A stretch of DNA of 34,456 bases from a virus, in the IMG/VR virus record IMGVR_UViG_3300025313_000076, positions 1 through 34,456 of that record. One strand, given 5' to 3'. This document shows, one piece after another, positions 1 through 34,456 of this stretch (its first letter is position 1; each line of letters starts with the position of its first letter). The notes beneath the pieces were generated by a model, which worked only from the letters and a program-made list of their open reading frames with translations, did not search any database and was not told the origin of the DNA. Both the position numbers and the translations under genes were made by a program.

Positions 1-60
1 GTAATTGCATTGGGGGTCGTGGGCATCTTTGTTGCTCTGTTGGCGCTTCTTACGAGGTAA
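1..60 (+). CDS. C-terminal end of a membrane protein (partial)
   Basis: An open frame enters from the left edge and ends at a TAA at 58-60. The 19 visible residues are almost all hydrophobic (Val, Ile, Leu, Gly, Ala, Phe) and finish with Thr-Arg, which looks like a transmembrane helix at the C-terminus of a protein. The next gene starts five bases later. Function cannot be assigned from so short a piece; a small holin-like or tail-membrane protein would fit a phage late region. This is inference. Confidence 0.45.
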   Translation, partial: VIALGVVGIFVALLALLTR

Positions 61-65
61 CCGTC

Positions 66-191
66 ATGGACCAGACGGATTTCGAGGAACCGGAAGACGA
101 CAGCCAGGATGTGTTGCCCCAGGATGAGTGGCCCTGGAACGTGACAATAACGCCGCCGCCGGAATACGATGAACCGCCGGGCGGCGGCTAA
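66..191 (+). CDS. small acidic proline-rich protein (41 aa)
   Basis: The ATG at 66 follows the preceding stop by five bases and the frame runs to TAA at 189-191. The product is 41 residues: an acidic first half rich in Asp, Glu and Gln, then two tryptophans, then a Pro-rich and Gly-rich tail. No domain is recognised. The gap between its neighbours is otherwise unexplained and the spacing fits the compact layout, which supports it. An alternative reading that extends the next gene upstream to 169 would overlap it, but that start lacks a ribosome binding site. Confidence 0.55.
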   Translation: MDQTDFEEPEDDSQDVLPQDEWPWNVTITPPPEYDEPPGGG

Positions 192-243
192 GGCGCTCGG
201 GTTGTGGGCGGCCGCATTTCTGGTGCGGCCCAGAGGAGTTGAG

Positions 244-915
244 ATGCCACAATTTGGCGACGAACTTGCGGAGGTTTTGCGACGACTGGGCGCATCGGTT
301 CAGGACGTTGACGGGCTGCGCCTTGAGGGGAACAACATAGGCGATGCTGCTTCCCTGGTGCGTTCGTGGACCGGGCAGAGCGGGGACATCGACGCGAAGG
401 TGGCTAGGTTTGACGCCCTGGATTGCAACCTGGGGCCGCACGACATGATTGCCGTCCGGCTTTACGACACTCCAAATTTTCAGAGCATTGCGAATTCCTC
501 CGAGACAAACGTTGTCTTCTCTGAGTTGCGGGCGCTTTGGGGGAATGTCTTTTCATGGAGCGCGTCTGACCCAACGGTTATCAATGTGCGGGACTTGCCC
601 GAGGTTCCGCTGATTCGGGTGAGTGGTTCGTGCGTTTGGGCCACCGATGGCACGGGGTATCGATATACCGTTCTTGCGCCCTACGACGCCGACGGGGTGT
701 TGCTGACTCCCGGGGTGGCACGAACCCTCACGACTACGGGGGCGGTTACTGGCGTACAGACGACCTATAGTTATGCGGACGGCATCCACCGAGTGCCCGG
801 CGTGAACAAGATGCGGACAATCAAGTTGAGGGTTGGACAAACCTCGGGCGGCAATCTCAATCTAGAATATGCCTCGTGCATGCTGGAGCTGGTCGGCAGT
901 GTGAGACTGGGATAA
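244..915 (+). CDS. hypothetical phage structural protein (223 aa)
   Basis: I chose the ATG at 244 because AGAGGAG at 232-238 is a good Shine-Dalgarno site five bases upstream. A possible longer form from 169 has no such site and would overlap the small gene before it. The product is 223 residues, has no signal peptide or membrane segment, and is rich in beta-prone residues (Thr, Val, Gly, Ser) in its second half, as in many phage virion proteins. I do not recognise the family. Position among lectin-like and tail-type genes suggests a virion or adsorption component; this is inference. Confidence 0.7.
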   Translation: MPQFGDELAEVLRRLGASVQDVDGLRLEGNNIGDAASLVRSWTGQSGDIDAKVARFDALDCNLGPHDMIAVRLYDTPNFQSIANSSETNVVFSELRALWGNVFSWSASDPTVINVRDLPEVPLIRVSGSCVWATDGTGYRYTVLAPYDADGVLLTPGVARTLTTTGAVTGVQTTYSYADGIHRVPGVNKMRTIKLRVGQTSGGNLNLEYASCMLELVGSVRLG

Positions 916-923
916 TGTGACCC

Positions 924-1043
924 ATGCCCTTCCGTTCCGCCAAGCAGCGCAGGTACATGTACGCGAGACACCCGGCAATAGCAAAACGCTGGGCCAGGCA
1001 CGGCGCCCGCCGCAAGACTAAGACACGAAAGGCCAAGAGGTAA
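924..1043 (+). CDS. small basic phage protein of the MPF-type family (39 aa)
   Basis: ATG at 924 to TAA at 1041-1043. The product is very basic and begins Met-Pro-Phe-Arg-Ser with a Gln-Arg-Arg-Tyr-Met-Tyr stretch and then His-Pro and Lys-Arg-Trp, a pattern I know from small proteins often encoded in phage structural regions, whose function is unknown. The C-terminal third is nearly all Arg and Lys, so it may bind nucleic acid. The next gene starts one base after the stop, and its Shine-Dalgarno site lies in the end of this gene. Confidence 0.7.
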   Translation: MPFRSAKQRRYMYARHPAIAKRWARHGARRKTKTRKAKR

Positions 1044-1044
1044 C

Positions 1045-1677
1045 ATGTACACCATTTCCGGCAGCGGATGCAGACAGATCATTTGCGAGTGGATCAAGAC
1101 AATCGTCGGCTGCGTTGTGGGGGCCGCATATCTAATCGAGGACACCTTCACTGACGCGGATGGCACTGCGCTCTCATCGCACACTCCGGACACCAAGCCG
1201 GCAGGATCAGGCTGGGCCAATGTCATTGGGGGCGGGTTCACCATTCAAGGCAACAAGGCAAGCTGCAATGGGGCAAACGATCAGTTGGTGGAAATAGAGG
1301 CCGGCGCCGCGGACGTGGATGTTGTGGTGGCCTCGATGACCCTGGGACAGTATTCTGGCATTGTGGCCCGGGGCACCGGAACGGGGCTAAACTGCATCTT
1401 GGCCCTATTCGACACCGTCGCGAATGAGTATGGGATCTATGCCTGCCAGGGTGCATATACGCGGATTGCCGGAGCCGCAGAAGCCCTAAATCCAGGGGAT
1501 GTCCTTACAAATGCTGAACTGAAGGTAACGGGGACGACCATAGAGATACTCGTCAACGGTGCAAGCAAGGTCTCGACAACGTCTGCGGTGCATCAAACCG
1601 AGACGGCAATTGGCTTGCTGGGATACGGCGAGGATGGAACCGCCAAGTGGGATGGCCTCACCGTGGCTGCCCTTTGA
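1045..1677 (+). CDS. lectin-fold (concanavalin-like) virion or adsorption protein (210 aa)
   Basis: ATG at 1045 is preceded by AGAGG five bases upstream. Residues 1-30 are moderately hydrophobic with cysteines. From about residue 32 the protein has the pattern Asp-Thr-Phe-Thr-Asp-Ala-Asp-Gly-Thr-Ala-Leu followed by Ser-His-Thr-Pro-Asp, typical of concanavalin-A-like/LamG jelly-roll domains that phages use on tail fibres or as surface proteins. The end has the usual Gly-rich closing strands with Trp-Asp-Gly-Leu. The likely role is carbohydrate binding on the virion. I cannot say which structure carries it. The family call is moderately sure; the role is inference. Confidence 0.65.
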   Translation: MYTISGSGCRQIICEWIKTIVGCVVGAAYLIEDTFTDADGTALSSHTPDTKPAGSGWANVIGGGFTIQGNKASCNGANDQLVEIEAGAADVDVVVASMTLGQYSGIVARGTGTGLNCILALFDTVANEYGIYACQGAYTRIAGAAEALNPGDVLTNAELKVTGTTIEILVNGASKVSTTSAVHQTETAIGLLGYGEDGTAKWDGLTVAAL

Positions 1678-1724
1678 TGCTCTACTTCGCCGTGTTTACC
1701 TGGGTTATATCATGGGCACAATGA
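1677..1724 (+). CDS. possible 15-residue hydrophobic peptide
   Basis: The stop of the lectin-like gene (TGA, 1675-1677) overlaps an ATG at 1677, giving a TGATG junction of the kind used elsewhere in this window for coupled genes. The frame encodes a 15-residue, strongly hydrophobic peptide with two tryptophans, ending TGA at 1722-1724. It fills much of an otherwise empty 74-base gap. There is no independent evidence that it is translated, and it may be chance. Confidence 0.2.
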   Translation: MLYFAVFTWVISWAQ

Positions 1725-1751
1725 TCTGCCTGTTCGTAGTGGAGAGAAAGC

Positions 1752-2282
1752 ATGACATCTTACGTAACTCCCAAGAAGAACGCCGCCTATATCTTCTACG
1801 TCGGATTGGTCAGTAGCGCCAATCGGCCAGACTTCCAGACCAACCCGACGCTTGCTGCCGGAGACGTCAAAGTCTCGATAGACGGCGGGGCACTGAACAA
1901 CCTGGCGACTCTGCCGGATGTTCAGCCAGATGGGGCAACGGTCCCTGTGAGGGTGCAACTCTCAGCAGATGAGATGAACGGCGACAACATCATTGTGGTC
2001 TTTATCGACCAGACCGCAACTTCGGAGTGGGATGACCTGTTCATCGGTATCCAAACCTCCGCCAGACAGGTGGATGACCTGGCCTATTCTGCGGAGACAA
2101 TGGACAGCACCGTCACGCTGAAGCAGGCCGTGAACATTATGCTGGCCGCCCTGGCGGGGAAGTCTACGGGTGGAGGCGGAGAGACGATAACCTTCCGCGA
2201 CGCTGCGGACAGCAAGGCCCGCATCACGGCCACGGTGGACAGCGCCGGCAACAGAACCGCAATCACGACAGACGGGGCCTAA
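1752..2282 (+). CDS. phage virion protein, probable fibre or baseplate-type adaptor (176 aa)
   Basis: ATG at 1752 with GGAGAG upstream at 1741-1746. The N-terminal part (Thr-Pro-Lys-Lys-Asn, Tyr-Val-Gly-Leu-Val-Ser, then Asn-Pro-Thr-Leu-Ala-Ala-Gly-Asp-Val-Lys) matches a type of protein I have seen repeatedly in phage structural regions. These have a beta-rich domain followed by a short helix around Ala-Arg-Gln-Val-Asp-Asp-Leu-Ala. The C-terminus (about 140-176) is a Gly-rich linker plus a short beta segment. The most likely job is in the tail or fibre. The stop overlaps the ATG of the next gene by one base. Confidence 0.65.
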   Translation: MTSYVTPKKNAAYIFYVGLVSSANRPDFQTNPTLAAGDVKVSIDGGALNNLATLPDVQPDGATVPVRVQLSADEMNGDNIIVVFIDQTATSEWDDLFIGIQTSARQVDDLAYSAETMDSTVTLKQAVNIMLAALAGKSTGGGGETITFRDAADSKARITATVDSAGNRTAITTDGA

Positions 2283-2803
2283 TGCTCGCCGGGTACTGGA
2301 GCACTCGGTACTTCGTCCTGCATTACTGGTCAGGGTACTGGCCCGGCTTTATTGTTCGGGGACCAGGGGCGGGGGCTGAAGTCAAGCGAAAGCCGCCACA
2401 GGCTGGCGGCCCAGCTATCGTTACCGACAAGCAGCTGACCAAGGTGCTTGTGCGGGAGGCGATAGAGAAGCTGGGCGCCGAGGAAATCAAGAAAGCAGAG
2501 ATTGCGGCAGCCAACGAGGCCTTTGATCGAAGACAGCACTTCAGCGAGTTGGGAAAGAAGGGCGCAGAGGTCAAGCGGGAGAAGGCGCTGGCAAAGGAGC
2601 AGCAGAAGAAAGAACTCCTGGAAATGCTGGAGGCCGGCAGGAAGAAGCATCAGGAGCAACAGCGCAAAGAAAGAGCAGCGCCGCCCAGGTCGGAAACCGC
2701 CCAGTTTGTGGAACAGAAGAAGAGCGACCGGGAGAAGATGTCCCACTTGAGAGCCCTGAAGAGAATTGCCAAAGAAGAGAGACGGCGGCGTGTGGGCGGG
2801 TAA
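2282..2803 (+). CDS. basic coiled-coil phage protein (173 aa)
   Basis: The TAATG junction at 2280-2284 couples it to the gene before. Residues 1-25 are rich in Tyr, Trp and Phe (repeated Tyr-Trp pairs), a head seen in small phage proteins next to tail genes. Residues about 55-170 are a long charged helix dense in Lys, Glu, Arg and Gln, predicted coiled coil. The last residues are a run of arginines. A scaffolding-like, fibre-assembly or nucleic-acid-binding role is possible; none can be shown. Its 3' end overlaps the start of the methylase gene. Confidence 0.7.
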   Translation: MLAGYWSTRYFVLHYWSGYWPGFIVRGPGAGAEVKRKPPQAGGPAIVTDKQLTKVLVREAIEKLGAEEIKKAEIAAANEAFDRRQHFSELGKKGAEVKREKALAKEQQKKELLEMLEAGRKKHQEQQRKERAAPPRSETAQFVEQKKSDREKMSHLRALKRIAKEERRRRVGG

Positions 2804-3368
2804 GCTGGGAGATGACTACACCCGCAGGAACATGACAGGAGACCAGACCGCCTTCTTTGCGCCGATCGTGACCCTGACGGGACCGTTGGAGTCGGTGATC
2901 GAGTTCGGCCCGAATGTTGGGCTGAATCTGTCTGCGCTTAGACGGATATTCCCGGAGATTGAGGTTGCCGGCGTAGAGGTGAACCAGGGAGCTTGCGCGG
3001 AACTGCAAAAGAGGATCCCGGATGCCGTGGTTTACCAGTGCCCGGCAGATAGATTTGAAACCGAGAGAACCTATGACCTTGTACTTACCAAGTCCTTCCT
3101 CATCCACATTCCCCCGCAGGAATTGGATGCGGTCACCGCCAGGCTCTACCAGTGTGTTCGACGGTGGCTACTCCTGGCGGAATACTATAACCCGAGACTC
3201 GTGGAGGCTCATTACCGCAATACTGTCTTGTGGAAGCGGGACTTTGCAGGAGAGATGCTGGACAGGTACCCAGACCTACAACTCGTGGCCCACGGGTTCA
3301 ACTACCACTTAGATGAATTCCCTCAGGATGACATCACTTGGTTTCTGCTAAAACGTGTGCCATCGTAG
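2790..3368 (+). CDS. SAM-dependent methyltransferase resembling pseudaminic-acid-biosynthesis methylases
   Basis: The protein opens with Trp-Ala-Gly-Lys-Leu-Gly-Asp-Asp-Tyr-Thr-Arg-Arg-Asn. This is close to the signature start of the family annotated as pseudaminic acid biosynthesis-associated methylase. A Rossmann SAM site follows (Glu-Phe-Gly-Pro-Asn-Val-Gly-Leu-Asn), then Gly-Val-Glu-Val-Asn, then Thr-Lys-Ser-Phe-Leu-Ile-His-Ile. Tyr-Tyr-Asn-Pro and Lys-Arg-Asp-Phe-Ala-Gly-Glu match the second half, and Gln-Asp-Asp-Ile-Thr-Trp-Phe-Leu-Leu the end. I place the start at GTG 2790, which gives the family's usual N-terminus; TTG at 2766 is an alternative in the same frame. The length of about 192 residues is normal. 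It overlaps the preceding gene by 14 bases and the next by 31. The exact substrate is inferred only from family. Confidence 0.78.
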   Translation: MWAGKLGDDYTRRNMTGDQTAFFAPIVTLTGPLESVIEFGPNVGLNLSALRRIFPEIEVAGVEVNQGACAELQKRIPDAVVYQCPADRFETERTYDLVLTKSFLIHIPPQELDAVTARLYQCVRRWLLLAEYYNPRLVEAHYRNTVLWKRDFAGEMLDRYPDLQLVAHGFNYHLDEFPQDDITWFLLKRVPS

Positions 3369-3949
3369 GGAACGGGCCGAGCGTCACTCCGGAACTGCTG
3401 GAGGTTATCGGGTGCCCATCATTTGGGCTGAACGCCATAGCTTCAATCTACCCCCAGACAACATGGCGGCCGACGCACTACCTGCTGGGTTGGTCCCAGG
3501 GGGATGGGGGGCTTTCTGCGCTCCCGCTAATCCTGGAGTCGGTGGCATTGGGGATACCGAGTTACATCCCGCATCATTGGGGAGAGAGGGTCACGGGACC
3601 GAACGTCTCTATTTACGGGACGAACAAGGGGCCTCAGTGGGCGACGCACCTGACCTGCCTTTTCTCGGGACATACGTCTGTCTATCTGGCGGCACAGGTG
3701 GCAACGTTGTTGGGGTTCAAGCATATCCTGTTCATGGGACTGGACGGACTGAAGCCGAGGCACGGGAAGGACCAGAACCATCTTACGGATGACTACTACG
3801 AGTACGACGAGGACTTGTCTTCCAAGAATGCGGCCATAGCGAATGCGGGCATGTTCGCCGGCTACATCCAGATGGTGGGGCTGATGAAAGAGCGTGGCGT
3901 GACCTGCGATTTCGTTGTGCCGCCGAAGAGAATAGGGCTTGAGTTTTGA
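3338..3949 (+). CDS. GT42/DUF115-like glycosyltransferase (sialyltransferase superfamily)
   Basis: The start is TTG at 3338, inside the methylase gene, with an AGGATGA-type ribosome site at about 3325. The N-terminus has Ile-Val-Gly-Asn-Gly-Pro-Ser, the nucleotide-sugar-binding motif shared by CST-type sialyltransferases (GT42) and the DUF115/motility-accessory-factor proteins that transfer pseudaminic or legionaminic acid. A later segment has Gly-Phe-Lys-His-Ile-Leu-Phe-Met-Gly-Leu-Asp and then Asn-His-Leu-Thr-Asp-Asp-Tyr-Tyr, as in those families. At 203 residues it is short but complete for a single domain. Its coupling to a pseudaminic-type methylase supports a nonulosonic sugar donor. 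The acceptor is unknown. Confidence 0.72.
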   Translation: MVSAKTCAIVGNGPSVTPELLEVIGCPSFGLNAIASIYPQTTWRPTHYLLGWSQGDGGLSALPLILESVALGIPSYIPHHWGERVTGPNVSIYGTNKGPQWATHLTCLFSGHTSVYLAAQVATLLGFKHILFMGLDGLKPRHGKDQNHLTDDYYEYDEDLSSKNAAIANAGMFAGYIQMVGLMKERGVTCDFVVPPKRIGLEF

Positions 3950-5475
3950 CTGACGAGCAGAACGTCCCGCTAACCGAACTGGCCCTCATGGTCGCCCTGG
4001 CGAGGATGGATTCACCAGAGGGCTATCAGGCATTCTATGCGCTCATCCAGGGCTTCCCTCCTCCGAGACATGCCGCCGCCTGGGTTGAGGACATCTTCAA
4101 GGCTAAACGGGAGGGGAAGGGGCTGGTCATTGAGGCCTTCCGGGGATCTACCAAGACGACCACCCTGACCGTTCTATTCGTGGCCCATCAGATTGGGCTG
4201 CATCCGGAGAAGTCTAATCTTATTGTAGGGCTGAACGACGCGGCATCGAAGAAGCGGGGGGCCTCCAAGATAGCCGACATCATCCAGTACAACAGGGGGT
4301 GGAAGGCGATATTCCCGAACGTCGTTCCAGATGTTCCTAGAGGCTGGGGCGACAATGGGTACTGGGTTCAGGACACCAGCATTCCCTACGACGAGTGGAG
4401 CCGAAGACTAGGGCTGGACTACACCTTGTCTGGCTGGGGCTACACATCCGGCGCCCTGGTGGGCATGCACCCGACTGGGACATTGGTCATCGACGATATC
4501 CACGGCGACGAGAACACCTCTTCTCCCAGGCAGTTGGAAGAGGTCATGGACATCATCAAGGGAACCCTCATGCCCACCCTGGTCCCCGGAGCGTTTCACA
4601 TTGTCGTGGGGACGCCGTGGGTCGAGGGGGATGCCATCTCATATTTCAAGGCGCTGCCGACGATGTTCCATCACATCCGCACTCCCTTATTGGTTGGGGA
4701 AAAGTCGGTATGGCCCGAGGTGTTCACCGAAGAGGAAGTAATCAACCGGAAAGCCGCCAGTGGGGCTGTCGAGTTCGCCCGCATGTACATGCTGGATTTG
4801 GAGGCGGCCAAGGGTCACAATCTGAAGAAGGAGTGGCTGGGATACTTCAACTACGAGGATATCAAAGAGGACTGGCCCGTCTTCATGGGCAACGACTACG
4901 CCTCTACCTCGGACAGAATGAAGCAAAAGAAGCGGGACGACAACGCCGTATGCTGGGGCAGGCTCACCCCGAGGGGCGATTTGGTTCTGGTTGACGGGGA
5001 CGCAGAACAGATGTCCCAGGCGGAGGCCTACCAGAGGATCATCGCCAGGGCCTCCTCTTTCCCGACACTCCAGCAGATTGGCATTGAGAGCATCGGCAAG
5101 GGCGAGGAGTTCTACGAACTTCTGGCGCAGGCCCCTATATTCCTGCCCATTATTCCCATTCCTTCACATAGTGGATTGGCTAGGTCTAAGGGCGGACGCT
5201 TTGAGAAAGTGTTAGCCCCCATGTTCCAGAGAAGGCGTGTGCTGATTTCCACGAGGCAGACGCCATTCCTGAAGAAGTTTGTGGACCAGTGGATTTCATG
5301 GGATGGTTCTGGAAATGCCGGAGACGACACGCTGGATGCAGTTTACATGATGGTCAAGGCGGCGGAGGGCTTCATTGCCCTACCCGCATTACAGGTCTCG
5401 GCGGAGAGCCCGCTGTATTTCGAGAAGAAGAAGATGGTCAATCCATGGGCCATCTTGGGGAGAGGCAATGGCTGA
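3946..5475 (+). CDS. terL: terminase large subunit
   Basis: This is the packaging motor ATPase and nuclease, 509 residues. The ATPase domain has a Walker A variant Arg-Gly-Ser-Thr-Lys-Thr-Thr at 66-72, Walker B Leu-Val-Ile-Asp-Asp at 180-184 and the coupling motif Val-Gly-Thr-Pro-Trp at 221-225. The C-terminal RNase-H-like nuclease shows Gly-Asn-Asp-Tyr (Asp317), Glu381 in Ile-Glu-Ser, and Gly-Asp-Asp-Thr-Leu-Asp-Ala (460-465), giving the expected acidic triad. Walker B ends in Asp-Asp rather than Asp-Glu, so the catalytic acid may be the second Asp or a nearby residue. The start is TTG at 3946, overlapping the previous stop by four bases. No small terminase is recognisable nearby. Confidence 0.93.
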   Translation: MTDEQNVPLTELALMVALARMDSPEGYQAFYALIQGFPPPRHAAAWVEDIFKAKREGKGLVIEAFRGSTKTTTLTVLFVAHQIGLHPEKSNLIVGLNDAASKKRGASKIADIIQYNRGWKAIFPNVVPDVPRGWGDNGYWVQDTSIPYDEWSRRLGLDYTLSGWGYTSGALVGMHPTGTLVIDDIHGDENTSSPRQLEEVMDIIKGTLMPTLVPGAFHIVVGTPWVEGDAISYFKALPTMFHHIRTPLLVGEKSVWPEVFTEEEVINRKAASGAVEFARMYMLDLEAAKGHNLKKEWLGYFNYEDIKEDWPVFMGNDYASTSDRMKQKKRDDNAVCWGRLTPRGDLVLVDGDAEQMSQAEAYQRIIARASSFPTLQQIGIESIGKGEEFYELLAQAPIFLPIIPIPSHSGLARSKGGRFEKVLAPMFQRRRVLISTRQTPFLKKFVDQWISWDGSGNAGDDTLDAVYMMVKAAEGFIALPALQVSAESPLYFEKKKMVNPWAILGRGNG

Positions 5476-7357
5476 TCTGAAGAAAGACATTATGCGCAAG
5501 GCCCGGCAGATGGTCGATGCGGACAAGAACCTCCACAGATACCAGGAGGAGTACGAGCGCATGGCCCGCCTGGACTGGACACCTCCCGGCGCACTAGGGC
5601 AATTTGCGTTCATCCGGGGGAGACCGTCTACTGCACCCTATGATGCCCTTCGGGGTGCGGTCAGGGCGATGGCGAACCTCCAGCCGAAGATAACCGTCCA
5701 TCCGGCGACGGTTCTCAAGGCCATAAGGGGGAAGGACGACAACAGCCTGGAGGCGAGGAAGCTGGCCAATCAGTGGGAGACAACGTTCCACTGGGTGCTG
5801 GACAGACTGATAAAGCGGTCGCCCACATTTCTATCTGACATCGTCTGGTCTTCCGTGTTGTACCACGAGGTCAACGGGCAACCCATTCATCTCCCTACGC
5901 AGAAGAGGATTGCCGATACCCTCCGGGGGACAAAGGGCGAGGCGGCGATGCGGATGGGCGACTGGGGCGTGAAACTGGCAGACCCCAAGACGGTGGACGT
6001 TAGGTATTCGAACTACGGCACCGATGCGGTTCTTTCGGTTGCACTGAGGGATGCCAGGTGGGTTTCGGAGTTCTGGGGCCACAAGGCTATTGCCGCGCAG
6101 ATTGAGAAGAACCCCGACTTTGCCACAGAGCCTTTCCTGGAGTGCGACTACGTCGATTACGAGAACCGCTTTGTGTGGGCTGTTCAGAGCAATTCGGTTA
6201 GCGAGATTGAGAACCTCAAGTACACATTGCTTTCTCCGCAACCCTGGCTGGGGAGAGAGGTTCCCTTTCTGCCGTGGATCAACGTGGCGGGGGGAACGAA
6301 GATTGACTTGGCGCCAGAGCACCAGAGACGACCGTTGCTCTATCCGGTGTTACAGACGGGTGCCTGGATCAACGCCAACATCATGGGCACGATCATGCAG
6401 TCGGTAGCTGTTGCAGAGGCGGCCGCCGCAAGGAACGTCGTGAAAGGTGCCGGGGCAGCGGATGTCGAGGTTGACCACGGAGAAATTGGCGGACGCATCA
6501 ACCTTACTCCCTTCCAGACCTACGAGAGAGTGCAGCAACTTGGACTAGATCCTCAGATCAGGGAAATGTTCGATAGGACAGAAGATGCCATTCGCAGAGC
6601 GACGGTGGCGGATGTTCTGGTAACTGGGCAGCCGATGGGAACCGACCAGACGTTCGCCGGCTTCAACCTTCAGGTCATGCAGGCCCTTGCCTCTCTGGGG
6701 GATTTCAAGAACGTCGCCCAGCTATTTATCTCCCGACTACTGGAGCACATGCTCCTTCTGGCACACTACACCGGGGGAGAAATCTCGGGCTATGGCAAAG
6801 ACGACAAGGTCTACACCATTGATAGCGAGGACATCGACCCCGAGGGGATCTACATTGATGTGGAACTGACCACCGACGTTCCGGTGGACAGGCAGCAAAG
6901 AGTGAATGCGGCCATGAACCTGGCGAACTCGGAGAACCTTCCGATGTCGCCCCGATCTCTTCTGGAGTTCCTGGGAGTGACAGATCCCGAGGGTGAAATT
7001 AGGGACTGGATGAAGCACCGCGTCAGAATGGCCGATCTCATGGGCAAGCTGAAGAAGATCGAGCTGACAGTCTCCGGAGAGATCGAGCAGATGGCCGCCA
7101 AAATGGCACAGCAGATGATCCAGGACCAGATGAAACAGCAGCAGGCTCCGGAGGGGGGAGAACAGATGCCGGGAATGATGGGCACCGGAAGCCCTCCCGA
7201 GGATATGATGGCCCCTCCGGGGATGCCCGGAGTTGAGGGACAAGAGGTAAATCCCGCCGCCGGGGGAATGCCCCCCGCCATGGCTAACCCGATGGGGAAC
7301 ACATTTGAAGGTCAGACGGGAATGAGTAGGGGCGGTCAAGAACTGGCGGGTCTCTAA
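5468..7357 (+). CDS. portal protein (629 aa)
   Basis: I use ATG 5468, which overlaps the terminase stop by eight bases. A longer frame back to 5375 would begin with an Arg-rich stretch that is only the terminase gene read in another frame. The position directly after the large terminase, the length and the mixed alpha/beta body with long helices near 430-520 fit portals. The body includes segments such as Thr-Pro-Pro-Gly-Ala-Leu, Pro-Phe-Leu-Pro-Trp-Ile-Asn and a helix-rich region before Asp-Val-Pro-Val-Asp-Arg-Gln-Gln-Arg-Val. From about residue 540 the tail is rich in Met, Gln, Pro and Gly and looks disordered. The portal is the DNA channel and head-tail vertex. The call rests on position and overall form. 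Confidence 0.85.
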   Translation: MADLKKDIMRKARQMVDADKNLHRYQEEYERMARLDWTPPGALGQFAFIRGRPSTAPYDALRGAVRAMANLQPKITVHPATVLKAIRGKDDNSLEARKLANQWETTFHWVLDRLIKRSPTFLSDIVWSSVLYHEVNGQPIHLPTQKRIADTLRGTKGEAAMRMGDWGVKLADPKTVDVRYSNYGTDAVLSVALRDARWVSEFWGHKAIAAQIEKNPDFATEPFLECDYVDYENRFVWAVQSNSVSEIENLKYTLLSPQPWLGREVPFLPWINVAGGTKIDLAPEHQRRPLLYPVLQTGAWINANIMGTIMQSVAVAEAAAARNVVKGAGAADVEVDHGEIGGRINLTPFQTYERVQQLGLDPQIREMFDRTEDAIRRATVADVLVTGQPMGTDQTFAGFNLQVMQALASLGDFKNVAQLFISRLLEHMLLLAHYTGGEISGYGKDDKVYTIDSEDIDPEGIYIDVELTTDVPVDRQQRVNAAMNLANSENLPMSPRSLLEFLGVTDPEGEIRDWMKHRVRMADLMGKLKKIELTVSGEIEQMAAKMAQQMIQDQMKQQQAPEGGEQMPGMMGTGSPPEDMMAPPGMPGVEGQEVNPAAGGMPPAMANPMGNTFEGQTGMSRGGQELAGL

Positions 7358-7611
7358 TGTACACCGAGAGAGAATACGACATCATGCTCCTGGAAGCCCA
7401 GGAGGAAAACGACAAGCTGATACAAGAAGTCGCCCTGGAACTATTAGGGAACAGGGCGAAGAGGATGGTGAAGAATGGCGAAATTGGCGGGGGGGACAAC
7501 GCCTCCCAAGCCGGTCCGAACGCCCCCGATCAAGCGGCCGCCGGTGCCGGTGGTAACGCCGCGGGGGGTGTTTACGCCAGGGGCCCAACCCCAGCCGTGG
7601 GTCAACCCTAG
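7357..7611 (+). CDS. small protein downstream of portal (84 aa), overlapping the next gene
   Basis: The TAATG junction at 7355-7359 couples it to the portal gene. Residues 1-40 are a charged amphipathic helix (many Glu, Leu, Lys). Residues 45-84 are Gly-rich, Ala-rich and Asn-rich, with no recognisable fold. The last 137 bases are also the start of the next gene in the +1 frame, an unusually long overlap. The helical half is the part most likely to be real. A seven-G run at 7489-7495 lies in the overlap, so the two frames could instead form one product through slippage or a sequencing error. Confidence 0.5.
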   Translation: MYTEREYDIMLLEAQEENDKLIQEVALELLGNRAKRMVKNGEIGGGDNASQAGPNAPDQAAAGAGGNAAGGVYARGPTPAVGQP

Positions 7612-8260
7612 AGCCGCAGAGAGTGCGGCGATAGGCCAGGCAGTTGCCGGGGCCTACCAGTCCCTATTTCCGGCTCTTCCGGCGGGGCAAAACGTGCCTG
7701 GTCGTGCCGGCATCGGCGGGGGGCGGTTGATCCCGGTGGATACCTCTATCCCCACGGCACTCCGGACGGCTGGGCCCGCGTATCGCAGCGGCTTGCCCGC
7801 GGGCGCGGGGTTTACCGCGGGGCAGAGTGCACTCGGAGAGACGCAGCGCATTATGACTGCCCGCTATGGCGCCCCCGCCGGTTGGCAGGCAGAGGCACAA
7901 CGCAAGGGAGCCTCCAAAAATGTCGCAATGCAGGAAGCGCAACAGGATCGAGAGCGAGCTTATGTCCTTATGGCTCGTTATGGAATGGCCGCTCCCGAGT
8001 TGATACCTGGAACCTCTGCCTACCAGGAGCGGCAGCGTGTTCTTGCCGCCCGCTACAGCGCGAAAGCCCCCACTATTGCCACGGTGGGCGGACAAGCCAA
8101 GAGAAAACTTAGGCCCACTGTTGATACCGGCGGGTATGGCCAGGGGGACGGCGGGGGAGGCTACGGCGGTGGTGGCGGCGGTGGTGGCGGCGGTGGCGGG
8201 AGGGGCTATGGCGGCTATGGCGGCGGTAATGGGCTAGTCAACTGGAGAATTGGGTACTGA
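7475..8260 (+). CDS. proline-rich and glycine-rich virion-region protein (261 aa)
   Basis: ATG at 7475 lies inside the preceding gene, with AGAGGATGG just upstream as a possible ribosome site. Residues 1-50 are Pro-rich and basic. The middle (50-200) is Ala-rich and Gln-rich and contains a loosely repeated Ala-Arg-Tyr pattern (three copies: Thr-Ala-Arg-Tyr-Gly, Met-Ala-Arg-Tyr-Gly, Ala-Ala-Arg-Tyr-Ser). Residues about 215-255 are almost only Gly with Tyr, encoded by a GGY repeat tract at about 8135-8230. I do not recognise the family. Its place between portal and the giant protein suggests a virion role. It ends TGATG with the next gene. Confidence 0.62.
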   Translation: MAKLAGGTTPPKPVRTPPIKRPPVPVVTPRGVFTPGAQPQPWVNPRAAESAAIGQAVAGAYQSLFPALPAGQNVPGRAGIGGGRLIPVDTSIPTALRTAGPAYRSGLPAGAGFTAGQSALGETQRIMTARYGAPAGWQAEAQRKGASKNVAMQEAQQDRERAYVLMARYGMAAPELIPGTSAYQERQRVLAARYSAKAPTIATVGGQAKRKLRPTVDTGGYGQGDGGGGYGGGGGGGGGGGGRGYGGYGGGNGLVNWRIGY

Positions 8261-11200
8261 TGACCACTTCACAGGCGCCTCCTCCAAACACGCCGCGGGT
8301 AATCAAGACAGACAAGCCCACCGCGCGGGCCTCGCAACCATCCACGCAGTACCCGTGGCAGCAACCCGGCTTTACCCCTCGGGCGCAGCAAGTCCCAAAC
8401 TATGAGCGCCTGACTGCAACCGAACGGTGGGTGATGGATCGTTTGCCCGGTATTGCGGAGAGCGGGGTGGGGCGCGCTCTGGAGTGGTTTAACAACACAT
8501 GGGCCGGCAGGGCACTGCAATATTTAGACATTGGGGCCGAAGGGGTTGAGCGGGGCATTGGCTTTGTTGCACAGGCCCTTGATGCAAACGCCCACGGCCA
8601 AGAGGCCTGGGACGATTTCCAGGCAAACGCCCGAGAGGCATGGTACGCGGGATCTCTTGCGGCCGACTTTGTTGGAAGTCCCACCGGGGATATGGTCCCC
8701 TATACCGTTGCCGGCGGAGGCGTTGGAGCCGTCGGTGGGGCTGTTCTGGGAAGTCTCGGTGGGCCCATCGGGACGTTCGCGGGCGGTCTTCTTGGCGCGG
8801 GCGTTGGAACGGGAATTGGCCTCGCCTTTCAGATGGGGGAAAATGGCCACGAGAGCGTGGCCTCCCTCGTTGAGTCTCGACGGCAAATTGCCGATCTGGT
8901 TCGGCAAGGCATGGACCCTGGCGATGCCCTAGTCCAAGTAAGGGACCAGATGTATGAGTCGCAAGGGGCACTGGCGCTTCGTTCCCAGATGAACGACCTA
9001 TGGGTTCACTTGTTTGCAGACCCCATCAACATTGTTGCTGAGTTTATCAAACCAATTGAGGCTCTTGCGGTTCGCAGGATATTGTCTGTGGAGAGGGCCT
9101 TGCCCGACGAGGTGGCCGGGGTAGTGGCCGATACGCAACGGTCTATTGATGCCGCCCGCGAGATCATGAGGACGGCCGAGACAGCCCAGAACGCCGAAGA
9201 GATTTCCAAGCAGGCTGGAGTAATCTCGGACCTTACAAGAACCCTGGAATTGATTCAACAGGGTCCGCAGATGTCGCCCTGGCAACAGACACTACTTCGT
9301 ATCGCCGGGAATATGGACTGGCCCACAGACAGTGTTGCGGGGAGGTTCTTGAATTCCAGAGCGGGGCGGCTAATAACAGGACCGTTCCGACTCACGCGAG
9401 AATCTCGGGCTTACGCCTTCGTTGATACGATTGAGACTAACCTGAGGGCCTATCTTCCCCAAGACTTCCAAGAGGCCATGCGGACGGTTCTTCGCGCCCG
9501 AGATGGCGTCTATAGTCCCCAGATCGCGCACATGGTTGTGACAGCAGAGGGAAGGTATGTCCGCGGGATGATGAGTGGCCTGGGCGGCATAGCTCAGGAC
9601 CTTCTTCATGCAAGAACGGCAGCGATGCCGGATCGCCGTTTACTGGAGTTGATGTCCACAGTTCTCGGGGAAGACGTCTACCGGGTTCTGGGACAAATGG
9701 AAAATGAGGCGCCCGCCCTCTTCCGGCGGTTCAATGAGGCATTGGCGCAAGTCCCCGATGGTCAAAGGATATTGGAACAGACGCTTAGGATCGGCAATCG
9801 TCAGCTTGGTGATTTCACCGCCGACCTCCTCAAGGGGATGCACGGCTCCCTTTCTGGAACGAACACCGTCACCGACGATCTGCTCAGGCTGGAGTTTCTG
9901 AATCGAGCAGCGGATATTGCCGCCCAGGCGGGTATTGCCAAGTTTGGTGTTCGGGCTAGGGGTACTCTTCTAGCTGCGGCGGATGCTATCAAGGCGGCCG
10001 AATCTCTTGCTCTGCTCCGGGCCGGGAACGTTGTTTACCCGCTGCGAAACTGGGTCAACAATGTTGTAACGATGATTGCCCGAGGTACTTATGCCGGGGG
10101 TGGCAGAGAGGCGATTGCTGACGTAGAGAGAATACTGGGCGGGATGCCAACCAGAATGCGTTCGGGAATGGGCATGGCCGGGCTGGCGGGAAATGAGGGC
10201 CTGAGTGCCGCCGAGTCCATTATCGCCCGGGCGTCCAGGGGAGAGCGGGGGTTCTGGAACCAAGCGAGGGACTGGATTTCTGGCATTCACTTCCCCGGAG
10301 ACACAGGGGCCTGGGCCAGAAGGATTGAGGTCGGCGCTTCTCAGAGAGGCTACGCATCTGGCTTCCACCGCTTCTTCCGCCAGGGCAGGCGTGCCTTGTT
10401 ACAAAACCTGGAGGATTTCGCTCCCGATGTGGCCAACAGCATTAGGGCCAGATATGGCGATGATGCGCTTCGGGCCGCGAACAACGCCATCCGTGGGGCC
10501 GGCACGGACGATGATATCCTGCGCGCTCTGGCCTCTACTGACAATATGCATCTGAACCTAGAGAACATCCTAGACTCTGCCAGCCAGCGGTTCGGGGCGC
10601 AGATCGACAACATTCTTGATGATTCCTTCACGGCGCGGTGGGGTCCCGAGATTGAGCGGGCCGCAAGGGCGGGCCCAGCCGAGATCGACAATATTGTCGA
10701 TAGAATGTGGGGAGAAGTACAAGACGAACTAGATAATCGCCTAGACGATAGTCTTCGGACGCTAACCGAGGAGGCAACAGAGAGGATTGCCGCCGAGGGA
10801 CCGGGATCTTTCCCGGGTGTTTTTGGTGATGCGGTAGACGAATTCTACGGTTCCTATGTCCAGGGTCACGCAATGACAATGGCCCGCGTCGGCGATCTGA
10901 CCGACCTAAGACCAGAAGTTGCAAACAGAATGATGGGCGTTCTGCTGGACCGAGAGCAGCGGTTTATGGCCCGCGGCTGGGGCCGCCTAGAGGCAAGGTT
11001 TCAGGGCATTGCCAACGGGGTCAGGCGAATGAACGTGCCCGGTGGCGATGAGGTCATGACCTCGTTCCGACAATGGCGGGATGGCTGGGGACAGTTCTTT
11101 GAATGGCGCAACACAACCTGGCGGGAGTTCTTTGATGCCCGCGTGGCGGGACGGGCCCCGGCGTTGAGCTTTGACGAAATACGCTCAGCGGTGAATCGTC

Positions 11201-14200
11201 GCTATGATGACGTTGTGGCCATGGAGGCAGAGCGCCTACAAAACATTGATCGGCTGGTCGGCGGAATGCTTCCGGAGAATATGCGCCCCACATTTGCTGT
11301 ATATAGGGATAGGGTTGCCGCGCTAAGGGCAGAACGGGCCACCATGATCCGCGAGTGGTTTGCGCAGGTAGATTCCATCCCCTACGATCAGAGACAGGCT
11401 GCCTATGCCGGTTTCTGGCGGCGGATGATGGACAACACCTCGGCCATTTCCGTCGAGGAGAAGATTGGTTCTCGTGCCGTGGCGGGGAATGCGGAGGCTG
11501 CCGCAACTTACCAGGACGACCTGATTGCTGCCAGCGTTCGTTCCGAAGAGGCAGTACGGGGAGCGCCGCTTTCAACTGCTGAGCAACGGCAGATTGTACT
11601 AGATAGACTGGCTCAGTATGGCAGACCTCAAGAGGAAGCCGACCTAGTAATGGGGCGGTTGCGCCAAGTGGCAAGACCTCCGGAACCGACGGCGGGGCTG
11701 GGGGTTCCGATGGATGCCGAGCAGATCGCGGCGCAAGCCGGCGTCATGACGGATGCACAGCGGTCCGCCATTGCGGCTCAAGACCTAACAACAATAGAGC
11801 AAATTCGCCCCATTCTGGCAGCGATGCCTCCGGCGCAGCGCCAGGCATGGCTAGTGAGGGAGAGCGAAAGCAGCCTTGCCATTGGCCTACAAGAGGGATG
11901 GATCACCGCCAGGGAGCTAAACGAAACCAGGGCGGGGCACAGACTCAACAATGTCTTTGTCACTCGGGGCGGGTGGATTAGGTGGGGCTTTGAGGAACTC
12001 AACGGAGAGCAGGTTCCCGTTCTGACTTTCATCCGGGGGCGGCGACCCGGTGGATCCGATGTTCTACGGTCCTGGATGCGCCATAATGATGTCGCCGGTC
12101 ACCGCATGTTTCTGACCAACGAACTTCTTGCCGACACCGTAAATGAGGCTGGCGAGACCGTAACTCGGGGCGACACCTTCTTTAGGAGAATGGTCAGAGA
12201 GGGCGCCGTAACGCGGCTCAGGGATTTGCCGCTCGTTTCTGGCGAGCAGAGGATACTGTTCCGCATGGGCGGAGAGGCACAAGAAGCCGCCCATCTTCCC
12301 GACTTCCACGCCTTTGTCCCCCGACAACTCTACATGGACACTGGTATTGATCAGATGTGGTATCTGAGGGGACAGCATGCTGTAGAGTCTATTCGGGATG
12401 CAGCCCTAGACCTACGGGGACGGCCACCGCTCAGGTTTGCCGACCTTGGCGAGGCAGAACAGCAAGCATTACGACGATGGATGTCACAGAGCCAGGTGCA
12501 GTTGGCCCAGGCCCGTTACATGGGAATGCGGGGCGCAGAGTTCACGCGCGATAGTGCTCTTCTAAACTACAACCGTCGGCACAACTACAACACCTTCCTC
12601 GGGGCAATCATGCCCTATGAGTTCTGGTTTACCGAGTCCGCCCTGAAGTGGGCACTGCATTCCATCGACCGCCCAGAAATGCTCATGATCTATCTCAGAA
12701 TGCAGCGGTTCTTGAACACCGCGTATCGGCCAGAACAGAACCTCCCCGCAAGACTTCGGGGGCAAATCCGTATCCCCATGCCCTTCCTGCCGAATTGGAT
12801 GGGCGACAGCATCTTCGTAGATCCGATGCGGTTTGCGCTTCCGCTGGACCAGTTTACCTATCCCTTCGAGCAATATCAGCAACAGCAACAGCGCGATGAT
12901 GGGGCAACAACCAGGGTTCTGGAACAACTGTTGAATGATGGCCAGATTGACCAGGCGGAATATCAAGAGGCTCTACAAACCAGACAGGGAACAACATGGG
13001 ACAGGGCACAGGCATTGGCCAGACAGGATGACGACGAGGAAAGGCTTAGTGCCTTCGATTTTATGTCCTTGTTCTCCTCGCCGCATGTTCCTCTCCAGTG
13101 GGCATACAACGCCGCCAGGGGAACTCCGGAGAGGATAGGCACCCTCCTTCCGCTTACCAGAAGCATCCGGGGTGTTACTTCGGCTCTTGGAATTGGCCCA
13201 GCGGGCGGGGTGAACATTGAGGGGAACATCCGCAGAGAACTTGGACTTCCCGAGTTTGACCGCTGGGACGACTATCGAATTGACCGGATGCTGTCCAACA
13301 TGGTCGCTACGGGAGAGATCACGCTTCAGCAAGAGCGGGAGGCAATGATATCCCGAGAGGGTGAAGTGTTTGACCTGGCGGAACATAGAGCGGTACAGGA
13401 AATATCTGGCGGTCCAGGTCTTCTGGGCATAGCGAGGTCCGTCTTTGGCATTCCTATTCGGGCCTATCCACCCGGAGAAGAGCACCTGCGGGAACTGCGA
13501 GACGAGTATGCACAAGCCTGGCAAGAGTATGACGGTGGCGACATGCAGGCGGTCAATCGGTTCTTCGAGTCTCACCCAGAGTACGAGGCCAGAGTAGATT
13601 TGGGATACTGGAACAAGCCCGAGGAACGGATACGCCGGTTTGCGGTTGATGAGATTTGGGATACCTGGAACTCCCTGCCGCAGTTGCACCAGAATGAGGT
13701 ATCTGAGCAACTCGGTCCCTTGTTCCAGAACGCGTTCCTGGACAGGAATACCAGAAGTTATGAATCCATCCCGAACGAGATGCTGGTTGCTTGGACCAGG
13801 GTCATGCGGGGCGATCCGCCCGGGACCCTCTCAACGGGGCCGGGCTGGCAAATTCCCCCGCTTGATCTAGCCCCCAGGGATGTAGCCTATAGGGCAAATG
13901 CATTCTACCAATCCCGTGATGCCTACTTCCCGCAGTGGAGAGACCTCCAGAGCGACTACTATCTCCTGGATGAGGGCTCCGCCCGGAGAGAATATCTGAG
14001 AGCCCACCCGCCATATGCGCAGTATCGGGCATGGCGAACGGATTGGTTCATGCGCAATCCCGATGTTGTTCCCTACCTTACGGACAGGCCGGAGGACTAT
14101 ACCTACCCGAGCGAACAGGCGCTGCGGGAGGCGCAGGCAGGGCAACCATCGCTCCAGCCGGCAGAGTGGTATCAGGTTTTGGGCCCGAATATCTGGTCCC

Positions 14201-14337
14201 TCCTGGACGATAACCAAAACGGCGAGGCCCTTCCTGAAGTGGCCCGAAGGAGGCTGCAAGAGATAGCCGACCAGTACGGAACCACAGTTGACCACATTCT
14301 ATCCGACATAGCACAAGGACTTGCACAAACCCAGTAG
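8260..14337 (+). CDS. giant virion-associated protein, probable internal/ejected protein (2025 aa)
   Basis: One uninterrupted frame of 6078 bases starts at an ATG that overlaps the previous stop. Residues 1-45 are Pro-rich and probably disordered. Residues about 149-190 form a Gly/Ala/Val zipper able to enter a membrane. The long middle is helical, acidic and Arg-rich. A Trp-rich, Tyr-rich segment near 1435-1530 precedes a Gln run at about 1536. The C-terminal 400 residues are rich in Tyr, Trp and Pro. Very large helical proteins with glycine zippers beside portal genes are commonly DNA-ejection or internal virion proteins that reach the host envelope. I looked for polymerase, protease and lysozyme motifs and saw none I could defend. 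The function is inference from size, place and composition. Confidence 0.85.
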   Translation: MTTSQAPPPNTPRVIKTDKPTARASQPSTQYPWQQPGFTPRAQQVPNYERLTATERWVMDRLPGIAESGVGRALEWFNNTWAGRALQYLDIGAEGVERGIGFVAQALDANAHGQEAWDDFQANAREAWYAGSLAADFVGSPTGDMVPYTVAGGGVGAVGGAVLGSLGGPIGTFAGGLLGAGVGTGIGLAFQMGENGHESVASLVESRRQIADLVRQGMDPGDALVQVRDQMYESQGALALRSQMNDLWVHLFADPINIVAEFIKPIEALAVRRILSVERALPDEVAGVVADTQRSIDAAREIMRTAETAQNAEEISKQAGVISDLTRTLELIQQGPQMSPWQQTLLRIAGNMDWPTDSVAGRFLNSRAGRLITGPFRLTRESRAYAFVDTIETNLRAYLPQDFQEAMRTVLRARDGVYSPQIAHMVVTAEGRYVRGMMSGLGGIAQDLLHARTAAMPDRRLLELMSTVLGEDVYRVLGQMENEAPALFRRFNEALAQVPDGQRILEQTLRIGNRQLGDFTADLLKGMHGSLSGTNTVTDDLLRLEFLNRAADIAAQAGIAKFGVRARGTLLAAADAIKAAESLALLRAGNVVYPLRNWVNNVVTMIARGTYAGGGREAIADVERILGGMPTRMRSGMGMAGLAGNEGLSAAESIIARASRGERGFWNQARDWISGIHFPGDTGAWARRIEVGASQRGYASGFHRFFRQGRRALLQNLEDFAPDVANSIRARYGDDALRAANNAIRGAGTDDDILRALASTDNMHLNLENILDSASQRFGAQIDNILDDSFTARWGPEIERAARAGPAEIDNIVDRMWGEVQDELDNRLDDSLRTLTEEATERIAAEGPGSFPGVFGDAVDEFYGSYVQGHAMTMARVGDLTDLRPEVANRMMGVLLDREQRFMARGWGRLEARFQGIANGVRRMNVPGGDEVMTSFRQWRDGWGQFFEWRNTTWREFFDARVAGRAPALSFDEIRSAVNRRYDDVVAMEAERLQNIDRLVGGMLPENMRPTFAVYRDRVAALRAERATMIREWFAQVDSIPYDQRQAAYAGFWRRMMDNTSAISVEEKIGSRAVAGNAEAAATYQDDLIAASVRSEEAVRGAPLSTAEQRQIVLDRLAQYGRPQEEADLVMGRLRQVARPPEPTAGLGVPMDAEQIAAQAGVMTDAQRSAIAAQDLTTIEQIRPILAAMPPAQRQAWLVRESESSLAIGLQEGWITARELNETRAGHRLNNVFVTRGGWIRWGFEELNGEQVPVLTFIRGRRPGGSDVLRSWMRHNDVAGHRMFLTNELLADTVNEAGETVTRGDTFFRRMVREGAVTRLRDLPLVSGEQRILFRMGGEAQEAAHLPDFHAFVPRQLYMDTGIDQMWYLRGQHAVESIRDAALDLRGRPPLRFADLGEAEQQALRRWMSQSQVQLAQARYMGMRGAEFTRDSALLNYNRRHNYNTFLGAIMPYEFWFTESALKWALHSIDRPEMLMIYLRMQRFLNTAYRPEQNLPARLRGQIRIPMPFLPNWMGDSIFVDPMRFALPLDQFTYPFEQYQQQQQRDDGATTRVLEQLLNDGQIDQAEYQEALQTRQGTTWDRAQALARQDDDEERLSAFDFMSLFSSPHVPLQWAYNAARGTPERIGTLLPLTRSIRGVTSALGIGPAGGVNIEGNIRRELGLPEFDRWDDYRIDRMLSNMVATGEITLQQEREAMISREGEVFDLAEHRAVQEISGGPGLLGIARSVFGIPIRAYPPGEEHLRELRDEYAQAWQEYDGGDMQAVNRFFESHPEYEARVDLGYWNKPEERIRRFAVDEIWDTWNSLPQLHQNEVSEQLGPLFQNAFLDRNTRSYESIPNEMLVAWTRVMRGDPPGTLSTGPGWQIPPLDLAPRDVAYRANAFYQSRDAYFPQWRDLQSDYYLLDEGSARREYLRAHPPYAQYRAWRTDWFMRNPDVVPYLTDRPEDYTYPSEQALREAQAGQPSLQPAEWYQVLGPNIWSLLDDNQNGEALPEVARRRLQEIADQYGTTVDHILSDIAQGLAQTQ

Positions 14338-14349
14338 TTGTGCTAAAAT
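14321..14349 (+). promoter_or_regulatory. sigma70-like extended -10 promoter for the capsid genes
   Basis: TTGCAC (14321-14326) and TAAAAT (14344-14349) are separated by 17 bases, and a TGC triplet sits just before the -10 box, as in extended -10 promoters. It overlaps the last codons of the giant gene and lies about 24 bases before the next start codon. The same arrangement, TTGCA, 17-base spacing ending in GTGC, then TA(A/T)AAT, recurs at 30326-30354. That recurrence is the main reason to trust it. Confidence 0.55.
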
Positions 14350-14372
14350 AGTTGGCATGGAGGACAAACAGG

Positions 14373-15098
14373 ATGACCGCTAGTGTGCAGGACGCCTTTC
14401 CGGTGGTCGAGCCGGAACCGATGGGGCCGCCAGCCCCTGACGTTTCGGGCGGATCAGCGGATGCGGGTTCGGCAGCGACCGGCCCAGACGCAAGTGCTTT
14501 CGCTAAGGAGTTGGCCGAGGTAAAGGCACGTCTTGATAAGCTCCCCGATGACATCGATGCGAGGTTCAAGTCCGCCAAGGACAAGAGGTTCGCCAAGGTC
14601 GATGAAATCTACGAGTGGGTCAAGGCTGCGGGGGGAGACCCCAAGAAGATCGAGGACAAAATTGAGCGCCAGGCGCTCGTGGACCGATTGGAAGCCCTCG
14701 AAAAGCCAACTTCAAGTTCCGTCAGCGCTCCTGGCAGGGCGGCTGATGGGGACGCCGAGAGTAGAACGGCGAAATTCCTGAATGACCTGAAAGATGAGTC
14801 CGGAGTCGAACTAACCGACGAAGAGGTTCACCAGATTTGGGACGGCAAACGCTATACCAACTGGGAGGACGCCTTCAGGGATGCCCGCAAGGCCGCTTTC
14901 AAGAAGGCCAAGGGCGAGAAGATCGGCGCCGGAGCCGTAGTCTTTGAGTCTGGCGTTGGCGTAACTTCCGCAACGGAAGATGAGCTGGCGCGGGAACTGA
15001 GAGACATCCAGGAGGGAAGACGCGGAAGCGCCATCTCACCTGAAAACAAGAAACGACGCGCTGAACTAAAGGCTCAACTCGCCTCGCAGAGGCGATAG
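14373..15098 (+). CDS. scaffold-like coiled-coil protein upstream of the capsid gene (241 aa)
   Basis: I choose ATG 14373 because GGAGG (14359-14363) lies nine bases upstream; a TTG at 14352 is less likely. Residues 1-45 are Pro-rich, Gly-rich and Ala-rich. Residues 45-125 are charged helix with coiled-coil character. Residues 150-175 hold an acidic stretch followed by an aromatic Trp-Asp-Gly-Lys-Arg-Tyr segment, and the C-terminus is a basic helix ending in Gln-Arg-Arg. Acidic, helical, Pro/Ala-flanked proteins just before a major capsid gene are typically scaffolds. This is an inference from place and composition. The stop overlaps the next GTG start by one base. Confidence 0.65.
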   Translation: MTASVQDAFPVVEPEPMGPPAPDVSGGSADAGSAATGPDASAFAKELAEVKARLDKLPDDIDARFKSAKDKRFAKVDEIYEWVKAAGGDPKKIEDKIERQALVDRLEALEKPTSSSVSAPGRAADGDAESRTAKFLNDLKDESGVELTDEEVHQIWDGKRYTNWEDAFRDARKAAFKKAKGEKIGAGAVVFESGVGVTSATEDELARELRDIQEGRRGSAISPENKKRRAELKAQLASQRR

Positions 15099-15355
15099 TG
15101 CCGCTCGATTGGATGCACCTAGAAGGCGAGGAGAAGGCGCAAGCCATCCTCGATGATATTGAGGGCCTGGAAGACGCCGAGGTTCAGTCACTCCTAGAGG
15201 AGTGGCGCGAACTGGAGGGCTCAGACGACTCTAAGTTGTCTGACCTGACGCGCCTTGCCCTTGATTTTCTTGCACGCAAGAGTGGTGCCCCAACGAGCCG
15301 AGAGCGGGCTAGAGCCAGCCTTCAGCGCCGAGGGGTAATAGAATGGCCTCCTTGA
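15098..15355 (+). CDS. small acidic helical protein before the capsid gene (85 aa)
   Basis: The preceding TAG (15096-15098) shares a base with GTG 15098; ATG at 15113 is an alternative start in the same frame. The product is dominated by Glu, Asp and Leu in helices up to about residue 65, then becomes basic. No family is recognised. It overlaps the capsid start by 13 bases, so the two may be translated together. It could assist head assembly, but nothing in the sequence shows that directly. Confidence 0.6.
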   Translation: MPLDWMHLEGEEKAQAILDDIEGLEDAEVQSLLEEWRELEGSDDSKLSDLTRLALDFLARKSGAPTSRERARASLQRRGVIEWPP

Positions 15356-16590
15356 TCCAAACGGTTTCCTCGACTGCGGTGGGCGGGCAAAACCTTCCCA
15401 ATTCAGTCAGGACCCAGTACATTGAGAACTACATCGAAGCTGCCGAGATGGCGCGCGTCTACGACCAGATTGCTGCGCCCATTGGCAGAGACATGAGCAA
15501 CCTTGCTCGTGGTTCCTCGGTGCAGGTTAATGCCCTTTCGGACATGCAGCCTGGCACCTCGGCAATCTCCGAAGTCTCGGACATCGCCATGCAGGCACTC
15601 AGGGACGCGACCCTGAGCATCACCCCCACCAGCCGCGGCGAGGGCATTCAGTGCTCCGAGCTGCTTCTAAACCAGGCATACACCGACTACGGTGCCCAGC
15701 GGTTTGGGATCGTCGGCAAGGGGTTGATGGAAAGCCTTGAGGTTCTGGCCCGCGACGCGGCCACTCAGGGAAGTCTCGTCATCCGCCAGGGCGTTGCTGC
15801 CCGAACCTCACTTCTGGCTTCTGCAACGGGCCACCGGGCGACCGACGGCCTGTTCAGTGACGCCTCGACGATGCTGGAAACCCTCAAGTGCCCTGGCTTC
15901 AAGGGCATGGGCGGGGGTCGGCGCTGGGTTGCGATCATGCACCCGGCCGCCTTCCATGACATCCGCGAGGACGGAAACGTCCAGAACGTCGGCATCTACC
16001 AAGACAAGGGGATCATCCTCAATTATGAGTTGGGGAGCATCGGTCCATTCGCTCTCGTGAGTTCAGCCTGGGCGAAGGTCTTCGGTGGAGCCGGGGCTCC
16101 TTTGACTGATCCGGGTTCAGCGGTGTTCTACACCCTGACCTCCTCGGTCAACGCCCTGGACAAGACCTTGGTCCTGTCCACGGTAACACACCTGGACACA
16201 CCCACCAACAAGTGGCTTACCATCGGCACGCGAGAGACGGGCGATACGTCCTACCCGCTGAACGATCGGGTGCGCTTTGTGTCTCATGCCGCTGGAGTAG
16301 TGACGTTTGTTGGCGAGGCCTCCAACGGCGGGTTGCGCTTTGACCATGCCGCGGCCACCTGGGTCGGGAATGCCTCAGATGTGTTCCCCATCGTCTTCGG
16401 TGGACCGATGTCGCTGGCGAAGGTCTACGAGCCTTCGGTTGGCGAGTACGGCACCATCGTTGGCCCGAAGCGCGACGGCTCACTGGACCAGTGGGTCACA
16501 CTCGGCTTCAAGTGGTACGGGAACTACGGCCGGATGAGCGAGAGCTGGCTCATGCGGGCCGAGGTTGCCTCGAGCGCAAGCGTCGCGTAA
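15343..16590 (+). CDS. major capsid protein, HK97 fold, N4 gp56-like family (415 aa)
   Basis: ATG at 15343 has GAGGGG seven bases upstream. Recognisable features are the N-terminal helix with Arg-Thr-Gln-Tyr-Ile-Glu-Asn-Tyr, the Met-His-Pro-Ala-Ala-Phe-His-Asp motif near the middle, and Ile-Leu-Asn-Tyr-Glu-Leu-Gly-Ser-Ile-Gly followed by Phe-Ala-Leu-Val-Ser-Ser. The end pattern is Trp-Val-Thr-Leu-Gly-Phe-Lys-Trp-Tyr-Gly. This is the arrangement I know for N4-type (gp56) capsid proteins. A beta-rich segment between about residues 255 and 345 looks like an extra inserted domain. The length is usual for this family. It is preceded by a scaffold-like gene and followed by a decoration-like gene, the standard order. 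Confidence 0.83.
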   Translation: MASLIQTVSSTAVGGQNLPNSVRTQYIENYIEAAEMARVYDQIAAPIGRDMSNLARGSSVQVNALSDMQPGTSAISEVSDIAMQALRDATLSITPTSRGEGIQCSELLLNQAYTDYGAQRFGIVGKGLMESLEVLARDAATQGSLVIRQGVAARTSLLASATGHRATDGLFSDASTMLETLKCPGFKGMGGGRRWVAIMHPAAFHDIREDGNVQNVGIYQDKGIILNYELGSIGPFALVSSAWAKVFGGAGAPLTDPGSAVFYTLTSSVNALDKTLVLSTVTHLDTPTNKWLTIGTRETGDTSYPLNDRVRFVSHAAGVVTFVGEASNGGLRFDHAAATWVGNASDVFPIVFGGPMSLAKVYEPSVGEYGTIVGPKRDGSLDQWVTLGFKWYGNYGRMSESWLMRAEVASSASVA

Positions 16591-16592
16591 CA

Positions 16593-16670
16593 TAGTCTGG
16601 GAGGGTTCTCTTGAGGATCACATCGTGCCCGGCTTTGCAAAATGGGGTGCCCTCCCGGTAGGCTAGACTA
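16593..16670 (+). promoter_or_regulatory. structured leader between capsid and decoration-like genes
   Basis: The gap after the capsid gene holds two nested complementary pairs. TAGTCT (16593-16598) pairs with AGACTA (16665-16670), and GGGAGGG (16599-16605) pairs with CCCTCCC (16650-16656). The enclosed loop is 44 bases, and eight bases bulge on the 3' side. There is no T-run, so it is not a standard terminator. It could slow or tune transcription or translation of the next gene, whose Shine-Dalgarno stretch (CCGGGGAAAAG) lies just after it. The pairing is seen in the sequence; the role is inference. Confidence 0.38.
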
Positions 16671-16693
16671 AACCTCTAGCCGGGGAAAAGACA

Positions 16694-17128
16694 ATGGCTG
16701 TTGGAACTAGCACGTACAAGGGTCTCGCCGTCCCCCTCAACGGGGAAGTCGAACTCAGACAAGACACTGCGGCAACCGACTTCGTCACCCTGAGTGGCGA
16801 TGCCAGCATCAGTGGGGATTACCTCGTGTGCCGCACCGGATCGACCGAGGTGTTCGTAATCAACTCGGCCGGTGCCATCGCTGCGGGCTCAATCACTACC
16901 GGAGTAGGCGTGGCTGGACTGCGACTGGATACTCTAAAGTCGCTGAAGTTCTCCGCCCCCTACACCACGGCTCTGCCCACGACTGGGCTTGCCAAGGGTG
17001 AGATGTTCCTGGTGATCGCTTCAGGGACGCCGCAACTCGCCGTCCAAATCGCTGCTGCGAGCACGGTGAACGTGCTCAGGTACTTCACCGCCAATACGGC
17101 AACGTTCGGTCGGGCGAGCGCCTCCTAA
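16694..17128 (+). CDS. probable head decoration or capsid-associated protein (144 aa)
   Basis: ATG at 16694 has CCGGGG about ten bases upstream. The product has no charged helices and is rich in Thr, Ala, Gly, Ser and Val, which predicts a beta fold. Its place one gene after the major capsid gene and its size fit decoration or stabilising proteins. I do not recognise a specific family. The start includes Gly-Leu-Ala-Val-Pro-Leu-Asn-Gly-Glu-Val-Glu-Leu-Arg-Gln, which could be checked against capsid-accessory families. A strong hairpin follows the gene. Confidence 0.68.
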   Translation: MAVGTSTYKGLAVPLNGEVELRQDTAATDFVTLSGDASISGDYLVCRTGSTEVFVINSAGAIAAGSITTGVGVAGLRLDTLKSLKFSAPYTTALPTTGLAKGEMFLVIASGTPQLAVQIAAASTVNVLRYFTANTATFGRASAS

Positions 17129-17145
17129 CAACTGAATAGCCTGAA

Positions 17146-17174
17146 GGGCGGGGGCGCTAACCTCGCCCCCGCCC
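17146..17174 (+). terminator. GC-rich hairpin ending the capsid operon
   Basis: GGGCGGGGGCG (17146-17156) and CGCCCCCGCCC (17164-17174) form a perfect 11-base-pair stem with a 7-base loop, CTAACCT. No T-run follows. Instead GGAGGG starts at the next base and serves as the ribosome site for the gene at 17184. It may be an intrinsic pause or attenuator, an RNA-stability element for the abundant capsid message, or a partial terminator. It sits exactly at the boundary between capsid genes and the cargo block. Confidence 0.55.
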
Positions 17175-17183
17175 GGAGGGATA

Positions 17184-18275
17184 ATGCGAGTTTTTGTCGG
17201 CGGAGTATCATCGGAATACGCACATGGGGGTTGCGTAGAATCGTTCCTTACCATCAGATTGAGGCCCGGAGACGAGCGCAAGTACCAGTGGCGCACGCGC
17301 GGAGACATTGCCCGTACCGAACTCTGTGACGAGTTTATGCGTCGCAAGGAGTTCGACGCCTTCTTCCTGGTGGACGTGGACATGCTGTTCGACCACGACA
17401 TCCTGGAGAGGATGCGGTCACACGACCTAGATATTGTCAGCGGGCACTACTTCCGCAGGCGCTTCAACCCAATGATTTCGATTGCCGAGGTCGGGGAATG
17501 GCCCTATGAGCCACTGTACGACATCCCCGATGACGGGCTGATTGAGGTCTCGACCAGCGGTTTCGGCTGTCTGCTTATCAAGAGGAATGTTCTGGAAGCA
17601 GTACAGAAGACGATGGATCCCAAGGAGCCAATCCTGGGAATGGGGCCCCTGCCCGAGATGACCAATGGTGATCGAGGCCCGTTTGGAGCAGACTTCGTGT
17701 TCTCCGCAAGGGCCAGACAATTGGGTTACAAGCACTGGGTGGATTGCAATCCCGTGGCGGAGGCCAGGCACGCGGCGACCGTGTTCTTGGACAGGAAACT
17801 GTACAAGAAGGTCCGTGACTGGCAGGTAGAGAAAGCCGCCGACCACTGGAACAAAATCTGGCAACTCAATCTGGAGGTTCATGGAATGGACGCAAAGACC
17901 GCCGACGCACGAGTGAAACAACTCCAACTGATCCGCAAAGGCTTTGCCGATAGCTTGCGGGATTTTGAGGATCAGGCGGCGAACCTGCGCACCCGCATTT
18001 TCATCGTGGATGGGCAGATTGCCGAACGAGAAATTGACATACAGACAGCGCCGCCGGAACCAAAGACGCTGACGGCAGAAGACTCTCCGAAGCCGCTATT
18101 TCTGGGAAAGTTGCCCGTGTTCAACTCAGAGGAAGAGGCGAAGGCCGCCCTGGCGAATAGGGGCAAGGGACCAGAGGGAGAGAGCGAAGAAGAGGGTCAA
18201 CGTCTTAGGGAACCGGTAGCCAAGAAAACCGCACAGGATTTCTTGGGGGCGCTAAACGATGGCTCGGCCTCTTGA
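17184..18275 (+). CDS. GT-A fold glycosyltransferase with C-terminal coiled coil (363 aa)
   Basis: ATG at 17184 has GGAGGG seven bases upstream. Residues 1-200 look like a GT2-type catalytic domain. Arg-Gly-Asp-Ile-Ala-Arg-Thr is at 39-45 and the metal-binding Asp-Val-Asp at 64-66 follows a hydrophobic strand. Thr-Ser-Gly-Phe-Gly-Cys-Leu-Leu-Ile is at 124-132, and Gly-Ala-Asp-Phe-Val-Phe at 168-173 is the usual position of the base. His196 may complete the metal site. Residues about 205-300 are charged helix and predicted coiled coil, and the tail is acidic. It needs a nucleotide-sugar donor. It opens the cargo block, and its 3' end overlaps the next gene by 17 bases. The acceptor is unknown. 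Confidence 0.75.
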   Translation: MRVFVGGVSSEYAHGGCVESFLTIRLRPGDERKYQWRTRGDIARTELCDEFMRRKEFDAFFLVDVDMLFDHDILERMRSHDLDIVSGHYFRRRFNPMISIAEVGEWPYEPLYDIPDDGLIEVSTSGFGCLLIKRNVLEAVQKTMDPKEPILGMGPLPEMTNGDRGPFGADFVFSARARQLGYKHWVDCNPVAEARHAATVFLDRKLYKKVRDWQVEKAADHWNKIWQLNLEVHGMDAKTADARVKQLQLIRKGFADSLRDFEDQAANLRTRIFIVDGQIAEREIDIQTAPPEPKTLTAEDSPKPLFLGKLPVFNSEEEAKAALANRGKGPEGESEEEGQRLREPVAKKTAQDFLGALNDGSAS

Positions 18276-18822
18276 GGTTATCAGGCACTGCTGCCTGGTA
18301 GGGACGAACCTTGAGCGCGCCGACCTGAGATCCATGGACCTCAGGGGAGTGAACTTTACCAATTCAAACCTGCGTGGGGCAGACCTGTCCCACGCCGACT
18401 GTCGGGGAGCGATCTTCGTGAAGGCGGACCTCTCGCGGGCGTGCCTCTACAACACGAACTGCGAGGATGCGGACTTCAGCAACGCCGACCTCACCATGTC
18501 CTACCTACGGGCCACTAATTTCAACCACGCCACGATGTGGTGGGCATCCCTAAGAAGGGTGACGGCCAAGAGCGCCTTCTTCCTTGGGGCAGACATGACC
18601 GGCGTAGACATGGCTTACGGGTTCTTTCTGGGATCTAGGTTTGGGCCTCCTCTTTGCAAGGCCGACCAGATGCGGAATGTTGACAAGGCGGTCTTCCACT
18701 GGTACTGGAACCCCAAGGGAGGCATCCCATCCTACGACCCGAAAGAGGGGTACGTGGATCTCTGGCACAGCGTCCTGGGGGGAATCTCCATCCAGGAGAA
18801 TGCCGCGGCTAGGCCGAAATGA
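18259..18822 (+). CDS. pentapeptide-repeat protein A (187 aa)
   Basis: Residues about 11-110 are repeats of the form Ala-(Asp/Asn)-Leu-X-X, for example Thr-Asn-Leu-Glu-Arg, Ala-Asp-Leu-Arg-Ser, Ala-Asp-Leu-Ser-His and Ala-Asp-Met-Thr-Gly, which fold as a square beta helix. The end has Phe-His-Trp-Tyr-Trp-Asn-Pro-Lys-Gly-Gly and later Ser-Tyr-Asp-Pro and Glu-Asn-Ala-Ala, shared with the paralogue at 19253. Pentapeptide proteins range from DNA-gyrase protectors that mimic DNA to structural or targeting domains; nothing here selects among them. ATG 18259 lies inside the previous gene with a G-rich site upstream, and the stop overlaps the next ATG. Confidence 0.88.
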   Translation: MARPLEVIRHCCLVGTNLERADLRSMDLRGVNFTNSNLRGADLSHADCRGAIFVKADLSRACLYNTNCEDADFSNADLTMSYLRATNFNHATMWWASLRRVTAKSAFFLGADMTGVDMAYGFFLGSRFGPPLCKADQMRNVDKAVFHWYWNPKGGIPSYDPKEGYVDLWHSVLGGISIQENAAARPK

Positions 18823-19256
18823 GACATCGCGCCCTTGAGTTGAGATTGCAGGAACTGGAAATGCAACTGGAGTTCCTGGTCAAACAGGTCAATGAGGCAA
18901 GAGCCTCCGGGGCGGAGAAGACCGTCATTGCCGAGCTGATGCTGAAGTACACCGATGTCGAGGCTCGGATGGACGAGATACATCTGTGGGAAAAGGCGGA
19001 GGAGCAGAACCCGCGGTATGGAACCCAGATCAGAGTCAACGGGATGTGGCGCCCGAAGTTGCCGGAGTTTGGATCTCTGGAGAGGGCACTAGAGGCCATG
19101 AATTCCCCAACTGGGGGAGGACATTCGGCGGCGGCTGTGAGGGCGGCAAGGGAGTTTCGGTCCAGCGAGGACGCCAGGGAAACTGTCAGGTCCTTAGACG
19201 GTAGAAGCCCACTCGTTCCAGAGGAAGAACGGAAGCCGTTCAACACGACGCTATGA
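18819..19256 (+). CDS. coiled-coil protein between the pentapeptide genes (145 aa)
   Basis: ATGA overlaps link it on both sides (18819-18822 and 19253-19256). Residues 1-60 are a Leu-heptad, Glu/Arg-rich helix likely to dimerise. Residues 60-110 carry Trp, Pro and Gly in a turn-rich region. The remainder is charged helix and a Pro-rich tail. I do not recognise the family. Being nested between two paralogous pentapeptide proteins suggests the three products act together. An antisense frame covers almost the same bases, but the overlapping starts and stops favour this strand. Confidence 0.7.
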   Translation: MRHRALELRLQELEMQLEFLVKQVNEARASGAEKTVIAELMLKYTDVEARMDEIHLWEKAEEQNPRYGTQIRVNGMWRPKLPEFGSLERALEAMNSPTGGGHSAAAVRAAREFRSSEDARETVRSLDGRSPLVPEEERKPFNTTL

Positions 19257-19873
19257 CCAGCGTAGATAAGCGCCTGGAGCTGGCTTACAAGAGTTCCCTC
19301 GTCGGGGCGAACCTGGAGAGAGCGGATTTGCGTGGTCTGGATTTGCGAGGCATCAATCTGACCAGCGCCAACCTCCGAGGGGCCGATTTGTCGCAGGCGA
19401 ACTTGTCGCAGGCGACGCTGATTAGGACTGATTTGTCCAGGGCCAACATCCAGCGGGCGAACTTCGCCAATGCCGACATGACGGGCTGCGACCTTACGGG
19501 GACTTATGGCAGAGGGGCAAAGTTCTACAGGACCAAGTTGTGCCTTGCCTATCTGAGATATGCCCAGTTCAAGAACGCATTCTTCATTGAGTGTGATCTG
19601 ACGTCGGCCGACTTCTTGAATAGCCTCTTCCTTGGGGCGAAGTTTGATGGCTCCAACACAGAGGGCGTGAAGAATGCCGATAGGGCCATCTTCCTGTGGT
19701 GGTGGTCGCCGCTAAAGACTGGGAAAATCAGCTACGATCCTCTACCGGGGTGGCTGCAACTGGACGAGAGCGTTACCGGGGTCGAGAGCGTTCGAGAGAA
19801 CGCCGCCCGAGAGCGTGTTGAAGACTCCGTACAGAAGGCGTGGGAGGTCATGGACGATGCCTCGAAAGCGTAA
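19253..19873 (+). CDS. pentapeptide-repeat protein B (206 aa)
   Basis: This is a paralogue of the protein at 18259. Residues about 17-110 hold regular Ala-Asn-Leu-X-X and Ala-Asp-Leu-X-X repeats (Gly-Ala-Asn-Leu-Glu-Arg, Ala-Asp-Leu-Arg-Gly, Ala-Asn-Leu-Ser-Gln) with few interruptions. The C-terminal part shares the aromatic run (Phe-Leu-Trp-Trp-Trp-Ser-Pro), Ser-Tyr-Asp-Pro, a Glu-Ser-Val stretch and Glu-Asn-Ala-Ala, and adds a 30-residue basic and acidic helix. Diverged repeats mean the duplication is old. Roles as for A: possible gyrase mimic, binding scaffold or virion-associated protein, none demonstrated. Confidence 0.88.
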   Translation: MTSVDKRLELAYKSSLVGANLERADLRGLDLRGINLTSANLRGADLSQANLSQATLIRTDLSRANIQRANFANADMTGCDLTGTYGRGAKFYRTKLCLAYLRYAQFKNAFFIECDLTSADFLNSLFLGAKFDGSNTEGVKNADRAIFLWWWSPLKTGKISYDPLPGWLQLDESVTGVESVRENAARERVEDSVQKAWEVMDDASKA

Positions 19874-20186
19874 GGACCAGCCGGTTCCTCTGGAAGAACT
19901 GCGGTTCTCGGGGGATGCTAACCTCATTCTTGCCAGACTCAAGGCAGAATTGGCCGAAAGGGACAGGTACATCAATGTCCTGGAGAATAAGAACCTGGGT
20001 ATGGAGAAGTGTGCCAATAGGGTCTGGGCTGCCCTGGAGGAGGCGGAGGCAATGGCTAATCGCTTCCCGCAGTTTGTCCAGGATGCCCTGAATGACCCGA
20101 AGAAGCACGCCTCCAGACTAGCCGAGGCGGCTCGCTATGGCAGGATCTTCCGGGAAGCGAAGGACGACTTCCAGAGACTCAGATGA
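19857..20186 (+). CDS. small helical protein of unknown function (109 aa)
   Basis: I choose ATG 19857 because GGGAGG at about 19842-19847 lies nine bases upstream; the same frame open from 19815 has no such site. The N-terminus is basic (Pro-Arg-Lys-Arg-Lys). The rest is Glu/Ala/Leu/Arg helix with coiled-coil character at about 25-75. It overlaps the end of pentapeptide B by 17 bases and ends in an ATGA junction with the CMP-sugar synthetase gene, so it belongs to the same translation chain. No function can be assigned. Confidence 0.65.
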   Translation: MPRKRKDQPVPLEELRFSGDANLILARLKAELAERDRYINVLENKNLGMEKCANRVWAALEEAEAMANRFPQFVQDALNDPKKHASRLAEAARYGRIFREAKDDFQRLR

Positions 20187-20896
20187 CTCGTGCGCAGAAG
20201 GTCCTCGGGGTTACGGCCGCCAGAGGGGGAAGCAAGGGAGTTCCTCGGAAGAACATCCGCCAGATCGGCGGCATTCCTCTGATTGCCTACACCATCCGAG
20301 AAGCCAAGAAGAGCCGTCTCATCAGTAGATACATTGTGTCTACGGACGACGATGAGATAGCCGAGGTTGCCCGCCACTATGGGGCTGAGGTTTTGATGCG
20401 GCCGGCGGAACTGGCCGAAGACCACACCCCCATGATTGCCGTGATGCAGCACGCCCTGAAATGGTGCGAGGAGGAAGAGGGGGAATGGTATGACATCGTG
20501 GCCGATCTCAGATGCACCAATCCTCTCAAGACGGCCCATGACATCGACGGGGCAATAGAGAAACTGATCCACACCGGGGCGGATGGCGTTATCGGGGTTA
20601 CAAAGTTGGACGACCACCACCCGGCACGGATTAAGCGGGTCTTCGAGGATAGACTGATTGACTTTGCCTGGCCCGAGCCGCCGGCCGGATTGAGACAGGA
20701 ACTGAAACCCGATGCCTTCATTCGCAACGGCAGCCTGTATGTGGTTCTTAGGGACGCACTTTTGGACGGCATTCTTCTTCAGGGCAGCGACAATCTTAGA
20801 CCTTGGTATATGCCGCTGGAGAAGAGTGTGAACATCGACTCTGAGCTGAACTTCGTGTTGGTGGAGGCGCTCCTTGGACGCAACCGCCAGATTTGA
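20183..20896 (+). CDS. neuA: CMP-nonulosonate cytidylyltransferase (NeuA/PseF/LegF family)
   Basis: This enzyme joins CMP to a nonulosonic acid using CTP, giving the activated donor. Residues 11-25 carry Thr-Ala-Ala-Arg-Gly-Gly-Ser-Lys-Gly-Val-Pro-Arg-Lys-Asn-Ile, the family signature that binds CTP. Thr-Asp-Asp-Asp-Glu-Ile-Ala, Arg-Cys-Thr-Asn-Pro-Leu and Asn-Gly-Ser-Leu-Tyr-Val follow in the usual order, with Asn-Ile-Asp-Ser-Glu-Leu near the end. The length, 237 residues, is normal. The family cannot tell sialic, legionaminic and pseudaminic substrates apart by eye, so the gene symbol denotes the family. It is coupled upstream and downstream and lies about 1.4 kb from the NeuB-like gene. 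Confidence 0.9.
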   Translation: MTRAQKVLGVTAARGGSKGVPRKNIRQIGGIPLIAYTIREAKKSRLISRYIVSTDDDEIAEVARHYGAEVLMRPAELAEDHTPMIAVMQHALKWCEEEEGEWYDIVADLRCTNPLKTAHDIDGAIEKLIHTGADGVIGVTKLDDHHPARIKRVFEDRLIDFAWPEPPAGLRQELKPDAFIRNGSLYVVLRDALLDGILLQGSDNLRPWYMPLEKSVNIDSELNFVLVEALLGRNRQI

Positions 20897-21605
20897 CCTG
20901 GGAGACAGGGAGTACATCTTCACGGCCCCAACGAGTCTCCAGTTCAAGACGGTCAAGAAGATCATCGACTCCTATTATGGAGAAGAGCGGGTCCGCAAGA
21001 GAATTGGCGATGTTCATCACATCGTTGATGTGGGTGCATGTATAGGAACGATGTCTCTTTGCTATACGACCATCTGGCCCGATGCGGAAATTCTAGCCAT
21101 AGAGCCACATCCGCTGAACTTCAAGTATCTTGTGGAGAATTGCAAGGCGTTCAAGAACATCCATCCTGTGTGTATCGCCCTAGGCGACAAAGAGGAGAGA
21201 ATACGCCTCGCCCTTCCATCTCCCGAGCAGCGCCCATTGTATCCGCAGTTCAGTAGGCTCGCCAATGTCGGCATGGCTTCTCGATACGGGAACTCCGATA
21301 ACTACGTGGCCGAAGTGGATGCAGTAACCCTGGACAGTATTGTCGGGTGGGACGTGGACCTTATCAAGATCGACGTGGAGGGTTCGGAGGTTTCTGTTCT
21401 TCGGGGGGCAGAGAGGACCATCGAGGCCACTCATCCGTTCCTGGTTGTGGAGGCCAGGGAGGAGAACCAGAAGATGGCGGGGGGGTCCCTCGAAGAGTTG
21501 AGCAACAGCCTGAAGAGGCTGGGCTACATTCACAGATGGCAATGGGGTGGCGATGCCTGTCTTCAACACCCGCTGAGGAAGCCGTTGTGGACACACTATT
21601 CATAG
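20874..21605 (+). CDS. FkbM-family SAM-dependent methyltransferase (243 aa)
   Basis: The start is TTG 20874, with GGAGG at 20863-20867 six bases upstream and a 23-base overlap with the synthetase gene. FkbM hallmarks are Val-Asp-Val-Gly-Ala-Cys-Ile-Gly (51-58), Ile-Glu-Pro-His-Pro-Leu-Asn-Phe (76-83) and Asp-Leu-Ile-Lys-Ile-Asp-Val-Glu-Gly-Ser-Glu (162-172), then Val-Leu-Arg-Gly-Ala. These enzymes usually O-methylate sugars or other small hydroxyl groups. Its likely substrate is a glycan of the same block. At the 3' end it overlaps the fragment of an older NeuB start. Confidence 0.9.
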   Translation: MDATARFDLGDREYIFTAPTSLQFKTVKKIIDSYYGEERVRKRIGDVHHIVDVGACIGTMSLCYTTIWPDAEILAIEPHPLNFKYLVENCKAFKNIHPVCIALGDKEERIRLALPSPEQRPLYPQFSRLANVGMASRYGNSDNYVAEVDAVTLDSIVGWDVDLIKIDVEGSEVSVLRGAERTIEATHPFLVVEAREENQKMAGGSLEELSNSLKRLGYIHRWQWGGDACLQHPLRKPLWTHYS

Positions 21606-21643
21606 CCGAACTCGGCAGTATGCACAAGGGCATTGGAGGTTGA
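21587..21643 (+). pseudogene. remnant of a NeuB-family start, cut off by the following gene
   Basis: From GTG 21587 a frame of 18 residues reads Met-Asp-Thr-Leu-Phe-Ile-Ala-Glu-Leu-Gly-Ser-Met-His-Lys-Gly-Ile-Gly-Gly and stops at TGA 21641-21643. It closely matches the start of the NeuB-like protein at 22271, which has Ala-Glu-Leu-Gly-Ser-Leu-His-Lys-Gly-Ile at residues 8-17. The DNA of the two copies differs mainly at third codon positions, so this is an old homologous copy and not a recent duplication. It overlaps the FkbM end, as an intact gene in this phage would. The glycosyltransferase at 21646 begins straight after. Confidence 0.5.
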
Positions 21644-21645
21644 TC

Positions 21646-22314
21646 GTGGAGATCGTAACGGCGGCAGACACGGGCTATTTTCGATATCTTCTGAGACTCG
21701 TGACGACGTCGCACGGCTGGTTGAACGTCCGGCCAGTTGTATACGATCTTGGCCTGACGGGGATTGAGTTGCTGGCATTGTCGATGATGGGCATTCAAAC
21801 AAGAGGCGGGCCAAGGAAAATACCACGGGGCAGAGGTTATCCGCCAGGATATACCCCGAGGGCACTCCACAAGCCCCTTATACTCCTTGATTACTGCCGT
21901 CAATCTACAAGTGACATCATCTATATGGATGCCGATGCGTGGATTGTCTCGCCATTCGAGTTCCCCATAAGGGGCATTGGCGTTACGCGCGTTAGAGACA
22001 AGGTTGTGGAAGCATACCTAGGATCACCATTGGCGGACTATAGAGGTCCGCATCATTCTGGCGTTCTTTTCCTTGGCCATAACTCTCAAAGACTGCCCTT
22101 TCTGGGCGCCTGGGCCGCGGACACGCTTTCTGATTCCAGTCCCAGCGACAAGAAATCAATGAACAAAGTTCTGACAAACTATGACTTCACGGTTTTGGAT
22201 GAAGACGAATGGAATGCAAGCACCATGTTTCCGATGACCAAAATATTCCACGCTCATGGAGGCCAGAGTGATGAACAGCGTGTTCTTTGCGGCCGAGCTG
22301 GGGAGTCTTCATAA
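21646..22314 (+). CDS. probable glycosyltransferase inserted before the NeuB-like gene (222 aa)
   Basis: I choose GTG 21646, six bases after GGAGG (21635-21639); TTG at 21640 is too close to that site. The metal-binding Asp-Ala-Asp lies at 95-97 after a hydrophobic strand (Ile-Ile-Tyr-Met-Asp-Ala-Asp), typical of GT-A enzymes of GT8 or related type. His-His-Ser-Gly-Val-Leu-Phe-Leu and His-Ala-His-Gly-Gly support this. The last residues, about 12, are NeuB-gene sequence read in another frame, and its stop lies within that gene. This suggests the coding region was joined to a gene it did not evolve with. Acceptor and donor are unknown. Confidence 0.63.
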   Translation: MEIVTAADTGYFRYLLRLVTTSHGWLNVRPVVYDLGLTGIELLALSMMGIQTRGGPRKIPRGRGYPPGYTPRALHKPLILLDYCRQSTSDIIYMDADAWIVSPFEFPIRGIGVTRVRDKVVEAYLGSPLADYRGPHHSGVLFLGHNSQRLPFLGAWAADTLSDSSPSDKKSMNKVLTNYDFTVLDEDEWNASTMFPMTKIFHAHGGQSDEQRVLCGRAGESS

Positions 22315-22936
22315 GGGAATTGAGGCCCTCGCGTATGAGATGGTGCGGCAGGCAAAACTTGCGGGCGCGGATGCCGCCAAGTTTCAATTCGGCTGGCCAC
22401 GGGGGGCAGGGCCGATCCGATGTTGGGCGACAGATAATGCGGCAATCATACGTAAGTGGTGTGACTATTTCAACATAGGATTTATGGCGTCGGTATTCTC
22501 GTGGGAGGGATTGGCGACTGCGGAGTCGTCTGGAGTTGATTACATCAAGATGGCACACCCGGAGACATTCGCAAAGAACGCGAACGGAGAGGATTATGAT
22601 AGGCTGCTAAAGCTCTGCTTTGCCAGCAACAAGCCGGTCTTTGTGTCGGGCAATGTGGTGCCAGGGGCGACCTGTCTATACTGTATCCCGAAGTATCCGG
22701 TCTATCAACACGCCCTCAACCTTCCCGGGGATTTTGGCTTTTGGAATGGGTACTCTTCGCACACGCCGGGGATCGAGGATGCGCTGGTGGCCATAGCCAG
22801 GGGTGCAAGGGCCATTGAGAAGCACGTGACTCTGAATAAGGCGGATGAGAGTATCAAGGACAATCACTTTGCGCTCTCATTCGAGGAGTTTGCCGAGATG
22901 GTCCGCATCGGAAAGGCAATGGCGAGACTGTGCTAG
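22271..22936 (+). CDS. neuB: compact NeuB-family nonulosonate synthase (221 aa)
   Basis: NeuB enzymes join phosphoenolpyruvate to an N-acyl sugar to form a nonulosonic acid. Here Ala-Glu-Leu-Gly-Ser-Leu-His-Lys-Gly (8-16), Gly-Ala-Asp-Ala-Ala-Lys-Phe-Gln (32-39) and Gly-Tyr-Ser-Ser-His-Thr-Pro-Gly-Ile (160-168) are recognisable, as is Gly-Ala-Arg-Ala-Ile-Glu-Lys-His-Val-Thr-Leu (178-188). The last two match the barrel's second half. Usual length is about 340 residues with a C-terminal SAF (antifreeze-like) domain; this one ends right after the barrel and lacks that domain. ATG 22271 has GGAGG eight bases upstream. It overlaps the glycosyltransferase at the 5' end and the dehydrogenase at the 3' end. 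The product (sialic, legionaminic or pseudaminic type) cannot be told by eye. Confidence 0.83.
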   Translation: MNSVFFAAELGSLHKGIEALAYEMVRQAKLAGADAAKFQFGWPRGAGPIRCWATDNAAIIRKWCDYFNIGFMASVFSWEGLATAESSGVDYIKMAHPETFAKNANGEDYDRLLKLCFASNKPVFVSGNVVPGATCLYCIPKYPVYQHALNLPGDFGFWNGYSSHTPGIEDALVAIARGARAIEKHVTLNKADESIKDNHFALSFEEFAEMVRIGKAMARLC

Positions 22937-23859
22937 CACACTGGAGCGCCCCCTACAGACCCCATTGGAAGATGTGGTCCTGGCCGTGCGAGACATCGTT
23001 CTGGGAGGTCTACGAGGCAAAAGACCTAGAGAAACTACTACCCATTGGGGTGTTGTACGCCAACCCAAATGCGCACTATGTTCTGGACATGGCCGCTCTG
23101 GAGATGCTGCCCGACCTCAAGATGGTTGTGACGCCGTCTACAGGTAACACACACATCGACATGCTGGCTCTCAGAGAGGCGGGCGTTGAATTGCGGTCCC
23201 TGCTGGATGACAGGCCAGCTCTAGAGGAGATCAGAGCCAGTTCGGAGTTCACGTTCCTGCTCATTCTGAATGCCCTACGCCGACTGGACAAGATGTTGCT
23301 ATCCGGGGAGTGGAAGCGGGACGAGGAAAGCCTGCGAGGGCATGAACTATACGAGGCGATGATTGGGCTGGTGGGTTATGGAAGGATAGGCAAGAACATT
23401 GAGCGGTGGTGCCGGGAGTTTGGGGCCGGCGTTTACTGGTATGACCCCTATGATGAAGCGAGAGACCACATCTATCAGTCTAGCCCCCTGTGGCAATTCT
23501 CTAGTTGCCAGGTCGTGGTTCTGTGTTGTGCCCTGACGGCCGAAACCAGGGGGATGATTACCGGGCAGATGATCTACCGGATGAAGCCGAACGCAACCCT
23601 CATCAATACCGCAAGAGGGGAACTGCTGGCGGACGATGTTTACGACGCTCTCAAGAAGCGCCAGGATGTGACTGCCTGGTTTGACGTACTGCCGGGAGAG
23701 GCCAATGGCGGCCCGGAGCAGACCTACCTGGAACTGCCAAATGTCCATGTGACACCGCACATAGCGGGAACGACATTTGAGAGTCAGGAGAAGGCGGCGA
23801 GGATAGCCATGCGCTTGGCGGGGAGGTGGTTGGATGCCTACTGCAAAAGTCCAGCCTAA
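22930..23859 (+). CDS. D-isomer-specific 2-hydroxyacid dehydrogenase (309 aa)
   Basis: The family oxidises 2-hydroxyacids or reduces 2-oxoacids with NAD(P). Gly-Tyr-Gly-Arg-Ile-Gly (149-154) is the NAD site and Asn-Thr-Ala-Arg-Gly (226-230) provides the catalytic Arg229. Pro-His-Ile-Ala-Gly-Thr-Thr (276-282) holds the catalytic His277, with an acidic residue near 258 in place for the third partner. GTG 22930 overlaps the NeuB-like stop by seven bases; no strong ribosome site is visible, so it may depend on re-initiation. Placed just after a nonulosonate synthase, it probably acts on a related 2-oxo or 2-hydroxy intermediate. That is inference. Confidence 0.87.
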   Translation: MLAHWSAPYRPHWKMWSWPCETSFWEVYEAKDLEKLLPIGVLYANPNAHYVLDMAALEMLPDLKMVVTPSTGNTHIDMLALREAGVELRSLLDDRPALEEIRASSEFTFLLILNALRRLDKMLLSGEWKRDEESLRGHELYEAMIGLVGYGRIGKNIERWCREFGAGVYWYDPYDEARDHIYQSSPLWQFSSCQVVVLCCALTAETRGMITGQMIYRMKPNATLINTARGELLADDVYDALKKRQDVTAWFDVLPGEANGGPEQTYLELPNVHVTPHIAGTTFESQEKAARIAMRLAGRWLDAYCKSPA

Positions 23860-24112
23860 GTGCTATGAGTTCGTGAAGGCTAGCAGACGGGACTTCAACG
23901 CCATCGAGGTAGACGGGAAAGTCCTCAAGATGGGCAAGAAGACGGCCGCCTTCACAACGCACGATGCAACACTGGCAAATGAAATCAACGCCCGTTATGG
24001 GTGGCAGAGGGGCGCCACTGGCGACCTGATCATGAATACCGTAGACACTCACCTTCGTCGGGTGAAGTTCTTTGTGATGCCGGAGCTTCCCTGGAAGCGA
24101 AAGAAGGAATAA
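23834..24112 (+). CDS. small phage protein between cargo and tail genes (92 aa)
   Basis: ATG 23834 lies inside the dehydrogenase gene with GGGGAGG about seven bases upstream. The product is basic, with Lys/Arg-rich ends and a centre rich in Thr, Ala and Asn; it ends in Lys-Arg-Lys-Lys-Glu. No family is recognised. It is the first gene after the cargo block and its stop abuts the next ATG at 24113, so it belongs with the virion genes that follow. Confidence 0.68.
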   Translation: MPTAKVQPKCYEFVKASRRDFNAIEVDGKVLKMGKKTAAFTTHDATLANEINARYGWQRGATGDLIMNTVDTHLRRVKFFVMPELPWKRKKE

Positions 24113-24994
24113 ATGGCATTCGTTCTGAGCAACCTATTGCAGCAAGCATTTATCAGACTGGGCCAGGCGAACATCTCCACGGCCACCGGGGGCGCCACAA
24201 CCTCGGTGGTCGACAGCAAGCAGGTTGGGCTACATGGGGACAATGCCTGGAAGGATGGCGCCTGCATCATCATAAGGGATGTCGCCGGTCTATCTGCCGC
24301 TCCCGAGACTGAGATTGCGCTGGTCACTGCGTACACCGACTCTACGGGGACGTTCACATCTGCCACCTCGGCGTACACCGTGGCTCCTGCGGATGGTGAT
24401 ACGTTCATGTTCGTCAACGACTTTTACCCTTTATTCACCATGAGGGAGTTGGCGAACTCCTGCTTACAGGCACTGGGTCCAATTCCCCTCATTGACAGTT
24501 CGATTACCACCGCCGCGGCCCAGACGGAATATACCCTACCCGTTACGGCGAAGAGGATGGCCCCGCTTCGGGTGGAGTACAACACCAAGGTTGGCGATGC
24601 CAACGACAACCAGTATGTCCCCATTGATAACTATCGTATCGTTCCCGCGACTGCCGGAACGGCGGGGGTGATTGTCCTTCCGCAACTACCCACAAGTAGA
24701 ACGGTTCGCATCTGGTACATGGGCGTCCACCCGACGCTAACTGCGCACAGCAGCGCCGTGGCAGAAGTCATTGATCCCGAACTGGCAACGGCCCTGCTTG
24801 TCGAGAAGGCCCTGGAGTGGCAGAACTCCAGGCTTCAGGGAGGAGATGACTTCCTCCTTCAGCGGTGGAATGACCAGAAGCAGCAGGTAGTTGAGGCAAG
24901 GGCGAACTTCCCCATCTGGAAGCCGAAGAGACGCCCGAGATTACTGGTGATCGGCGACTACGTGACAGAAGATGAGTTCACGCACCCAACATGA
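24113..24994 (+). CDS. connector-like virion protein (293 aa)
   Basis: ATG 24113 follows the previous stop directly. Residues 1-110 are beta-rich with Asp-Gly-Asp-Thr-Phe and repeated Thr-rich strands. A helix at about 105-125 reads Met-Arg-Glu-Leu-Ala-Asn-Ser. The rest carries Ile-Asp-Pro-Glu-Leu-Ala-Thr-Ala-Leu-Leu-Val-Glu-Lys-Ala and a final basic segment. Between capsid and nozzle-like genes of a short-tailed phage, a ring protein that joins portal to tail (T7 gp11-like or P22 gp4-like in role) is a reasonable guess. I cannot show homology by eye, so this is positional inference. Confidence 0.65.
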   Translation: MAFVLSNLLQQAFIRLGQANISTATGGATTSVVDSKQVGLHGDNAWKDGACIIIRDVAGLSAAPETEIALVTAYTDSTGTFTSATSAYTVAPADGDTFMFVNDFYPLFTMRELANSCLQALGPIPLIDSSITTAAAQTEYTLPVTAKRMAPLRVEYNTKVGDANDNQYVPIDNYRIVPATAGTAGVIVLPQLPTSRTVRIWYMGVHPTLTAHSSAVAEVIDPELATALLVEKALEWQNSRLQGGDDFLLQRWNDQKQQVVEARANFPIWKPKRRPRLLVIGDYVTEDEFTHPT

Positions 24995-25016
24995 CAGGCG
25001 GTGACTTACGACCAAG

Positions 25017-27389
25017 GTGAGTGTAGGTCCCAAGATCAAGAACCCGACCCACGACTTAGCCCTAGAGGGAGACAACTTCCTATGGGGGCTGAAGCTGGAC
25101 GGTGGCGTGCGGGGGATGCAGGAGATTTCCCAGTCTCCTTCCACGATGCTGATTGGCAGCGGAGGAAAGAGGTTCGGCACTGGTGATCCGACGTTCACCG
25201 AGATTGAGCAGTCTTCGTGGCATGGCGGGAGAGGTTCAGAGTTCTTCTCCGATGATGAGACCAGGTACCTAGACTCTTGGCAGGCGATGACCCGCATTCC
25301 GGGTAGGCTTCTCCCTCAGTTGCGGTGGGACTTTGCGCCATGCACAACGCTGACGACGACGAGAACCGTAGACACAATACCGTTCGCCTCGCATTCGTGG
25401 AAGCAGCTCAGGGGTTCCACTCGATACATCGACGTGAAGTTCACGTCGCTCGGTTTGACGGCGGACAAGTGCTACATCTGGCTGCGCCGCAGAGGAAGCC
25501 CCGGAACCCTGACGCTGGAACTATGTGCCAATCTCGGAGATGACACCCCGGCGCTCACCGCCTCTGCCCTCAAGTCCATAACTGTCACGACCTCGACAAT
25601 TACCGACACCCTATCGCGGCTCTACGCCTTCGACTGGACGACCACGCAGGCCCTAACTGCCTCGACCGCCTATCATATCAAGATCTTCGGCGCATCCACG
25701 GACAACGCCGCCAACCATTGGGAGGTGGCGGTGGACGAGACCGGTTCTGCCTCCCTCACTGCCACGACTGACGGGACCTGGACGGCGGCATCCTTCAGCA
25801 TGTACTTCCGCGTGGTTCCGGCAGATGCGGCGATGAAGTGGCACTTCTTCACCATCAGCGGCACATTCCACGCCATCAGCGAGAAGGACTCTGGAGACAG
25901 CACGCTATTCGAGTGGGATGAGACAAACGATCTATGGGTTGCCGTTACCCTGGATGCGGGAGATGCGCTAAGCGGGACCGTCAAATCGGTGGCGGTTTCC
26001 AAGAACATCGCCCACTGCGCCAGGGGAACGGCGGGGGGATCTGAGACTATCTGGACGCTGACCAATGTATCTGGTACAGCCACGGGGCAGGACGATGCAA
26101 CCGCCGCCAACGTTGCGGACCTAGTTCTGGCCTACAACGATCCCGTAGATGGGCCTCAGATAGCCAGATTTGAGAACAACAACTGGTACTGGTCACGGTC
26201 GGACGTGAAGGCGCTCAATACCGACCTCGTGTTTGGGACGGACGTGGAGTTCCCGCAGGGCTTCAATGCACTTGCGATGGCGTTCTACAACGACCAGGTG
26301 TGGGTCAGGACCACGGACGGCCTCCACTCCGTGAAGAACGACCGCCCCTCCCGTCTCGATGTTGGGCTGGATGCTGTGCTAGAGCCCTCGACCTCGGCGG
26401 GCGCGCTGCTTGCCAAGGACCTTTTCCTCTATCTGGCATGGTCGTTCTCGATTGAGAGACTGTACGGCGGGACGCTGGACGACATAGGCCCCTGGAAGGG
26501 CGCCGGTCTACCAGATGGCAGGCAGGGAGTTGTCTCCTGTTTCTGCTCGGGCATTGGCGGTATCTACGTTGGAATAGACGGCGGCTCCGGAAATACATCG
26601 TCAGTCTTCTTCACCACAAACGGCAGGGATTACGAGGAAGTGTTCCGCGCATTCGAGGCTGGACAGCGAGTTCGCAACATTGCCTACCAGCCACAGAATG
26701 GGACGACCAACCCCGCAAGATTGTGGATCAGCGTTGGCAGCGATCTGGTGTTCATTGCCCTACCAGACCAGTCCATGAATCCACTGCACGACTCCGACAG
26801 TCGGTTCGTCCACGAGTATTCCGTTACATCCCCAACGCATGACTTCGGGGCATCCCATCTGCCCAAGTTCTTCAGGGCGGTCGAGTTGTCGGCGGATAAC
26901 CTGGGGGCGGAGTGTGATGTGGGGGTGGATTACCAGATAGACAAAGACGTAGGCACATCTACCTGGGTAGAACAAACCACCCTATACCAATCACCCCACG
27001 ACGTGGCCGACCTAAATATGGGCAACCGCAAGAAGCTGCGTTACCGCCTGCGCTGCAATACCTCCAATGCGGCCACCCCGCCCGCCGTGAATGCAGTGGT
27101 GGTTACCGGCTTTGCCAGGACGAAACTCAAGCGGCAGTGGAACCTGCGGGTAAAGGCGGCAGACCTCCAGAGAACCAGAACGGGCGGCAAAGACCACTCG
27201 TGGTCCAGCTTCTACGCCTTCATTCAGGAGGGGGCAAAGCAGGCGGACGACTTTGTGCTGCGCTCTCCAGAGGTAGAACTGGACGGCTTACACGTTGTTA
27301 TGGATGCGCCGACGGTATTCAGGAAGTTTCAGAACACCATCCAGCGCTGGACCGGAGGCTCCTTTGCTCTCACCCTACGGGAAGCGTAA
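25017..27389 (+). CDS. large beta-rich tail protein, possible nozzle (tail tubular B-like, 790 aa)
   Basis: GTG 25017 is the only start that keeps the frame after an upstream in-frame stop; its ribosome site is weak. The protein is dominated by beta strands rich in Thr, Trp, Gly and Asp with repeated blade-like patterns (for example Gly-Ile-Gly-Gly-Ile-Tyr-Val-Gly-Ile-Asp-Gly-Gly), suggesting a beta-propeller plus jelly-roll parts. The length is close to that of T7 gp12 (about 790 residues), the tail nozzle, and the position after a connector-like gene agrees. Tail-tip or hub proteins of other types are alternatives. No membrane segment is seen. Confidence 0.68.
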   Translation: MSVGPKIKNPTHDLALEGDNFLWGLKLDGGVRGMQEISQSPSTMLIGSGGKRFGTGDPTFTEIEQSSWHGGRGSEFFSDDETRYLDSWQAMTRIPGRLLPQLRWDFAPCTTLTTTRTVDTIPFASHSWKQLRGSTRYIDVKFTSLGLTADKCYIWLRRRGSPGTLTLELCANLGDDTPALTASALKSITVTTSTITDTLSRLYAFDWTTTQALTASTAYHIKIFGASTDNAANHWEVAVDETGSASLTATTDGTWTAASFSMYFRVVPADAAMKWHFFTISGTFHAISEKDSGDSTLFEWDETNDLWVAVTLDAGDALSGTVKSVAVSKNIAHCARGTAGGSETIWTLTNVSGTATGQDDATAANVADLVLAYNDPVDGPQIARFENNNWYWSRSDVKALNTDLVFGTDVEFPQGFNALAMAFYNDQVWVRTTDGLHSVKNDRPSRLDVGLDAVLEPSTSAGALLAKDLFLYLAWSFSIERLYGGTLDDIGPWKGAGLPDGRQGVVSCFCSGIGGIYVGIDGGSGNTSSVFFTTNGRDYEEVFRAFEAGQRVRNIAYQPQNGTTNPARLWISVGSDLVFIALPDQSMNPLHDSDSRFVHEYSVTSPTHDFGASHLPKFFRAVELSADNLGAECDVGVDYQIDKDVGTSTWVEQTTLYQSPHDVADLNMGNRKKLRYRLRCNTSNAATPPAVNAVVVTGFARTKLKRQWNLRVKAADLQRTRTGGKDHSWSSFYAFIQEGAKQADDFVLRSPEVELDGLHVVMDAPTVFRKFQNTIQRWTGGSFALTLREA

Positions 27390-27816
27390 GACATTCAAGT
27401 ACAAACTGCGCCCTCGTCCTCCGGAGATGCCGCTGAACAGATTGGCGGGGGCGAGTGAGACAGAGAGACTGACTGGCTTTGTGCATGGGAAAGAGGCGTC
27501 TGATCTGGAGGAAAGGTTTGCTCGGGCGCTGGATAGGGCGGGTAAGGATTACCGATTTGAGTATCTAGTTCTATCCAACATAGGACTTCCGGGCGAGGAG
27601 AACCAGATTGACTTTGTGGTGGATGACATCTACCCGGTGGAAGTTGACGGCAACTTCACGCACAAGTCGGCAGAGCAGAAAGCGCATGACCAACAGAGAG
27701 ATGCCATCCTGAATGAGCAACTATCTGACTGGGGGTGGTATCCGATTGACCGCATTCCGGGGGACTTTCTGGAGACGCAGGAAGCCGCCAACCAGATAGT
27801 CGGGGAGAAATTCTAG
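27364..27816 (+). CDS. DUF559/Vsr-like nuclease-fold protein (150 aa)
   Basis: Start TTG 27364 has GGAGG (27354-27358) five bases upstream, inside the preceding gene; ATG 27427 is an alternative. Residues about 45-135 fit the PD-(D/E)XK nuclease fold of the DUF559/Vsr group. They show an acidic helix with Asp-Leu-Glu-Glu-Arg-Phe, then Gln-Ile-Asp-Phe-Val-Val (Asp83), then Pro-Val-Glu-Val-Asp-Gly (Glu93, Asp95), followed by His and a helix with Gln-Arg-Asp-Ala-Ile-Leu. The residues needed for metal binding appear present. It could nick or cut DNA, or repair ends. Why it sits between tail genes is unclear; the neighbouring overlaps suggest steady maintenance. Confidence 0.68.
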   Translation: MLSPYGKRKTFKYKLRPRPPEMPLNRLAGASETERLTGFVHGKEASDLEERFARALDRAGKDYRFEYLVLSNIGLPGEENQIDFVVDDIYPVEVDGNFTHKSAEQKAHDQQRDAILNEQLSDWGWYPIDRIPGDFLETQEAANQIVGEKF

Positions 27817-28127
27817 TGGGCCAAGTCCTTCCAACTCAGTACCAGGGCGAGAACGCCATCGTCCCGTGGGTTCTGTCCTTCACGTGGGCGGCGGAGGTTT
27901 CCGCTCCCACGTCTGTCACTGCCTACAAGAACGGAACTGACGTGAGTTCGACGGTTCTTTCGGGGTCGAACAGCGTCAGTGAAACTAACCTGACGCTCAA
28001 GGCTTTGGGTTCTACCACGGGCGGAGAGTTGTACATCATTGATATTGTCGTTGCGGTGGACGGCGTTACCGATGAGTGGTGGCTGCCGGTGCAGGTGCTC
28101 AAAGAAACGACGGGCAAGACGACGTGA
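27816..28127 (+). CDS. beta-rich small virion-region protein (103 aa)
   Basis: GTG 27816 shares a base with the previous TAG. The product is a single beta-rich domain (Ser, Thr, Val, Trp) without charged helices, with paired Trp-Trp near residue 88 and a Lys-rich end. Its form is that of small phage domains that link into fibres or tail appendages. No family is recognised. The stop overlaps the next GTG by three bases, so the two are probably translated in series. Confidence 0.65.
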   Translation: MGQVLPTQYQGENAIVPWVLSFTWAAEVSAPTSVTAYKNGTDVSSTVLSGSNSVSETNLTLKALGSTTGGELYIIDIVVAVDGVTDEWWLPVQVLKETTGKTT

Positions 28128-28657
28128 GCACCACGGTTGTTGTTCCTGCCAGAGACTACATTATCCCAGTAAGCAAGGACAGGGACCGGACATATACGAC
28201 GACGTACACCACGGGGCTACTGAAGATCAATGCCACGGACTATCTGCTCATCAAGAACGAGACCCTGCTTGCGGAGATAGTGGTTGGCCCCTATGCTCTC
28301 CAGACATCCCTAGATAGTCAACCAAGCTCCCCCGATTATCTGGAGTTCCTGGTGGATGAAACGGCCGGATACACGCTGACCGTGACCGGCACGGATAACA
28401 ACAATGTGGCCCAAACAGAAGTCCTCACTATCGGCGCTCATGCCGGCGATCCGGTTCGCTACACAACCACAAAGATTTTCAAGACGGTGGATGTTAATGG
28501 CCTATCTCTAACGGCGTGCAACGGAACTCTTTCATGCGTGGCCAGAGATATGCTCATCCTCCAGGACACCTCCGGCACACCCATATTGGCGCCATCAGTT
28601 ACAGTGCCATTCCGGGACTACACCATCCCGGTTCCCGAAAGGTTGACCAATGGCTGA
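28124..28657 (+). CDS. beta-rich tail-region protein with matching ends (177 aa)
   Basis: I choose GTG 28124, in the end of the previous gene. The N-terminus reads Val-Val-Val-Pro-Ala-Arg-Asp-Tyr-Ile-Ile-Pro-Val and the C-terminus Thr-Val-Pro-Phe-Arg-Asp-Tyr-Thr-Ile-Pro-Val. This repeated motif at both ends may hold subunits or domains together or mark a duplicated segment. The middle is beta-rich and contains two Cys. It lies between beta-rich fibre-type genes, and a virion role is likely. The stop overlaps the next ATG by eight bases. Confidence 0.62.
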   Translation: MSTTVVVPARDYIIPVSKDRDRTYTTTYTTGLLKINATDYLLIKNETLLAEIVVGPYALQTSLDSQPSSPDYLEFLVDETAGYTLTVTGTDNNNVAQTEVLTIGAHAGDPVRYTTTKIFKTVDVNGLSLTACNGTLSCVARDMLILQDTSGTPILAPSVTVPFRDYTIPVPERLTNG

Positions 28658-29378
28658 CTCTGAACTCCAGGATTTGACCGCAGATACCGCACCGGCATCC
28701 GGCGATGTTGTCTACGTCGTTGTTGACCCGGCCGGCACACCTCTGGCCCGGAAGATGACGGTCGACAATCTACTGAAGGCTATCAACATCCTGTCGGCGG
28801 ATACGACACCAGGTACGGCCGACCTTGTGGTGACGATTGATGACCCGTCCGGAACTCCGGTAGCCAAGAAAGCCACCATCGCCAACCTGATGAAGGCGTG
28901 GTTCCTGGACTCGGAGGGCAACCCGGCGGATGTTGTTACCCTGACATCCGCCGACGGGACGAGCACCTACGCTGCCCGGAGGGACCATGTTCATGCGCCA
29001 GCATTGATCCGCCATGTTTGCATCGAGGTTGTGGACAAGGACACTGCATTGACCACAGGGGATGGCAAGAAGGCATTCCATATTCCGCCTGACATAACGG
29101 GCTACAACCTAGTCTATGTCCATATGTTTTGTCTGACGGCCAGCAGCAATGGCATTCCCACTATTCAGGTGCGCAATCAGACTGACACTCAGGATATGCT
29201 GAGTACGAAGTTGACCATTGACCAGGGAGAGACGGACTCAAAGGATGCTGCTGCGCCCGCCGTCATTGATACCACGAAGGACGACGTGGTTACGAATGAC
29301 ATCATCGCTCTGGACTGCGACGTGGCGGGCACGGGCACGAAGGGTCTGTATGTGACCTTGGGGTTCCAGAAGCCATGA
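28650..29378 (+). CDS. tail-fibre-like protein with two N-terminal repeats (242 aa)
   Basis: ATG 28650. Residues about 8-85 hold two copies of one unit. Each has Thr-Ala-Asp-Thr-Ala or Ser-Ala-Asp-Thr-Thr, then Asp-Pro-(Ala/Ser)-Gly-Thr-Pro, then a helix (Asp-Asn-Leu-Leu-Lys-Ala or Ala-Asn-Leu-Met-Lys-Ala). Repeats of this form are common in phage fibre and receptor-binding proteins. The rest is beta-rich, with Asp-His-Val-His-Ala-Pro in the middle. It probably contributes to the adsorption apparatus. The stop overlaps the next ATG by four bases. Confidence 0.68.
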   Translation: MADSELQDLTADTAPASGDVVYVVVDPAGTPLARKMTVDNLLKAINILSADTTPGTADLVVTIDDPSGTPVAKKATIANLMKAWFLDSEGNPADVVTLTSADGTSTYAARRDHVHAPALIRHVCIEVVDKDTALTTGDGKKAFHIPPDITGYNLVYVHMFCLTASSNGIPTIQVRNQTDTQDMLSTKLTIDQGETDSKDAAAPAVIDTTKDDVVTNDIIALDCDVAGTGTKGLYVTLGFQKP

Positions 29379-29974
29379 CGACCTTTAGCGACCAGGCACT
29401 CACCGCTGACACCTACATTGCGGACGACGCCCCGACCACAAATCATGGGACCGAGAACGGACTCTATGGTGGAGAGTGGAACGGCGGGGCACAAGTTGCC
29501 AGGACGCTCCTAAAATCCGACCTAAGTTCAATACCCACTTCCGCGACAGTCCTAAGCGCAACTCTTTCCCTGTGGGTGGCTGCGGACTACGCAGATAACA
29601 CAAGGACCTATCGCGTCTTCCGCCAAAAGCGCGCCTGGACAGAGGCCGGGGCGACCTGGAACAAGTACGATGGAACAAACGACTGGCAGACGGCGGGCGG
29701 CTTTGGTGCAAATGATTGCGAACAGACGGATATTGGCAACACGTCGATAGTCAACAATACCGCTGTGGGCACGGAGATACAATTTGCGCTAACCGCCTCT
29801 GCCGTCGAGGCAATGTTCGACGGGACGTTCACAAACAATGGCTTCATGGTAAAGGCGGACACAGAGACAAATGATATGTGGGGCTTTGTGTCTGCCGAGA
29901 ACGCCACCGCGGCACAGCGCCCGAAACTCGTCATTGAGTATGTCGTCGGCGGCATGATTAGTTGGTGGTTTTGA
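29375..29974 (+). CDS. DNRLRE-type carbohydrate-binding domain protein (199 aa)
   Basis: ATG 29375. The start region has Asp-Thr-Tyr-Ile, then Thr-Asn-His-Gly-Thr, a run of Gly/Asn/Leu and Leu-Leu-Lys-Ser-Asp-Leu-Ser-Ser-Ile-Pro. Leu-Ser-Ala-Thr-Leu-Ser-Leu follows, with the closing Arg-Pro-Lys-Leu-Val-Ile-Glu-Tyr. This is the pattern of DNRLRE domains, a carbohydrate-binding family (CBM96). It is therefore a good candidate for host-glycan binding at the tail. Residues near the end (Met-Ile-Ser-Trp-Trp-Phe) are hydrophobic. The stop shares one base with the next ATG. Confidence 0.75.
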   Translation: MTTFSDQALTADTYIADDAPTTNHGTENGLYGGEWNGGAQVARTLLKSDLSSIPTSATVLSATLSLWVAADYADNTRTYRVFRQKRAWTEAGATWNKYDGTNDWQTAGGFGANDCEQTDIGNTSIVNNTAVGTEIQFALTASAVEAMFDGTFTNNGFMVKADTETNDMWGFVSAENATAAQRPKLVIEYVVGGMISWWF

Positions 29975-30342
29975 TGCCCCCCAACGACCGCGTCACCCAG
30001 AAGCAGCACTACGAGGACCTCACCAGGCTTGGTGAGGGGCTTGGGAAATCTGTCGCAGACTTAGACAGTAAGCTCGGCGCCAAGATGGACAACATTCTGG
30101 CGCAGGTGACCTCAAACCGAACCGCCAATGCGGGAGAATTCGCCTGCCTCCAGGAGGGCTTGAACGGGCTCAAGACACGCCTGGAGGGAAAGGGGGGCCT
30201 GATTGACCGGATAGACACAATCGACGGGAAGGGGGGACGCCTGACAGTCCTTGAGCACAGTGATAGGAAGGTTGGCTTCTGGGCCAGCCTCATTGGGGTC
30301 GTTTCGGCTGCCATAGCCGGAATACTTGCAAGCCGGAATTGA
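29974..30342 (+). CDS. XhlA-like coiled-coil membrane protein (122 aa)
   Basis: ATG 29974 is at the one-base overlap with the previous stop. Residues 1-85 are a charged helix with heptad-like Leu and Ile and a Lys-Gly-Gly-Leu-Ile-Asp-Arg-Ile repeat; residues about 92-119 are a hydrophobic segment with Ala/Ile/Val/Gly, then Ser-Arg-Asn. This is the shape of XhlA-type proteins that sit next to holins and help lysis. No signal peptide is visible. A promoter overlaps its last bases. Confidence 0.65.
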   Translation: MPPNDRVTQKQHYEDLTRLGEGLGKSVADLDSKLGAKMDNILAQVTSNRTANAGEFACLQEGLNGLKTRLEGKGGLIDRIDTIDGKGGRLTVLEHSDRKVGFWASLIGVVSAAIAGILASRN

Positions 30343-30354
30343 ACGTGCTATAAT
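30326..30354 (+). promoter_or_regulatory. sigma70-like extended -10 promoter at the start of the non-coding region
   Basis: TTGCAA (30326-30331), a 17-base spacer ending in GTGC, and a perfect TATAAT (30349-30354). The spacing and the TGC before the -10 match the promoter at 14321-14349, and both overlap the last bases of the preceding gene. Transcription would begin near 30361 and run through the non-coding region to the holin-like gene. Confidence 0.62.
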
Positions 30355-30360
30355 CTCTCC

Positions 30361-30510
30361 ACGGGCCGGGCCTGGAGGGCCAGGAGAACGTAGGTTGCTG
30401 CAAGCCGCCAACGGTGCCCATCACCGGCGGCCCAAAACTTCGCCCGACTGCTCCACTGGGCAACCAGAGCGGTGATGTCGTGCGGCGAGATGCTAAGCAT
30501 CCCGCAATGC
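30361..30510 (+). ncRNA. putative structured RNA with three bulged hairpins
   Basis: No convincing gene covers 30343-30665. Three successive hairpins share one design: outer stem, three-base bulge on the 5' side, inner stem, small loop. First (30404-30431): 6 bp, bulge AAC, 4 bp, loop CCCAT. Second (30447-30473): 6 bp with one G-T pair, bulge CCA, 4 bp, GCAA tetraloop. Third (30481-30506): 5 bp, bulge CGA, 5 bp, loop TAA. A simpler hairpin (30371-30384, CCTGG/CCAGG) lies before them. GGTTGC at 30393-30398 could also pair with the second loop region (30460-30465). The pairs are seen; the RNA and any protein partner are inferred. Confidence 0.45.
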
Positions 30511-30555
30511 AGATGAGCTGGAGCCCCGGCCCCATTCACAATCTCGGCACTGGAG

Positions 30556-30590
30556 GTTTACAATCAGACGCAGCTGAAGTTTACAATCAG
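30556..30590 (+). repeat. two 12-base direct repeats, 23 bases apart
   Basis: GTTTACAATCAG occurs at 30556-30567 and again at 30579-30590, a period of 23 bases, close to two helical turns. The second copy also begins an inverted pair, TTACAA (30581-30586) with TTGTAA (30597-30602). Such repeats before a gene can be binding sites for a regulator. They lie between the hairpin array and the palindrome at 30610. Confidence 0.6.
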
Positions 30591-30609
30591 CCAGGCTTGT
30601 AATCGTCGA

Positions 30610-30629
30610 TACAATGTATACACATTGTA
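30610..30629 (+). promoter_or_regulatory. operator-like palindrome upstream of the holin-like gene
   Basis: TACAATGT (30610-30617) and ACATTGTA (30622-30629) are exact inverted copies separated by ATAC. The 20-base site lies 36 bases before the start codon at 30666. Its size and symmetry are those of a dimeric repressor site. No matching repressor gene is identified in the window. The function is inferred. Confidence 0.5.
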
Positions 30630-30665
30630 GTCATCCGCATAAGAAAGGCAGTCAAAGGAGATAAC

Positions 30666-30851
30666 ATGAAGAAGTTCTACGCCAGCAAGAGCTTTTGGTT
30701 CTTCGTTCTCTCGATCGTTGTGGCCGTGGCTGGCCTGTTCGGCTTTGCTGATTTCCAGCCATCGGCAGACCAGGCGACGATCATCGCCCTGGTTGTGTCA
30801 GTTGGGGGCCTGATCCTACGGTTCCTGACCAGCAAGGGCATTGAGCTCTGA
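30666..30851 (+). CDS. holin-like protein with two membrane segments (61 aa)
   Basis: ATG 30666 has AAAGGAG about five bases upstream. The product begins Lys-Lys-Phe-Tyr-Ala-Ser-Lys-Ser-Phe-Trp, then a first hydrophobic segment (about 11-27), a short Gln-Pro-Ser-Ala-Asp link, a second hydrophobic segment (about 37-54) and a Lys-containing tail. This size and layout are common among phage holin-like proteins. Its location after the XhlA-like gene fits lysis. It has its own likely promoter and operator-like sites, so timing may be separately set. No endolysin is recognised nearby. Confidence 0.7.
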   Translation: MKKFYASKSFWFFVLSIVVAVAGLFGFADFQPSADQATIIALVVSVGGLILRFLTSKGIEL

Positions 30852-30858
30852 TAGTTCG

Positions 30859-30897
30859 TGTCATGTAACTACCCGTTCAATAGGTAGTTACATGACA
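30859..30897 (+). terminator. 15-base-pair inverted repeat after the holin-like gene
   Basis: The arms at 30859-30873 and 30883-30897 are exact reverse complements (15 bases each), with a 9-base loop CGTTCAATA. The stem is AT-mixed and no T-run follows it on either strand, so it would be an atypical terminator. It begins eight bases after the stop codon and ends 31 bases before the next gene. A terminator, an RNA-stability stem or a protein-binding site are all possible. Confidence 0.45.
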
Positions 30898-30927
30898 TGG
30901 TTACCAACTAAGTAGGTCGGAGGGGCC

Positions 30928-31479
30928 ATGCCCATTGAATTTGTAGAACAAGATGATCTAGACGATGTTGAACTGCGGCTGCAAGCCCGCATCGACGAGA
31001 TCGACACGGGCGGCGGGTTTCCTATGCCCGTCGGCGCCTGGGAGGATGCCACTGGCGAGGTTCTATGGGGCTTCAAGGGGCTGCGGCAGTGGCCCGATCT
31101 GGGCAGCGGCGGAGAGTACAAGGTCTACGCCCTGGTCTCCGGCAACTCGGTGACGCTGGAGGTCTATGGCAAGATGGGCAGTGCTGTTACCTGGCCGTCT
31201 GAGAGTGCCTGGTACTTCTACCTGCCCGAGGAACTCCAGCCCACCCGAAGAAGTGTCGGCAACCTGACAGTTTACGAGGAAGGCAAGGGAACGATTACGG
31301 GGGGCAACTGCCGCCTCGTACTTCAGGCGACGGCTACGCCCCCGTACTATGCCCTATGCCTGTTCTGGTCTCCGCTAACCCCCTCTGCGGGCTATCTAAC
31401 CAAGAACTACCCGCCAGGCACCTGGGCCAAACCGGGTAGCTGGTTCCTTGCGCAAATCACCTACGAACGCTCTGTGTGA
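30928..31479 (+). CDS. beta-rich protein with an acidic helical head (183 aa)
   Basis: ATG 30928 has GGAGG a few bases upstream. Residues 1-30 are an acidic helix (Glu, Asp, Leu), a form that often trimerises fibre proteins. The remaining 150 residues are beta-rich with Trp, Tyr, Gly and Pro and include Gly-Ala-Trp-Glu-Asp-Ala. I do not recognise the family; an adsorption or fibre role is plausible. Its end overlaps the next gene by 32 bases. Confidence 0.65.
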   Translation: MPIEFVEQDDLDDVELRLQARIDEIDTGGGFPMPVGAWEDATGEVLWGFKGLRQWPDLGSGGEYKVYALVSGNSVTLEVYGKMGSAVTWPSESAWYFYLPEELQPTRRSVGNLTVYEEGKGTITGGNCRLVLQATATPPYYALCLFWSPLTPSAGYLTKNYPPGTWAKPGSWFLAQITYERSV

Positions 31480-31786
31480 GCTGCGCCACCTGGGGGGCTG
31501 TGGCGGGCCACTAGAGGGCGCTCACGTCATCAACAAGAGTGCCCTGCGGAATGTCCGCGGGGCACTGGCCTATTGTGAGAAGAACTCCGAGATCCTATTG
31601 GCTGTCGTGTGTAAATCTCATAACACCGGAAGAACTCACGACACAAAGGAAGCCCGCGCCTCACTATTGAAAGCGCGGGTTTCGATTTTCGGGGAGGAGT
31701 ACGTCAGTGGCGTACTAGAGGGGCTGCGGCTTCTGTCTAAGAGTCGGCCGCCGGAGTGGAGGCTAACCGCGCTTCTTTCTGCGTAA
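31448..31786 (+). CDS. HNH-like zinc-binding protein (112 aa)
   Basis: Start TTG 31448 inside the preceding gene. The sequence has Cys10, Cys18 and His26 (Gly-Gly-Pro-Leu-Glu-Gly-Ala-His), then Asn29, and later Val-Val-Cys-Lys-Ser-His-Asn (Cys55, His58, Asn59) with another His64. This order of Cys and His residues resembles HNH-type or phage recombination-nuclease zinc folds. The first part has an unusual long gap between the Cys residues, so function is uncertain. It is the last plus-strand gene and its end runs 24 bases into the minus-strand gene coming the other way. Confidence 0.58.
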   Translation: MRKSPTNALCELRHLGGCGGPLEGAHVINKSALRNVRGALAYCEKNSEILLAVVCKSHNTGRTHDTKEARASLLKARVSIFGEEYVSGVLEGLRLLSKSRPPEWRLTALLSA

Positions 31787-31957
31787 CCTATGCCACGTAT
31801 GGTTCATGCCCGGCCGTAGGTCGGCATACCAATGCGTCACCTTCCAAAACAGATCCCCGCGCCGCCGCAATCTCCACTTCCGGCAGATTTCACAACGGAC
31901 AAAGAATCTCAGATGAGGGGTCTCGTAACACGTGCCATTGTGTATGTGTTCAGTCAT
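31763..31957 (-). CDS. small basic Cys/His protein (64 aa)
   Basis: The start overlaps the stop of the gene at 31957-32163 in an ATGA junction. The product has Cys10, then Cys-Glu-Ile-Cys (22-25) and two His near the end, with a strongly basic C-terminus (Arg-Arg-Lys-Lys-Arg-Gly). It could be a small zinc-ribbon protein that binds nucleic acid. No family is recognised. It is the last gene of the minus-strand run and converges on the plus-strand HNH-like gene. Confidence 0.55.
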   Translation of the reverse strand: MTEHIHNGTCYETPHLRFFVRCEICRKWRLRRRGDLFWKVTHWYADLRPGMNHTWHRLRRKKRG

Positions 31958-32163
31958 CAGCCCCTCTCTGTTGGACGCAGCTCGTATTGTTCGGGTTGTT
32001 TGTGAATCTCCAGCTTCAGATATCTAAGGATATCCCTGACCACATCCTCAATTGGCATCCCCGTGCTTCGGAGAACATCTGAAATGCAGGTGTACATTTG
32101 CAGCCGATCCTCCAGATTATCCAGTCTGGCATTCAGGCTTTCTATTTCTTGGCGCTTGTTCAT
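31957..32163 (-). CDS. small coiled-coil protein (68 aa)
   Basis: The start at 32163 has GAGAAGG four bases upstream on the minus strand and overlaps the stop of the gene before it (ATGA). Residues 1-30 are a charged helix with Leu spacing of a coiled coil; the second half is helical with many Ile and Leu and ends in Thr-Glu-Arg-Gly. An alternative upstream start at 32214 is less likely. No family is recognised. Confidence 0.62.
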   Translation of the reverse strand: MNKRQEIESLNARLDNLEDRLQMYTCISDVLRSTGMPIEDVVRDILRYLKLEIHKQPEQYELRPTERG

Positions 32164-32348
32164 CAGCCCTTCTCTCCGCCGGGTAGCCGCTTCGGCTTCT
32201 TCAGTTTCGCCCACGCTTCTTTGTCCCCGTTATGGTAGTCGACAGTTGCCCGCCAGTGCTTACCCTGATCCAGCCGTGGGTGTGTAGCCAACCAGCCCTC
32301 GTACACGCTGATGGGCAGGTGCGGTATGTTGCATTGGGGGCATCTCAT
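32163..32348 (-). CDS. small zinc-ribbon-like protein (61 aa)
   Basis: The start at 32348 has GGAGAAGG upstream and overlaps the stop of the methyltransferase gene (ATGA). It begins Met-Arg-Cys-Pro-Gln-Cys, half of a zinc ribbon; no second Cys pair is seen, so the metal site would be incomplete or shared. The middle has Trp and His, and the end is basic (Lys-Leu-Lys-Lys-Pro-Lys-Arg-Leu). It probably helps DNA-related work of this operon, which is inference. Confidence 0.6.
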   Translation of the reverse strand: MRCPQCNIPHLPISVYEGWLATHPRLDQGKHWRATVDYHNGDKEAWAKLKKPKRLPGGEKG

Positions 32349-33355
32349 TCCTTCTCCCCGCCGGGTAGATTCCAGTCCTCCCCCGCGGAAATCTTCGTCC
32401 TGAATTCCTCCTGAGATGTGAGGGGCTGCTGCCAATCCTTATATACATAGCCGAAGTGGCCAAATTCCAAGAAGAATGCGTCAACATTCGGGCCAATGTA
32501 AACAAAGACGGTTCCCGTTGTTGGGGCACTTTCCTGTGGGGTTTTGTTGCTTGCGCCACCCGCAAACTTGGGCCGATGGTGGGTTTCGCACATGGCCCTT
32601 GCCGTTGTCCATAGTTGGCTGAACCATTCGGTTTCCTTGGCGTGGGAATTGAGGCACATGATTACCTGCCTAAGCCTTCCGGACTTATATTCATTAACGG
32701 CGTGCGCCACAAACGCCTTTTGATATCCCCCGTATGGGGGGTTGAGCCATATGCGGCCATTCCATTGATGTGAAAGGCCATCTTCCTTGATCGTGAATAT
32801 AGCAGAGGCACGAATAACCCGATTTGCAATCGGGGTCGATGCCGGATCGAGGTCAATTGCGCCCATGACTCTGCGGGCCGCCTCAATGTATATGGGCGGC
32901 GTAATATAATCATCAGATTCTGATTGAAGTTGTATGAAAAGCGCATTTCTGCGCCTCTCCCGAAGGCTTCTATTCACTGACAGATGCGCAAAGACGGGAA
33001 GCATTTCCTGTCTGGCCGCACCGGCCTCCCGTCTGTTCCACGGAAATCTATATGGGTAGGGGTAGATATTCGGAATATCGTCCTTCTCGGCTGCCGCCCA
33101 TGGCTGCTCCATCACCCACTCAACATATTCTCGGAGGTGTCCGGCGTTGTGAAATAACTCTCGCCCACCATTTGCTTGCCTGATGTTGTATTCGTCAAAG
33201 TGGCGGTGTATTCGTTCTTCCTCGCCCTTCAGCCCAGACATTGCGGCGAAAAAATGGTCCGTAGTATTTGATAGTTGTGCTTGGACACGGTCATAAGAGG
33301 ATGCTCCCGAGAAGCCAATCTTTACCTTGTTATCGTCACCATAGAAGTAGATCAC
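32345..33355 (-). CDS. fusion of GIY-YIG-like (T5orf172-type) domain and DNA adenine methyltransferase (336 aa)
   Basis: I place the start at GTG 33355, after AAGGAGG six bases upstream; it overlaps the previous gene's stop. Residues 1-85 fit the T5orf172/MUG113 branch of GIY-YIG proteins: Ile-Tyr-Phe-Tyr-Gly, Lys-Ile-Gly-Phe-Ser, then Glu46-Glu-Arg-Ile-His and Glu-Leu-Phe. Residues 148-320 are a phage-type N6-adenine methyltransferase: Tyr-Ile-Thr-Pro-Pro, Ile-Asp-Leu-Asp-Pro-Ala-Ser (167-173), Lys-Glu-Asp-Gly-Leu and the catalytic Asn-Pro-Pro-Tyr (205-208). The front domain may target or cut DNA; the back domain would protect it. The pairing could act as a compact modification system. This is inference. 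Confidence 0.8.
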   Translation of the reverse strand: MIYFYGDDNKVKIGFSGASSYDRVQAQLSNTTDHFFAAMSGLKGEEERIHRHFDEYNIRQANGGRELFHNAGHLREYVEWVMEQPWAAAEKDDIPNIYPYPYRFPWNRREAGAARQEMLPVFAHLSVNRSLRERRRNALFIQLQSESDDYITPPIYIEAARRVMGAIDLDPASTPIANRVIRASAIFTIKEDGLSHQWNGRIWLNPPYGGYQKAFVAHAVNEYKSGRLRQVIMCLNSHAKETEWFSQLWTTARAMCETHHRPKFAGGASNKTPQESAPTTGTVFVYIGPNVDAFFLEFGHFGYVYKDWQQPLTSQEEFRTKISAGEDWNLPGGEKE

Positions 33356-34395
33356 GCCGCTCCTCCTTGTAATCTCTCCCAGTCCGTCCAGTGCTCCGTT
33401 AGCACCGTGACGTAGCCGTCTCGGATAATCGCCGCCCCCAGAGCATGGGCGTCCTGCGTGTTGTGCCTCTGGGCGGCGTAGGACAGTCTCCGCTCGTCCA
33501 CACAGCAGCCGATCTGCCAGCCCATCCACTGCCCCGACTTAGACGGGTTCATGCTCATCCTATGGGAGTGCGCCATCAGAACATGGCATTGGTACTTGTC
33601 TGCCAGTTGCGAGGCGGTGTACTTTGCTGCGCCCTTGGGATGTTCGATGAGGTACGGAACGCCCTCGGACATCACATACGAGAAGTAGAACGGCGCAATC
33701 CGCCACTTTGGGTCAGTTGCATCCAGAAACTTCTTGAAGTCCTCTGCAAAGGTGGCGCTGTTCAGGGCTCTCAATAGGCGCCCATCGTGGTTTCCGATTA
33801 CCAGATCCACTCTGTCGAACATCTCGCCAATGACCTTGAGAGACTTCCTGGCAATCTCCATCTCCTGCGAGATGCTGGGGGCACCCTCCTTCACGGGCTC
33901 AGCAATCTGGTCCATGATGGTCAGCAACTCATCCCGCTTGCTTGGCTGGAGAGTGAGGACAACCGCCTCCAGCAGGTCTCGGTGTTCTTCAGATAGCCCG
34001 CTCTCTGCGGCGGGGTTGATCCAGTTTGCCTCCCACCCCGAGAGGCTATCGAAGTGAACCGTATCTCCAGCGATGTTGCACTGTTTGATGCCCCACTTGT
34101 CCGCTAAGTCTAGGCACCTGTTCAGAAACTCGGCGTGGTGAAACGGAAACTCTGGGTCAGGCAGGATCAGGCAGTCGCCCTCCATGACCAGCGGCGCATC
34201 GTACTTCGGGTAGGGCGAGACGGCAATCTGAGATACCGGGCGGATCTCGGCATAGTGGTGCCGCGCGCCATGAGACGTTCTCTTGAGTAGTTGCGCTATC
34301 CTTTTCCAATCAGGCAAACCGTTATCAAGTTTGACGGTTATCGCCAGCCGCAAGAGTGCGGCGTCTTCCTCGGTGGACCATATCACACCTGACAT
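33352..34395 (-). CDS. SANT/Myb-like domain fused to a metallophosphoesterase (347 aa)
   Basis: The start at 34395 has GGGAGG upstream. Residues 1-50 have the Trp6...Trp30 spacing, Glu-Glu-Asp-Ala and basic helix (His-Gly-Ala-Arg-His-His) of Myb/SANT-type DNA-binding helices. From about residue 72 a calcineurin-like phosphoesterase follows, with Leu-Pro-Asp-Pro-Glu-Phe (77-83), Ile-Ala-Gly-Asp-Thr-Val (108-113), Ile-Gly-Asn-His-Asp (200-204), Glu-His-Pro (251-253) and Ala-His-Ser-His (275-278). The usual first motif Asp-X-His is Asp-X-Glu here. Such enzymes cut phosphodiesters or nucleotides; the front domain would bring it to DNA. It heads the readable minus-strand operon. Confidence 0.8.
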   Translation of the reverse strand: MSGVIWSTEEDAALLRLAITVKLDNGLPDWKRIAQLLKRTSHGARHHYAEIRPVSQIAVSPYPKYDAPLVMEGDCLILPDPEFPFHHAEFLNRCLDLADKWGIKQCNIAGDTVHFDSLSGWEANWINPAAESGLSEEHRDLLEAVVLTLQPSKRDELLTIMDQIAEPVKEGAPSISQEMEIARKSLKVIGEMFDRVDLVIGNHDGRLLRALNSATFAEDFKKFLDATDPKWRIAPFYFSYVMSEGVPYLIEHPKGAAKYTASQLADKYQCHVLMAHSHRMSMNPSKSGQWMGWQIGCCVDERRLSYAAQRHNTQDAHALGAAIIRDGYVTVLTEHWTDWERLQGGAA

Positions 34396-34456
34396 TCAGC
34401 CTCCCTTTGGTAGTATCATTTTTAGATACTGCGGCAGCCCCTCTGACACCTCCCAC
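34396..34456 (-). CDS. C-terminal end of a further minus-strand gene (partial)
   Basis: On the minus strand a frame enters from the right edge and ends with TGA at 34398-34396, directly before the ATG at 34395. The last residues read Trp-Glu-Val-Ser-Glu-Gly-Leu-Pro-Gln-Tyr-Leu-Lys-Met-Ile-Leu-Pro-Lys-Gly-Gly. The exact abutting of stop and start, and a Shine-Dalgarno site for the next gene inside it, suggest a real gene in the same operon. The product cannot be assigned. Confidence 0.5.
   Translation of the reverse strand, partial: WEVSEGLPQYLKMILPKGG

Follow-up and report, generated by a model that had tools for sequence, protein, structure and literature searches.

A conserved, structured RNA-like element of about 170 bases ahead of a putative lysis gene in an uncultured phage

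Three bulged hairpins in an intergenic gap of a phage genome belong to an RNA-like element that is larger, spanning about 170 bases, and strongly conserved. It lies in the window, i.e. the whole stretch of 34,456 nucleotides that was analysed (IMG/VR record IMGVR_UViG_3300025313_000076). Judging from the sequence comparisons, the element is best read as a new, unclassified, phage-specific structured RNA. Our best guess as to its role, which we hold tentatively, is that this ~170-nt RNA domain of a small group of uncultured phages acts in cis as the leader of a lysis unit. To our knowledge, structured RNAs of tailed phages have seldom been described beyond a few model systems, and the element offers a defined ~170-nt target for probing.

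The hairpin trio and chance

The hairpins are located in a 323-nt gap between a gene ending at 30342 and the next gene, which starts at 30666. The initial annotation had described three hairpins of one bulged design here, and all of them are present and fit the description:

30404-30431, + strand: H1 (P4), GCCGCC-AAC-GGUG-CCCAU-CACC-GGCGGC, with a 5' bulge (AAC) of 3 nt
30447-30473, + strand: H2, ACUGCU-CCA-CUGG-GCAA-CCAG-AGCGGU, with one G-U pair
30481-30506, + strand: H3, UGCGG-CGA-GAUGC-UAA-GCAUC-CCGCA, the variable hairpin

No other cluster of three such hairpins exists within the whole window. None of 1500 dinucleotide shuffles of positions 30361-30510 contained two or more such hairpins, counting those with no more than one G-U pair. 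Similarly, three hairpins of any one bulge class were absent from all 1200 dinucleotide shuffles of the 323-nt gap (the maximum was two), in a control that allowed 12 bulge designs, on the 5' or 3' side and of 1-6 nt. The trio design had been spotted first and was tested afterwards, a bias that the 12-design control offsets in part. Hence, the trio is very unlikely to have arisen by chance. Folding energy, suggested earlier as a further check against shuffled sequence, turned out to be ordinary for the window sequence by itself, with z of -0.61 (150 nt), -1.15 (303 nt) and -1.61 (178 nt). A fourth hairpin that had been proposed at 30581-30602 is weak, as the segment 30575-30610 gives -4.5 kcal/mol (z -0.22).

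Architecture of the element

A single other public contig among those in reach, IMGVR_UViG_3300025087_000255 (hereafter the relative), covers the site, and it carries the element twice. In the three copies from the two phages, all 36 pairs of stems P1-P6 are kept, with one gap, in the following arrangement:

30363-30532, + strand: the structured RNA element
30363-30370 with 30525-30532, + strand: P1, the closing stem
30371-30384, + strand: P2, hairpin CCUGG-AGGG-CCAGG, with a compensatory G-C to A-U change in the relative
30390-30401, + strand: P3, hairpin GUAG-GUUG-CUGC, with a U-G/U-A change that keeps the pairing
30450-30454 (GCUCC) with 30520-30524 (GGAGC), + strand: P5, directly adjoining P1 on the 3' strand
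30456-30467, + strand: P6, the apical part of H2, CUGG-GCAA-CCAG, GCAA-capped and invariant

RNAalifold and direct counting yield a P1-closed domain that encloses P2, P3, H1, P5 and P6. P5 overlaps with the outer stem of H2 and the two are thus mutually alternative pairings, so that the modelled 3' structure is partly ambiguous. The energy of the constrained fold lies above the minimum by 0.5 kcal/mol in the window, 2.3 kcal/mol in copy 2 and 7 kcal/mol in copy 1 of the relative. With 0.5 kcal/mol between them in the window, P5 and the outer H2 stem may possibly form a two-state switch.

Conservation and strand

In the 5' domain, the window differs from copy 2 by 9% and from copy 1 by 11%. Differences between the two phages amount to 7% at the 3' end of the element and 5% in the leader up to the start codon, whereas synonymous sites of four flanking genes differ by 32-48% (pS 0.32-0.48). 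As the divergence of the element is far below the synonymous divergence, these alignments indicate that the element and the leader are under strong constraint through purifying selection. H3 is nearly free: its region shows 37% differences between the window and copy 2, and copy 1 has a different sequence there.

These comparisons bear on the simplest alternative, that of three functionless hairpins formed by chance in GC-rich DNA. The ordinary energy of the window sequence and the loss of the 3-nt-bulge design in the relative (see below) would agree with it. However, the shuffles produced no trio, and sequence and pairing are 3-5 fold more conserved than synonymous sites. The conservation largely refutes this explanation, which we regard as improbable. 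A small coding gene of 62 aa starting from GTG 30414 is less credible still, and we give it hardly any weight. Its frame is open in the window, but a one-base indel shifts it in both copies of the relative, and in copy 1 the shifted frame soon reaches a TAA.

The stem changes consist of one double-sided change in P2 and two wobble changes (C-G to U-G in P1 and U-A/U-G in P3). All of them pair on the + strand, and both wobbles become A-C mismatches on the - strand. When compared with column shuffles that preserve mononucleotide content alone, the consensus fold stands out on the + strand (z -3.6, 0/200) and less so on the - strand (z -2.3, 4/200). Both observations point to an RNA of the + strand. 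Furthermore, the copies of the relative surpass their dinucleotide shuffles in folding (z -2.4 and -2.7). The covariation check recommended in the initial annotation gave a mixed answer: one compensatory change was found and the pairs are kept, but the covariation level was equalled in 154 of 500 shuffles and, with three sequences, is formally not significant. Covariation is minimal because the sequences come from two phages alone, and most helices never vary. In summary, conservation and strand logic make the fold well supported, short of covariation proof. Of the possibilities raised earlier, that of a phage RNA has gained ground, as a structured, non-chance + strand RNA appears to follow the promoter-like site and its conservation is far above neutral expectation.

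Two copies in the relative

The tandem copies of the relative are 235 bp apart, and a 57-bp start fragment of the downstream gene lies between them. Where this fragment departs from the intact gene, the changes read as synonymous, and the duplicated arrangement therefore looks like the result of an old recombination rather than an assembly error. The first 114 nt of the two copies are 96.5% identical, the H3 region is wholly different, and the 3' ends agree again.

H1 has the same sequence in all three copies. In the relative, a one-base difference gives H2 a 6-nt bulge and a CCGACU/AGUCGG stem, and H3 is replaced. The common 3-nt bulge is thus a property of the window sequence only: the single design of the three hairpins holds there and is not kept in the relative. 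The same set of changes leaves unsupported the idea that the hairpins form a conserved series of similar binding sites for a protein, since H1 alone is invariant. Repeated sites of the coat-protein operator or TAR type were likewise rejected, as the bulge design is not common to the relative. A more speculative and rather unlikely proposal is that of a new class of small phage RNA, in which the invariant P1-P6 scaffold would present H3 as an exchangeable hairpin, duplicated and diverging in the manner of a specificity module, and which would control lysis timing or a host factor.

Two further structures were seen in the relative (L002). An extra hairpin, CCGAGG-CUUUGU-CCUCGG, lies at 5388-5430 between the promoter-like site and copy 1. 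At 6350-6390, the sequence CGGAAGCGGGTGCAATTCCCCACCGCCGG looks by eye like a part of a cofactor riboswitch core, and it has no match in Rfam.

Promoter-like sites and flanking signals

The surroundings of the element contain the following features:

30326-30354, + strand: promoter-like site, TTGCAA-17-TATAAT, with TG before the -10 (extended) and a predicted start near 30361
30535, 30557 and 30580 (30535-30588), + strand: three iteron-like TTYACAATC repeats spaced by 22-23 bp
30535-30564, + strand: second promoter-like site, TTCACA-18-TACAAT, overlapping the TTYACAATC repeats
30610-30629, + strand: palindrome TACAATGT-N4-ACATTGTA, operator-like, unique in the window and kept in the relative
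30666-30851, + strand: gene of a 61-aa protein that has two hydrophobic stretches and resembles a holin in length and topology only

The perfect TATAAT box noted earlier ahead of the hairpins is confirmed as part of a consensus-matching promoter-like site, whose predicted start precedes P1 by two bases. In the relative, an extended -10 (TGGTAGAAT) is found upstream of copy 1 and the predicted start is ~47 nt upstream of P1; a promoter-like site was not found just upstream of copy 2. The second promoter-like site, located after the RNA element and ahead of the membrane-protein gene, has a counterpart in the relative. A search of 29900-31000 yielded no terminator-like site. A perfect 15-bp inverted repeat (TGTCATGTAACTACC/GGTAGTTACATGACA, 30859-30897), which has no T-run, follows the holin-like gene and is largely kept in the relative.

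The TTYACAATC repeats are the only ones within the 34-kb window. Together with the unique 20-bp palindrome that comes after the hairpins, they could mark a site that works as DNA, i.e. a replication origin with single-strand initiation hairpins and iterons or an operator cluster, in which the RNA fold would be secondary. The leader being as conserved as the hairpin part is in agreement with such a site. On the other hand, the wobble changes and the strand contrast of the consensus fold favour a + strand RNA, there is no sharp skew switch at this location, and the repeats could equally well belong to a promoter or operator region. We consider a DNA-level function unlikely.

A leader of a lysis unit or a free-standing RNA

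Size and topology suggest that the 61-aa protein is probably a holin-like lysis protein, and profile searches with it did not support a holin identity. A relation of the protein encoded upstream of the element to XhlA was not supported either. In the relative, an unrelated 90-aa membrane protein takes the place of the 61-aa one. The element and the leader are thus retained while the genes behind them differ and are non-homologous between the two phages. This retention, the promoter-like site upstream in both phages and the lack of a terminator-like site in between speak for the cis-acting leader. A pattern in which the RNA is kept and the membrane-protein gene is swapped hints at a control element that is portable and serves the end of the phage cycle.

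Rightward transcription would begin at the extended -10 promoter and run through the element, which would form part of the 5' leader; the transcription unit would be a short one of the late or lysis type, with the holin-like membrane protein as its first product. The ends of the element would pair as P1, with P2, P3 and H1 branching off and P5 stacking on P1 and bearing P6 and the variable H3. Most likely, the folded leader, alone or bound by a protein, would act in cis and set whether and when polymerase or ribosomes enter the membrane-protein gene, by analogy with leader-RNA control of other phage late and lysis transcripts.

Close behind the cis leader comes its main rival, a free-standing, trans-acting phage RNA (a regulator, a protein scaffold or a host-factor decoy) that would be made from the promoter at 30326 independently of the holin-like gene and in which H3 would serve as a variable contact module. 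We rate it as possible but somewhat less likely. The paired ends close the domain just behind the predicted start, and in the relative the element is doubled as a unit whose H3 differs while its first 114 nt are nearly unchanged. The conserved promoter-like site that the membrane-protein gene owns past the RNA speaks against a leader and fits a free-standing RNA equally well. However, the 3' end of the element is without a terminator-like site, copy 2 of the relative is without a promoter-like site just upstream, and complementarity to the rest of the phage is at chance level. The last result also leaves the antisense RNA suggested initially with no target above chance within the phage.

Comparison with known systems and searches for kin

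In phage lambda, the strong promoter pR' is followed by the ~190-nt structured 6S leader RNA and then by a holin-type lysis gene. By analogy, a promoter-like site, a putative structured leader RNA and a holin-like gene follow each other here, but the intrinsic terminator (tR') that precedes the lysis gene in lambda has no counterpart found in 29900-31000. The prohead (packaging) RNA of phi29 is also a branched phage RNA of ~170 nt. Membership in that family was rejected, as there is no Rfam match and the TerL of this phage is conventional (phrog_38), which also leaves the packaging RNA mentioned in the initial annotation without support. Rfam also contains the c4 antisense RNA and further phage RNA motifs, which are likewise phage-borne and structured, and the element matches none of these families.

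The put RNA of HK022, ~70 nt long with two stem-loops, acts on early operons, where its binding to RNAP suppresses termination further downstream with no need of a protein factor (PMC9378689). As a promoter-proximal phage leader with successive stem-loops, put resembles the leader proposed here. In contrast to put, the element is ~170 nt long, closed by P1 and located near lysis-like genes; its size and architecture speak against membership in the put family.

No Rfam 15 family scored above the gathering threshold (the best sub-threshold match had an E of 2.1), and blastn of the element against phage and plasmid records gave no match. IMG/VR searches with the exact H1, an 18-mer of H2 and a loop-only pattern matched the single relative exclusively. 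A gapped pattern gave four unrelated matches in GTDB genomes, in which the covariance model was not significant. On kin contigs collected by protein similarity, several of which are fragments and at least two of which end before the site, the covariance model gave no additional copy, and it had no significant match in MW202725, the nearest complete relative (MCP 48%). It also found none in ~1,190 bacterial genomes of three phyla, which is weak evidence, as these phyla may not include the host and the scan gave no positive control.

Other genes on the phage

A cluster of nonulosonic-acid-like sugar genes at 20183-23859 encodes a cytidylyltransferase, an FkbM methyltransferase, a NeuB-family protein and a 2-hydroxyacid dehydrogenase. 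Two pentapeptide-repeat proteins are encoded downstream of the capsid genes (18259-18822 and 19253-19873). The interval between the portal and the major capsid genes contains a gene for a 2025-aa protein with no Pfam match (8260-14337), and at the equivalent place MW202725 carries a gene of 6.5 kb.
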